Assembly (NCBI GenBank): GCA_013362315.1
Contig: JABFWL010000294.1
Location: 1 to 56,130 of the forward strand
Source of the DNA: Catenulispora sp.
Lineage (GTDB): Bacteria > Actinomycetota > Actinomycetes > Streptomycetales > Catenulisporaceae
Length of the DNA stretch: 56,130 nucleotides
Direction: 5' to 3'
How positions within the stretch are numbered: the first letter of the stretch is position 1; the number at the start of each line of letters is the position of its first letter. A model generated the notes under the pieces. The model had not been told where the DNA came from and searched no databases. It worked only from the letters and a program-made list of their open reading frames with translations. Position numbers and translations under genes: made by a program. Below are positions 1 to 56,130 of this stretch, one piece after another.

Positions 1-1
1 C

Positions 2-451
2 GGAACCGTCGTCGCGGTCGCCGCCAACCTGGGCCTGAAGCAGGTCTTCACCGAGACGCGGCCCTGCGACGCCCTCGCCCACGTCGTCACCGTCCAGCCG
101 TGCCCGGGTCTGACCGACTACTCCTTCCCGTCCAACCACACCACGATCGCCACCGCGCTGGCGCTCGGCGTGTTCCTGATCAACCGGCGGCTTGGAGCGA
201 TCGCGATTGTCCTGGCGGCGCTGGAGGGCTTCTCCCGGGTCTACCTCGGCCAGCACTACCCGCACGACGTCATTGCCGCCGCGTTCATCAGCAGCACGCT
301 GATGCTGCTGGGCTGGCCGGTGGTCCGCAACCCGCTGACCGGGCTGCTCAGATGGGCCGAGCGCACACCGCTGCGACCGCTGCTGACCTCTGCCGAATCC
401 GCCGATACGGCCCCGGCGCCGACCGAACTCCACCACACCACGGCGGGATAA
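2..451 (+). CDS. PAP2-family phosphatase, 5'-truncated by window edge
   Basis: Frame reads ...FPSNHTTIATALALGVF...GFSRVYLGQHYPHDVIAA..., the PAP2 motifs PSNH and SRVYxGxHYPxDV; stop at 451. Confidence 0.85.
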   Translation, partial: GTVVAVAANLGLKQVFTETRPCDALAHVVTVQPCPGLTDYSFPSNHTTIATALALGVFLINRRLGAIAIVLAALEGFSRVYLGQHYPHDVIAAAFISSTLMLLGWPVVRNPLTGLLRWAERTPLRPLLTSAESADTAPAPTELHHTTAG

Positions 452-522
452 CGTCCCCGCTCGATCCACCGGACAGCACGCGAGCCAACTGCTCACCGCT
501 GCGCGGGGCTTGATACAGGGCG

Positions 523-800
523 TCAAGCATCGCCCCGGCCCGGCCTTCGTCGGGCCGATGACGCGACCTCGGTCTCCGGCGGGGCCGGGCTCCAGACAAC
601 GGTCAGCTGGTCGCGGCGGCCGATGCGTTCCAGCCTCCGCGTGATCCCGTCCTGGACGCGCCGCATCTGCTGCGGGTCGTCGGCCTCGACGGACAGCGTC
701 AGCGTGTCGGCGGTGGCGTGGAGCGTGCAGCGTCCCGGGCCGAACTCGATGACCCCGTCGGTGTTGGACCATTCGATGGTGACCCGTCCGGCCATCTCCC
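523..800 (-). pseudogene. DUF2218 family protein, N-terminally truncated
   Basis: AGRVTIEWSNTDGVIEFGPGRCTLHATADTLTLSVEADDPQQMRRVQDGITRRLERI resembles the DUF2218 C-terminal part; the normal N-terminus is missing and sequence runs into an ArsR fragment. Confidence 0.55.
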
Positions 801-991
801 AGCATCTGACCGTGCTCAAGGAGGCCCGCCTGGTCACCGAACGCAGGGACGGCACCAGGCGCCTTTACCGGGCCCGCCCGGAGGGGCTGGTCGGCGTGCG
901 AGAGTTCATCGACGGGTTCTGGGCCGGCGGGCTGGCCCGGCTCAAAGCCGAGATCGAGGGCGCGGAGCACGAGAGACAGGAGCAGACATGA
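786..991 (+). pseudogene. ArsR-family regulator, N-terminally truncated
   Basis: [56 protein letters not shown] is the C-terminal half of an ArsR winged helix; no N-terminal half upstream; stop overlaps next ATG (ATGA). Confidence 0.65.
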
Positions 992-1437
992 TCATCGACG
1001 ACCGGGTCGAGCACGACATCCACATCGCCGCCGCGCCGGAGGTTGTCTTCGGCTACCTCGTCGACCCGGCGAAGCACGAGCGGTGGATGGGCCGCGAGGT
1101 GAAGGCCGACCCCCGGCCCGGCGGGGCGTACCGGTGCGTCGTCAACGACGAGGCGACCGTGGTCGGCGAGTACCTGGTGGTGGACCCGCCCAAGCAGGTC
1201 TCCTACACCTTCGGTTGGGAGGCCGACTATGGCGTGCCGCCCGGCAGCAGCGTCGTCACTATCACGCTCACGCCCGAAGACGGAGGCACCCGGCTGCGGC
1301 TCGTCCACACCGGACTGCCCGAGGACGCGCTTGGCCAGCACGACCTGGGCTGGACGCGCTATGTGCCCCGGCTGGCGACCCTCGCTGGCGGCGGAGACCC
1401 GGGTCCCGACACCTGGCACGAGGAGATGAGGGCCTGA
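988..1437 (+). CDS. SRPBCC (AHSA1-like) domain protein
   Basis: [35 protein letters not shown]...; ATGA overlap with ArsR fragment. Confidence 0.8.
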
Positions 1438-1877
1438 TGGCGGTCGACGTCCACACGGAGATTGTGATCGACCGGCCGATCGAGGACGTCGCGGAGTACG
1501 CGGCCGACCCTTCCAACGCGCCGCAGTGGTACGTCAACATCCGGTCGGTCCAGTGGCAGACGCCGCCGCCGCTCGCCGTCGGTTCCCAGCTGGCGTTCGT
1601 GGCGCACTTTCTGGGGCGCCGCCTGGCCTACACGTACGAGATCGTCGAGCTCGAACCGGGCAGACGGCTCGTCATGCGGACCGCGCAGGGACCGTTCCCG
1701 ATGCAGACCACGTACACCTGGCAACCGGAAGGGGCGGGACTGACTCGGATGACGCTGCGCAACCACGGCGACCCCGCAGGCTTCTCGAAGATCACCGCGC
1801 CGTTCATGGCGACGGCGATGCGCCGGGCCAATCGGAAAGACCTGGCGCGGCTGAAAACCCTGCTCGAGAGCCGATAG
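1437..1877 (+). CDS. SRPBCC family protein
   Basis: [35 protein letters not shown]...; overlaps preceding stop. Confidence 0.8.
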
Positions 1878-1914
1878 ACGTTCCGCCGCCGGCGCCCGGC
1901 AGACCGTGGCGCGC

Positions 1915-2238
1915 TCAGTGCTTCCCGCCGGCGAAGGCACGGGCCTCGTCGATCAGCTCGGTCCAGTGGGTCTTGTCGCGGTCGTCGATCAGGACCCATT
2001 CGCGGAAGGTCCTGCCGGCGGGGGCGAAGGGCCGGCCCACGCCGGCGGTGATGAGCTGCTCGACGCGGTTTCGGGGAAGCTTGACGATGAGGTCGCCGGA
2101 ACGATGGTCGCAGGAGGCGAAGAACGCGCCTGCACGCCGTAGGCAGGGGAAGCCCATCATCGTGCCGGTCGTCACGTCGGCGTGGGCGAGCGCGACGGCG
2201 CTGGTCGCCCGGAAGAAGTCGGTGGGCTGCTCAGTCAT
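1915..2238 (-). CDS. Small hypothetical protein (TfoX/YjbR-like or DUF1801-like fold)
   Basis: Intact 107-aa ORF with coding-like composition, ...GTMMGFPCLRRAGAFFASCDHRSGDLIVKLPRNRVEQLI..GRPFAPAGRTFREWVLI. Confidence 0.6.
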   Translation of the reverse strand: MTEQPTDFFRATSAVALAHADVTTGTMMGFPCLRRAGAFFASCDHRSGDLIVKLPRNRVEQLITAGVGRPFAPAGRTFREWVLIDDRDKTHWTELIDEARAFAGGKH

Positions 2239-2926
2239 GTCTGCCTTCTTCCATCACGAGGCCGTCGTCAGTGCCCGGTTCGACTCGCAGGAGGTAGCCG
2301 GTGGCGGCCAGCCAGCGTGGCCACGCCGCAGCAGGGCCTTCGACGCTCACTTCGCCGGTGGCGCGGCCCTCGTCCCAGCCGGAGTGTCCCGCGGCCCAGC
2401 GGTCCAGGAATGCCGAGTCGGTCCGCACGATCAGTTCCGCCCCGGGTGCGGCTCCGGGTTCCTGGCGCAGCCGTCCCTCGGTGAAGTACAGGGTCGCGGG
2501 CCGGTCGTCGACCACGAGCTGGAACTGGCCGTCAGTCACCGCCTCGATGCCCTGGACGTAGGTGACGTCGAAGTCCTGGCGGTCCGAGCCGTCGGCTGTG
2601 GGGTCGGCGAGGAATCCCACGCCCCATCGGCGCAGGGCGCCGAGGGCCTCCTCCAGTTCCCGGCCGCGCGCGGTGAGCGTGTACATCACGCCGGCACCGA
2701 CGGCGCCAAGCTCCCGGGCCACTACCCCGGCTCGCTCCAGGCGGCGCAGCCGGTCGGACAGGACGCTGGTGCTGATCCCGGGCAGCCGGTCCAGCAGCGC
2801 GCCGTAGCGGTAGGGCTGTTTCAGCAGCTCCTGGACGATCACCAGCGTCCAGCGCTCGCCGATCACGTCCAGCCCGCGGGCCAGCGGACAGAACCGCCCG
2901 TACCCAGTCCAGGGCCTGCTTGGCAT
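2231..2926 (-). CDS. HxlR-family transcriptional regulator with C-terminal SCP2-like extension
   Basis: MPSRPWTGYGRFCPLARGLDVIGERWTLVIVQELL...GISTSVLSDRLRRLERAGVV. Confidence 0.85.
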   Translation of the reverse strand: MPSRPWTGYGRFCPLARGLDVIGERWTLVIVQELLKQPYRYGALLDRLPGISTSVLSDRLRRLERAGVVARELGAVGAGVMYTLTARGRELEEALGALRRWGVGFLADPTADGSDRQDFDVTYVQGIEAVTDGQFQLVVDDRPATLYFTEGRLRQEPGAAPGAELIVRTDSAFLDRWAAGHSGWDEGRATGEVSVEGPAAAWPRWLAATGYLLRVEPGTDDGLVMEEGRHD

Positions 2927-2940
2927 CGCGGTGTCCTTGT

Positions 2941-3303
2941 CTAGGCGGTCGGCATCAGTGCGGCCATGGCCGCGGTGTCGAAGACGAGGCGGCCCGAGGC
3001 GAGCTGGCCGTCGCGGACGGTGTTCCACTCGGCCATCGGGATCGACCCGGTCCCGACCGGCGTCTTGATTTTGAAATCGTAGAAGGAGCAGACCTCGTTG
3101 CCGTCCTGCCACTGCCGGTGGATCTGGAAGCCGCGCATGATCGGGCCCAGCTGCGCCGAGCCGGCCAGGAAGGCGGCCTTGCCCTCGGACTGGAGGATCG
3201 GCCCGTGGAATCGGAAGTCGTCGGTGAGCAGCTCGGCGGCTCCGGCGGTGTCGCCGGAGGTGAAGCGGTCGAGGTAGGTGCGGAAGAGCTCGGTGGCATC
3301 CAT
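2941..3303 (-). CDS. SnoaL/NTF2-like nuclear transport factor 2 family protein
   Basis: MDATELFRTYLDRFTSGDTAGAAELLTDDFRFHGPI... Confidence 0.75.
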   Translation of the reverse strand: MDATELFRTYLDRFTSGDTAGAAELLTDDFRFHGPILQSEGKAAFLAGSAQLGPIMRGFQIHRQWQDGNEVCSFYDFKIKTPVGTGSIPMAEWNTVRDGQLASGRLVFDTAAMAALMPTA

Positions 3304-3477
3304 GGCGATGACTCCTTTCTTGACGGGAGAGTACTTCTATAATGAGAGTATCGTGCGCTGGTGAAACCCGCCAGTTCACCGCGAGCGCTTTTCCCGGCGG
3401 GGTGTCAATCTGGGCAGGGCCCGTTCGTAGCAGGGATGAGAGGCGGGAAGAGCCCGCTCAGCGCGAGGAGGTCCACC

Positions 3478-3840
3478 ATGGCGAAGTACCTGTTGTCGGT
3501 CCACAGCGTTGACGGCGAGGTCCGCGAGCCAATGACCGACGAGGAGATGCAGCAGTCCTTCAAGCAGGTCATGGCCTTCCAGGAGGAGATGAAGTCCGCC
3601 GGGGTCTGGGTCTTCGGTGGCCGCCTGACCGAACCGGCCACCGCCACCGTCGTACGCATGTCCGCCGGCCAGGTGCTGACCACCGACGGCCCGTTCGCCG
3701 AATCCAGGGAGCACCTCGGCGGCTTCTACATCATCCAGGCCGAGGACCTGGACGCCGCGCTGGGCTGGGCGTCGAGGGTCACCGACCTCATCGGTCAGCC
3801 GATCGAAGTCCGGCCGTTCTGGGACGAGCCCGGAGCCTGA
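3478..3840 (+). CDS. YCII (DGPF)-domain protein
   Basis: MAKYLLSVHSVDGE...TTDGPFAESREHLGGFYIIQAEDLDAALGWA...VRPFWDEPGA. Confidence 0.85.
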   Translation: MAKYLLSVHSVDGEVREPMTDEEMQQSFKQVMAFQEEMKSAGVWVFGGRLTEPATATVVRMSAGQVLTTDGPFAESREHLGGFYIIQAEDLDAALGWASRVTDLIGQPIEVRPFWDEPGA

Positions 3841-3843
3841 CGC

Positions 3844-5088
3844 GTGGATGAACTCGGCGCCGCACTCGGGCCCGACCAGGCCGAGGTCGGCCGGATCTTC
3901 CGCGAGGAGTCCGGCCGGTGTGTGGCCGCCCTGATCCGTCTGTTCGGCGACATCGACATCGCCGAGGACGCAGTACAGGAGGCGTTCGCCGTCGCCCTTG
4001 CCAAATGGCCGGGCGACGGCCTGCCACCCAACCCGGGCGGCTGGCTCACGACCACCGCCCGCAACCGCGCCATCGACCGCCTGCGCCGAGAGTCGCGAGG
4101 ACGGGAACTGCTCAGGGAGGCAGCGGTGCTCTCATCCGACGAGCACGATCCTGGTGGGGCTGAGGAGACGGACACCGTGGAGGATGACCGGCTGCGGCTC
4201 ATCTTCACCTGCTGCCACCCGGCGCTGTCCACCGAGGCTCAGGTGGCGCTCACGCTGCGGCTGCTCGGCGGGCTGTCCACCAGGGACGTTGCAAGGTCGT
4301 TCCTGGTGGCCGAGCAGACGATGGCGGTACGCCTCGTACGGGCCAAGCGGAAGATCAAGGCTGCGCGGATCCCCTATCGCGTGCCGGCCGATCACGAGCT
4401 GCCCGACCGCCTACGCCCGGTGCTGACGGTCGTCTACCTCGTCTACACCGCCGGTCTGGACGGGCCGGCCGAACCCGGACTGTGCCCTGAGGCGATCCGG
4501 CTTGCCCGGATACTGGCCACCCTCATGCCCGACGAGCCCGAGGTGGCCGGCCTGCTCGCGCTGCTGCTGTTGACCGAATCCCGACGCGCTTCCCGGACGC
4601 GGCAGGACGGCACCCTGGTACTCCTTGCCGACCAGGACCGCACCCGATGGGATCGAGCCCTGATCGCCGAAGGCCAGGGAATCGTCCGCAGCTGCATCAG
4701 CCGCAACCAACCCGGCCCGTATCAGCTGCAGGCGGCTGTCAACGCCGTGCACGCCGACGCCCCGACCGCCGGACAGACCGAGTGGCCACAGATCCTCACC
4801 CTGTACGACCAGCTGCTCGCCATCGCACCGACACCAGTCGTGGCCCTCAACCGCGCCATCGCCGTCGGCGAGGTGTACGGACCCGCCGCCGCCCTGGCCT
4901 TGGTGGAGGAACTCGACCTGGACAACTACCACCGGTTCCACGCCACACGCGCCGATTTGCTGCGCCGGGTGGGCCGCGACGGCGAGGCCGCAGATGCCTA
5001 CCATCGGGCGGCCGAGATGGCGCCGACCGACGCTGAACGCGACTTCCTCCAGCGAGGCGGCCGGGCGGCTCGCGGATCTCAGGCGTAG
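3844..5088 (+). CDS. ECF RNA polymerase sigma factor, SigF/ECF42-like (DUF6596 C-terminal part)
   Basis: FREESGRCVAALIRLFGDIDIAEDAVQEAFAVALAKWPGDGLPPNPGGWLTTTARNRAIDRLRRE; adjacent to a DGPF/YCII gene as typical for this sigma group. Confidence 0.88.
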   Translation: MDELGAALGPDQAEVGRIFREESGRCVAALIRLFGDIDIAEDAVQEAFAVALAKWPGDGLPPNPGGWLTTTARNRAIDRLRRESRGRELLREAAVLSSDEHDPGGAEETDTVEDDRLRLIFTCCHPALSTEAQVALTLRLLGGLSTRDVARSFLVAEQTMAVRLVRAKRKIKAARIPYRVPADHELPDRLRPVLTVVYLVYTAGLDGPAEPGLCPEAIRLARILATLMPDEPEVAGLLALLLLTESRRASRTRQDGTLVLLADQDRTRWDRALIAEGQGIVRSCISRNQPGPYQLQAAVNAVHADAPTAGQTEWPQILTLYDQLLAIAPTPVVALNRAIAVGEVYGPAAALALVEELDLDNYHRFHATRADLLRRVGRDGEAADAYHRAAEMAPTDAERDFLQRGGRAARGSQA

Positions 5089-5245
5089 ATCTCCACGTGA
5101 TTCCGCCCCGAGAACGCCGCTCCCGACTCAACGGAACCGTGTCCAGCGTCGGCCGTGCGTCGCGTCGCGGGTGAGGCCCGCGGGCAGGGGCCGCGTCTCG
5201 TCCGGGTCGCCCCAGGGCGGGCACGCAGAAAATGAGAACGGATAC

Positions 5246-5863
5246 TCAGGAACCTGATGAGAGTCCGCCGCCGGGTGCCATGCCGGCGTCGAGGACGGCG
5301 ATGAGTCGTCGGACCCTGGCGGCGGGGTCGGGTGTGCCGGCCCAGCCGGTCATCAGCAGGTGGTGGAGGGTCCCGACGATCGCCAGCGCCAGGGTTTCGG
5401 TGTCGGTGTCCGCCCCGATCCGGCCGAGATCCTTCTCCTGGTCGAGATAGCCGGTGATGGACGCCTCGATCGCGCCGAAGCTCGGCGCGCCTTGTTCCAT
5501 CGCGGCGCGGACCTGCCCGGAGATCCCGGGCCGGCTCATCGCGGCGGCGGTCATGGCAGGGCCCTGCGGCCCGAGCAGACTCGTCACCGCGTCGGTGAGA
5601 TTGGCGGCGACGGTGCCCTGGCCGACTCGGTCGGTCAAGGCGGCGGCGGTCTGTGCGCTCTGGCGCATCCGGTCGAGGACCAGTTCGGCGATGAAGGTGT
5701 CGATGTCGGCGAAGTGCTTGTAGAGCAGGCCCGTGGCGAAACCGGCCTCGGCGGTGACGGCCCGGTTGGTCAGTCCGGCCGGCCCCTCCCTGGCCAGGAC
5801 GCGTTCGGCGGCGGCGAACAGCTGCTCGCGGACGTTGGGGGTCGCCACGCCTCGGGGGGACAT
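5246..5863 (-). CDS. TetR-family transcriptional regulator
   Basis: VREQLFAAAERVLAREGPAGLTNRAVTAEAGFATGLLYKHFADIDTFIAELV. Confidence 0.88.
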   Translation of the reverse strand: MSPRGVATPNVREQLFAAAERVLAREGPAGLTNRAVTAEAGFATGLLYKHFADIDTFIAELVLDRMRQSAQTAAALTDRVGQGTVAANLTDAVTSLLGPQGPAMTAAAMSRPGISGQVRAAMEQGAPSFGAIEASITGYLDQEKDLGRIGADTDTETLALAIVGTLHHLLMTGWAGTPDPAARVRRLIAVLDAGMAPGGGLSSGS

Positions 5864-5919
5864 CGTTCTCTCCGATCTCGCCGGCCGGATCGGGGGATCA
5901 CGGCGTCGCCCTTGCAGGT

Positions 5920-5956
5920 ATGAGCATGTGCTCATACTCTATGAGCACATGCTCAT
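5920..5956. promoter_or_regulatory. Tandem palindromic operator between tetR and mmpL genes
   Basis: ATGAGCA-TG-TGCTCAT, 5-bp spacer actct, ATGAGCA-CA-TGCTCAT. Confidence 0.85.
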
Positions 5957-5976
5957 TCTAGCCTGCGGAGGCGGCG

Positions 5977-8163
5977 ATGTTCATCAGGTGGGGCACGATC
6001 GTGGTCAGGTTCCGGCATTTCGTCCTGGCCGCCGCGCTGGTGGTGGTCGCGGCCGGCGTGCTGTGGGGCACCGGGGTGTTCGGCGTGCTGAAGAGCGGTG
6101 GGTTCGACGACCCGGGCAGCGAATCGGCGAGGGCGGCATCGGCGATTGCGGCCGAGCTGGGCAACCAGACCCCTGACATCGTGGTCCTGTACTCGGCCGG
6201 CACCGCCACCATCGACGACCCGGCCTTCGCCGGACCGGTCGCCTCGACGCTCGCCGCGCTGCGGCAGCGCCCGGAGGTCGACAGCGTCCTGACCTACGCG
6301 GACACCGGCAATCCGGCGCTGGTTTCCACCGACCGGCACGCAACGTATGCCGCGATCCGGCTGCGGGCCGCCGATGACGACGGCAAGCGCCGCGCCTACC
6401 AGACGCTGCGCCCGGCGCTGGACGCGCCCGGGGTCGCCACCAGCGTCGGCGGCGTCGTCGCGTTCGAGACAGGCGTCGACGACCTCACCAAGAACGACGT
6501 CAGCTCCGGCGAGATGATCGCCATGCCCGTCGTGCTGGTCCTGCTCGTCGTCGTCTTCGGCGGCGTGGTCGCTGCCGGCATGCCGCTGCTGATCGGCGCG
6601 CTGGCCGTGCTGGGTGCGCTGACTGCGGCCCGGGGCATCGCCACGGTCACCGACCTGTCCACCTTCGCGGTCAACAGCATCACCGTCCTCGGGCTGGGCA
6701 TGGCCATCGACTACGCGCTGTTCATCGTCAACCGGTTCCGCGAGGAACTGGCCGCCGGCCGCGACACCCCGCAGGCGATCTCGGTGACCATGGCGACCGC
6801 CGGGCGCACCGTGCTGGTGTCCGGACTGACCGTCGCCCTGGCCCTGTCCAGCCTGCTGATCTTTCCACAGGGTTTCCTGCGGTCCATGGGCCTGGGCGGC
6901 ACCGCCGCCGTCCTGATCGCCATGCTCGGCGCGCTGACCGTGCTGCCCGCGATGCTGGCCGTCCTGGGACCGCGCATCAACGCCTGGCCCGTCCCGCGCC
7001 CCCGGCTCCCGTGGCCCCGCCGACACACCGCAGCAGCGGCAACCGGTGACGCCGGAGGCTGGGCACGCCTCGCACACAGTGTGATGCGCCGCCCCGTGCT
7101 CTACACCCTGGCGGTTCTCGCATCGCTGGCCGTGCTCGCGGCGCCCCTCACCGGCGCACGCTTCGCCGGGGCCGACGAGCGGATCCTCCCCGCCGGCTCG
7201 CAGCCGCGGCTAGTCAGCGAGCAGATCGCCACCCATTTCCCGACAGGACAGGCCGCCCCGATCCAGGTCCTCATCGACGGCGCCTCGCCCGACCGCGTCG
7301 TCGACGTCACCGGGCGCATCAAAGCCCTGTCAGGGGTCACCGGCGCGCAGACGGCCGCCGCCCGTGGCACCGCGACCCTGATCACCGTCGACTACAGCGG
7401 TCCGCGGGCCGGGGCGCAGGCCTACCAGGCCGTGCGGGCGATCCGCGCGCTGCCCGAGCCTTCCGGCGTCCGGGTGCTGGTCGGCGGCCGGTCGGCCGCC
7501 GACGTGGACCAGTTGCAAAGTCTGGGCGCGCGGCTGCCGTGGATGGCCGCGATCATGGCCGCGGTCACGCTGGTGCTGTTGTTCCTCGCTTTCGGGTCCG
7601 TGGTGCTGCCGCTCAAGGCGATCGCGATGAACCTGGTCTCCCTAGCCGCGTCGTTCGGCGTCGTCTCCTGGATCTTCGCCGGCGGCCACCTGGCCGGCCT
7701 GCTCGGGTTCACCCCGACTGGGGACATCGAGCCCAACCTGCCGGTGTTCATCCTCGCCGTGTTGTTCGGCCTGGCCACCGACTACGAGGTGTTCCTGCTG
7801 TCCCGGGTCCGCGAGGCCTACGACGCCACGGGTGACAACACCGCGGCGGTCGCCGTCGGCCTGCAGCGCACCGGGCGGATCATCACGACTGCGGCGCTGC
7901 TGTTGATCGTCGTGATGGCCGGCTTCGCCTCCGGACAGATCGTCTTCGCCAAGTTCATCGGCCTCGGCATGATCACCGCGATCCTCATCGACGCCACCTT
8001 GGTCCGGGCCCTGCTGGTCCCGGCCACCATGCGGCTGCTGGGCCGGCGCAACTGGTGGGCGCCGCCACGCCTGGCCGGGATCTACCGCCGCTACGGCATC
8101 CACGAACCCGCCGACGCCTCACCCCGCCTCGACCACCCGGCGCTGTCCCGGACCGCCGAATGA
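5977..8163 (+). CDS. MMPL/RND-family transporter
   Basis: 728 aa, duplicated MMPL architecture, GLGMAIDYALFIVNRFREEL and FGLATDYEVFLLSRVREAY. Confidence 0.92.
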   Translation: MFIRWGTIVVRFRHFVLAAALVVVAAGVLWGTGVFGVLKSGGFDDPGSESARAASAIAAELGNQTPDIVVLYSAGTATIDDPAFAGPVASTLAALRQRPEVDSVLTYADTGNPALVSTDRHATYAAIRLRAADDDGKRRAYQTLRPALDAPGVATSVGGVVAFETGVDDLTKNDVSSGEMIAMPVVLVLLVVVFGGVVAAGMPLLIGALAVLGALTAARGIATVTDLSTFAVNSITVLGLGMAIDYALFIVNRFREELAAGRDTPQAISVTMATAGRTVLVSGLTVALALSSLLIFPQGFLRSMGLGGTAAVLIAMLGALTVLPAMLAVLGPRINAWPVPRPRLPWPRRHTAAAATGDAGGWARLAHSVMRRPVLYTLAVLASLAVLAAPLTGARFAGADERILPAGSQPRLVSEQIATHFPTGQAAPIQVLIDGASPDRVVDVTGRIKALSGVTGAQTAAARGTATLITVDYSGPRAGAQAYQAVRAIRALPEPSGVRVLVGGRSAADVDQLQSLGARLPWMAAIMAAVTLVLLFLAFGSVVLPLKAIAMNLVSLAASFGVVSWIFAGGHLAGLLGFTPTGDIEPNLPVFILAVLFGLATDYEVFLLSRVREAYDATGDNTAAVAVGLQRTGRIITTAALLLIVVMAGFASGQIVFAKFIGLGMITAILIDATLVRALLVPATMRLLGRRNWWAPPRLAGIYRRYGIHEPADASPRLDHPALSRTAE

Positions 8164-8227
8164 TCAGCCAAGCGCTCTCCTTTCCCTGCCAATCCGAACA
8201 GCAACGCTCGACCTTGAGAGGTGCGCC

Positions 8228-9664
8228 GTGAACCACCCACCGATCGCCCACCCCGCCCACACGCCGACAGCCGAGATCCTTGATCCTGGACGCTGGCGGG
8301 CCCTCGGGCTGCTGTGCCTGGCCCAGTTCATGCTGATCATCGACATCACCGTGGTGAACGTCGCGCTGCCCTCGATCGCCCGCGACCTGTCCCTCGGCGA
8401 CACCTCGCTGACCTGGGTCGTCGCGGCCTACTCGCTGTGCTTCGGCGGACTGCTGCTGCTCGGTGGACGCCTGGCCGACGGCCTGGGCCGCCGCCGCACG
8501 TTCCTGCTCGGCCTCGGAATCTTCACCGCCGCGTCGCTCGCCTCGGGCCTGGCGACCAGCGGCGGCATGCTGATCACGGCCCGCGCCGCGCAAGGCGTGG
8601 GGGCAGCGCTGCTGTCCCCGGCGGCGATGTCCATCATCACCACGACGTTCCACGGCTCCGAGCGCAATAGAGCACTCGGCGTCTGGGGCGCGATCGGCGG
8701 GTCCGGGGCGGCACTGGGCGTCCTGCTCGGCGGCGCACTGACCGCCGGCCCCGGCTGGGCCTGGGTGTTCTACATCAACGTCCCGATCGGCGCGGCAGTC
8801 TTCGCGCTGGTTCCCACCGTGGTGCCGTCCACCCCCGGAGACGGGCTTCGCGGTCTGGACCTGCGCGGCGCCGTCACGGTGACGGCCACGGCGGCGCTGG
8901 GAATCTACGGGCTCATCCAAGCCGGGCACACCGGCTGGGGCAGCATCAGCGCTCTGGTTCCGCTCTGCGCGGCCGCTGCGGCCGCCGTGGTGTTCGTCGT
9001 CGTCGAACATGCCGCAGAGGTGCCCCTGGTTCGGCTGTCGCTGTTGGCCCGACGCCAGATCGCCGACGGCGTGACGGCGATGCTGGGCGGGTCCACTCTG
9101 TTGCTGACGGGTTTCTTCCTGATCTCCCTGGACCTGCAGCGGCTGCTGGGGTATTCCGCCCTACGCACGGGACTGGCGTTCCTGCCGGTGACCGTCGCCA
9201 CCGTCGCCGGCGCCCATCTGGCCGCGCACGCCATCGGACACCTCGGCTTCCGCCGGGTCGCCGCAACCGGGTTCACCCTGGCCGGCATCGGTGCGGCGCT
9301 GATGGCGCGCATCCCACGCGACGCGCACCTGTTCACCGACGTCGTCCCCGGATTCGTCCTGCTGGCCATGGGCGCAGGCGCGGTCTTCGTCAGCGCCTCC
9401 ATCTCCGCCATGCACCAGGTGGACCACCGCGAAGCCGGCCTGGTGTCCGGGATCGTCAACACCGGCCACGAACTCGGCGCGGCGCTCGGAGTCGCGCTGG
9501 CCTCCGCGCTGGCGGTCTCCAGCCTGGCCGCCGGCAGCGTGCATGGCCTGCGCACCGCGTTCACCGTTGCCTACGTCCTCGCCTTGACCGCCGCCGTGCT
9601 GTCGCTGCGGCTTCTGCCGGCCGGACGGCCCGACCCTTCCGCGGCCCCGGTATTCGGCCACTGA
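8228..9664 (+). CDS. MFS transporter, DHA2/EmrB-QacA-type
   Basis: LAQFMLIIDITVVNVALPSIARDL...LTWVVAAYSLCFGGLLLLGGRLADGLGRRRTFLLGL. Confidence 0.92.
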   Translation: MNHPPIAHPAHTPTAEILDPGRWRALGLLCLAQFMLIIDITVVNVALPSIARDLSLGDTSLTWVVAAYSLCFGGLLLLGGRLADGLGRRRTFLLGLGIFTAASLASGLATSGGMLITARAAQGVGAALLSPAAMSIITTTFHGSERNRALGVWGAIGGSGAALGVLLGGALTAGPGWAWVFYINVPIGAAVFALVPTVVPSTPGDGLRGLDLRGAVTVTATAALGIYGLIQAGHTGWGSISALVPLCAAAAAAVVFVVVEHAAEVPLVRLSLLARRQIADGVTAMLGGSTLLLTGFFLISLDLQRLLGYSALRTGLAFLPVTVATVAGAHLAAHAIGHLGFRRVAATGFTLAGIGAALMARIPRDAHLFTDVVPGFVLLAMGAGAVFVSASISAMHQVDHREAGLVSGIVNTGHELGAALGVALASALAVSSLAAGSVHGLRTAFTVAYVLALTAAVLSLRLLPAGRPDPSAAPVFGH

Positions 9665-9702
9665 TCAAGCATGCGTTCGAGTAGCTTCAGGATGGGGGAT
9701 TG

Positions 9703-9828
9703 ATGTCCGAACGGATTGCCCTGCGACCCATAGGTGCGGTAATCGGCGGTCGGGACGAGTGGGTCGAGGACAACTGGTACGGCGTCACGTCCGTGATCCG
9801 CCTGGACTCCGAGCAGTTCGACCCCGGC
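9703..9828 (+). pseudogene. TrmO/YaeB-like N-terminal fragment
   Basis: MSERIALRPIGAVIGGRDEWVEDNWYGVTSVIRLDSEQFDPG matches the N-terminus of TrmO-type proteins, then homology ends abruptly. Confidence 0.5.
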
Positions 9829-10711
9829 GTGCCACGACCACCGCCATCAACGGCGCGAGGATTTCGCCCTTCTTACCGTTCAGCTCACGTACCAGCGCGA
9901 GCCGCGGGCGGGGCCGAGGCAAGGCTTTCAAAGCGGTGTTGCTGAGCTGCACCGCCCAGTTCTTGGGCGCGACCATCTTGTACGCCTTGGCCGCGGCGTG
10001 TGGGCCGTTGTCCTTTCCGCTTGGACCTTGCCAGTGCACAGTGCCGCGACCTGCGGCTGGCAAGACATTCCGAACAGTCGAGGCTCAACCTGTTCAACTT
10101 CAGCCTGCCACGTCGGCGGACCACAATCGTCGGCAACGGTCGAGGTGGCTCTGAGCAAGGTTGGCAGAGCCGGATCGAGGCCCCCACCCCCCCCGGCGTC
10201 GACCAGGACGAACCGGCCCGTTGATTACGGTCGAGATCGACCGGTCGAACAAGCAGTGGCCGCTGCGAAAGCTCGCTTACGCCGCGGAGCGGGGACACAT
10301 CGCGCTCTGGCTCCGCTGGTCGCCCTTCGCCGTCCCGCTCGCGATACTGGCCAGCGTCAGACTGATCCGTGCTGCGACCACCCGCACAAGGGGCGACGAT
10401 CGGCAATGGCTCCACTTGCTCGCACCCGAGAGCTGCGGTTAGCCAGCTGGGCACTGGGGTGCATCGGCTGCCCGATGGCGGCTTTCGACGCAGTCGGGCG
10501 TGGGGTGCCGTCCTGCGTCAGGCCTTCTTGACCATGCTCGACGTGAGCTGAGATCAACGTCGCGTGTTCCAGGGCGAATCCCCGGCGCAGCAGGTCTGTG
10601 CGGGCGGCTTGATCCAAGGCAGTCACCGCAGGAGTCTGGCGGATCCCGGCGCGAGGAGCGCCGGCGCGGGACCGGGACCAGGCACACAGCCGCGTTTCGG
10701 CGGTATCGCTG

Positions 10712-10975
10712 TCAGTCGATGGGGACGTGGCGGAGGTAGGGCCACAGGTCGCGCAGGGTTCCGAAGGTCCGGGCGGGCAGGGTCTCCAACAGGGTGATCA
10801 CTTCGGGTCGTGCGCCGGCGGTGGTTGCGGCGGCGAGCAGGTCGGAGCGGTCGGCTGGGAGGGACGTGTCGGCGATGGTGTCGGCGATCTCGCTACGGGT
10901 GACTGCCATGGTGGTGTCCGTTCTGGGGTAGGTGGGCGCGGGCTGGGCTTCTGCGATGGTGAGCGGCTTGTGCAT
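10712..10975 (-). CDS. DUF2795-like small protein
   Basis: ...ADTIADTSLPADRSDLLAAATTAGARPEVITLLETLPARTFGTLRDLWPYLR; DUF2795-like core; start could instead be 10909. Confidence 0.55.
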   Translation of the reverse strand: MHKPLTIAEAQPAPTYPRTDTTMAVTRSEIADTIADTSLPADRSDLLAAATTAGARPEVITLLETLPARTFGTLRDLWPYLRHVPID

Positions 10976-11412
10976 CACGGCCGTCTTGCCGAGCCTGGCT
11001 GTCGGGTGCGCGGGTCGGAGTCGGGCCAGCCGGCGCTGCGCCATTCCCGGAGCTCTCCGGCGGGTTCGATCGTCGCGTGGTTGGCGGTCAGGGCGCTGAG
11101 GACGTCGGTGTGGACGGGGATGGCGGCATGTTCGGTGTCGGTGACGAGGTCCGGGTACCCGGTGGGAAGGGCGGCGATCTCCAGTCGGCGCTGGGCCTTG
11201 GCCAGGCGTAGCGCGGATTCGATGACCGCGGCCTGGCCGAGGCTGGTCCATGCCGTCAGGGCGCTCAGGTCGAGGATCAGCGGGCCGGTTCCGTGGTACA
11301 GGGTCCAGCCGATCGCGCCGTGCAGGATGGGCGCGTCCTTGACCCCGAGTTTCCCGGCCAAGGCCAGGATGCCGACGTCGGGGCGGGATTGGTAGTGCCA
11401 TTGCAGTGACAA
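10975..11412 (-). CDS. STAS-domain-like protein (anti-sigma antagonist fold)
   Basis: MSLQWHYQSRPDVGILALAGKLGVKDAPILHGAIGWTLYHGTGPLILDLSALTAWTSLGQAAVIESALRLA; abuts DUF2795-like gene. Confidence 0.65.
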   Translation of the reverse strand: MSLQWHYQSRPDVGILALAGKLGVKDAPILHGAIGWTLYHGTGPLILDLSALTAWTSLGQAAVIESALRLAKAQRRLEIAALPTGYPDLVTDTEHAAIPVHTDVLSALTANHATIEPAGELREWRSAGWPDSDPRTRQPGSARRP

Positions 11413-11451
11413 GGCGGCGGGGTTCCTTCGTCGAGGGGTCGGGCGGGTGTT

Positions 11452-11619
11452 TCAGGCGGAGCCGTCGATGTCGTCGGTGTCCTGCGCTGTTCCGGGCTGT
11501 TCGGGGGTCTGCACGGCTTTCAGTTCGGCCTGTAGGCGGGCCAGGTCGGTTCCGGTGTCGGTGTACTTCAGCTCGCGGGCGATCTTCGTCTGTTTGGCTT
11601 TGGCTCGGCCTCGTCCCAT
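11452..11619 (-). CDS. DUF3073-like small protein, 55 aa (below ORF-track cutoff)
   Basis: Hand translation MGRGRAKAKQTKIARELKYTDTGTDLARLQAELKAVQTPEQPGTAQDTDDIDGSA*; MGRGRAKAKQTK is characteristic of DUF3073. Confidence 0.85.
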   Translation of the reverse strand: MGRGRAKAKQTKIARELKYTDTGTDLARLQAELKAVQTPEQPGTAQDTDDIDGSA

Positions 11620-11644
11620 CGGGTCCTCCTCGCGGGGTCGGGTG

Positions 11645-12073
11645 TCACAGGGCAGCGGAGATGCGGTGGAAGCGGTGGCCGTCGACGAGCCGCGGTATCA
11701 GCCGCAGGACCCGGACGCCTCGGTCGGACTCGAACCCGGGCAGGGTCCGCCGGTAGTGAGCGCGCAGCACGGGATCGACGACGATCTCGACAGGGCCGGT
11801 AACCGAGACGGACCAGCCGGCACCGGTGGCCTCATCGACCGCCTCGACGAGATAAGTGACCGGCAGCTCGTCGTCCAGCTGCTTCTCCAGTTCGGCGGTC
11901 ATGAGGGCGAGGATGACGACCGCGCCGCGCTCGACCGCGTGGATGCCGGGGCGGCGGGTCGTCATCCCCTCCTTCGCGCAGATCACGAAGCCGACGCCGG
12001 TGTCGCCGAGCAGGTACATCGCTTCGACGCGGAGCAGCGGCGCAAGATGGATCTGCGCGAAGTCTTCGGTCAT
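11645..12073 (-). CDS. Pyridoxamine 5'-phosphate oxidase-like (PPOX fold) protein
   Basis: MTEDFAQIHLAPLLRVEAMYLLGDTGVGFVICAKEGMTTRRPGIHAVERGAVVILA...GWSVSVTGPVEIV. Confidence 0.65.
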   Translation of the reverse strand: MTEDFAQIHLAPLLRVEAMYLLGDTGVGFVICAKEGMTTRRPGIHAVERGAVVILALMTAELEKQLDDELPVTYLVEAVDEATGAGWSVSVTGPVEIVVDPVLRAHYRRTLPGFESDRGVRVLRLIPRLVDGHRFHRISAAL

Positions 12074-13788
12074 CACCCACGCGCCCCGGTCGTCTCGCCT
12101 GTGCGCGGGGCCGGAATGATCCCGGTCCCGGACAGGTGTGCGTGCGCGAACGCGATGGCCTCGGGGGTGGTGGTGAACACGTGCCCGGCCTCGCACAGCC
12201 TGTCGAGTGTCCCGAGCGCGTCCAGTGGCCGCCTGTGCTCCGGGCGGACGCCGGAGACCAGGACCAGCACGCCGCGCCGGGTCAGCTTGTCGATAGCGTC
12301 GGCCAGCACCCCGGCGCCGGAGGAGTCGATGACGCTGATCCGCGACATCCGCAGGATCACCACCTTCACGTCGGCGGTTTCGGTCAGCTCCAGCAGGAAC
12401 CGGTGGGCGGCGGCGAACAGCAGGGGTCCGTCGATGCGGTAGGCGATGATGTGCTCGCCGAGCAGGGCCTGCTCTTCGGCGTGGTGGTCGGCCGGGGGCA
12501 GGTCGGCGTGCAGCGGCACCTGCTCCAGCCGCGCCGCCTTCGACACCTTGGTGACGGCGATGGCGGCGGCCACGACCATGCCGACGACTACGGCGTTGAC
12601 CAGGGTCGAGGCCAGTGTGACGGTCGCGGTCAGGACGAGTATGGCGGTCTCGCCGCGGCTGGCCCTGGCCAGGGCCTTGATGGAGCCGACCTCGACCATT
12701 CGCACCGCGGTGGCGATCAGCACCCCGGCCAGGGCGGCACGCGGGATGTGGGCGACCAACGGCGCGGCGGCGAACACGATGACCGCCAGGACTGCGGCGT
12801 GGACGAGCGAGGCCAGCCGGGACGCGGCGCCGGTGCGGACGTTGACGGCGGTGCGGGCGATCGCGCCGGTCGCGGCGACGCCGCCGAACAGCGGGGCAGC
12901 GATGTTGGCCAGGCCCTGGCCGAACAGCTCCCGGTTGGAGTCGTGCCGCTCGGACACGCTCATCGCGTCGGCCGCCGAAGCGGACATCAGCGACTCCAGC
13001 GCGGCCAGCGCCGCGACCGCCAGCGCTGAGGGCAGCAGGGAAGCGAGGTGCGAGGCTTGGAAGAACGACGTCGACGGAGCCGCCAAGCCCGAAGGCAGGT
13101 GTCCGATGCTCGCCGCCGACAGACCCAGACCCCACACCGCCGCGGTCGCGGCGACCACGGCCAGCAGCGAGAACGGCACGGTGGGGCGCAGCCTGGCGCC
13201 CAGGAGCATCACGGCGGCGACGCCGATCGCGATGGCGATCGGCGTGACGTGCGGGTGTGCGGCGAAATCGCCGACGGCTTTGGCGGCGACGACGGCCGGG
13301 TTGTCGCCGGACGGGGTCTTCACCCCGAGGGCGCCGGGGATCTGCTGAAGGCCGATGACGCCGGCGATGCCGAGGGTGAATCCCTCGACGACCGGCACCG
13401 GGACGTAGGACATGGCCCGGCCGGCGCGCAGCAGGGCCAGCAGCACGAGGATGATCCCGGCCATCAGGCCGACGGTCATCACGCCGTCGATGCCGTAGCT
13501 GTGGACGATCGGGACCAGCACCACGGTCATCGCCCCGGTGGGTCCGGTGACCTGGAGGTTGGAGCCGCCGAACACCGCGGCCAGGGCGCCTGCGACCACG
13601 GCGGTGACCAGTCCGGCCTGGGCTCCGGCACCGGAGGTGATGCCGAACCCGAGCGCCAGCGGCAGCGCGACGACAGCCACCGTGAGCCCGGAGATCAGAT
13701 CGCGGCGCGGCGAGCGGCGCATCGTGCCCAGCGTGGCGGCGTTCGGCAGGACGTCCTTCACCCGGCCGGCGATCAGCGCGGTGCTCAC
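12073..13788 (-). CDS. SulP-family anion transporter with C-terminal STAS domain (GTG start)
   Basis: RRDLISGLTVAVVALPLALGFGITSGAGAQAGLVTAVVAGALAAVFGGSNLQVTGPTGAM...; overlaps arsR stop. Confidence 0.92.
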   Translation of the reverse strand: MSTALIAGRVKDVLPNAATLGTMRRSPRRDLISGLTVAVVALPLALGFGITSGAGAQAGLVTAVVAGALAAVFGGSNLQVTGPTGAMTVVLVPIVHSYGIDGVMTVGLMAGIILVLLALLRAGRAMSYVPVPVVEGFTLGIAGVIGLQQIPGALGVKTPSGDNPAVVAAKAVGDFAAHPHVTPIAIAIGVAAVMLLGARLRPTVPFSLLAVVAATAAVWGLGLSAASIGHLPSGLAAPSTSFFQASHLASLLPSALAVAALAALESLMSASAADAMSVSERHDSNRELFGQGLANIAAPLFGGVAATGAIARTAVNVRTGAASRLASLVHAAVLAVIVFAAAPLVAHIPRAALAGVLIATAVRMVEVGSIKALARASRGETAILVLTATVTLASTLVNAVVVGMVVAAAIAVTKVSKAARLEQVPLHADLPPADHHAEEQALLGEHIIAYRIDGPLLFAAAHRFLLELTETADVKVVILRMSRISVIDSSGAGVLADAIDKLTRRGVLVLVSGVRPEHRRPLDALGTLDRLCEAGHVFTTTPEAIAFAHAHLSGTGIIPAPRTGETTGARG

Positions 13789-14144
13789 GCGGAGGTTCCG
13801 GCTATCGCATCGGCTTCCCGCAGCTCGGCCAGCAGGTCCTGCTGGCCGGTGATCAGCTCGGTGAGGATCCGGCGGGCGGCCCGCATCAGCTCGGCGACGT
13901 CCGGCCCGGCCAGGGAGTACACGACGGTGTCGCTCTCCCGGACCGCGGTGACGATGCCGGATCGGCGCAACACAGCCAGCTGCTGCGACAGGCTGGAGCG
14001 CTCGACCTCGATCGCCGCGAGCAGGTCGCGCACCGGCATCGGCCCGTCCTGCAACAGCTCCAGCACCCGGATCCGGACCGGGTGTCCGAGCATCCGGAAG
14101 AACTCGGCCTTGGCCTGGTACAGCGGAACCGTCACGCTTCTCAC
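13785..14144 (-). CDS. ArsR-family regulator (SulP-operon copy)
   Basis: VPLYQAKAEFFRMLGHPVRIRVLELLQDGPMPVRDLLAAIEVERSSLSQQLAVLRRSGIVTAVRESDTVVYSLAGPDVAELMRAARRILTEL. Confidence 0.9.
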   Translation of the reverse strand: MRSVTVPLYQAKAEFFRMLGHPVRIRVLELLQDGPMPVRDLLAAIEVERSSLSQQLAVLRRSGIVTAVRESDTVVYSLAGPDVAELMRAARRILTELITGQQDLLAELREADAIAGTSA

Positions 14145-14377
14145 TGCTCCGTCCCGTCGCGCTGGATCGGCGGTACCTCGACACCGGACTCCCGGGCCAG
14201 GCCCAGGGCGTCCTCCAGCTCGTCCAAGGCCTCGGCCACCGCGTGGGAGTCGGCGGTGGCGGCGGCCTCGGCCAGCCGCAGCCGGGCGTCGGCAACCCGC
14301 GCGAGCAGCGCCTCGGCGAACTCGTCGGTCTGCGCCACGTTCACGTCGTCCTCACTGTCCTTCACGCGTACTTCCAC
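14141..14377 (-). CDS. Small coiled-coil-like protein, paralog of the 22.5-22.7 kb ORF
   Basis: 78-aa Ala/Glu-rich helical ORF overlapping arsR start by ATGA. Confidence 0.65.
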   Translation of the reverse strand: MEVRVKDSEDDVNVAQTDEFAEALLARVADARLRLAEAAATADSHAVAEALDELEDALGLARESGVEVPPIQRDGTEQ

Positions 14378-14498
14378 TCATCCAGGGGCGCCGGCCACAC
14401 CCCCGACAGGCGTGGCCGGCCGCATGGCACCGGTACCAGGCACCCTCAATCGCTAGCCGTCGGGAGGCGAACCCGGTGTCTGCGCCGACCATCATCGC

Positions 14499-14524
14499 GC
14501 GAATTGAAGGAATCATCAATTCGC
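14499..14524. promoter_or_regulatory. Inverted-repeat operator candidate for ArsR
   Basis: GCGAATTGA-AGGAATCA-TCAATTCGC, perfect 9-bp arms; core TTGAAG-N6-TCAA. Confidence 0.7.
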
Positions 14525-14551
14525 CATGTGGTCCAAGGTAGGATCACGCAG

Positions 14552-14920
14552 GTGAACGAGACCCTGCCACCATGCCCCGAATGCTCATCCGCCTACACCT
14601 ACGAGATGGGTGCCCTGCTGGTCTGCCCCGAGTGCGGCCACGAGTGGGCCGCGACGGGTTCCGCGGAGAACACGGCCGACACGGCTTCCGACGGGGCGAT
14701 CCGGGACTCGGTCGGCAACGTCCTGGCCGACGGCGACGACGTGACGGTGGTCAAGGCGCTCAAGGTCAAGGGCCATCCCACCGGGATCAAGGCGGGGACG
14801 AAGGTGCGCAACATCCGCCTGGTGGCCGGTGTGGACGGCCACGACATCGACTGCAAGATCGACGGCTTGGGCGCGATGCACTCAAGTCCAGCGTGGTCCG
14901 CAAAGCCTGACCTCGGCTGA
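14552..14920 (+). CDS. PhnA/YjdM-like zinc-ribbon protein, apparent 3' frameshift after ~14880
   Basis: GTG start; LPPCPECSSAYTYEMGALLVCPECGHEW...GNVLADGDDVTVVKALKVKGHPTGIKAGTKVRNIRLV..GHDIDCKIDGLGAM; expected tail LKSSVVRKA* lies in another frame. Confidence 0.85.
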   Translation: MNETLPPCPECSSAYTYEMGALLVCPECGHEWAATGSAENTADTASDGAIRDSVGNVLADGDDVTVVKALKVKGHPTGIKAGTKVRNIRLVAGVDGHDIDCKIDGLGAMHSSPAWSAKPDLG

Positions 14921-14926
14921 CACCTC

Positions 14927-16432
14927 TCACAGGTCGTTGCCGGCGTAGGACTGGTTGAAGCTCTTGTTGACCAGGGGGAAGTCCGGCACGATCGCCCCGC
15001 GCAGCGCCACCGGCAGCGCCGGCCAGTTGAAGAACGACGGGTCGACGACCTTGACCCGGCTCAGCGATCCGTCCGGCGTGAGTTCGACGCGGTGCACGAT
15101 CGTGCCGCGCCACCCTTCGGCGATCCCGACCCCGGTCCGGACCCCGCTGCGGCCGGTTCCCGGGTCGCCGCGCTCGGCAGCGACGTGCCGCCCTGGACCG
15201 TGCAGCCGCGCGGTGAGGGTGTTGATGTGCTCGGTGGACTGCTGGTACTCCCCGGCCCGGACAGCGAAGCGTGCCAGGACGTCACCGCCCTCGCGCAACA
15301 CGAGCGGGGGCGCCGAGGTCGGGTCACTGCCGGGATGGTCGCGGCGGGCATCGACATCCAGGCCCGATGCGCGGGCGACGTAGCCGAGCGTCCCGAGGTC
15401 TCGGGCCTGTTCAAGGGTGAGCACGGCGGTGCCGGTGAACCGGTCGCGCACCACCGTGTGTCCGAGGGCGAGGTCGACGGTTTCGGCGACGTCGGCGGCC
15501 AGGGCGGACAGCCGGTCCGGATCCGGCAGCGAGATCACCTGGGCGCCGCCGATGACGATGCCGCCGCGCAGCAGCCGGTGCCCGGTGACCTCGCCGTTGA
15601 TCCGCAGCAGCTGTTCGCGCACGCGGCCGGCGTGCTGGTGCAGGATGCCGTGGCCGACGTCGTTGCACAGCGCCCCGATGTCGCCGATGTGGTTGTAGAG
15701 CCGCTCCAACTCCAGCAGGATCGCGCGCATCGTGTGCGCCTCGGCGGGCACCTTTATGCCCAAGGCGTCCTCGACGGCGCGGGCAAAGGCCAGGCCGTGC
15801 CCGACTGCGGTATCACCGCTGATCTTCTCCGCCAAGGTGAGCTTGTCCGCGGGCCGGTTGCCTTCGAAGAGTTTCTCGATGCCTTTGTGGACGAACCACA
15901 GGCGGGCCTTCAGCTTCAGGATGGTCTCCCCGACCACCGAGAACCGGAAGTGTCCGGGTTCGATGAGTCCGGCGTGCACCGGCCCGACCGGGATCTCATA
16001 GACGCCGGGCCCTTGCACCTCCAGGAACGGATACAGCCCGAGCGTTTCGCCGAACTCCGGGGCGGGCCCGGCGTCGTGGCGCATCGGGTGCCAGCCTGTG
16101 GGCCAGCCGTAGTGCCGGACCAGGCGGCGCGGCATCGGGTGCCCGAGGCTGCGGATCCCGAACAGGTCGTGCATCTCGCGCTCGAACCGCCCGGCCGGGA
16201 ACGACAGCCCGGCCAGGCTCGGCACCTGCGGGCGGTGCCCGTCCAGCCGCAGGCGCAGCTCGATGCGTGAGTCACCCGGGCCTAGGAACAGGTAGACCAC
16301 GCGCATCGCGTCCCGGCCGGCCGTCTGCGGCCGGTCGTGGTGCGCCGCGACCAGGGCCAGGCGGTGATCGGCGTCCAGTAGCCCGATGGCGGTGGCCGCC
16401 AGGTCGCCGGGTCCGACGTCGATGATCCTCAT
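14927..16432 (-). CDS. Ehr/HycE-like (NuoCD-like) large subunit lacking Ni-Fe cysteines
   Basis: VYEIPVGPVHAGLIEPGHFRFSVVGETILKLKARLWFVHKGIEKLFEGN...AEKISGDTAVGHGLAFARAVEDALG...DPSFFNWPALPVALRG...DFPLVNKSFNQSYAGNDL. Confidence 0.9.
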   Translation of the reverse strand: MRIIDVGPGDLAATAIGLLDADHRLALVAAHHDRPQTAGRDAMRVVYLFLGPGDSRIELRLRLDGHRPQVPSLAGLSFPAGRFEREMHDLFGIRSLGHPMPRRLVRHYGWPTGWHPMRHDAGPAPEFGETLGLYPFLEVQGPGVYEIPVGPVHAGLIEPGHFRFSVVGETILKLKARLWFVHKGIEKLFEGNRPADKLTLAEKISGDTAVGHGLAFARAVEDALGIKVPAEAHTMRAILLELERLYNHIGDIGALCNDVGHGILHQHAGRVREQLLRINGEVTGHRLLRGGIVIGGAQVISLPDPDRLSALAADVAETVDLALGHTVVRDRFTGTAVLTLEQARDLGTLGYVARASGLDVDARRDHPGSDPTSAPPLVLREGGDVLARFAVRAGEYQQSTEHINTLTARLHGPGRHVAAERGDPGTGRSGVRTGVGIAEGWRGTIVHRVELTPDGSLSRVKVVDPSFFNWPALPVALRGAIVPDFPLVNKSFNQSYAGNDL

Positions 16433-17916
16433 CGGGTGCTCCAGGGGATCGAGACCGGGGCGGCGGCGGACAGCAGGTGAGCCAGCGGCCAGGCCGCGAC
16501 ACCGATGACCGCCACCACCAGCAGAGCGCTGATCAGCGGAGCCTGAGCGCGCAGCGCCGCGCCGCTCCCGGGCGCGCTGCCGTGCAGGGGGTCGGGGCCG
16601 GCGAGCATCCGCAGCGTGTGCGCGCCGATCGCGGCGAACGCCACCAGCATCAGCGCGAACGCGGCGGCGGTCGGCCAGCCCAGGCCGGCGGCGAACCCGG
16701 CGCGGGCGATACCCACCTCGGAGGCGAACAGCGAGAACGGCGGGAACCCGAGCAGTACCAGCACCGCCGCCCCGAACGTCCCGGCCAGAACCGGGGCCCG
16801 CGCCGCCAGGCCCGTCACGTCCTCGATCCGGCTGGTGTGCTCGGCGTGCAGGATCTGCCCCGATGAGCAGAACGCGACCGCCTTGCCCAGGCCGTGCCCG
16901 GCGATGTGCAGCAGCACCGCCGACAGCGCCAGCGGGGTCCCGGCCGCGGCGCCCAGGGCCATCAGTCCCATGTGCTCCATGGAGGAGTAGGCCAGCATGC
17001 GTTTGAAGTCGCGCTGCCCGATCAGCAGCAGCGCCGCCACGGTAAGCGTGGCCAGGGCGGCGATCAGCAGCAGGGCCCGCACGAACCCGGCCCCCAGGGC
17101 CGCGTCGGCGACCTGCTTGGTACGCAGGATCACCGAGAACGACACCGACAGCAGCACCCCGGACATCAAGGCACTGACCGGCGCGGGGGCCTGGCTGTGA
17201 GCGTCGGGCAGCCAGGAGTGCAGCGGCGCCAGCCCGGCCTTGGCCCCGAAGCCCAGGACGATCAGCGCGATCGCCATCCGGGTCGCCGCCGGGTCCAGCC
17301 GGCGGGCGTGGCCGGCCAGGGCGTCGAAGTCCAGCGCCGAGGCCTCCGACAGCCCGGCGTGCCGGGCCGCGGCGTACAGGATGACGATGCCCAGCAGCGC
17401 CAGAGCGATGCCGACCGAGCAGATCACCACGTACTTCCACGCCGCCTCCACCGCCGCGCGGGAGCGCTTGTGCCCGACCAGGAACGCGGTCACCGTCGTC
17501 GTGGCCTCGATCGCGACCCAGATCAGGCCGAGATTCCCGGCCACCACCGCGCACGCCATCGCCGCCAGGAACGCCTGCACCAACACGGCGTACCGGCGCT
17601 CGCCAGGCCCGTCGCCGTGGCCGTCGGCGCGTTCGCCGGCCAGGTAGCCGCGGCTGGCGGCACAGGCGACGACCGCGACCGCGCCGATGACCATCAGCAG
17701 GAACCCGGCCAGCGGGTCACCGGACAGCCAGCCGGACAGGGCGTCGAAACCACCGTCGCGGACAGTGCGCACCGCAAGCATGACGCCGACGACGAAGATC
17801 AGCGCGGCCGAGGCGGTGCCCAGATGCGCCGTGGACCGGCGCCAGCCCAGGACCAGGTACGCGCCGCTCGCGGCGGCCGGCACGACGATCGGGGCCAGCA
17901 GGAGCAGGGTATTCAT
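16429..17916 (-). CDS. HyfF/HycQ-like proton-translocating subunit
   Basis: KYVVICSVGIALALLGIVILY...GFGAKAGLAPLHSWLPDAHSQAPAPVSALMSGVLL...FKRMLAYSSMEHMGLMALG. Confidence 0.9.
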   Translation of the reverse strand: MNTLLLLAPIVVPAAASGAYLVLGWRRSTAHLGTASAALIFVVGVMLAVRTVRDGGFDALSGWLSGDPLAGFLLMVIGAVAVVACAASRGYLAGERADGHGDGPGERRYAVLVQAFLAAMACAVVAGNLGLIWVAIEATTTVTAFLVGHKRSRAAVEAAWKYVVICSVGIALALLGIVILYAAARHAGLSEASALDFDALAGHARRLDPAATRMAIALIVLGFGAKAGLAPLHSWLPDAHSQAPAPVSALMSGVLLSVSFSVILRTKQVADAALGAGFVRALLLIAALATLTVAALLLIGQRDFKRMLAYSSMEHMGLMALGAAAGTPLALSAVLLHIAGHGLGKAVAFCSSGQILHAEHTSRIEDVTGLAARAPVLAGTFGAAVLVLLGFPPFSLFASEVGIARAGFAAGLGWPTAAAFALMLVAFAAIGAHTLRMLAGPDPLHGSAPGSGAALRAQAPLISALLVVAVIGVAAWPLAHLLSAAAPVSIPWSTR

Positions 17917-18575
17917 CAGTCGTGCAGCTCCCGCAGATCGTCCAGGTCGGTGGTGCCGAACGCCGATTGCATCCGCACCGTCAGCACCCGCAGCACGAGC
18001 ACCACCAGCAGCAGGTCGAAGGACACGCCGATCTCCACCAGCAGCGGCACCCCGGCCGCGGCCAGGAACGCCACCGCGGTGATCCCGTTGTCCAGCAGCA
18101 GGAACCCGGCCACCTGGGACAGGGCCTTGCGGCGGGCCACCAGCATGAACAGACCGATCAGCACCGAGGCCAGACCGACCGGCAGCGCACGGGAGCCTTG
18201 AGAGCCCTCCAGCCGGGCCAGCGGCTGGGCCACCGCGTAGGCCAGCAGCACCAGCGCGGCGGCGACCAGCAGCGACGAGGCGACGTTGACCAGCGGCTCG
18301 CTCTCCCGATCCTCCCCGGAGGCGGCCAGGGCCCGCCGGGCCAGGCCGGGGAGCACCCCGGCCCGCAGCACGCCCACCCCGGCGGCGACCGCGTACAACT
18401 CGGGATGATGCTCGTCGGCGCCCAGCGCCGCGGCGACCACCGCCAGGGCCGCGCCCTGCACCGCCAGCAGCCCGATCACCGCCGACAGCGCCCGGCGCCA
18501 CAGCGCCCCGACCCCGGCCAGCAGGAACACCCCGCAGGCGAAATCCAGGACCTGCACACTCGCCGCACCGCTCAC
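17916..18575 (-). CDS. HyfE/HycP-like membrane subunit
   Basis: Hydrophobic 219 aa between HyfF- and HycD-like genes; SVLIGLFMLVARRKALSQVAGFLLLDNGITAVAFL. Confidence 0.85.
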   Translation of the reverse strand: MSGAASVQVLDFACGVFLLAGVGALWRRALSAVIGLLAVQGAALAVVAAALGADEHHPELYAVAAGVGVLRAGVLPGLARRALAASGEDRESEPLVNVASSLLVAAALVLLAYAVAQPLARLEGSQGSRALPVGLASVLIGLFMLVARRKALSQVAGFLLLDNGITAVAFLAAAGVPLLVEIGVSFDLLLVVLVLRVLTVRMQSAFGTTDLDDLRELHD

Positions 18576-18594
18576 AGCCTCACCCGCCTTCGAC

Positions 18595-19572
18595 TCACTC
18601 CAGGAAGAACGACGCCGCGACCGCGAGCACGGCCAGCAGGAACGACCCGGCCAGCAGCTCCGGGACCCGGAACAGCCGCAGCTTGGCCATGAACACCTCG
18701 CCGGCCGCCAGCACCGCGCCGAGCACGCCGACCTTCACCACGAACAGCGCGGTCGCGCCGAGAACGGCGAGAACACCAGTGGACGTGGCGGTGCCCCAGG
18801 GCAGGAACAGCGCCGACCACAGCCCCAGCAGCACCGACAGCCGCATCGCCGCCGCCAGCTCGACCAGCGCCAGATCAGGCCCGGAATACTCCAACACCAT
18901 CGCCTCATGCACCATGGTCAGCTCCAGGTGCGTGGACGGGTTGTCCACCGGCAGCCGCCCGGCCTCGGCCAGCACCACCGCCGCCAGCGCGAACGCCGCC
19001 AGCACGCTGACCGGCGAGACGACCCGGCCGGCGTCCTTCAACCCGGCGTCCACAATCGCCGGCAGGTTCGTCGAGCCGACCCGCGTGGACAGCGCGAACG
19101 CGGCCATCAGCACCGTCGGCTCGGCCAGCGCGGTGATCGTCATCTCCCGGCTCGCACCCATCCCGCCGAACGCCGTACCGGTATCCAGCCCGGCCAGCGC
19201 CAACGCCGCCGTCCCCAAGGTCAGCAGCGCCACCACGGCGATCAGATCCGCGGCCTCGCCGACGCCGGTGTCCACCGACACGAACGGGATCGCGGCGGCG
19301 ACCATCAGCGTGGTGGCAACCTGGATCAGCGGCGCGGTCCGGAACACCGGGCCGGTGCCGTGCGGGTCAAGAGGCTTCTTGCGCATCAGCTTGCGCAGAT
19401 CCCGCCACGGCTGCCCGACCCCGGCCCCCGCCCGGCCCTCCATCCGGGCCCGCACCTGCCGCATCATCCCGACCAGCAGCGGCGCACCGACCACCGTCAG
19501 CGCGACCTGGAGCACCGAGACCGCGATCCCGGCCCCGGTCGTCGTTGTACCCGTCACCATCGTGCCGCTCAT
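18595..19572 (-). CDS. HycD/NuoH-like membrane subunit
   Basis: RKLMRKKPLDPHGTGPVFRTAPLI...GGMGASREMTITALAEP...EAGRLPVDNPSTHLELTMVHEAMVLEYSGPDLALVELA. Confidence 0.92.
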   Translation of the reverse strand: MSGTMVTGTTTTGAGIAVSVLQVALTVVGAPLLVGMMRQVRARMEGRAGAGVGQPWRDLRKLMRKKPLDPHGTGPVFRTAPLIQVATTLMVAAAIPFVSVDTGVGEAADLIAVVALLTLGTAALALAGLDTGTAFGGMGASREMTITALAEPTVLMAAFALSTRVGSTNLPAIVDAGLKDAGRVVSPVSVLAAFALAAVVLAEAGRLPVDNPSTHLELTMVHEAMVLEYSGPDLALVELAAAMRLSVLLGLWSALFLPWGTATSTGVLAVLGATALFVVKVGVLGAVLAAGEVFMAKLRLFRVPELLAGSFLLAVLAVAASFFLE

Positions 19573-21584
19573 TTCACCGCCGCCAGCGCCACCAGCAGAA
19601 TCACCAGACTGGAGAAGGCGTACCCGAGGTAGCGGTGCACGGAGCCGTTGGCCAGCGCCCGCGCCCGCTCCCCGCACCAGCGCACCGCGATCAGCACCGG
19701 CGCGTACAGCCGGTGCTCGATCCGATCCGGGACAACCCGGTGATAGGACACCCGCTCCACCAGATACGCCGACTCCACCACCGGGGTCACGTCGACATCC
19801 GACTCCGGGGCGAGCACGTCGTCGAAGACCCGCTGCAACGGCTCGGCGAACGACGTCGCCGTGTACTGCATCCGCGCACTCGGCGGACCGGCACCGCAAT
19901 CCCACAACGGCACGGCCCGCCGCCGCACCCCGACGACCAGGCGCAGCAGCCCGGCCAGCACCACCGTCACTCCGACCGTCCCCGCGACCACGACCAGTGG
20001 CGACATCGTGGACCCGAGTACCGTCAGCTTCGTCCGCACCGCATCGGCGACCGCCGGACCGACCGGCGTCACGCCGGCGACCGCTCGGGCCAGCCACGAA
20101 CCCGCCAAACCGGGAGCGACAGCGAGCACGGTCGCGGCCCCGGCCAGCATCAGCATCGCGGCGAGCATCGTGGCCGGCGACTCCGCCGCCCGCGCTGCGC
20201 CGTCGCTGCGCGGCCGGGCCAGGAACCCGGTGCCCAAGGCTTTCACGAAGGTCGCCACCGCCAGCCCCGCCGACAACGCCACCGCCGCCACCGCGATCGG
20301 CAGCACCACCGACACCACTATCCCCGGCACCGCCAGCCCGTGGATCAGCGACTGCAACAGCAGCCACTCGGAGACGAACCCGGCCCCACCCGGCAGCGCC
20401 GCCGCGCCCAGCGCGCCCACCGCGAATGCCGCCGTGGTCACCGGCATCGCCTGCCGAAGACCGCCCAGCGCATCCAGATCCCGGGTCCCGGTGGCCCGCA
20501 GCACCGAGCCGGCGCCGGCGAACAGCAGGGCCTTGAACGCGCTGTGCGTCACCACATGCAGCAGCGCCGCGGCCAAGGCGATCCCAGCAAGCTGCGGCTT
20601 CCCGGCCGAACCGAACAGGCCCGCCGCGCCGACGCCGAGCACGATCAGCCCCATGTTCTCCGTGGTCGAATACGCCAGCAGACGCTTCAGATCCGACGTC
20701 ACCGAAGCCTGCAAGATCCCGTAGACCGCGGAGACGGCGCCGGCGGCCATCGCCAGCAGCCACCACCAGCGCGGACCGCCACCGAGCAGCCCCATCCCGA
20801 CCCGGATGAGACCGTAAACGCCGAGGTTCACCATCACCGCGCTCATCAGCGCCGAGACCGGGCTCGGCGCCTCCGGATGGGCCCGCGGCAGCCAGGCGTG
20901 CAAAGGCACGATGCCCGCTTTCGAGCCGAAGCCGACCAGGGCCAGCACGAACACCGTCCCGCGAACCGCCGGCGACAAGTGGCCGGCGGCGGCACGGATC
21001 GCCGCGAAGGTCTCGCCGTGCGCGGCGGCGGCCAGCCACACCAGGGCGAAAAGGATCAGGACGAACCCGAGCTGGGTCATGACCGCGTACCACAGCCCGG
21101 CCTCGCGGACCTGCTCGCGCCGACGGTGCTCGGTCAGCACCAGCAGCAGCGACGTGACCGCCATCAGCTCCCAGCACACCAGGAACGTCGACACGCTCGC
21201 CGCCGCCGGCACCAGCAGCATGGCCAAGGCGAACAGCGGAAACAGCGCGGAGGCTGCCCGGCCCGGGTCATGGCCGTGCCCGTGGTAGCCGATGCCGTAC
21301 ACCGCGACCGCCAGGACCACCGCCCCGGCGACCGTGATGAACAATCCCGACAGCGCATCGACCCCCAGGTACACCCCGGCCAGCGGCAGCACGTCCGGCA
21401 GACACGCACTGAACGTCCGCCCGGACAGTGCCGCGACTCCGACAACGACCCCGGCCGCCCCCAGCGCAGCCGTCAACACGCCAACGCCCGTCGCCCGGGA
21501 CCTGCGGGGCAGAGCAAGACCGGCCGCCGAAGCCGCCCCGGTGAGCCCGACCGAACAGGCCAGCCCGGCACCGATCAAGTTCAC
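19569..21584 (-). CDS. HyfB-like (NuoL/DabB-superfamily) subunit, probable GTG start
   Basis: VLALVGFGSKAGIVPLHAWLPRAHPEAPSPVSALMSAVMVNLGVYGLIR...DLKRLLAYSTTENMGLIVLGVG. Confidence 0.9.
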   Translation of the reverse strand: MNLIGAGLACSVGLTGAASAAGLALPRRSRATGVGVLTAALGAAGVVVGVAALSGRTFSACLPDVLPLAGVYLGVDALSGLFITVAGAVVLAVAVYGIGYHGHGHDPGRAASALFPLFALAMLLVPAAASVSTFLVCWELMAVTSLLLVLTEHRRREQVREAGLWYAVMTQLGFVLILFALVWLAAAAHGETFAAIRAAAGHLSPAVRGTVFVLALVGFGSKAGIVPLHAWLPRAHPEAPSPVSALMSAVMVNLGVYGLIRVGMGLLGGGPRWWWLLAMAAGAVSAVYGILQASVTSDLKRLLAYSTTENMGLIVLGVGAAGLFGSAGKPQLAGIALAAALLHVVTHSAFKALLFAGAGSVLRATGTRDLDALGGLRQAMPVTTAAFAVGALGAAALPGGAGFVSEWLLLQSLIHGLAVPGIVVSVVLPIAVAAVALSAGLAVATFVKALGTGFLARPRSDGAARAAESPATMLAAMLMLAGAATVLAVAPGLAGSWLARAVAGVTPVGPAVADAVRTKLTVLGSTMSPLVVVAGTVGVTVVLAGLLRLVVGVRRRAVPLWDCGAGPPSARMQYTATSFAEPLQRVFDDVLAPESDVDVTPVVESAYLVERVSYHRVVPDRIEHRLYAPVLIAVRWCGERARALANGSVHRYLGYAFSSLVILLVALAAVK

Positions 21585-22066
21585 CGCCCGGTCACCTGCC
21601 GCAACGCCGCCACGATCGCCTCCGGCTCCGGGGGGCATCCCGGAACCCGCAGATCCACCGGCACCACCTCATCCACGCCGCCGACCACGCCGTAACCGCC
21701 GGCGAACTCCCCGCAGCCGATCGCGCAGTCCCCAACCGCCACCACCAGCCGCGGCTCCGGCGTCGCGGCGAACGTGCGCTTCAGCGCCACCGCCATGTTC
21801 CGCGTCACCGGGCCGGTCACCGCCAGCACGTCCGCATGCCGGGGCGAGGCCACCAGCCGCACCCCGTACCGGTCGGCGTCATACACCGGCCCGAACGCTT
21901 GACCGATCTCGATCTCACAGCCGTTGCACGAACCCGCGTCCACACACCGCACCTGCACCGACCCGGCCAGCGCCCGCTGCGGCGGCAGCCCGGCCGAGCG
22001 CGCCGGCGCGGGCTCGGCCACCCGGCCCAGCGCACGGATCTTTCTCAGCAGACCTCTCATCGCCAT
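21581..22066 (-). CDS. HycG/NuoB-like small subunit with conserved [4Fe-4S] cysteines
   Basis: VDAGSCNGCEIEIGQAF...VVAVGDCAIGCGEFAGGYGVVGGVDEVVPVDLRVPGCPPEPEAIVAALRQV. Confidence 0.92.
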   Translation of the reverse strand: MAMRGLLRKIRALGRVAEPAPARSAGLPPQRALAGSVQVRCVDAGSCNGCEIEIGQAFGPVYDADRYGVRLVASPRHADVLAVTGPVTRNMAVALKRTFAATPEPRLVVAVGDCAIGCGEFAGGYGVVGGVDEVVPVDLRVPGCPPEPEAIVAALRQVTGR

Positions 22067-22137
22067 CCTCACCAGGGGATTGACATGCCCCACGGCGCGC
22101 GAAGGCCGTGCGGCGAAATCAGAAAAGCCGCCGTTCC

Positions 22138-22488
22138 TTAAGAGGAATCGGCGGCCTGCAACTCGGCCAGCAGCTCCCGCTGCCCGACCAGGAGCTCGGT
22201 GAGGATCCGGCGGGCGGCCCGCATCAGCTCCGACACGTCCGGGCCGGCCAGCTCGTACACCACCGTCGAGCCCTCCCGGATCGCCGTCACGATCCCGTAG
22301 CGGCGCAGCACGCCCAACTGCTGCGACAGACTCGACGCCTCGATCTCGATCTCGGCCAGCAAGTCGCGCACCGGCTTGGGGCCCTCGCACAGCAATTCCA
22401 GCACTCGGATGCGCACCGGATGCGCGAGCATCCGGAAGAACTCCGCCTTGGCCTGATACAGCGGAACCTGCGCCACCGTCGATTTCAC
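22138..22488 (-). CDS. ArsR-family regulator (Ehr-operon copy; Rv0081-like position)
   Basis: VPLYQAKAEFFRMLAHPVRIRVLELLCEGPKPVRDLLAEIEIEASSLSQQLGVLRRYGIVTAIREGSTVVYELAGPDVSELMRAARRILTELL. Confidence 0.9.
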   Translation of the reverse strand: MKSTVAQVPLYQAKAEFFRMLAHPVRIRVLELLCEGPKPVRDLLAEIEIEASSLSQQLGVLRRYGIVTAIREGSTVVYELAGPDVSELMRAARRILTELLVGQRELLAELQAADSS

Positions 22489-22739
22489 CTCGCCATCGCG
22501 GCACGAGAGCTTAGGCAGGACACCTTGATCCCGTATTCGGACGCCAGTTCAGCCAGATACGTCAGGCGGGCCAGGTGCAGCTCGACCTGCGCGGCGTCAC
22601 CAGCCAGACGCGCGGCATCAAGAGACCGCCGAGCCTGCCGGACCGTATCCGAGACGGTAGCCGCGAGCTGCTGCACGACCACTTCCCTCCAGACGTCCAC
22701 GCCGAGGACCGCCGTACCCGGCGGAGCGCCCTCCATCAT
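22485..22739 (-). CDS. Small helical protein, paralog of 14141-14377
   Basis: ATGA overlap with arsR; MEGAPPGTAVLGVDVWREVVVQQLAATVSDTVRQARRSLDAARLAGDAAQVELHLARLTYLAELASEYGIKV; start chosen downstream of the palindrome. Confidence 0.6.
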   Translation of the reverse strand: MMEGAPPGTAVLGVDVWREVVVQQLAATVSDTVRQARRSLDAARLAGDAAQVELHLARLTYLAELASEYGIKVSCLSSRAAMAR

Positions 22740-22746
22740 GTCCCTC

Positions 22747-22764
22747 GTTGAAGACTTCTTCAAC
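22747..22764. promoter_or_regulatory. Palindromic ArsR operator candidate
   Basis: GTTGAAGA-CT-TCTTCAAC, perfect 8-bp arms; core TTGAAG-N6-TCAA as at 14504-14519. Confidence 0.75.
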
Positions 22765-23327
22765 ACAACATGCCGATAAGGCGTCAGCGTCTGACTACCA
22801 CCCGCCGATTCGGCCCCTGCCTACCGCCCAGGACCGGCCCTTGGGTTCTACAGCCCCCTGCTCGACAGGCTCGGCCGCTGTCGACCTGGCCGTTGGCAAT
22901 GTGTCCCCGAGCAAGGTCGCTCCGCTGGCAGCCCTACTCCGAACTCGGCGACCTTCACTCGGAAGGGACACTGGTAGGTCACGGGCTCTACCACGTCGGT
23001 CACGCTGTCTCCCCTCGTCCGGCCTGCAACATCGACTCAGCTCCGAGAGGAACCGGTCTTGTCGCACCGAGCCTACGTGCCGACGGCGACATCGATTGGG
23101 TGTTCGCTGATGCCGGGGAGTCGACACTGATTTGCATCGCCCCAGAAATTCCGCTGGTCGTAGCGTTGCAGGTGACTAAGGGTGTGGCTTTCGAAGACTT
23201 GACCGGGAAGTCGGCGAGGCAGTAACAAGTCAACTCTTGAACAGAGTTTCGGCAGTTCCGGGACTGATTCTTCGCACGGCTCAGCTGGGTCTTCGGGCGC
23301 GGGACCAACCTGGGGGGTGGAGAGTGG

Positions 23328-23711
23328 GTGATCGCGATGGTGAGGACGGATTCGGCGGAGGCGCGACGGTCCGCGCTGGCGCTTGGGAGCCCCGCGTTGC
23401 CGGAGGCCGGTGGACTGCCTGCGGTGTTGGATGTGCCGTCGGCGGGGCGCCTGTTGGGGATCGGGCGGACGGTGGCGTATCGGCTGGCTGCGGCGGGGGA
23501 GTTTCCGTGTCGGGTGCTGCGGGTGGGGTGTCAGTGGAAGGTGCCGACGGCCGATCTGCTGGCGGTGTTGGGACTTCCCGCGCAGTCTGCGCCGGCTGTA
23601 GACGGCTGGCCCGGGGGAGACCACAGGTGGAGAGCGGATCATCACGTGGTGATCGCGCGCCGGCGAGGCGGCGGTGCCGGCTCGCGCAGGAGCAGGGGTG
23701 ATCGAGCGTGA
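23328..23711 (+). CDS. Excisionase-like MerR/HTH_17 DNA-binding protein
   Basis: PAVLDVPSAGRLLGIGRTVAYRLAAAGEFPCRVLRVGCQWKVPTADLLAVLGL; ATGA/GTGA-type overlap with integrase. Confidence 0.85.
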   Translation: MIAMVRTDSAEARRSALALGSPALPEAGGLPAVLDVPSAGRLLGIGRTVAYRLAAAGEFPCRVLRVGCQWKVPTADLLAVLGLPAQSAPAVDGWPGGDHRWRADHHVVIARRRGGGAGSRRSRGDRA

Positions 23712-25342
23712 GTGCGGGTTCGGTGTTCAAGAAGTGTGGTTGCCGGGAGCCGGTGCTGGGGCCGACTGGTCTGCCGATGACGGGCGCTGACGGGAAGCCG
23801 GTGGTGCGGCGTCTGGGTGTGAAGTGCCCAAGGCTGCGTCGTGGTTTCGGGTGGAATCCGCGACATGGCACCTGGTATTTCCAGTACGACCACGCCGATG
23901 CCGCCGGCAGCCGGGTGGTGGTGTCTTTCGGGAGTCTGGCCACCCGTGCGGAGGCTGAGGACCAGCTTGCTGCGGTGCGGCGGCTGTTGGGGATCGCCGA
24001 TGAGGTCGGTGACGATCCGAAGGCGGTGGCCGGGCTCAGGGTGCAGATAGCCGCCCGGATCCGGGCCGATCACAAGGCGGGTCTGGGGCTGCCGGAGTTC
24101 GAGGCGATGCGCCGGGCGGTGCTGACCGGTGCGCCGGTGACTGAGCATCTGACGGTGGGGCAGTGGCTGACCCAGTGGCTGGCCGGCAAGACCGCCTTGA
24201 GCGTGTCCACACGGCGGATGTATGCCTCGCAGGTGCGGACCTATCTGATCCCGCATCTGGGCCAGGTCCCTCTGGACCGGTTGCGGGTGGCGCATGTGAC
24301 GGCGATGTTCGACGCGATCGCCGGGGAGGCTGCGGCGGCGGAGGCGAACAACATGGCGCGTCGGGAGGCGGACGCGGCCCGGAAGGCTGCGTGGGCGCGT
24401 GGGGATCGTGTGGCGTGGCGGAAGGCGAAGGACCGGCTGGCTTCGTTGCCGGTGTTCCGGCCGCCGTGTCATGCGGCCACCCGGTTCCGGCTGCGGTCTG
24501 CGCTGCGCTCGGCCCTGTCGGCGGCCTGCGCCCAGCAGCTGGTGACGGTGAACGTGGCGGCGCTGGCGGAGATCGGCTCGGGCCGGTCGCCGAAGGCATT
24601 GGTGTGGACGGCTGAGCGGGTGGCGTACTGGCAGGCGACAGGGAACAAGCCGTCGCCGGTGATGGTGTGGACGGCCGAGCAGACCCGGGCGTTCCTGGAC
24701 CGGGCACAGCGTCATGAGTGGTACGCGCTGTATCTGCTGGTCGCGTGTACCGGGCTGCGCCGGGGGGAGGCCTGCGGGCTGCGGTGGATCGATGTGGACC
24801 TCAATGCCCGAATGATCTCCCCGGCCAAGCAGCGGGTGCAGAACGGCTGGGAGGTGCTGGAAACCGACCTGAAGTCCGATGCCAGCGAACGCGACGTGGG
24901 CCTGGCCGATCAGGTCGTCGAGGCGCTGCAAGCCCAGCGGGAGTGGCAGCAGGAAGCAAGGGAGCGGGCCGCGTCGGCGTGGGTCGAATCGGGGCTGGTG
25001 TTCACGACCGATGTCGGTGCGGGGTTGCACCCGGCCCGGGTCACCGCCCAGTTCAAGCAGCTGGCCCGCGAGGCCGGGCTCCCCCCGATCCGGCTGCACG
25101 ACTTGAGACACGGTGCCGCGTCGCTGGCGCTGGCCGCCGGGGTGGATCTGAAGGTCGTCTCGGACATGCTCGGGCACTCGGGCACGGCCATCACCCGGGA
25201 CATCTACACCTCGGTCTACGACGAGCTGAAACACGCCGCAGCCGCGGCCATCGCCGCCGCGATCAACGGCGCCCGCCGCCCGATAGCTGCACCAGCAGTG
25301 CGGGGCAGACGGACCGCGAAGCCGCTCGCCGCGACGGGTTGA
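23708..25342 (+). CDS. Tyrosine recombinase/integrase (copy 1)
   Basis: LYLLVACTGLRRGEACGLRWIDVDL...RLHDLRHGAASLALAAGVDLKVVSDMLGHSGTAITRDIYTSVYDEL (R..HxxR..H..Y motif). Confidence 0.95.
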   Translation: MSAGSVFKKCGCREPVLGPTGLPMTGADGKPVVRRLGVKCPRLRRGFGWNPRHGTWYFQYDHADAAGSRVVVSFGSLATRAEAEDQLAAVRRLLGIADEVGDDPKAVAGLRVQIAARIRADHKAGLGLPEFEAMRRAVLTGAPVTEHLTVGQWLTQWLAGKTALSVSTRRMYASQVRTYLIPHLGQVPLDRLRVAHVTAMFDAIAGEAAAAEANNMARREADAARKAAWARGDRVAWRKAKDRLASLPVFRPPCHAATRFRLRSALRSALSAACAQQLVTVNVAALAEIGSGRSPKALVWTAERVAYWQATGNKPSPVMVWTAEQTRAFLDRAQRHEWYALYLLVACTGLRRGEACGLRWIDVDLNARMISPAKQRVQNGWEVLETDLKSDASERDVGLADQVVEALQAQREWQQEARERAASAWVESGLVFTTDVGAGLHPARVTAQFKQLAREAGLPPIRLHDLRHGAASLALAAGVDLKVVSDMLGHSGTAITRDIYTSVYDELKHAAAAAIAAAINGARRPIAAPAVRGRRTAKPLAATG

Positions 25343-25452
25343 ACGTCAACGGAGGTCGCATCGGCTACAGCAGCGGACCTTTTGTGGCCTGGCCGACCGG
25401 TTGGGCGCCCGGAGACTTCCTGCAGGTCAGGCGCGATACACCCGGCCGGAGT

Positions 25453-25601
25453 CTGGACCACCCCTGGACCATCGAACTCACAGAGCCCGGATGGCCCCGA
25501 TCCTGCGGACCGAAAATCCACTGGAGCCTGCGCGGAGGTCAGGGCTCGGATATCGAGTTCTGGAACGCAGTCGGAACGCTCCCTGGACCACGCCTGGACC
25601 A
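25453..25601. promoter_or_regulatory. Putative integrase arm-type repeats (CTGGACCA x4)
   Basis: CTGGACCA at 25453, 25464, 25583, 25594; two pairs each with 11-bp period. Confidence 0.5.
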
Positions 25602-25649
25602 AAAGATCAACGGCCCGTCAGATTGTCTAGACCATAGCAAGATCAAAAA

Positions 25650-25689
25650 AGCGAAAGCCCTGGTCAGATACCCTGCCAGGGCTTTCGCT
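25650..25689 (-). terminator. Rho-independent terminator
   Basis: AGCGAAAGCCCTGG ... CCAGGGCTTTCGCT, 14-bp perfect stem; on the minus strand followed by a T-run (aaaaaa on + at 25645-25650). Confidence 0.85.
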
Positions 25690-25736
25690 ACGGGTGCGCC
25701 GTCAGGGACTTGAACCCCGAACCCGCGGATTAAGAG
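25687..25736 (-). repeat. att direct repeat: 3' portion of tRNA-Lys (island left boundary)
   Basis: gctacgggtgcgccgtcagggacttgaaccccgaacccgcggattaagag; matches 56045-56094 with one mismatch. Confidence 0.93.
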
Positions 25737-25796
25737 AGGATCGCGCGAAGTCCGCTGGTGGGCGCTGTGGCGCTGACGCATTTGGTAGCGGGGGAG

Positions 25797-25814
25797 TGGT
25801 CCAGGGTGGTCCAG
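25797..25814. promoter_or_regulatory. Putative integrase arm-type repeat pair, inverted orientation
   Basis: TGGTCCAGGGTGGTCCAG = reverse complement of the CTGGACCA pairs. Confidence 0.5.
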
Positions 25815-26012
25815 GATGATTGCGACCCGAAGGCCGTGGGCTTTTCATCCGCGGGTTGTTTATCTGAAGGCTCGTAGCCGCGTGATCGGCGCATTGTTCA
25901 GCCTCTCCCTCGGCGCCGTCCTCGCCTTTCGCGTCACCGCTGAACTGGCCGCGATCTCGCTGATCCTCCTCGTGGGCACCAAGACCGCCGCCGACCGTGC
26001 CGGGCGGACCCG

Positions 26013-26297
26013 ATGACGGGGCTCACGCTGCACGTCCCGGGACAGATGGCCCGCCACCTGGAATACCTCCTGTTGGACGTCAACGGCACGCTCGCCGACT
26101 GGGGCGTGCTGCCGCCGGGCGTGCCCGAACGCCTGGCCGCCGTGAACCAGACTTTCGATGTGCTGTTGCTGACCGCCGACCCCGACAACAACCTCCCCGA
26201 GATCCGCGCCGCACTCGGCGACATCGACGTCGAAATGCGTCACCGACTCAGAAGGCACAGGTGCGCTGCCCATCCGGCCCCGGACGCGGCGACGTAA
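26013..26297 (+). pseudogene. HAD-like (soluble P-type-ATPase-like) hydrolase, truncated
   Basis: LTLHVPGQMARHLEYLLLDVNGTLADWGVLPPGVPERLAAVNQTFDVLLLTADPDNN...; DVNGT HAD motif I, expected C-terminal half absent. Confidence 0.5.
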
Positions 26298-26396
26298 CGA
26301 TCGCAGCAGGCAGCAATCCCGGCGAGGCACCGCCGCCGCCTCGGTCGGCCTCGCGCGCGGGCGCGCAGATTTCTGGTGCTCCGCGCCTATCCGCCT

Positions 26397-26480
26397 ACCG
26401 GATTGAAACCGTACTCGTCGATCTCGAACGTGGTCAGGATCAGGATGCGGACCCCGGGGAGGTCGTCGTCGGCGGTGATC
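26397..26480 (-). pseudogene. NarL/LuxR-type response-regulator receiver fragment
   Basis: Hand translation ITADDDLPGVRILILTTFEIDEYGFNPVGG*; receiver-domain-like VRILILTTFxxDEY. Confidence 0.45.
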
Positions 26481-26682
26481 AGGCGGGATCATCGGGCAGC
26501 TGGTGGGGAGTCTGGGGCGGTGGCTGCCGTTCAACGCCGGCAGCGCTCTGGGCGGCTCCGCGACGAAGATCGTGCCGGACTTGCTGCCCCGCTGGGGTGG
26601 AGGCGTGGTCCTGGCCGTCTATGCGTTCGCCTTCGCCACGGCGGCGGCTCTCCAGACCTCGGTCCAGCGCGACGTCGCATAA
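26480..26682 (+). pseudogene. ABC-2-type permease C-terminal fragment
   Basis: IIGQLVGSLGRWLPFNAGSALGGSATKIVPDLLPRWGGGVVLAVYAFAFATAAALQTSVQRDVA*, typical ABC-2 permease C-terminus, no upstream domain. Confidence 0.45.
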
Positions 26683-26833
26683 CGACTGGTCAACGGCGTA
26701 CGTCAGGCGTCGACGCCGCCCGTGGCGACGAAGGGAACGGGGACGGCCGCGTCGGCCGGCTCGGCGGGAGTCCGAGCCGGCCTCTCCAGAACGGCTCCCA
26801 GCGGGACCGACTGATCCGGAAATCGGATAGCGG

Positions 26834-27874
26834 TCATGCCGTCTTGAACGCCTGCACGCCGGGCGGTAGCTGGGCTGATGCCTGAGCGTCCAGGAACGCC
26901 TTGACCACGGCGCTCTTGGCGCGCCGCCGGGTCCAGAACAGTGCGACGTCGCGGTGTGCGGTGGTGGAGTCGATGGTGCGCATCGTCAGGCCCTCGGTGC
27001 TGGTGGTCTGCAGGGCGAGCCGGTTGATGACGCCGATGCCGAACGCCGCGCGGACCAGGGCGACGAGGGTAGCGGGCTGGTCAGTCAGGTAGGCGATGTC
27101 GGCGCGTCCGGCGGCTTCGCCGAGGGTGTTGCGCACGTCGAACCCGCCGCCGTCCTCCTCGGTGCCGGAGGGGTTGCCGATCAGCGGGCGCTCCAGGATG
27201 TTCTCGATGCTCACCGACGATAGTTTCGCCAGGGGATCATCCTCGCGCATCACCGCGACGATGTCCTCGCGCCAGATCGGGCGGTGGCACAGCGTCGCCT
27301 CGCGCATCTTCGGCAGCAGCGGCCGGAATGCCAAGTCGACGGTGCCCTTGGTGACCATCTCCTCCAGGGTCGCCGCGGTGCCCTCGAACAGTTCGACGGT
27401 CACGTCGGGGTGTTTCGACTTCAGCTCACGCAGGATCGCGGGGAGATAGGTGGAGCTGACGCTCGGGTAGCTGCCGATCGCTACGTGCGCGACCAGGTTG
27501 TCCAGGGTGCTGCGGGCCGCCTCGACGCCGCGCTGCAACTCCAGCAGCGCGGTCATGGCGTGCCCGCGGAACAGCTCGCCGGCCTCGGTGGTGCAGATGG
27601 GCCGGGCCTTGCGGTCGAACAGGGTGACCCCGAGGGTGTGCTCCAACGCCGCGATGTGTGCGCTGACCCGCGACTGCGACAGGTGCAACGCCAACGTCGC
27701 GGCTCCGAAGCCGCCGCTGTCGGCGACCGCGAGGAAGCTGCGCAGCCAGGCGGTCTGGAGCGACATCGCATCACGGGGATCGCGCGGTGTCAGGTCGAGG
27801 GGGTCGACATGTTTGTCGAGGTCCGCAGCCGGGCCGTCGTCGGCCGGGACATCCGGACCGGTCGGCGTGCTCAT
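26834..27874 (-). CDS. LysR-family transcriptional regulator
   Basis: MSLQTAWLRSFLAVADSGGFGAATLALHLSQSRVSAHIAALEHTLGVTLFDRKARPICTTEAGELF; overlaps upstream gene by ATGA. Confidence 0.92.
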   Translation of the reverse strand: MSTPTGPDVPADDGPAADLDKHVDPLDLTPRDPRDAMSLQTAWLRSFLAVADSGGFGAATLALHLSQSRVSAHIAALEHTLGVTLFDRKARPICTTEAGELFRGHAMTALLELQRGVEAARSTLDNLVAHVAIGSYPSVSSTYLPAILRELKSKHPDVTVELFEGTAATLEEMVTKGTVDLAFRPLLPKMREATLCHRPIWREDIVAVMREDDPLAKLSSVSIENILERPLIGNPSGTEEDGGGFDVRNTLGEAAGRADIAYLTDQPATLVALVRAAFGIGVINRLALQTTSTEGLTMRTIDSTTAHRDVALFWTRRRAKSAVVKAFLDAQASAQLPPGVQAFKTA

Positions 27875-28968
27875 GGCGCCTCCGCCTCGGCGGCGGCCAG
27901 CGCGACGAGTTCGGCCAGGTGTACGACGCGCGCACGGAGGCGGGCACGGCGCAGTACGCCGATCATCTGACGCTGGCATCCAGGGTTGACCACGACGAGG
28001 AAGTCTAGATCGAGTACGGCAAGCGCGGCTATCTTCGGCGCCACCACCCGGCGGCTGTCTTTCCGGCGCAGGAGGGCATAGGTACCGGCGGCACCGCAGC
28101 AGTCGCCCGCACCCGGGACCTCGACATAGGCACCGAGCGCGCTGATGACCTTTCGGGGTTCCGCGCTGACGCCCATCCCGTTGCGCAGGTGGCAGGAATC
28201 CTGCAGACCGATGCGGGCCGGGCGGCCGTCGATGAGGATCGGACCGGGCAGCGAGCCGCGGTCGAGCAATGCTTCGGAGTAATCCACGACCCGATCGCGT
28301 CCGGCGACCGCCGCGATGTGCGCGGCGCAGCCGCCGGCGGTGGACACGATCCGTCCCGGCCGGTCGGCCAGCCGCCTGGCCAGTTCCTCGCCGCGCTCGA
28401 CGTCGCCGTTGTGTGCGTGCAGTGCTCCACAACAGCCCTGATCCTGCGGGACCTCGATGCCGGGGAGGGTCGCCGCCGCGGCCCGGCTCACCGCGGGGAA
28501 CAGCGATCGCTCGAAGCACCCGAGCATGAGAATCTCGTCGCTGCCTTCCGGCGCGGTAGCTGGAGAGGCGCTCGGCGGAGAGAACCTGGCGTGGCGCCGC
28601 AGCCGTCCCGCGAGGCGGATCAGCCGGCCGCGGTCGGCGAAGCTCAGCAGCGGCCGGATCCGCAGCGGTCGACGGCGCCCCTTCCACTGCGCGTTCCGCA
28701 GGTCCTCGATCAGGTTGCCATACGGCACACCGGCCGGGCAGACGGGTTCGCAGGCGCGGCAGCCCAGGCAGAAGGAGCCTTGCTCACGAGCGGCGACGTC
28801 GAAGACATCGACCTCACCGTGATCGATGGCGCGCATCAGCGCTATGCGACCTCGTGGTGAGGACGCCTCGTCACCGGTCAGCTTGTAGGTGGGACACGAA
28901 GGCAGGCAGAAACCACACGAGATGCAGGTACCCAGCTCCTCGGCGTCGAAGATGTCGCCAGCACTCAT
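27871..28968 (-). CDS. GlcF-like (Fe-S)/CCG-domain oxidoreductase subunit
   Basis: CISCGFCLPSCPTYKLTGDEASSPRGRI...CLGCRACEPVCPAGVPYG. Confidence 0.9.
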   Translation of the reverse strand: MSAGDIFDAEELGTCISCGFCLPSCPTYKLTGDEASSPRGRIALMRAIDHGEVDVFDVAAREQGSFCLGCRACEPVCPAGVPYGNLIEDLRNAQWKGRRRPLRIRPLLSFADRGRLIRLAGRLRRHARFSPPSASPATAPEGSDEILMLGCFERSLFPAVSRAAAATLPGIEVPQDQGCCGALHAHNGDVERGEELARRLADRPGRIVSTAGGCAAHIAAVAGRDRVVDYSEALLDRGSLPGPILIDGRPARIGLQDSCHLRNGMGVSAEPRKVISALGAYVEVPGAGDCCGAAGTYALLRRKDSRRVVAPKIAALAVLDLDFLVVVNPGCQRQMIGVLRRARLRARVVHLAELVALAAAEAEAP

Positions 28969-30362
28969 GATCCCAGCTTCCCGGGGTTTAGGATCCCCAC
29001 AGGGTCGAAGGCCTGCTTGATCCGGGCCAGCAGGGCCATCTGCGCCGACCCGAGCTGCGCTTCCAGATACGGCAGCTTCGCGGCGCCCACACCGTGCTCA
29101 CCGGTGATGGTGCCGCCCAGCTCGACGGCAGCGGCGAAGATGTCGTCGAACGCGGCCGCGACCCGTGAGCGCTGCTCATGGTCGCCGGGGTCGAAGCAAC
29201 CGACCGGGTGGGCGTTGCCGTCCCCGGCATGCCCGAACGTGGCGACGGTCGCCCCGCTCTCGTCGGCGATTTCGTCGATCCGACGGACCAGCTCCGGCAG
29301 CAGCGACCGCGGAACGCCGACATCCTCCAGCATGGTCGCGCCGCCGAGCCGCGACAGCGCCGGAAGCGCGCACCGGCGGGCCGACAGCAGCGCCTCCGAT
29401 TCCGCCGCCGCCGTGGCTACCTGCGCCGAAGTGGCGCCGAACTCGCGCATGAGGTCGGCAATCTCCGCCACTGTGCGCTCTACCTCCGCTGCGCTGCCGT
29501 CGTCACCGAACAGCAGCATCGCCCCGGCATCGGTATCCAGGCCGAGCTGCGCGTAGTCCTCCACCGCGCGGATGCACTTGGCGTCGAGGAACTCCAAGGT
29601 AGCGGGCAGGATCCCCGCCGCGACCACACCGCGCACCGCATTGCTGGCAGCCTTCAGGTCGGCGAAGTACGCCAGTCCGGTCGTACGCGTGGCCGGTGCC
29701 GGCCGGAGCGCGAGCGTCAGCTCGGTCAGCACCGCCAACGCCCCCTCCGATCCGGTGAGCAGCCGCACCAGGTCGAAACCGGCCACGTCCTTCAGTAGCT
29801 GCCCGCCGGCGCGGATCACCTGCCCGTCGGCCAGGACGGCCTCGACCCCGAGGACGTACCCCGCGGTGTTGCCGTACTTCAGCCCGTGCAGCCCCCCGGC
29901 GTTGGTGGCGACATTGCCGCCGAGTGTCGACACCCGTTGGCTTCCGGGGTCCGGCGGGTAGTACAGCCGGTGCTCGGCGACGGCGCGTGCCAGGTCCTGG
30001 GTGGTGACGCCCGGTTGCACGACGGCCGTCAGGTCGATGGGGTTGATGGATGCGATGCGGTTCATGCGTGTCAGCGCGAGCACGATCCCGCCATGGGTGG
30101 GTACGGCACCCGCGGCCAGGCTGGTGCCGGCGCCCCGTGGCACCACCGGGATGCCGCGGTCGTTGGCGAATCGCAGTACCCGGGACACCTCTTCGGTGTC
30201 GCCCGGCCGGACGACGGCCCAGGGAATGCCGGAGAACCCGAACGTTGCGTCGGTGCGGTACGGCACAAGCGCCGCGGGCCGGGTTTCCACGTTCGGCGCT
30301 CCGACGATCCGACCCAGGTCGGCGCCCAGAGAGGGCGCGGCATCCGTGGCCAGTGTGCTCAT
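28965..30362 (-). CDS. FAD-binding GlcD/DLD-like oxidoreductase subunit
   Basis: GIPVVPRGAGTSLAAGAVPTHGGIVLALTRMNRI...GEHGVGAAKLPYLEAQLGSAQMALLARIKQAFDPVGILNPGKL. Confidence 0.92.
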   Translation of the reverse strand: MSTLATDAAPSLGADLGRIVGAPNVETRPAALVPYRTDATFGFSGIPWAVVRPGDTEEVSRVLRFANDRGIPVVPRGAGTSLAAGAVPTHGGIVLALTRMNRIASINPIDLTAVVQPGVTTQDLARAVAEHRLYYPPDPGSQRVSTLGGNVATNAGGLHGLKYGNTAGYVLGVEAVLADGQVIRAGGQLLKDVAGFDLVRLLTGSEGALAVLTELTLALRPAPATRTTGLAYFADLKAASNAVRGVVAAGILPATLEFLDAKCIRAVEDYAQLGLDTDAGAMLLFGDDGSAAEVERTVAEIADLMREFGATSAQVATAAAESEALLSARRCALPALSRLGGATMLEDVGVPRSLLPELVRRIDEIADESGATVATFGHAGDGNAHPVGCFDPGDHEQRSRVAAAFDDIFAAAVELGGTITGEHGVGAAKLPYLEAQLGSAQMALLARIKQAFDPVGILNPGKLGS

Positions 30363-31123
30363 GCCGCGGTCAGCCCGCCGTCGATGACGAGGGCCGCGCC
30401 GTTGACGAACCGGCCGTCGGCACCGGCGACGAACGCCACCATGGCCGCGACTTCCTCAGGGGTGCCCATGCGGCCGTCGAGCTGCCTGGCGGCCATCGCC
30501 GCACGAGCAGTCTCCGGATCCGGGGCGTTCGCCAGGATCTTCCCGATCCACTCGGTCCCCACGGTCCCCGGGCAGATCGCCACGCAGCGGATGCCTTCGG
30601 CCGCGTGATCGACGGCCACGGCCTTGGTGAGACCGACCAGCCCGGCCTTGGACGCGCAGTACGCGGCGCGGCCGGCCAGGCCGACCTGGCCGCCGACCGA
30701 GGCGATGTTGATGATCACCCCGTGGCCGCGGTCCAGCATCAGCGGCAAGGTGGCGCGGGTGGTCAGGAACGGTCCGGTGAGGTTCACCGCCAAGACGCGC
30801 TCCCAGTCCTCGTCGCTGGTCTCCAGCACGTTCGCGAGCAGTCCGATGCCGGCGACGTTCACCAGCACCTCGGGGGCCCCGACGGTGACGGCGATCTCCC
30901 GGGCCACCGCCCCCACGGCCAGCGGGTCGCAAAGGTCGACTGAGAAGGCGTGCGCCTTCCCGCCGCCGGCCTCGATCAGGTCGCGGGTCCCGGCCAGCCC
31001 GGCGTCGTCGATATCGAGCATGGCGACCTCGAATCCGTCGTGGGCCAGGCGCACGGCGGTCGCCCGGCCGATGCCGGAGGCGGCGCCGGTCACGGCGGCG
31101 ACCGCGCATGTGCCGGTGCTCAT
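30359..31123 (-). CDS. SDR-family oxidoreductase (A)
   Basis: AAVTGAASGIGRATAVRLA...NVAGIG...YCASKAGLVGLTKAVAVD. Confidence 0.92.
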   Translation of the reverse strand: MSTGTCAVAAVTGAASGIGRATAVRLAHDGFEVAMLDIDDAGLAGTRDLIEAGGGKAHAFSVDLCDPLAVGAVAREIAVTVGAPEVLVNVAGIGLLANVLETSDEDWERVLAVNLTGPFLTTRATLPLMLDRGHGVIINIASVGGQVGLAGRAAYCASKAGLVGLTKAVAVDHAAEGIRCVAICPGTVGTEWIGKILANAPDPETARAAMAARQLDGRMGTPEEVAAMVAFVAGADGRFVNGAALVIDGGLTAA

Positions 31124-31887
31124 GCGTACGCCCGCCCGGGCAGCGAGCCGTCCATCGCGTAGCCGCCGTCCACGTCCAGGCAGGCGCCGGTGGTGTAGCA
31201 GGCTTCGTCGGAGGCGAGGTAGCAGATGGCCGAGGCCACCCACTCGGGCGGTGCGATCTTTCCCAACGGGATCTTCTCCATCAGCGACCGCACGATCTGC
31301 GCGGTGTAAAGAGGTTCGCTCATCTTGGTCTTCGTGGCGCCCGGCCGGACGCAGTTCACGGTGATCCCGTGTGGTGCGAGCTCCGACGCCATCGTGCGGG
31401 TCATCGCTTCGAGCCCACCCTTGGTCGCGGTATAGGGTGCCGCGTTCGGTTCGGAGACCACGGCGTGGACCGACGAGACGTTGACGATGCGCCCCGGGGT
31501 CTCGTTCGCGACCATGATCCGGGCCACGGCCTGGCTCAGGAAGAACACGCCGGTCAGGTTCACCGCGATGACGCGGTCCCAGTCCGCCCGGGTGACTTCC
31601 AGAAACGGCCTGATGTGCAGGATCCCGGCCACGTTGGCGAGGATGTCGACGCGGCCGAACTGGTAGCTCAGGTACTCCTCCAGCTGCCGCCCCGCGTCCG
31701 GGTCGGCGACGTCCATGTCGATGCATTCCACGCGCTCTCCGGCGCTGAGCTCGTAAGGCCACCGCCGGGTGTTCTTCACATCGACTGCGACGACCTTCGC
31801 GCCCTCTTGCAACAGCCGCTCGGCCGTCGCCCGTCCGATACCGGAGTCGGCTCCGGTGACCACGGCGACTTTGCCGTTGAATCTCAT
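31120..31887 (-). CDS. SDR-family oxidoreductase (B)
   Basis: KVAVVTGADSGIGRATAERLLQEG...NVAGI...YTATKGGLEAMTRTMASEL. Confidence 0.92.
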   Translation of the reverse strand: MRFNGKVAVVTGADSGIGRATAERLLQEGAKVVAVDVKNTRRWPYELSAGERVECIDMDVADPDAGRQLEEYLSYQFGRVDILANVAGILHIRPFLEVTRADWDRVIAVNLTGVFFLSQAVARIMVANETPGRIVNVSSVHAVVSEPNAAPYTATKGGLEAMTRTMASELAPHGITVNCVRPGATKTKMSEPLYTAQIVRSLMEKIPLGKIAPPEWVASAICYLASDEACYTTGACLDVDGGYAMDGSLPGRAYA

Positions 31888-32834
31888 GGGGTGACCTCTT
31901 CTGAACAGTGGGGTCTGCGAGGTGTGCGGAGGGTGTGGAAGTGGTTCGAGGGCAGGCCCGGCGTTTCGACTTCCAGACACAGCACGGCGCCGGACAGCGG
32001 CCACTGCCGCACCTGGTCCTCGGTCAACTCGATCGACGCCGAGGTGATGAACATGGTGCGCAGGTCCGGCCCGCCGAAGGCGACGCTGGTCGGACGCAGC
32101 ACCGGCACCGGTATCTGCTGGGCGACCTCGCCGTCCGGGGTGAAACGGACGACCTGGGCTCCGTCCCAGAAGGCGCACCAGACGTCACCGGCCGAGTCGA
32201 CCCGGAGTCCGTCCGGGATACCGGCCAGCTCGGAGGTGTTCGCGAACACCTGGCGGTCGCGGACGGTCCCGGAGTAGCTGTCGAACTCGTACCGGTAGAT
32301 CAGGTCGTCGCGGGAGTCCACGAAGTACATCCACCGGCCGTCCGGCGACCAGTCGATTCCGTTCGAGCAGTAGAAGCCCTCATCGGCGATGGTCCAGGAG
32401 CCGGTGTCGTCGATGCGATAGAGGCGGCCCACCGGCCGGGTCTCGCCGTCCTCCAGCGACCCGGTCCAGAACCGGCCGGCCGGGTCGACCGAGCCGTCGT
32501 TGAAACGACACGACGGCCGGTCGGCCTCGGGGTCGGCCAGGAAGGTCAGGCCACGGCTGGTCATGTCGAGGAGATGCCAGCCGGTGCGCAGGGCGGCTAT
32601 CAGCACGTTCGGATCCTCGGTGAGCCCGAGCGCGCCCACTTGGGCGCCGACGTCGATCCGAGCGTGTTGCCGAGGGTTGTGGCCTTGGGCGTAGATGAGC
32701 CCGGCAGCGATGTCCACCCAGTACAGCGTCTCTGTCCGCCCGTCCCACAGCGGACCCTCGCCGAGGATGGCCCGGCCGTCCCAGAACACAGGTGATTGGC
32801 TGTCGTTCACAGTGAAGCCGATACCGTCGCTCAT
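31884..32834 (-). CDS. SMP-30/gluconolaconase-like lactonase
   Basis: LGEGPLWDGRTETLYWVDIAAGLIY...CRFNDGSVDPAGRFWTGSLE...CSNGIDWSPDGRWMYFVDS...GIPDGLRVDSAGDVWCAFWDG. Confidence 0.93.
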   Translation of the reverse strand: MSDGIGFTVNDSQSPVFWDGRAILGEGPLWDGRTETLYWVDIAAGLIYAQGHNPRQHARIDVGAQVGALGLTEDPNVLIAALRTGWHLLDMTSRGLTFLADPEADRPSCRFNDGSVDPAGRFWTGSLEDGETRPVGRLYRIDDTGSWTIADEGFYCSNGIDWSPDGRWMYFVDSRDDLIYRYEFDSYSGTVRDRQVFANTSELAGIPDGLRVDSAGDVWCAFWDGAQVVRFTPDGEVAQQIPVPVLRPTSVAFGGPDLRTMFITSASIELTEDQVRQWPLSGAVLCLEVETPGLPSNHFHTLRTPRRPHCSEEVTP

Positions 32835-34363
32835 ACGACTGCTCCCATCCGCCACGGCACGATCTCCTCGTTGCCGAACCCGAGCGCCTCGGACTTGCTC
32901 GGAGCCCCGGACGCCATGTCCACCAGCGTTTCGAACAGTGCGACGCCGTAACGGAGCTGATCTTCGCGGGCCATCGCCGGTCCGGCGTCGAAGTCCATGT
33001 CACCGTGCATGTGATCGTAGAGCCGGGTCGTCGTGCTGATCTTCAGGCAGGGTGTGGGCCGCGAGCCGAACACCGAACCCCGACCAGTCGTGAACGCCAG
33101 CAGGTTCGCCCCGCCGGCGACCATCCCGGTCGCCGAGACCGGATCGTAGCCGGGGGTGTCCATGAAGGTCAGCCCTGGCGCGGTGACCGCTTCGGCGTAG
33201 GCGACGACGGCGTTGAGCGGACTGGTGCCGCCTTTGAGGACCGCCCCCAACGATTTCTCCCAGATGGTGGTGATGCCGCCGGCCCGATTGCCCTTGGACG
33301 GGTTGTTGTCCAGCTCCGCGCCGTTGCGCGCGGTGTAGTCATGCCACCAGTCGATGAGCTCGTCGATCCGTTGGCAGACCTCCGGGGTGGCGGCTCTGCG
33401 GCGCAGCTGGTGCTCGGCGCCGTAGATCTCCGGCGTTTCGCCCAGGACGACCCGGCCGCCCGCGGCGACCAGCAGGTCCGCAGCCACGCCCAGGGTCGGA
33501 TTCGCGGTCAGCCCGGAGTATGCGTCGCTGCCTCCGCACTGCAAGCCCAGTGTCAGCTCCGACAACGGGATCGGCTCCCGCGCAAGGCCGCTGACCTCGG
33601 CGACCAGCTTGTCGATCCGCTCCAGCCCGGCGTTGACCGTCGCGACGGTACCTCCGAGGTCCTGGATGCCGAGGGTCTCGGTCATCACCTCGGCTCCGAA
33701 GACGTTCTCCGGCTGGTTGATCTCACAGCCCAGGCTCACTGTCAGCACTCTGGCGATGTTCACGTGCTCCGCGTAGCCGCGCAGCGTGCGGCGCAGGATG
33801 TCATCGCCCGCCGTGCCCTCGGCCATGCCGCAGCCCAGATCGTGCGTCAGTGCGATGACACCGTCGAAGTCCGGCACTCCGGCGTAGCGGGCGTTCGCGG
33901 TCTGGGCGATCATCCGGGCCACCGTCGCCGAGCAGTTCACTGTCGGCAACACCGCGATGTAGTTGCGAGTCGCCGCCAGGCCGCCGGACCGGCGGTAGCC
34001 GAGGAAATGGTCGCGCGTCGGTTCGGCCGGGGGCTGCCAGGGTACCGCGGTGCCGGGCGAGGATTCCTCGCCCATGCTGTATGGACCCATGCCGAGGTTG
34101 TGGGTGTGCACGTGCGCGCCGGGCGGGATGTCCTCCCGCGCGATGCCGATCACTTCGCCATACTTGCGCACCGGCGCACCGGCCGCGATGGCACGTACTG
34201 CGACTTTGTGGCCGGCGGGAATGTCGGCCGAGGCCGAGACCGGTCCGTCCGGCGTGTGGACCGGCGTCCCGGCGCTGACATCGACCTGGACGAGCCCGAC
34301 GTCGTCCAGCCCCACCCTGGGCACCAGCAGCACGACGCCGCCGGCGCCTTGCGTTCCCGTCAT
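32831..34363 (-). CDS. UxaA-family (altronate/galactarate-type) dehydratase, SAF and large domains fused
   Basis: GVVLLVPRVGLDDVGLVQVDV...AGHKVAVRAIAAGAPVRKYGEVIG...HVHTHNLG...FLGYRRSGGLAATRNYIAVLPTVNCSATVA...GLQCGGSDAYSGLTANP. Confidence 0.92.
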   Translation of the reverse strand: MTGTQGAGGVVLLVPRVGLDDVGLVQVDVSAGTPVHTPDGPVSASADIPAGHKVAVRAIAAGAPVRKYGEVIGIAREDIPPGAHVHTHNLGMGPYSMGEESSPGTAVPWQPPAEPTRDHFLGYRRSGGLAATRNYIAVLPTVNCSATVARMIAQTANARYAGVPDFDGVIALTHDLGCGMAEGTAGDDILRRTLRGYAEHVNIARVLTVSLGCEINQPENVFGAEVMTETLGIQDLGGTVATVNAGLERIDKLVAEVSGLAREPIPLSELTLGLQCGGSDAYSGLTANPTLGVAADLLVAAGGRVVLGETPEIYGAEHQLRRRAATPEVCQRIDELIDWWHDYTARNGAELDNNPSKGNRAGGITTIWEKSLGAVLKGGTSPLNAVVAYAEAVTAPGLTFMDTPGYDPVSATGMVAGGANLLAFTTGRGSVFGSRPTPCLKISTTTRLYDHMHGDMDFDAGPAMAREDQLRYGVALFETLVDMASGAPSKSEALGFGNEEIVPWRMGAVV

Positions 34364-34482
34364 GAAAGCTCCATGCGGATCGTGGTGATGAGGCCGTCGC
34401 GCCCCCGGAGTGCGAGCATGCCGAAGCGGTCGTCCTGAATTCTGCGGAGTCCGGTTTCAGAGACCTGAAGCGGGATTGTCAT
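34360..34482 (-). CDS. Short ORF (40 aa) coupled to uxaA
   Basis: Hand translation MTIPLQVSETGLRRIQDDRFGMLALRGRDGLITTIRMELS*, ATGA overlap with UxaA start. Confidence 0.4.
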   Translation of the reverse strand: MTIPLQVSETGLRRIQDDRFGMLALRGRDGLITTIRMELS

Positions 34483-34541
34483 ACCGCCGACCCTAGGTCG
34501 ATACCTGCGACGACGCGAAGCGCGAGTAACAGAACGGCGCC

Positions 34542-34612
34542 ATCCGTATCGCGGATAGGTGCTGGCCGGGCCGCTCGCGCCGCGCTCCGAGGCAGCGATT
34601 CGGATTCCGGAT
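34542..34612. promoter_or_regulatory. Two ATyCG-N5-CGGAT inverted-repeat operator candidates in divergent promoter region
   Basis: ATCCG-TATCG-CGGAT (34542-34556) and ATTCG-GATTC-CGGAT (34598-34612). Confidence 0.6.
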
Positions 34613-34777
34613 TGCGACCTGCTGAAACACGCGCTTCACGCGTTCGGTTCCTCAGCGTAACGTCTGGTGCATCCCAGCAAGACGATGCATTCATCAAAAC
34701 CATCGAATGCCTTTATCGCCGATAGACGGCTTGGCGAGGCTGACCGTATGTAAACGGGAACTTTTTTGGGAGGCGTG

Positions 34778-34816
34778 ATGTCCGAACACCGTCCAGTGGC
34801 GAGCCGACAGTGCTGA
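34778..34816 (+). CDS. Candidate 12-aa leader ORF before ABC transporter operon
   Basis: Strong SD TTTTGGGAGGCGTG then MSEHRPVASRQC*; its TGA overlaps the GTG start of the ABC ATPase. Confidence 0.4.
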   Translation: MSEHRPVASRQC

Positions 34817-36315
34817 GCCCGGTGTCGGCGATCGCGGTCGAAGGCGTTTCCAAGGCGTTCGGCGGCATCGTCGCGGTCGACGGCGTCTCCTTCACCGTCT
34901 CCGCCGGCGAGGTCGTCGCCTTGGCCGGCGAGAACGGGGCCGGCAAGTCCACGATCAAGAACATCGTCGGCGGGCTGATCCGCCCGGACTCCGGCGGGGT
35001 CAGGTTCGGTGTCGCCCTCGCCGCGGAGGGGGTGGCGGGGACCAAGCACTCGGGCGTCGCGACCGTCCACCAGGAGACCAGCCTGTTCCCGGATCTGACG
35101 GTCGCTGAGAACGTGCTGCTCGGCCACCTGAGCGGCGAGCCCGGCGTGATCGTCCGGCCGCGCCGGTTGCGGCGCGCCGCGGCCCCGATCCTGAAGCGGG
35201 TCGGTGCGGGCTTCGGCCCCGAAGCTTTGGTGCGTGACTTGTCCGCCGGGCAACGACAGCTTGTCGAGATCGCCAAGGCTCTGGCCGCCGAGCCGCGAGC
35301 CATCGTGTTCGACGAGCCGACCGCGTCGCTGAACCTGGCGGAGCGCGAGCTGGTGATGCGGATCGTCGAACAGCTGCGCGGCGAAGGTGTCGCGATCCTG
35401 TACATCTCGCACTACATGGAGGAGATCTTCCGACTCAGTCAGCGGGTCGTGGTGATGCGTGACGGCCGGGTCGTCGCCGACCAGCCGACTCGGCAGCTCG
35501 ACCGGGGGACCTTGGAGTCGCTCATGGTCGGCCGGGAACTCGCTCAGGGGCACCCCCCGCTCCCGAAGCCGCAGTCCACGATCATGCTGTCGGTGCGCAA
35601 GCTGGGCGACGGTGGCCGCATCAGCGACGTCTCGTTCGACATCGCCGCCGGCGAGATCTTCGGCCTGGCGGGGCTGATGGGTTCGGGACGGACCGAGGTC
35701 GCCCGGGCGGTCTTCGGATTGGCCGGCAAGATCGGGACGGTCGAGATGGCCGGCCGGCAGCTGCGCCGGGGCAACGTGGGCGCGTCCATCGCCGCGGGGA
35801 TGGCCTTCATCACCGAGGACCGCCGTGGCGAGGGGCTGTTCCTGGAGCGGCCCATCGCCGAGAGCCTGTCGATGGTCGACCTGGACTCGGTGGGCCGTGC
35901 CGGGTGGCTCGGGTGGCTCGACGGCGGCGCCGAACGCGGCCTGACCACTCGGCTCGGGCAGAAGGTGCACCTGGTGGCTCGTGGCGGCCTGGGGGCGCAG
36001 GGCGGGTCGCTCAGCGGCGGCAACCAGCAGAAAGTCGTCATCGGCAAATGGCTTGCCCGGGAGCCCCGATTGATCATTCTGGACGAGCCGACTCGCGGCA
36101 TCGACGTCGGTGCGAAGGCCGAAATCCACCGGCTGCTCGTTGACCTGGCGCGGGCCGGCTCGTCGGTGCTGCTCATCAGTTCGGAGATGGAAGAGGTGCT
36201 CGGATTGAGCCACCGCGTCGGCGTCATGCACAACGGCCACCTGGCCGGCGTCCTCGACCGGTCGCAGGCCACGCAGGAGTCCGTGATCCGGCTCGCCACC
36301 GGAGGTGCGCGATGA
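34810..36315 (+). CDS. Sugar ABC transporter ATP-binding protein (RbsA/XylG-like, two ATPase domains)
   Basis: GENGAGKSTIKNIVGGLIRPDSGGV...LSAGQRQLVEIAKALAAEPRAIVFDEPTASL...LSGGNQQKVVIGKWLAREPRLIILDEPTRGIDVGAKAEI. Confidence 0.95.
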   Translation: MLSPVSAIAVEGVSKAFGGIVAVDGVSFTVSAGEVVALAGENGAGKSTIKNIVGGLIRPDSGGVRFGVALAAEGVAGTKHSGVATVHQETSLFPDLTVAENVLLGHLSGEPGVIVRPRRLRRAAAPILKRVGAGFGPEALVRDLSAGQRQLVEIAKALAAEPRAIVFDEPTASLNLAERELVMRIVEQLRGEGVAILYISHYMEEIFRLSQRVVVMRDGRVVADQPTRQLDRGTLESLMVGRELAQGHPPLPKPQSTIMLSVRKLGDGGRISDVSFDIAAGEIFGLAGLMGSGRTEVARAVFGLAGKIGTVEMAGRQLRRGNVGASIAAGMAFITEDRRGEGLFLERPIAESLSMVDLDSVGRAGWLGWLDGGAERGLTTRLGQKVHLVARGGLGAQGGSLSGGNQQKVVIGKWLAREPRLIILDEPTRGIDVGAKAEIHRLLVDLARAGSSVLLISSEMEEVLGLSHRVGVMHNGHLAGVLDRSQATQESVIRLATGGAR

Positions 36316-37346
36316 CCTCGCTGCCTTCTGCGGGTTCGGTCGGCATCTGGACCCGCTCGGTGCTGCGGCGGCAGCCGCTGCTGCCGGTGCTGGTCACACT
36401 GCTCGTCATCCTGGCCGCCTGGTATGACGGCTTCGCCACGGTGGCGAACCTGCGCAACATCGCCGTCCAGGCCAGTCCGTTGACCATCGCGGCGGTGGGC
36501 ATGACCTACGTGATCATGACCTCCGGGATCGATCTGTCGGTCGGCTCGATGCTGTTCCTGGCCGCCGCGGTGGAGTCCAGCAGTGCCCTGATCGACCAGC
36601 CGGCCATCGGCGTCTTCCTCGCCATCGGCGCGACCGGCCTGCTGATGGGCCTGGTCAACGGCCTCGCCGTCGCCATGACCGGGGTCCCGGCGCTCATCGT
36701 CACGCTGGCCACGATGCAGGCGTTCCGCGGAGCCGGCGGCCACATCACCGGTCAGCAGGACATCAGCCTCCCGGAGGGGCTGCGCGGTATCGGGACCGGA
36801 TCCCTGCTCGGCGTGCCCACCCCGATCCTGCTCGCCGCGGTCACCGCGCTGTGCGGGGGACTGGTGTTCAGCCGCACCAGGTTCGGCCGATACGTGCAGG
36901 CCGTCGGGTCCAACCACGGCGCCGCCGTGGACGCCGGGCTCCCGGTGCGCACCGTTCTCATCGGGGCCTATGCGCTGGCGGGAGTGCTGGCGGCGGTGGC
37001 CTCACTGACGCAGACCGCCCGGCTCGGTGCCGTGCAGCCCTCCATCGGGCAGGGCTTCGAACTGACCGTCATCACGGCGGTGGTCCTGGGCGGGACCAGC
37101 CTGTTCGGCGGGCGCGGCAGCATCGGCGGCACGGTCCTGGGCGCCCTGGTCCTCACCACCGTACAGACCGGCCTGGTCTTCTCCGGGTCCTCGCCCTACG
37201 TCTTCGACATCGTCCGCGGCGGCGTCCTGCTCGTCGCGGTCCTCGCCGCCGGTGCCCGGTGGCGGGTTCTCGCTCGCACAGTCGGGCTGACCAGCCGTCG
37301 ACGGCCGGCGAACGCCGGTCGCGCCGACACCGCGGGTTCAGCGTGA
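36312..37346 (+). CDS. Sugar ABC transporter permease (RbsC-like)
   Basis: MTYVIMTSGIDLSVGSMLFLAAAV...GGTSLFGGRGSIGGTVLGALVL. Confidence 0.93.
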   Translation: MTSLPSAGSVGIWTRSVLRRQPLLPVLVTLLVILAAWYDGFATVANLRNIAVQASPLTIAAVGMTYVIMTSGIDLSVGSMLFLAAAVESSSALIDQPAIGVFLAIGATGLLMGLVNGLAVAMTGVPALIVTLATMQAFRGAGGHITGQQDISLPEGLRGIGTGSLLGVPTPILLAAVTALCGGLVFSRTRFGRYVQAVGSNHGAAVDAGLPVRTVLIGAYALAGVLAAVASLTQTARLGAVQPSIGQGFELTVITAVVLGGTSLFGGRGSIGGTVLGALVLTTVQTGLVFSGSSPYVFDIVRGGVLLVAVLAAGARWRVLARTVGLTSRRRPANAGRADTAGSA

Positions 37347-37375
37347 TCAAGAATAACGAAGTGAGGGGAGTTACC

Positions 37376-38410
37376 GTGAAATCTGTCGGAATCTCGCGCT
37401 ACGCCGTCGCGGTCGTCGCTGCATCGCTGGTCCTCGCGGGCTGCAGCTCGACCAAGAGCTCGAGCACGTCCCCCGGGTCGTCCGCCGCCTCCGGGGGGTC
37501 GGCCGCGGCCCACGGCAAGAAGCTCACGATCGGCGTGAGCTTCGACCTGCTCAACTCGATCCGATCCGCCGAGAAGAACGCGATCCAGAGCGCCGCCGAC
37601 GCGGCCGGCTACACGGTCGTGTTCGACGTCGCCGACCAGGATCCGCAGAAGCAGGCCTCGCAGATCCAGGACCTGATCCAGGCCAAGAAGGTCGACGCGG
37701 TGATCGCGATCGCCCAGGACGGGCAGCAGATCTCGTCCTCGATCAGCCTGGCCAAGGCACACGACGTGCCGTTTTTGACCATCGACCGGGCGGTCGCCGA
37801 CCAGCAGTCCGTCAGCTTCCAGATCACCGGCGACCCGAAGGCCGACGGCGCCGCGGTCGCAGCCGAGTTCATCAACGCGGCCAAGACCACGCCGCTGAAG
37901 GTGCTGGAGCTGGTGGGCGGCTTGACCGACCAGAACGCGATCGGCCGCCGCGACGGCTTCAACGCCGCGCTCGTCGGCAACCCGAACGTCACGATCGTCT
38001 CCCAGGTCCCCACCGACTGGAAGCCCGACCAGGCACTGGACGGAACGTCGAACGCGCTGCAGAAGGACCCCGGCATCAACGCGATCTACAGTCCGTCGGA
38101 CTTCCTGCTGCCGTCCGTGCAGTCGGCGCTCACCGCGGCCAACCGGCTGGCACCGATCGGCGACGCCAAGCACGTGTTCATGGTGACGATCGACGGTGAC
38201 CCGAACGGCTGCAAAGCCATGAAGGCCAAGACACTCGACGCCGACATCGCCACGCCGGTCGCCGACTTCGGCAAGCAGGCCATCGCGGCGGTCACCACGG
38301 CCACCGGAGGCGGCAAGGTGGATCCGCAGACCGTCCAGGCCAAGGGCCTCACCCTCAACCAGGCGAACTTCGCCACGACCAGCTCGCAGGTGTGGGGCTG
38401 TGGCTCCTGA
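37376..38410 (+). CDS. Sugar ABC transporter substrate-binding lipoprotein (RbsB-like; GTG start)
   Basis: Lipobox VLAGCSS; KLTIGVSFDLLNSIRSAEKNAIQSAADAAGYTVVFDVADQDPQKQASQIQDLI; SD aggggag. Confidence 0.93.
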   Translation: MKSVGISRYAVAVVAASLVLAGCSSTKSSSTSPGSSAASGGSAAAHGKKLTIGVSFDLLNSIRSAEKNAIQSAADAAGYTVVFDVADQDPQKQASQIQDLIQAKKVDAVIAIAQDGQQISSSISLAKAHDVPFLTIDRAVADQQSVSFQITGDPKADGAAVAAEFINAAKTTPLKVLELVGGLTDQNAIGRRDGFNAALVGNPNVTIVSQVPTDWKPDQALDGTSNALQKDPGINAIYSPSDFLLPSVQSALTAANRLAPIGDAKHVFMVTIDGDPNGCKAMKAKTLDADIATPVADFGKQAIAAVTTATGGGKVDPQTVQAKGLTLNQANFATTSSQVWGCGS

Positions 38411-39530
38411 CCGTGCGCGTGTGGAGGGCCCGGCTCGCGGGTCCTCCACTGCATCCTCCAAGGCGCCGGCGGACGTCGTCCGCGCGACGCCCGCCAGGCG
38501 TGGCCGGCCGGCGAGCTGGCTTCGTGCCCCTTCCCGACGCCCGGGATGGCTCGCGGACCTGGCGATGCTGCCGGCACTGATCCTGCTGATCGTGGTGCTC
38601 AGCTTCCTGACCGACGGCCTTCTGGCGAAATCCAACATCATCAACGTGTTCAGCCAGTCGGCGGTGGTCGCGATCGCTGCGATCGGTGCCACCTTCGTGA
38701 TCTTGACCGGGGGCATCGACTTGTCGGTCGGCAGCGTCATCGGAGCCAGCGGCGTCGCCTCGGCGTGGGTGATGAGTACCACCGGGAGCTTGGCGCTGGG
38801 TATCGCCGGCGGGCTGTTCGCGGGCGCGGCGATCGGAGCGCTGGTCGGCGCGACGGTGGCGAAGCTGAAGGTCGTGCCCTTTGCCGTGACACTTGCCGGT
38901 CTTTATGTCGTCAGCGGGTGTACCACGTTGCTCGTCCACGGCAAGACGATCGGACCGGTGCCCACCGGCTTCATCCAGTTCAGCATCGACGGGCCCGGGG
39001 GAGTTCCGGACTCCGTGTGGCTGGCCGTGGTGCTCTATGTCCTGGCCCAGGTCGCGCTGACCCGTACCAAGTGGGGCCGCCGCGTGCTGCATGTCGGCGC
39101 GAACGTGGAGGTCGCGCGGATCAGCGGTATCAGAGTCGCGCGCACCACCCTGAGCGTCTACGCCGTCGCAGGACTGTTCTCGGCGATCGCCGGCGTCGTC
39201 CTGACCTCCGGCCTGGCCGGCGCGAGCGCCAGCATGGGCAGCCCGCTGCTGCTCAACGTCGTCGGTGCCGTCGTCCTGGGCGGTACCAGTCTGGCCGGTG
39301 GCCGGGGAAGCCTGCTGCGCACCGGGATCGGCGTGCTCTTCCTCGGATTCCTGTCCAACGGCATGAGCCTGCTCGGTCTGCAGGACTACGACCAGCAGAT
39401 CGTCACCGGAGCGTTCATCTTCCTCGCCGCGTCCGCCGACGGCTTGGCGCGGTGGCTGCGGCGGCGGTCGACCGCCAGGCGCGGTCCGTCGGATCCGCAG
39501 CCTCAGGCCGCGGGCATGGCAACCGGCTGA
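38400..39530 (+). CDS. Sugar ABC transporter permease (second, RbsC-like)
   Basis: GATFVILTGGIDLSVGSVIGASGVASAWV...GGTSLAGGRGSLLRTGIGVLFLGFLSNGMSLLGL. Confidence 0.93.
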   Translation: MAPDRARVEGPARGSSTASSKAPADVVRATPARRGRPASWLRAPSRRPGWLADLAMLPALILLIVVLSFLTDGLLAKSNIINVFSQSAVVAIAAIGATFVILTGGIDLSVGSVIGASGVASAWVMSTTGSLALGIAGGLFAGAAIGALVGATVAKLKVVPFAVTLAGLYVVSGCTTLLVHGKTIGPVPTGFIQFSIDGPGGVPDSVWLAVVLYVLAQVALTRTKWGRRVLHVGANVEVARISGIRVARTTLSVYAVAGLFSAIAGVVLTSGLAGASASMGSPLLLNVVGAVVLGGTSLAGGRGSLLRTGIGVLFLGFLSNGMSLLGLQDYDQQIVTGAFIFLAASADGLARWLRRRSTARRGPSDPQPQAAGMATG

Positions 39531-39555
39531 GGTGGGACGCCGGCGCCCCGCAATC

Positions 39556-39596
39556 CATCGTGCGGTCCGCAAAGAGGGGTTGCGGGCCGCACGATG
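39556..39596. terminator. Strong hairpin between convergent ABC permease and GH5 genes
   Basis: CATCGTGCGGTCCGCA-aagaggggt-TGCGGGCCGCACGATG, 16-bp stem with one wobble. Confidence 0.8.
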
Positions 39597-39694
39597 CCTT
39601 CTTTCGCGGCGCTCCGACCCGATGTGTGGGTGGGCGGGGAACCGGACCTTGGGTGGAGCGCCTCTTTTGCGTGACAGTTGTGTTGTCGGCGGCG

Positions 39695-41917
39695 CTATTG
39701 GTCGACGAAGTCCACGTTGACAGCGGTGTCGCCGGAGTCGTGCTGCAGGGTCACGGTGGACCCTTCCGGGATGTTGACGCTGACCGTCTTTTCCGTGAAG
39801 GTTCCCCAGTCGCCGGTTGCGGTGAAGGCGACGCTCTGGCTCTTGACTCCGTTGACGTAGAGACTCAGCGAGCCGGAGGCCGCTGCGGCGTAGCCGATAG
39901 CCAGCTTGTTCGAGGCGTGAAGGCCGTTGAAGGTCACGCCGTCGCCGACGTTCGCCAGGTATCCGACGTTGATCCCGTCGGTGGCGCCACTCCGGATTTC
40001 ACCCTTCGCACCACCGAGGAGGGTGCCGTATTCAGCCTGTTGCGGCTCTTGGATGTAGTCCACGTTGATGGGCACATCTCCAGCGTCGTGCTGCAGGGTC
40101 ACGGTGGCTCCGGCCGGGATGTTCACGGTGACTGTCTTTTCCGTGAAGGTTCCCCAGTCGCCGGTTGCGGTGAAGGCGACGCTCTGGCTCTTGACTCCGT
40201 TGACGTAGAGGCTGAACGTGCCGGAGGCCGCTGCGGCGAAGCCGATGTCCAGCCTGTCGGAGACACCCAGGTTCGAATACGTGACGCCGTCGCCGACGTT
40301 GACCATGTAGCCGACGTTCTGCCCGTTCCACGCGCCGCTGTGGGGTTCGACGCGTGCACCGCCGCGCAGCTGGCCGACGGTTGCTCCCTGGCGAACGGTC
40401 ATGGCGCCGCGTTGCTGGATGTAGTCCACGTTGACGGCCGTATCGCCGCTGTCGTTCCGCAGCGTGATACTGGCGCCGGCCGGGACGGTGACATGGACGG
40501 TCTTGGTGGCGAACGTGCCCCAGTCTCCGGTCGAGGGGAAACTGACACTCTGGTTCTTGACGCCGTTGACGTACACGCTGAAGGTGCCTGATGCCGCCGC
40601 GGCGTAGTCGACGTCCAGCAGCGGGGAGGCGCTGAGGTTCTGGAACGTGACGCCGTCGCCGACGTTGACCATGTAGCCGACGTTCTGCCCGTTCCACGCG
40701 CCGCTGTGGGGTTCGAGCCGTGCTCCGCCTTGGAGAACTCCGGCGTTCGCAGCCTGCCGCTCCGGCAGGTTGTCCCAGCCCTCGCCCCAGGCGTACTTCA
40801 CGCGCTCCAGCGCGCTGAGGTTGGGGGTCCAGAACGGCGTGACGCTTCCGGTGTTGCTGTTGTTCCTCAGGATATTGAGTTCGTCATAGGCGCCGATGCC
40901 GTCGGTGTAGGTGTTGCGGCCGCCGACGCCGTGGCACCAGATCGCACCCAGGTTCTCCTTACGGATGGTGTCGGTCATGGCACGCAGGAAGGCCACCCGA
41001 TTGTCGGTGCTGGCCGCGTCGTTGAAGTCGAGGTGGGTGTTGAGATCCACCGGCGATCCGAACTCCTCGACGATGGTGCGCGATGCGCACTGGCCTATGC
41101 TGGAGTTGAAGTCTTTGACCCAGCTGTCATAGCTCGTCCCACCGCCGAAGAACCAGTACTTGTGCAGGGCCAGGTAGGTCCCGGCGAACCGGGAGTCGTT
41201 GCAAAGAGGTGTGACGTCCTCGTCGTAGCGCACGCCGGGGATGAGCATCCTGTTCCTGGGGACCGCCGAGTTGTCCGCTATCCAGGTGGCGGCGATGTTC
41301 AGCCAGTCGGTGGCGCTGTAGGCATGGGGTTCGTTCATCGGGTCGAAGTAGACCCGGGGGTTGTTCTGGTAGGTGTTGACGGCTGCCGTCCACATTTTGC
41401 CGAAGTTGCTGGTCGCGACAGTGCTGAGATTCGCGGGGTCCAGGCCGACGCTGTAGCCGGCGTCGTGTCCTTCTGTCCAGTAGGACAGGATGATGTTGAC
41501 GCCCTGGGCGGTCGCCTGGTCGATGACACCACGGTAGGTGTTCCACCAGGGATCAGTCGCGGTCTTGTAGTTGATCGGGATCCGGATGGTGTTGACGCCG
41601 AGGCTCTGGAACTGGGCGACGATGGCGGCGGTCTTGGGCTGGACCGTGGCGTAGGTGTCAGTGGTGCTCAGCCCGTCGAGCAGCAGGTCGCAGTCGCAGT
41701 AGTTGTCGTCGCGTTCAGACCATTGCGACCAGACCAGGCCGTGGTACTGGCCGGCATCGAGGCCGGTGTCGGCATGGGCCGGCGCCGCACCCGGCCATCC
41801 GGAGGCCGGCACGATGACCAGCGTGGCCAGTGCACAGACGATGGCGAAGCGGATGAGGCGGTTCAGGACGGAACTTGCTGTGGTGGGTTGCGGTCTGGCT
41901 TGAGAGTGGTTCGGCAT
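39695..41917 (-). CDS. Secreted GH5-like endoglucanase with three tandem CBM35-like modules
   Basis: Signal peptide; VNTIRIPINYKT...FDPMNEPHAYSATDW...IVEEFGSPVD (GH5 acid/base NEP and nucleophile EFG); three ~120-aa repeats GGA..EPHSGAWNGQNVGYMVNVGDGV...VNVDYIQ. Confidence 0.88.
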   Translation of the reverse strand: MPNHSQARPQPTTASSVLNRLIRFAIVCALATLVIVPASGWPGAAPAHADTGLDAGQYHGLVWSQWSERDDNYCDCDLLLDGLSTTDTYATVQPKTAAIVAQFQSLGVNTIRIPINYKTATDPWWNTYRGVIDQATAQGVNIILSYWTEGHDAGYSVGLDPANLSTVATSNFGKMWTAAVNTYQNNPRVYFDPMNEPHAYSATDWLNIAATWIADNSAVPRNRMLIPGVRYDEDVTPLCNDSRFAGTYLALHKYWFFGGGTSYDSWVKDFNSSIGQCASRTIVEEFGSPVDLNTHLDFNDAASTDNRVAFLRAMTDTIRKENLGAIWCHGVGGRNTYTDGIGAYDELNILRNNSNTGSVTPFWTPNLSALERVKYAWGEGWDNLPERQAANAGVLQGGARLEPHSGAWNGQNVGYMVNVGDGVTFQNLSASPLLDVDYAAAASGTFSVYVNGVKNQSVSFPSTGDWGTFATKTVHVTVPAGASITLRNDSGDTAVNVDYIQQRGAMTVRQGATVGQLRGGARVEPHSGAWNGQNVGYMVNVGDGVTYSNLGVSDRLDIGFAAAASGTFSLYVNGVKSQSVAFTATGDWGTFTEKTVTVNIPAGATVTLQHDAGDVPINVDYIQEPQQAEYGTLLGGAKGEIRSGATDGINVGYLANVGDGVTFNGLHASNKLAIGYAAAASGSLSLYVNGVKSQSVAFTATGDWGTFTEKTVSVNIPEGSTVTLQHDSGDTAVNVDFVDQ

Positions 41918-42330
41918 GTTCCCCTCCATGCGATGGGTGAGTTGGCGTGCCCGACCGCCGAGTGGCAATCGATGGTCGAACGCGCCCGGTCCGTGGTGGC
42001 CGTGGTCGGCGTCACCATGTGCCTCGGCGCGGCGCGCCTTCGTGGGCGAGAACCGATGAAGCCGCGGCGGAAGCTCGAGGAGCGCTGAAGACGGACGATT
42101 CGGCGTCGGCGCAGTGTCATGGGGCTGATTCAGCCGGTATCTCCGGCACGGCCTTGAACGGAACGGTAAATGCATACTTCGGCCGGGTGAAGAGCATGTT
42201 ACGGATCGCTGTGATCTGGAATCCAGATGGCGACAGCACATTTACCCCGGTCGTCATTCGGCCCCGGTGATGTCGGCGATCCCGTGCCTGTGCTGCACCG
42301 AAGGTGTATCGAGTCGCGCGGAGCGTCGTG

Positions 42331-42378
42331 GCGATCCGGATTTCGGATCGCATGAATCTGTAACACGTGCTTCACGCG
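42331..42378. promoter_or_regulatory. 48-bp cis-module copy B with perfect palindrome
   Basis: GCGATCCG-GATTT-CGGATCGC then ATGAATCTGTAACACGTGCTTCACGCG; aligns ungapped to 34595-34642. Confidence 0.65.
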
Positions 42379-42460
42379 GCGGTCGCTTGACATTATCTTC
42401 GCACATCAAAACCCGCCCTCTGGACTGCCGGCTGAGCCGCCGGCGAAGGAAGGACGCACC

Positions 42461-42625
42461 ATGCCCCCCACCTCACCAATGGCCCATCCTCCGAGGTCCG
42501 CCCGAATCCGCCCAGCCCGTTCTGCGCCGGCTGCCGCGCTGGCCGTGATCTTCGCGCCGGCAGTGACGCCGGTCATGGCTCCGCTCCATCAAACATCCGA
42601 TCACTCGCTTGATTGCCGATGGTGA
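42461..42625 (+). pseudogene. Signal-peptide-only ORF, 54 aa: stub of a secreted enzyme
   Basis: SD aaggaagg; MPPTSPMAHPPRSARIRPARSAPAAALAVIFAPAVTPVMAPLHQTSDHSLDCRW*. Confidence 0.45.
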
Positions 42626-42887
42626 CAGGTGGGGTTGTCGGATCCTTTACGTGCGGATCTGTTGAAGTCTCGTGATGTGAGCCGCTCGAAATGAACCCTT
42701 GACATCGGATGTATGGCGGCGCGACCATACGACCTACCATCGCAGGCGCCGGATGAACGGGTTCTTTCCACCCGGGTAACGCACGCCCTCTCTGGTGCGG
42801 ATGTCGGCGCCTCGACGCCGACCGGCTCCTCCCACATCGCGAACCCGTCCGTGTCCTCCTGGCTCCTGCCGGCAGAAAGGCCGCACC

Positions 42888-45800
42888 ATGCGAGATGCTC
42901 CACTAGTCAGGGCTTTGACAGCCTTCGTGCTCGGCGCAGCGGCGGTGGCTGCCGCATGGTCGTCGCCTGCTGCGACGCGGGCGTCCGCGGTCACCGTCAC
43001 GACCGCCTGGTCCAATGGTGCGTTCCGGGTCGGCACCGCGAATCTGGTTCGCGAGGCGGACATCGTCCTGGGCAGCCCGAACACCGCTGCGGCCCAGTCG
43101 ATGCCGCTGGGAAACGGGCCGCTGGGTGCGGCAGTGTGGGCCCAGAACGGCTTCACCGCTCAGCTGAACCGAAGCGACACGCTCCCCGGTCGCAAGTCTC
43201 CCGGCTGGGTGCAGATCCCGGGGCTGTCCCGGATCACCAGTGCCGTCGACTTCTCGGCCGTCGTCGACCCCTACGACGGGGTTCTCCGCGAATCCGGTGG
43301 CGGGATGACCGCGACGGTCTATGTGCGCGCCGACAAGGACGAACTCGTCGTCGATGTCACCGGCGCGGACCCGAACTCGGTCCAGAGCGCCACGGTCAAC
43401 CTGTGGTCCGGACGGACCCCGGCGGCCGCGGCCGGCGGCGGTGTCGGGACGCTGGCCGAGACCTGGGTCGACAACAACGCCACCACCGGATCGGGCCGCA
43501 CGTTCGGCTCGCTGGCCGCGCTCACCGCCGGCGGCCGCAACGTCACCGCATCGGTCGCAGACTCCGAGACGGTCAAGGTCAACTTCACGCCCAACGCGGA
43601 CGGCAGCTTCCGCGTCCTGGTCGGCAGCCCGTCCTGGGCTGGGGGAGACGCCGCTGGGACCGCGGCCGCGCTGCTCGGCGCGGACGCGTCCGCGACTTCC
43701 AGCGCGCTTCAGGCGCCGCATCTGGCCTGGTGGCACAACTTCTGGGCCAACTTGGGGTTAGTGAAGCTGTCTTCGGCGGACGGCGTCGCCAATTACATGG
43801 AGAAACTGCGCACTCTGTACTACTTCACTGCCGCCGAGGAGTCTCGTGGCCCGCTGCCAGGCTCTCAGGCCGGCGTCGCGGACTTGTTCAACTTCTCGCA
43901 GGACTCCCAGAACTTTGATCCGGCCGCCTTCTGGTTCTGGAACCTGCGCGGCCAGGCTGCTGCGAACATCGGCGCCGGCGCGTTCACGCTCAACTCAGGG
44001 CTTTTCAACCTCTACACCTCGAACCTGGCCAATATCCAAGCCTGGACGACGGCGAAGATGGGCGGACGGCCCGGGATCTGCGTGCCGGAGACGATGCGGT
44101 TCAACGGCGTGGGCTACGAGGAGGGGGGCTCCCCGCCTTCGATCTCCGGGATGAGCTGTGCCGATCCGTCGCAACAGGGCTCGTTCTACAACGCCCGGAC
44201 CGTCTCCAGCGGCGCCGAGATCGGGTTGTGGGTCTGGCAGCAGTACCTGACCACCGGCGACCGCAGCTTCCTGCAGCAGAATTATCCGCTGATGCAGCAG
44301 GCGGCGACGTTCCTGCTCGCCTACACCACCGTCGGCTCGGACGGACTGCGGCATGCGGTCGCCAACGTGCATGAGAACCAGTGGGACGTGCAGGACCCGG
44401 TCAACATGATCGACGCGATGAAGGCGCTGTTCCCGGCCACCATCGCCGCTGCCCAGACGCTGAACACCGACCCCTCGCTGGTCTCCCAGCTGCAGACGGC
44501 GATTCCGCAGATCCCCGACTACCCCCGCACCGACCAAGCCACCCACCAGCAGTTGTTGACCGCCTCGGCGGACTCCTCCGGCACCGACGTGCTGGGCCAG
44601 TCCTCCCAGCCGACCGCGGCCATCCACAACAACGAGAACGACGACCTGGAATCGGTCTGGCCCTACAACCTCATCGGCGACACCTCGCCGCTGTTCTCCC
44701 TGGCCCAGCGCACGTACAACCACCGGGTCAACGCGTCGTTCCCGGACTGGAGCTTCGACGCCGTCCAGGCCGCCCGCCTGGGCCTGGGCTCCGAAGTGGC
44801 CTCCCAGCTGAGCACGCTGACCCAGAAGTACCAGGCCTACCCCGACGGTCTGGGTTCCTGGCTGGGCGGCACCGGATCAGAGCCCTACATCGAGCAGGAG
44901 GCCAACGTCGCACTCGCCGTCAACGAAGCCCTGGTCCAGGACGACGACGGTGTCCTGCGCATCGCCCCGGCCCTGCCGGCCGGCTGGGATGCCGACGGCA
45001 CCCAGTACATCCAGGGCGGAAGCACCGTTTCGGTCCAGGTGCACGGCGGCGTCATAGGCACCGTCGGCATCCACGCCGGATCCACCGCCGGCATCACCGT
45101 CCGCAACCCGTGGCCCGGGCAAAGCGTCGAAGTCGTCGACGGCACCGACGAGTCCACGGTCGTGGTCAGTCCGACCACTGCCGGCCAGTTCTCGATCCCC
45201 GCCACGGCCGGCAAGTCCTACCTCGTCCAGCAGGTCTCGGCACCGGTTGCCGGGATGACGTTCAGTGTCCTGACCGGCGCCCCGGCCACCAAGGCGAGCC
45301 ATCTGGGCACCGTCCAGATCGGCCTGGACGCGCCTGTGGTCTACCGGAACCTGGCCGCATCGTTCAACAACGTCGGCATCACGGCGGACACCAACACCGC
45401 GCCCGGCAACTTCGACGGCGGCACCGCGAGCCTGTCGCAGACCGCGATGAGCAACGCCGGCGCCGCGCCGGGAGCAACCATAACCTCATCGGGCGTGACG
45501 TTCACGATGGCGAACGTGGCTGCCGGAACCGCCGACAACACGGTCACCAAGGGGCAGATCATCGCCATGCCCGGCGGTGGCACCAGCCTCGGATTCCTGC
45601 TGACCGGCACCTACGGCCCGGTCACCGCCCCCGGCACCATCGTCTACACCGACGGCAGCACCCAGAGCTACACCCTGACCTCGCCCGACTGGTTCTCCAC
45701 AACGCCACCGACCGGCGGGGCCGTGGCCGTGAACTCCGCCTACCAGAACCGGCCAGGGAACACCACGTACGTACACACCGCCGATGTGTTTTCCGAAACC

Positions 45801-46307
45801 GTTCCCCTGGCCTCGAACAAGATCGTCGCGTCCGTCGTGCTGCCGAACACCGGCGGCCCTGACGGGCACACTCCCACGATCCACGTCTTCGCCATGGCTT
45901 TCAGCGGCCCGTCCCCGGTGATCAGCCTGCGGGCCCATACGAACAACATGATCGTCGCCGCCGACAACGCGGGCTCCTCGCCGTTGATCGCGAACCGGAC
46001 GGCGATCGACACGTGGGGAATGTTCGACCTGATCGGCAACCTGGACGGGAGCGTCAGCTTCCGCGCGCACGCGAACAACATGATCGTCACCGCCGAGAAC
46101 GCCGGTTCCTCCTCGCTCATCGCGAACCGGACGGCGATCAACACCTGGGAAGAGTTCGACCTCATCCAGAACGTCGATCGCAGCGTCGCCTTCCGCGCGC
46201 ATGCGAACAACATGATCGTCACCGCCGAGAACGCCGGTTCCTCGCCTCTGATAGCGAACCGCACGGCCATCGACACCTGGGAGGAGTTCGACCTCATCAA
46301 GGACTGA
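42888..46307 (+). CDS. Secreted GH95-like glycosidase with accessory domain and C-terminal fascin-like repeats
   Basis: Signal peptide; SMPLGNGPLGAAVWAQNGFTAQLNRSDTLPGRKSPGWVQIPGL; HENQWDVQDPVNMIDAMKALFP, NNENDDLESVWPYNLIG; C-terminal 3x (FRAHANNMIVTAENAGSSxLIANRTAIxTWEEFDLI). Confidence 0.75.
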   Translation: MRDAPLVRALTAFVLGAAAVAAAWSSPAATRASAVTVTTAWSNGAFRVGTANLVREADIVLGSPNTAAAQSMPLGNGPLGAAVWAQNGFTAQLNRSDTLPGRKSPGWVQIPGLSRITSAVDFSAVVDPYDGVLRESGGGMTATVYVRADKDELVVDVTGADPNSVQSATVNLWSGRTPAAAAGGGVGTLAETWVDNNATTGSGRTFGSLAALTAGGRNVTASVADSETVKVNFTPNADGSFRVLVGSPSWAGGDAAGTAAALLGADASATSSALQAPHLAWWHNFWANLGLVKLSSADGVANYMEKLRTLYYFTAAEESRGPLPGSQAGVADLFNFSQDSQNFDPAAFWFWNLRGQAAANIGAGAFTLNSGLFNLYTSNLANIQAWTTAKMGGRPGICVPETMRFNGVGYEEGGSPPSISGMSCADPSQQGSFYNARTVSSGAEIGLWVWQQYLTTGDRSFLQQNYPLMQQAATFLLAYTTVGSDGLRHAVANVHENQWDVQDPVNMIDAMKALFPATIAAAQTLNTDPSLVSQLQTAIPQIPDYPRTDQATHQQLLTASADSSGTDVLGQSSQPTAAIHNNENDDLESVWPYNLIGDTSPLFSLAQRTYNHRVNASFPDWSFDAVQAARLGLGSEVASQLSTLTQKYQAYPDGLGSWLGGTGSEPYIEQEANVALAVNEALVQDDDGVLRIAPALPAGWDADGTQYIQGGSTVSVQVHGGVIGTVGIHAGSTAGITVRNPWPGQSVEVVDGTDESTVVVSPTTAGQFSIPATAGKSYLVQQVSAPVAGMTFSVLTGAPATKASHLGTVQIGLDAPVVYRNLAASFNNVGITADTNTAPGNFDGGTASLSQTAMSNAGAAPGATITSSGVTFTMANVAAGTADNTVTKGQIIAMPGGGTSLGFLLTGTYGPVTAPGTIVYTDGSTQSYTLTSPDWFSTTPPTGGAVAVNSAYQNRPGNTTYVHTADVFSETVPLASNKIVASVVLPNTGGPDGHTPTIHVFAMAFSGPSPVISLRAHTNNMIVAADNAGSSPLIANRTAIDTWGMFDLIGNLDGSVSFRAHANNMIVTAENAGSSSLIANRTAINTWEEFDLIQNVDRSVAFRAHANNMIVTAENAGSSPLIANRTAIDTWEEFDLIKD

Positions 46308-46327
46308 AAGGACTGACACCGGCAGGC

Positions 46328-46364
46328 GTGTCCGCCGTGGACGGCAACGCCCCACGGCGGACAC
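46328..46364. terminator. Intercistronic hairpin
   Basis: GTGTCCGCCGTGG ... CCACGGCGGACAC, 13-bp perfect stem. Confidence 0.65.
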
Positions 46365-46409
46365 CCGCACCTCGACATCGCGCCGCTTTCCGTCTCTCAA
46401 GGAGCACCA

Positions 46410-49400
46410 ATGGCAACTCCCATTCCGCGGGCGCGACTCGACCGCGCCCGCGGCGGCGCGCTCGCCCTTGCGGCAGCTGCCCTCTTCCTGGCCAGCACCA
46501 CGACTCCGGCCGCCGCGGCCGCCCCTGCGGCACCTGCGCCACCCACGGCCGGGTCCACGGCCTGTCCGTGGGTCGGTTCGTCGGCCCCGATCCCGCAACG
46601 GGTCAGCCAACTGCTGTCCCACATGTCGCTCACACAGGAAGTCACGCTGCTGACCGGCAGCACCGGATCCAACTACATCGGGTTCACCCCGGCGATCGGA
46701 TCGTTGTGCATCCCGGCGATGAACCTGAACGACAACCCCAACGGGGTCGGATGGATGACCGGTGTGACCCAGTTCCCGACCGCGGTGGACGTCGCCGCCA
46801 CCTGGGACACGACCGCTGAACAGCGCTACGGGCAGACCATCGGCGCCGAGCAGGCCGCCAAGGGCGCCACGATCGACTTCGGCCCGATGGTCAACATCGT
46901 GCGCGACCCGCGGTTCGGCCGGAACTACGAGACCCTCGGCGAGGATCCCTACCTCAGCGGGCAGCTGGGCGCCTCCAACATCCGCGGTGTGCAATCGACG
47001 GGTGTGATGGCCCAGGTCAAGCATCTGGCCGCGTACAACCAGGACGTCAACCGCAACACCGTCAGCGCCCAGGTCGACGACCGCACCGAGCAGGAGATCT
47101 ACCTGCCGGCGTTCCAGGCCGCCGTCCAGCAGGGCGCGGTTTCCTCAGTGATGTGCGCCACCAACTTCGTCAACGGTGTCGCAGCATGCCAGAACCCGCA
47201 TCTGCTGACCTCGGTGCTGCGCCAGCAGTTCGGCTTCACCGGGTTCGTCACCTCCGACTGGGGCTCCATCTACCCCACGAACTCCCTCGACGCCACGGTG
47301 CGGGCCGCCCAGGCCGGGTTGAACCAGGACATGCCCGGCAGCGACGGCGACTACGGCAGCCAGCTGGTCGGCGCGGTCAACGGCGGTTCGGTGCCGAAGT
47401 CGACCGTGGACAACCTCGTCTCCCAGGTGCTGACTGAGATGTTCGCCTTCGGGCTGTTCGACAAACCCACCTCCGGATCGACCGACCAGACCGCCACCAG
47501 CCCGAACCACGTGACGACCGCCAGAGGACTCGCCCAGGAAGGCACGGTGCTCCTGAAGAACGCCAGCGGCGTCCTGCCGTTCGGATCGGCCGTGTCCTCC
47601 ATCGCGGTCATCGGCGCCGACGCCTCCACGAAGCCGATCACCCAGGGCAACCCCAATGCCAGCGGCTACGTGACCTCCAGCGGCACGGTCACCCCGCTGC
47701 AGGGCATCACAGCGCGCGCCAACACCAGCGGCGTCAAAGTCGGCTACGACGATGGGACCAACAGCAGCACCGCGGCGTCCCTGGCCGCGTCCTCGTCAGT
47801 CGCGGTGGTGTTCGTCGGCAAATCGGAAGGTGAGAACGACGACCAGGCGAACATCGACCTGGCCGCCTCGGACAACGCGTTGATCTCCTCGGTCGCCGCT
47901 GCCAACCCGCACACGGTCGTGGTGCTCAACACCGGCTCGGCGGTCACGATGCCGTGGCTGAACTCGGTGGCCGGTGTGTTCGAAGCCTGGTACCCGGGTC
48001 AGGAGGACGGCAACGCGATCGCCGGGCTGCTGTTCGGGGACGTCAACCCCTCCGGGCACCTGCCGGTCACCTTCCCGGCAAGCCTTTCGCAGGTCCCGGC
48101 GCCGACGGCCGCCCAGTGGCCGGGCACCAGCACCGTTCCCGGCTGCACGCAGCCGACCTGCGTGCAGTATTCCGAAGGGCTGGGCGTCGGCTACCGCTGG
48201 TACGACTCCCAGAACATCGCACCCCTGTTCGAGTTCGGGTTCGGGCTGTCCTACACCAGCTTCGCGTTCAGCAACCTGTCGATCAGCCCGCTGATCAAGG
48301 GCGGCGCATCCACGGTCACCGCCACGGTGACGAACACCGGCACCCGGAGCGGAGCCGACGTCGCGCAGCTGTACGTCACCGCCCCGTCGGCGGTCGGCGA
48401 GCCGCCCAAGCAGCTGAAGGGTTTCGCCCGCGTCGATCTGGCACCCGGCCAGAGCACCACGGTCACCCTCCCGCTGACCGAGACCGACCTGCACTACTGG
48501 AACACCGGCGGCAACGGCTGGGCCACCGCCACCGGCGGCTACACGATCTCCGTGGGCGATTCCAGCCGCAACCTGCCGTTGTCCGGTTCGCTGACCGTCA
48601 CCACCGCGCAACTCGGCCAGCCCGTCACGATCGCCAACCCGGGTCCCCAGGAGGGCGTCGCCGGGGCCGGCGCATCTGTCACGGTCACCGCCGCCGACAC
48701 GACCGCGGGGCAGTCGCCGTCCTACACCGCCACCGGGCTGCCCTCCGGGACGGCGATCAACCCGGGCACCGGAGCCATCACCGGCACCCCGACGACCGCC
48801 GGAACCAGCACGGTCACCGTCAAGGCGGCTGACGCCACGGGTGCGTTCGCCACCACCAGCTTCACCTGGACGGTCACCCCGGCAGGCTCGGGGATTCCCA
48901 CCACGTCGCTGGTCGGCTACCAGGGCCTGTGCCTGGACGTGTTCGCGGCCAGGAGCGCCGACGGCACGCCGGCCCAGGTCTACACCTGCAACGGCACCGA
49001 CGCCCAGCGCTGGACCGCCGAACCTGACGGAAGCGTGCGCACCATGGGCAAGTGCCTGGACGCCGCCGCCGGTGGCACCGCGAACGGAACCAACGTCGAC
49101 CTGTCCACCTGCACCGGCACCGGCGCGCAGCAGTGGGCGCCGCAGACGAACGGGACACTGCTCAACACGGCTTCGGGACGGTGTCTGACCGACCCCAACT
49201 CCGGCCCAGCCGGCACCCATGTTCAGCTTTCGGACTGCACCGGCGCCGCGAACCAGGTGTGGACGCCCGCCGCGTCCCGCACCGGACCGGTGCCCGGGTA
49301 TCAGGGCTTGTGCATGGACGTGCGCTACGCCAACAGCGCCGACCGGACACCGGTGCAGGTCTACACCTGCAACGGCACGAACGCCCAGCAGTGGACCGTC

Positions 49401-49655
49401 GGAACGAACAGCACGATCCAGGCCCTCGGCAAGTGCCTGGACGTCAACGCGGCCGGGACGGGCAACGGCACCGTGGTCCAGCTCTACACCTGCAACGGGA
49501 CGGTCGCGCAGAACTGGCGGCCGCAGCCAGACGGCTCGCTGCTCAACCCCAACTCCGGCAGGTGCCTGGACGACGCCGCCAACGGCGGCTCGGGAACCCA
49601 GCTGCAGATCTGGGACTGCAACGGCGGCGCCAACCAGAAGTGGGTCCTGCCGTAG
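46410..49655 (+). CDS. Secreted GH3 family protein with FnIII-like, Ig-like and two ricin-B lectin domains
   Basis: NDNPNGVGWMTGVTQFPTAVDVAATWD...GFVTSDWGS (GH3 nucleophile region); C-terminal repeated QGLCLDV...QVYTCNGTxAQxW. Confidence 0.93.
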   Translation: MATPIPRARLDRARGGALALAAAALFLASTTTPAAAAAPAAPAPPTAGSTACPWVGSSAPIPQRVSQLLSHMSLTQEVTLLTGSTGSNYIGFTPAIGSLCIPAMNLNDNPNGVGWMTGVTQFPTAVDVAATWDTTAEQRYGQTIGAEQAAKGATIDFGPMVNIVRDPRFGRNYETLGEDPYLSGQLGASNIRGVQSTGVMAQVKHLAAYNQDVNRNTVSAQVDDRTEQEIYLPAFQAAVQQGAVSSVMCATNFVNGVAACQNPHLLTSVLRQQFGFTGFVTSDWGSIYPTNSLDATVRAAQAGLNQDMPGSDGDYGSQLVGAVNGGSVPKSTVDNLVSQVLTEMFAFGLFDKPTSGSTDQTATSPNHVTTARGLAQEGTVLLKNASGVLPFGSAVSSIAVIGADASTKPITQGNPNASGYVTSSGTVTPLQGITARANTSGVKVGYDDGTNSSTAASLAASSSVAVVFVGKSEGENDDQANIDLAASDNALISSVAAANPHTVVVLNTGSAVTMPWLNSVAGVFEAWYPGQEDGNAIAGLLFGDVNPSGHLPVTFPASLSQVPAPTAAQWPGTSTVPGCTQPTCVQYSEGLGVGYRWYDSQNIAPLFEFGFGLSYTSFAFSNLSISPLIKGGASTVTATVTNTGTRSGADVAQLYVTAPSAVGEPPKQLKGFARVDLAPGQSTTVTLPLTETDLHYWNTGGNGWATATGGYTISVGDSSRNLPLSGSLTVTTAQLGQPVTIANPGPQEGVAGAGASVTVTAADTTAGQSPSYTATGLPSGTAINPGTGAITGTPTTAGTSTVTVKAADATGAFATTSFTWTVTPAGSGIPTTSLVGYQGLCLDVFAARSADGTPAQVYTCNGTDAQRWTAEPDGSVRTMGKCLDAAAGGTANGTNVDLSTCTGTGAQQWAPQTNGTLLNTASGRCLTDPNSGPAGTHVQLSDCTGAANQVWTPAASRTGPVPGYQGLCMDVRYANSADRTPVQVYTCNGTNAQQWTVGTNSTIQALGKCLDVNAAGTGNGTVVQLYTCNGTVAQNWRPQPDGSLLNPNSGRCLDDAANGGSGTQLQIWDCNGGANQKWVLP

Positions 49656-49686
49656 TGATCGGCTGCCCCACCCGAGCATGACGACT

Positions 49687-49722
49687 GACGCGTGCGGTCG
49701 CTGGACGTCGACCGCACGCGTC
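49687..49722. terminator. Intercistronic hairpin
   Basis: GACGCGTGCGGTCG-ctggacgt-CGACCGCACGCGTC, 14-bp perfect stem. Confidence 0.65.
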
Positions 49723-49744
49723 GGTCCCACCCTGAGAGGTTGAC

Positions 49745-52700
49745 ATGGCACGTTTTCGAGGCGGGACGCTCCTCGCCGCAGCAGGACTGCTCATCGGAAG
49801 TATCGGTCTCCCGAGCACGGCCCAAGCCGCCGCGTCGGCGACGTTCTACACCTCGCCATCGGGCTCGGCCGCGGCGTCGTGTTCACAGGCATCGCCCTGT
49901 TCTCTAGCCGGTGCCCAAGCCCAGGCGCGCAGCTTCCTGAGCGCCAACCCCGGCGCCGACGTGTCGGTGCTGGTCGGCGACGGGACGTATCGGCTGTCCA
50001 GCGGGCTGGCGTTCGGCGCCGCCGACTCCGGCAGCGCCGGGCATCCCGTGGTGTGGCAGGCCGCGCCGGGTGCGCACCCGGCGGTCTCCGGCGGGTACCA
50101 AGTGACCGGCTGGACTCCGGTGGGTGGTACGAGCCTGATGTCGGCGGCGGTGCCGGCCGGCACGCAGACCAGGCAGCTCTACATCAACGGTGTCGACATC
50201 CCGGTGGCCCAGGCCAGTCCGGGCTCGCTGGGCTGGACGCTGTCGTCGTGGGACGCCACCGGGTTCCAGGTCAGCGACGCGAACACCGCGAACGCGCTGC
50301 TGTCCCTGGCATCGGGGCTCAGCGCGGCCCAGGTGCGCCAGATCCAGTTCAATTGGTCGCCCATGGCTCCCATGGACTGGGCCGCGGCCGAGTGCCCCGT
50401 GGACAGCATCGTCGCCGGTGCGAGCGCGGGAACGGCGACGGTGCGGATGGCCCAGCCGTGCTGGAACAACCTGACCAACAAGTCGGCCACGGTGTACGGC
50501 CACAACAACGGCGCCGACAACGTCTCGCCGTACAACCTGGCACCGAACACCGGGCCGACGCTGCTGGAGAACGCCCGCGCCTGGCTGCACCCCGGTCAGT
50601 GGTACCTGGACAACTCAAGCAACACGCTGTACTACCAGCCCGCGCCGGGACAGCAGATGGCTGCGCTGGATGTCGAGGTGCCGCAGGTCCAGTCCCTGCT
50701 GTCGGTAGCCGGGACGCTGGCGAGCCCGGTGCACGACATCACCTTCACCGGCATCCGGTTCACCACCGCGACCTGGAACGATCCGTCGACTCCCACCGGC
50801 TTTGTCCAGGTGCAGGCCGGGCTGATGGTCAACCAGCCCAACACGGTGTCCGGCGGAGTCGTGCAACCCGCCACACAGGGGGAGTGCACCTTCGCGACTC
50901 CCACCGCTGGATCCTGCCCATGGGCAGCGTTCGCCCAGCCCCTGGCTAACGTCCAGCTGACCGCGGCGCGCAATGTCAGCTTCCTGTCCGACCAGTTCGA
51001 CGACCTCGGTGGCACCGGCCTGGGCATGAAGTACGGCAGCAGCAACAACACCGTGCGCGGCAGCCTGTTCACCGAGATCGGAGCGGCCGGCGTCTGGCTG
51101 GGCTGCGGTTCGGATCCCAACCCCGGCAGCAGCGACGATCCGGCGTCGACGGTGATTCAGAACTGTTCGGCCGATCCCACGGCCTCGGCCAACGATCAGT
51201 TCGGTGCAGGTGGCGTCAACGAGATCATGACCGGCAACACGATCGACAACAACGTCTTGTACCGTGCGGGCCTGGACTACCTGGGCACCGTCGGCGTCAC
51301 GCTGATGTTCACCCAGCACACCACGATCAGCCACAACGACATCTCCGGCATGCCCTACGACGGGCTGACCTCCGGTGCCTGGCAAGGCCACGTCGACGAC
51401 GTCTCCAAGGCCCCGACCCACAACGACCAGACCTCGGGGAACATCAACTCGAACGTCGTCATCAGCAACAACCACATCCACGACAACATGCAGGTCTACA
51501 CCGGGGACGGCGGCGCGATCTACACCGAGGGGCATGACGGCGCGACCATCCTGAACAGCGACGGCTCGGTCAACACCGCGGCTTCCTACGCCAACGGGCT
51601 GAGCATCACCGGCAACGTGCTGGACGGCTCGCGCAACGGCTACGCCGAGGCCCCCGACGTCGGCTCGCAGTGGATCACGATGTCGGGGAATGTCGAGTTC
51701 CACAACGCCCACTCGTTCTCCTGCAACTGGCCGACACCGCAGGGCTCCCGAGTGACATTCACGGGGAACTGGGCGGCTGACACGGGCGACAGCAGCTGCT
51801 ATCCCAACAACACGAGCAACACGACCTACTACGGGAACACGCCGATTCCGGCGAACCCCGGCCCGGCGGATCTGCCCAGCACCGTGCTGGCCAACGCCGG
51901 ACCCACAACGCAGTACCAGTCGCTGGAGGCCGCACTGCCGATCCGGATCGACTACACCGGGTTCTCCTCCGGCCAGGCTCTGGTTGCCGGCTCCGGCTTC
52001 ACCCCCGGCATACCGGTGTACATCAAGGGCACGCTCGCTACCGGGGTCTCCTACCTCTCCGGCGGATTCCTGACCATGCCAGTGCCTTCCGGAACTCAGG
52101 CCTCCGACATCACCGTGGGCCTGCCGGCCGGGGCTACCCGAGTCAACGACACCGACCCCTCGATCACCTACAACGGGTACAACCTGTCCAGCGGGCGCGG
52201 AGTGGGCGACTTCGGGAACGACGTGCACTATGGCGCGGTCGGAGCGACCGCGACATACCGGTTCACCGGGACCGGGATACAGGTGTTCGGGGAGCAGTAC
52301 ACCGACCAGGGCACCATCGGCGTCAGCATCGATGGCGGAACGCAGACCGTTGTGAGCGCTGTACCGGTCGACGGTACGCGGCACTCGAACGTTCCGCTGT
52401 TCACGACGACCACCCTGGCTCCGGGTGCACACACCATCGTGGTGGCCGCGTTGTCCGGAATCTTCAGCACCCTGGACGGCTTCGCCGTGCTGAACAGCGC
52501 CAGACTCGACGACACCGACCCGGCGATCGGCTATACCGGTTTCACCCACTTCGGGCCGCCTCGCGGCTTGGGTGACTACGGCGACGACATCCACTACGCC
52601 ACCGCCAACGGGTCCACGGCGACGTTCACCTTCGGCGGTACCGGCGTCCAGGTGTTCGGTGAGCAGTACACCGACCAGGGGAACATCGGCGTCAGCATCG

Positions 52701-53236
52701 ACGGCGGAGCCCAGTTCGTCGTCAACACGGTCAGCAGCGACGGTCAGCGACACACGAACACCCCTGTGTTCACCACCGCGGGGCTGCCCTTCGGCGCCCA
52801 TACCGTCACCGTCACCAAGCTGTCCGGGATCTTCAGCACCCTGGACGGCTTCCAGGTCCTTACCACGAACCGATTGGACGACACCGACCCGGCGATCGGC
52901 TATGCCGGTTTCACCCAGGGCGGGCCGCCTCGCGGCTTGGGCGACTACGGCGACGACATCCACTACGCCACCGTCAACGGGTCCACGGCGACGTTCACCT
53001 TCGGCGGTACCGGCGTCCAGGTGTTCGGTGAGCAGTACACCGACCAGGGGAACATCGGCATCAGCATCGACGGCGGTCCCCAAAGCATCGTCAGCACCGT
53101 CCCGGCCGACGGCCAGCGACACAGCAACGTCCCCGTATTCACGAGCACCAGTCTCAGCAACGGCACGCACACGGTTGTGGTGACCAAGCTGTCCGGAATC
53201 TTCACGACACTCGACGGGTTCAACGTCGTGAGCTGA
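49745..53236 (+). CDS. Secreted right-handed parallel beta-helix protein (GH141-like) with three C-terminal repeats
   Basis: ATFYTSPSGSAAASCSQASPCSLAGAQAQARSFLSANPGADVSVLVGDGTYRLSSGLAF...; 3x (DTDPxIxYxGF...GxGDxGxDxHY...GTGxQVFGEQYTDQGxIGxSIDGG). Confidence 0.82.
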   Translation: MARFRGGTLLAAAGLLIGSIGLPSTAQAAASATFYTSPSGSAAASCSQASPCSLAGAQAQARSFLSANPGADVSVLVGDGTYRLSSGLAFGAADSGSAGHPVVWQAAPGAHPAVSGGYQVTGWTPVGGTSLMSAAVPAGTQTRQLYINGVDIPVAQASPGSLGWTLSSWDATGFQVSDANTANALLSLASGLSAAQVRQIQFNWSPMAPMDWAAAECPVDSIVAGASAGTATVRMAQPCWNNLTNKSATVYGHNNGADNVSPYNLAPNTGPTLLENARAWLHPGQWYLDNSSNTLYYQPAPGQQMAALDVEVPQVQSLLSVAGTLASPVHDITFTGIRFTTATWNDPSTPTGFVQVQAGLMVNQPNTVSGGVVQPATQGECTFATPTAGSCPWAAFAQPLANVQLTAARNVSFLSDQFDDLGGTGLGMKYGSSNNTVRGSLFTEIGAAGVWLGCGSDPNPGSSDDPASTVIQNCSADPTASANDQFGAGGVNEIMTGNTIDNNVLYRAGLDYLGTVGVTLMFTQHTTISHNDISGMPYDGLTSGAWQGHVDDVSKAPTHNDQTSGNINSNVVISNNHIHDNMQVYTGDGGAIYTEGHDGATILNSDGSVNTAASYANGLSITGNVLDGSRNGYAEAPDVGSQWITMSGNVEFHNAHSFSCNWPTPQGSRVTFTGNWAADTGDSSCYPNNTSNTTYYGNTPIPANPGPADLPSTVLANAGPTTQYQSLEAALPIRIDYTGFSSGQALVAGSGFTPGIPVYIKGTLATGVSYLSGGFLTMPVPSGTQASDITVGLPAGATRVNDTDPSITYNGYNLSSGRGVGDFGNDVHYGAVGATATYRFTGTGIQVFGEQYTDQGTIGVSIDGGTQTVVSAVPVDGTRHSNVPLFTTTTLAPGAHTIVVAALSGIFSTLDGFAVLNSARLDDTDPAIGYTGFTHFGPPRGLGDYGDDIHYATANGSTATFTFGGTGVQVFGEQYTDQGNIGVSIDGGAQFVVNTVSSDGQRHTNTPVFTTAGLPFGAHTVTVTKLSGIFSTLDGFQVLTTNRLDDTDPAIGYAGFTQGGPPRGLGDYGDDIHYATVNGSTATFTFGGTGVQVFGEQYTDQGNIGISIDGGPQSIVSTVPADGQRHSNVPVFTSTSLSNGTHTVVVTKLSGIFTTLDGFNVVS

Positions 53237-53703
53237 GGCCGGGACGGTTCACACCGAACGCGCCGAGGCGTAGAGATGGGGGCGGGGCGGGTGGGTGACG
53301 GTGCGCCGCATCCGCCCCGCTACCACAGGCCGGGCTGCTCCCGTGGCCTGGCGCGTGGGGCTGCCGCTGGCGTCTGGCGATTGTGCAGCATCCAGAATTC
53401 AGGGGCGAAAGTCGACCAGCGCGGACGAATGTATTCGGGCGGCGGTCGTGAAAACCGCTGGTTGGTCGCCACAGGGTATTGCCCTGCTTGTGGCTCAAGT
53501 GTGTCGTCTGTTCAAGAAATCTGCTGGTCAAGGGTTCGAGTCTCGCGACGGGAGTGTGGTTGAAGACTTGACCGGGCTGTTGTTTCGGCGATATCAAGTC
53601 CTCTCTCGGGTGAATCTTCGCGGGGTCTTCCCGTGGTGCGGGTGGGGGTTCATCGGGTTCTTCGGCTGCTTCGGCAGTCTGGACGGGACGGGGTGAGGAG
53701 GCG

Positions 53704-54072
53704 GTGGAGATGGCTCGGCAGGCGGACGTTGCTGGGGATCCGGGCGGTGTCGGCGGCGGTATGGCTGTGCGCCTTGCGCAGGTGGCGGATCTTCCGGTGG
53801 TGTTGGATGTGCCGTCGGCGGGGCGGTTGCTGGGGATCGGTCGGACGCGGGCCTACCGGCTCGCCCACCGGGGCGGATTCCCCTGCCGGGTGATACGGAT
53901 CGGTGGGAGCTGGCGTGTCCCGACTGCGGATCTGCTGGCGTTGCTCGGACTGCCGGCGAGCTCTGTTGCTGCCGGACTGGGCGCGGCCGGTCCGGAGGCG
54001 CCGATTGGGGAGAATCCGGCTGCTGGTCGTCCGGTGCTGCGTCGGCCGGACCGCCTGTACAGGGCTCGGTGA
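53704..54072 (+). CDS. Excisionase-like HTH protein (copy 2)
   Basis: PVVLDVPSAGRLLGIGRTRAYRLAHRGGFPCRVIRIGGSWRVPTADLLALLGL; overlaps integrase start. Confidence 0.87.
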   Translation: MEMARQADVAGDPGGVGGGMAVRLAQVADLPVVLDVPSAGRLLGIGRTRAYRLAHRGGFPCRVIRIGGSWRVPTADLLALLGLPASSVAAGLGAAGPEAPIGENPAAGRPVLRRPDRLYRAR

Positions 54073-55709
54073 TGGCGGCGTCTACGGGTTCGGTGTTCAA
54101 GAAGTGTGGTTGCCGGGAGCCGGTGCTCGGACCGGACGGTGTGCAGTTGGTTGGCGCCGATGGGAAGCTGGCGGTGCGGCGTCTGGGTGTGAAGTGCCCA
54201 AGGCTGCGTCGTGGTTTCGGGTGGAATCCGCGGCACGGCACCTGGTATTTCCAGTACGACCATGCCGATGCCGTCGGCAGCCGGGTCGTGGTGTCCTTCG
54301 GGAGCCTGGCTACCCGTGCGGAGGCTGAGGACCAGCTTGCTGCGGTGCGGCGCCTGTTGGGGATCGCCGATGAGCTCGGCGAGGACCCGCAGGCGGTGGC
54401 CGACCTCAGGGTGCAGATAGCCGCCCGCATCAAGCTCGATCACAAGGCGGGGCTGGGGCTGCCGGAGTTCGAGGCGATGCGGCGCGCAGTGTTAGCTGGT
54501 GTGCCGGTGACCGAGCATCTGACGGTGGGGCAGTGGCTGAACGAGTGGCTGGCGGGCAAGACCGCCTTGAGCGTGGCCACCCGGCGGATGTATGCCTCGC
54601 AGGTGCGGACCTATCTGATCCCGCATCTGGGCCGGATCCCCCTGGACCGGCTTCGGGTGGCGCATGTGACGGCGATGTTCGACGCGATCGCCCGCGAGGC
54701 TGCGGCGGCGGAGGCGAACAACGCGGCGCGCCGGGAGGCGGACGCGGCCCGGAAGGCGGCATGGGCGCGTGGGGATCATGCGGCGTGGCGGGAGGCGAAG
54801 GACCGGCTGGCCGGGTTGCCGGCGTTCCGGCCGCCGTGTCACGCCGCGACCCGGTTTCGGCTGCGGTCTGCGCTGCGCTCAGCCTTGTCGGCGGCGTGCG
54901 CGCAGCAGTTGGTTACGGTGAATGTGGCGGCGCTGGCGGAGATCGGGTCGGGCAGGTCGCCGAAGGCATTGGTGTGGACGGCCGAGCGGGTGGCGTACTG
55001 GCAGGCGACGGGGAACAGGCCGTCGGCGGTGATGGTGTGGACGGCCGAGCAGACCCGCCAGTTCCTGGACCGGGCGGTGCGGCACGAGTGGTATGCGCTG
55101 TATCTGTTGGTGGCGTGTACCGGGTTGCGCCGGGGTGAGGCGTGCGGGTTGCGGTGGATCGATGTGGATCTGGATGCCCGGATGCTCTCCCCGGCCAAGC
55201 AGCGGGTGCAGAATGGCTGGGAGGTGCTGGAGACCGACCTGAAGTCCGACGCCAGCGAACGCGACGTCGGACTGGCCGACCAGGTCGCCGAGGCGCTACG
55301 CGCCCAGCGGGACTGGCAGCAGGACGTACGCGAGCGCGCCGGGTCGGCGTGGACCGAGACCGGGCTGGTGTTCACTACCGCCGACGGCGCAGGGCTGCAC
55401 CCGGCCAAGGTCACCGCGCAGTTCCAGCAGTTGGCCCGGGAGGCCGGGCTGCCGCCGGTCCGGCTGCACGACCTGAGACACGGTGCCGCGTCACTGGCGC
55501 TGGCCGCCGGGGTGGATCTCAAGGTCGTCTCGGACATGCTCGGCCACTCCGGCACAGCCATCACCCGGGACATCTACACCTCGGTCTACGACGAGCTGAA
55601 ACACGCCGCAGCCGCGGCCATCGCCGCCGCGATCAACGGCGCCCGTCCTGCGTCCTCGCCGGTTGGGCGCAGCAGGCGGACCGTGAAGCCGCTTGCCGCG
55701 ACGGCTTGA
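54069..55709 (+). CDS. Tyrosine recombinase/integrase (copy 2)
   Basis: Near-identical to 23708-25342 over most of its length, same catalytic motifs. Confidence 0.95.
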   Translation: MMAASTGSVFKKCGCREPVLGPDGVQLVGADGKLAVRRLGVKCPRLRRGFGWNPRHGTWYFQYDHADAVGSRVVVSFGSLATRAEAEDQLAAVRRLLGIADELGEDPQAVADLRVQIAARIKLDHKAGLGLPEFEAMRRAVLAGVPVTEHLTVGQWLNEWLAGKTALSVATRRMYASQVRTYLIPHLGRIPLDRLRVAHVTAMFDAIAREAAAAEANNAARREADAARKAAWARGDHAAWREAKDRLAGLPAFRPPCHAATRFRLRSALRSALSAACAQQLVTVNVAALAEIGSGRSPKALVWTAERVAYWQATGNRPSAVMVWTAEQTRQFLDRAVRHEWYALYLLVACTGLRRGEACGLRWIDVDLDARMLSPAKQRVQNGWEVLETDLKSDASERDVGLADQVAEALRAQRDWQQDVRERAGSAWTETGLVFTTADGAGLHPAKVTAQFQQLAREAGLPPVRLHDLRHGAASLALAAGVDLKVVSDMLGHSGTAITRDIYTSVYDELKHAAAAAIAAAINGARPASSPVGRSRRTVKPLAATA

Positions 55710-55940
55710 ACTGGACGGAGGATGCATCGACCACACCAGCGGACCGTTTATGGCCTGGCTGACGCGCTGGGGAGTAGGAGACTTCCCGCAGGCCAGGAGG
55801 GGTACCCACCCGTCCGAACCCTGGGCCGCCGAACTCCCAGAGCCCAGATACCCCCTGATCCTGCGGGCCGAAAATCCACTGGAGTTCTCGAGGAGGTCAG
55901 GGTTCGAACATTGAGTTCTGGAACGCAGTCGGAACGCACC

Positions 55941-55959
55941 CTGGACCACGCCTGGACCA
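55941..55959. promoter_or_regulatory. Putative integrase arm-type repeat pair
   Basis: CTGGACCAcgcCTGGACCA. Confidence 0.5.
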
Positions 55960-56013
55960 TCCAGCCTGACGGGGCGTCAAGAGGTTCAACCACTTCAAGA
56001 TCTAAAACACGAA

Positions 56014-56042
56014 ACCCCAGCTCACGTTAGGTGAACTGGGGT
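56014..56042 (-). terminator. Hairpin downstream of tRNA-Lys
   Basis: ACCCCAGcTCAC-gttag-GTGAaCTGGGGT; revcomp is followed by a T-rich stretch. Confidence 0.55.
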
Positions 56043-56052
56043 CTGCTACGGG

Positions 56053-56125
56053 TGCGCCGCCAGGGACTTGAACCCCGAACCCGCGGATTAAGAGTCCGCT
56101 GCTCTGCCAATTGAGCTAGCGGCGC
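56053..56125 (-). tRNA. tRNA-Lys (anticodon CTT)
   Basis: Minus strand GCGCCGCTAGCTCAATTGGCAGAGCAGCGGACTCTTAATCCGCGGGTTCGGGGTTCAAGTCCCTGGCGGCGCA folds as a cloverleaf; acceptor GCGCCGC/GCGGCGC. Confidence 0.97.
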
Positions 56126-56130
56126 TTGGT

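Follow-up and report, generated by a model that had tools for sequence, protein, structure and literature searches.

Two operons of different content, one encoding a SulP anion transporter and the other a complex I-like membrane complex, each open with a small helical protein and an ArsR-type regulator behind a palindrome in a 56,130-nucleotide stretch of Catenulispora sp. DNA (the window). This raises the question of whether they form one regulon, as the first-pass annotation proposed, or separate switches. Both ArsR genes and both small ORFs lie where that annotation had placed them, the ArsR genes on the minus strand, and each small ORF overlaps its ArsR gene by 4 bases (Table 1).

Table 1. 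Genes and putative operators of the two operons, together with one example of the ubiquitous small-protein paralogue
Feature	Position	Strand	Remarks
Small helical-hairpin protein coil2	22485..22739	-	First gene of operon 2; stop overlaps ArsR2 start
ArsR2, Rv0081-type repressor	22138..22488	-	Recognition helix EASSLSQQL
Oxidored_q6 small subunit, HycG/NuoB-like	21581..22075	-	Operon 2
Proton_antipo_M membrane subunit, HyfB/NuoL-like	19569..21638	-	Operon 2
NADHdh subunit, HycD/NuoH-like	18595..19560	-	Operon 2
HyfE-like membrane subunit	17916..18575	-	Name based on its conserved position, flanked by HycD and NuoM in Hyf loci; no match in the Pfam search
Proton_antipo_M membrane subunit, HyfF/NuoM-like	16429..17931	-	Operon 2
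HycE-like large subunit, 30 kDa + 49 kDa fusion	14927..16432	-	No CxxC motif
PhnA/YjdM zinc-ribbon protein	14552..14920	+	Divergent from operon 1
Small helical-hairpin protein coil1	14141..14377	-	First gene of operon 1
ArsR1, Rv0081-type repressor	13785..14144	-	Recognition helix ERSSLSQQL
SulP anion transporter with C-terminal STAS domain	12073..13788	-	Operon 1
Pyridox_ox_2 flavin-binding protein	11645..12076	-	Operon 1
DUF3073 small protein	11452..11619	-	Operon 1
Stand-alone STAS protein	10975..11412	-	Scores under the Pfam cut-off here
DUF2795 small protein	10712..10909	-	Last gene of operon 1
Operator 1 (putative), GCGAATTGAAGGAATCATCAATTCGC	14499..14524	.	GCGAATTGA-N8-TCAATTCGC; minus-strand reading TTGATG + 17 nt + GATGAT
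Operator 2 (putative), GTTGAAGACTTCTTCAAC	22747..22764	.	GTTGAAGA-CT-TCTTCAAC; 8-bp perfect arms
Ubiquitous small-protein paralogue (example)	G000 contig C631, L321:5129-5314	-	Next to an inositol-monophosphatase-like gene

The best PDB match of the two ArsRs is Rv0081 from M. tuberculosis (PDB code 6JMI, E 8.5e-30), followed by NmtR (6e-11); Rv0081 shares 50% identity with the window ArsR, including the conserved PLYxxKAEFF and LSQQLxVLRR motifs. On this comparison the window ArsRs are classified as Rv0081 orthologues, closer to it than to any other solved ArsR. ArsR1 and ArsR2 are close paralogues, as had been noted from the sequence (78-80% identical, with DNA 81% identical over 326 bp), but they are not recent duplicates of one another: the tree assigns them to separate paralogue groups, and ArsR1 and a third ArsR, encoded on contig C279, are the more recent duplicates. 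The host genome (7.97 Mb in 770 contigs, 82% complete) contains only these three close paralogues, the other two being 80 and 74% identical to ArsR2, and the next-best proteins reach 31-37%. The third copy comprises an operator, a small ORF, ArsR and SulP, with an adjoining phosphoketolase gene. At this locus (L014 389-7625) ArsR-SulP is divergent to the phosphoketolase gene and close to a gene for a GAF-type histidine kinase, neighbours that suggest a fermentative or oxygen-poor setting.

In the hypoxia network of M. tuberculosis Rv0081 acts as a hub, and we know of no signal established for its sequence cluster. The protein dimerises and represses its own transcription through an inverted repeat in its promoter, has no defined metal site, and occupies more than 700 ChIP sites in M. 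tuberculosis, so that its specificity in vivo may exceed any motif (PMC6177252). A sequence-network study describes the cluster as largely uncharacterised and not obviously metal-sensing (PMC10509353).

The contents of operon 2 (Oxidored_q6, two Proton_antipo_M proteins, NADHdh, the HyfE-like protein and the 30/49-kDa fusion) are arranged as in nearly all of the mycobacterial loci, where the same gene order follows the Rv0081 orthologue, and by gene content and order operon 2 is identified as the counterpart of the formate-hydrogenlyase-like locus Rv0081-Rv0088, with an orthologous regulator heading the same complex I/Hyf-like gene set. Both this correspondence and the orthology of the regulator are additions to the earlier account. 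The HycE-like large subunit contains no CxxC motif, compared with the two of group 4 [NiFe] hydrogenases, so no Ni site is expected and the complex is of the Ehr type rather than a hydrogenase; it resembles Ehr complexes in its complex I-like membrane and peripheral subunits and in a HycE-like subunit devoid of nickel ligands, and differs from other Ehr complexes as an actinobacterial branch tied to an Rv0081-type repressor. The mycobacterial system shares the operator type and the lack of a metal site; nevertheless, there are three copies of the regulator here, all of them preceded by a co-translated small helical protein, and only ArsR2 heads a Hyf/formate-hydrogenlyase-like operon, whereas ArsR1 and the C279 copy, two of the three, head SulP operons instead. 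The Pyridox_ox_2 protein of operon 1 and Rv0080 belong to the same broad fold superfamily. Another mark of the Rv0081 type is induction in hypoxia through DosR; in the window, by contrast, DosR-like boxes are no commoner than chance, with five one-mismatch matches compared with 6.9 expected, and DosR input is not supported here.

The small ORFs upstream of the two ArsR genes encode homologous proteins, a model from which the second window copy had been left out recovering that copy with an E value of 1.5e-6, and each is predicted to form a two-helix hairpin. Members of this family lie directly upstream of 19 of 183 ArsR orthologues, always in sense, and a paralogue of about 57-61 residues was detected in 60/60 relatives searched; in the contexts read, this ubiquitous paralogue adjoins an inositol-monophosphatase-like gene and, in most, also a response regulator. 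Searches of Pfam and NCBIfam with the small protein and its ubiquitous paralogue returned no credible match, and the small ORF represents a real, unnamed family of predicted helical hairpins with a ubiquitous paralogue elsewhere.

The palindromes reported upstream of the operons are both present at their exact positions; operator 1 is not perfect throughout, however, as its 9-base arms are perfect and its 8-base centre is not fully palindromic. The pattern TTGAAG-N6-TCAA gives three matches in the window, one site being read on both strands, compared with 0.00 expected in shuffled sequences. The genome-wide search that the first-pass annotation had suggested returned exactly three sites, one next to each of the close ArsR paralogues, and the pattern TTGAWGANNYCWTCAA recovered the same three places with zero mismatches. 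On the minus strand operator 2 reads TTGAAG + 17 nt + CATGAT, its left half doubling as a -35-like box.

The operator was compared across 183 distinct orthologue loci, drawn from relatives, from a sample across the class and from named genomes, mycobacterial and other. A strict TTG-N10-CAA palindrome occurs within 450 nt upstream of 102 of the 183, compared with 1.7% of control windows; at the other 81 the strict form was not found, most mycobacterial loci having a one-mismatch form and some others none. Orthologous loci therefore keep the palindrome at an equivalent place across the class, and the prospect that they might lack it, raised beforehand as grounds for abandoning the idea, did not materialise. 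nTGATAAATTCTTCAA, the one-mismatch form, precedes the Rv0081 orthologue by about 50-60 nt in most Mycobacterium loci examined, and a 95%-identical Rv0081 orthologue has CTGATAAGTCCTTCAA. When ten predicted Rv0081 sites were assayed by EMSA in published work, seven were bound, including GAGAATTC and AAAACTTC (PMC4757040), and these two resemble the centre of the TTG-N10-CAA operator. In 101 aligned sites, numbered from the first T, columns that had not been selected for are conserved too, namely A at -1, T at +18 and A-N-A-T at +23 to +26, with A-N directly before the palindrome and N-T directly after it. This conserved spacing supports a promoter reading in which the left half supplies a -35-like TTGxxx and A-N-A-T stands at the expected -10 position, although a consensus promoter scan of both operon heads gave no passing hit. 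The palindrome is best described as a conserved putative operator of the Rv0081-type family, TTG-N10-CAA, overlapping the promoter; at sequence level, it reproduces the inverted repeat in the own promoter that marks Rv0081-type regulators. Given how close operator 2 lies to the start of coil2, the transcript must have no leader or a very short one. At the other operon, TAGGAT (14539-14544), seven bases ahead of the phnA GTG, is a possible -10 element whose -35 region would fall inside operator 1, a position that suggests a leaderless phnA transcript and that ArsR1 may also control phnA.

Half-site sequence correlates with the recognition helix. Of 61 classified orthologues with S-S or S-N ahead of LSQQL, 59 carry TTGA half-sites, and of those with other residues 29/29 carry TTGC half-sites; all three host-genome ArsRs combine an S[SN] helix (SS, SS, SN) with TTGA sites. 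The ArsR tree, which is poorly resolved, shows at least 13 changes of operator class, and the tree-based test of the rule yielded three supported independent pairs, all in agreement, too few for significance. The helix/half-site rule is strong as a correlation, but not proved as a series of independent events.

Within the genus, SulP-type sites read TTGATGATTCCTTCAA, an identical 16-mer in all six loci read, and Hyf-type sites follow a distinct conserved variant, TTGAAGA-N2-TCTTCAA. Among Streptomyces-like relatives, paralogues coexisting in one genome have TTGAAGA, TTGCAAAA or TTGCTAA operators, a diversity suggesting that the usual design may be one of separate autoregulated switches. The ArsR paralogue groups occupy separate tree branches with distinct site variants, ArsR1 and ArsR2 among them. 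In a congener (G001), the Hyf operon is preceded by DUF3073/DUF2795 genes with a second perfect operator (C112:23233-23248; L046, ~18234) close to them.

The model that we favour, with a probability of about 0.76, starts from what the sequences show, namely the orthology, the conservation and position of the operator, its genome-wide exclusivity, the helix/half-site correlation and the gene neighbourhoods; binding, repression, signal, cross-talk, transporter substrate and the role of the small protein are the parts we infer. Each operon would be an autoregulated unit under its own Rv0081-type ArsR repressor, a dimer of which would bind TTG-N10-CAA, where the left half also serves as a -35-like box with the -10-like A-N-A-T about 17 nt further on. 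Bound ArsR would exclude RNA polymerase from the operon of small protein, ArsR and effector genes and, at operator 1, ArsR1 would probably also exclude it from the divergent phnA. Once repression is lost, expression would rise for the SulP module, in operon 1 and in the C279 copy, or for the complex I-like membrane complex of the Ehr type in operon 2. A metabolic signal, related to CO2/bicarbonate, redox or hypoxia, is most likely, rather than a metal or one read by a conserved thiol. Partial cross-repression may occur, as the three paralogues share the recognition helix and the operator class, with each group keeping its own site variant.

A stricter version, in which the paralogues are fully insulated, the operators resemble one another only through shared ancestry and no ArsR acts beyond its own promoter, is quite possible, although we would not expect it: paralogue-specific site variants and the co-divergence of helix and half-site (59:2 versus 0:29) argue for it, but the S[SN]-versus-other rule fails to separate the paralogues of the window, and the co-divergence comprises only three supported independent pairs on the tree.

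A cross-wired regulon, in which ArsR1, ArsR2 and the C279 ArsR bind all three operators and switch transport and the membrane complex together, is possible but doubtful. The operator class and helix residues are the same in all three, the operons are adjacent here and SulP lies near Hyf in some Streptomyces-like relatives, and the DUF3073/DUF2795 genes found by the SulP operon in the window stand by the Hyf operon and the extra operator in the congener. Cross-regulating ArsR paralogues are also known from Pseudomonas putida, whose ArsR1 and ArsR2 have nearly identical operators in one genome (PMC7994332). That pair, however, senses arsenite and heads duplicate ars operons (PMC7994332), whereas the window ArsRs are devoid of an arsenic site and head functionally different operons; moreover, the SulP-type and Hyf-type variants are separately conserved within the genus, and the differing operators of coexisting Streptomyces-like paralogues imply insulation. 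Of the single regulon originally proposed, the common operator class and helix stand and leave room for cross-regulation, but the private site variants and the divergent Streptomyces operators speak against it, and separate autoregulation with possible leakage appears slightly more likely.

The partners of these regulators bear on the signal. Neighbourhoods compared across the orthologues, as had been recommended, show that SulP and the Hyf/Ehr-like complex both recur beside Rv0081-type ArsRs: within 3.5 kb of the 183 orthologues there are 65 with SulP, 74 with a Hyf-type complex (a count inflated by the mycobacterial query), 22 with GTP-dependent phosphoenolpyruvate carboxykinase (GTP-PEPCK) and 4 with β-carbonic anhydrase, the last two neighbour families being confirmed. 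SulP stands near 33/63 orthologues of the class sample and PEPCK near 14/63. Because SulP is rare in genomes (present in 25 of 40, usually as a few genes), the ArsR-SulP association is far above chance; exactly two SulP genes were found in the host genome, both behind Rv0081-type ArsRs. The ArsR tree shows at least 10 switches between SulP and Hyf contexts. The order ArsR - GTP-PEPCK - SulP forms an apparent operon at L255, L257, L258 and L259, and PEPCK lies beside ArsR at L251, L252, L143, L145 and others.

The combination of SulP, PEPCK and carbonic anhydrase points to inorganic carbon, without thereby proving the transporter substrate. The SulP of operon 1 resembles SulP/BicA bicarbonate transporters in its Sulfate_transp + STAS architecture and, in relatives, its PEPCK or carbonic anhydrase neighbours; nevertheless, it scores under the cut-offs of the NCBIfam DauA, SulP and BicA models (243 versus 880 bits for BicA), and a substrate assignment would be an inference from context. 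The original guess of an anion, bicarbonate or sulfate, thus gains comparative support on the bicarbonate side while missing the BicA cut-off. A wider reading takes the Rv0081 family as a regulator of CO2/bicarbonate or closely linked redox state, with a shared operator whose half-site is set by two helix residues, heading bicarbonate-type SulP, GTP-PEPCK, carbonic anhydrase and formate/CO2-type complexes and, in part of the class, modulated by the 60-residue helical protein; we rate it as rather unlikely. Our literature search on ArsR with SulP or PEPCK returned nothing on point. Judged against the literature examined, the operator common to the class, the rule linking helix to half-site, the association with SulP and PEPCK and the family of small proteins are new. 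The regulatory arrangement as a whole is real and well conserved, and places a known type of regulator in a new combination. The operator and the simple helix rule should make direct Rv0081-type targets predictable in any actinobacterium, and a concrete class of candidate signals is suggested by the recurrence of SulP, PEPCK and carbonic anhydrase as partners.

Two further arrangements were observed in Streptomyces-like relatives: (i) a conserved possible leader hairpin, GCTGTGTCCGC-AGGTAGCC-GCGGGCACAGC, between the operator and ArsR-SulP (L049, L051, L053, L054 and L057), with no match in Rfam; and (ii) a conserved pairing of a small protein, which we read as roadblock-like, with an Rv0081-type ArsR, with a TTGAAGA operator between them (L065-L076), the small protein having no match in Pfam.

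A metal- or arsenic-responsive function is very unlikely. Family-level domain matches, to HTH_5 and to an NCBIfam metalloregulator subfamily model, favour it, but ArsR1 has no Cys and one His, and ArsR2 one Cys (C34, missing from ArsR1) and one His, too few for ArsR, CadC or SmtB sites; these counts bear out the earlier remark that neither protein has a classical metal site. Rv0081 itself and its cluster, as described above, point the same way (PMC6177252; PMC10509353). Neither ArsR1 nor ArsR2 displays the Cys-rich or α5 metal site of ArsR/SmtB metalloregulators or the conserved cysteine pair of persulfide-sensing SqrR/BigR, and metal or thiol sensing by either was rejected, the required residues being absent.

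That the palindromes are chance repeats, terminators or recombination sites, as the integrase genes close to operator 2 might suggest, is extremely improbable given the genome-wide exclusivity of the three sites, their conservation at orthologues across the class, and the terminator evidence, with none at operator 1 and one weak match near operator 2 lying off the palindrome.

Elsewhere in the window, the integrase regions 23423-25736 and 53799-56094 are 85% identical over 2.3 kb. A tRNA gene (56053-56125) marks the end of the second region, as would be expected if it were an integrative element or the decayed copy of such an element. This tRNA, at the window end, was the only match when the window and selected loci were searched against Rfam, and RNA-based control was rejected on that result. 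Several internal direct repeats of 73-84% identity lie inside long ORFs at 39737-40729 and 45922-53221, which probably encode repeat-domain secreted proteins.
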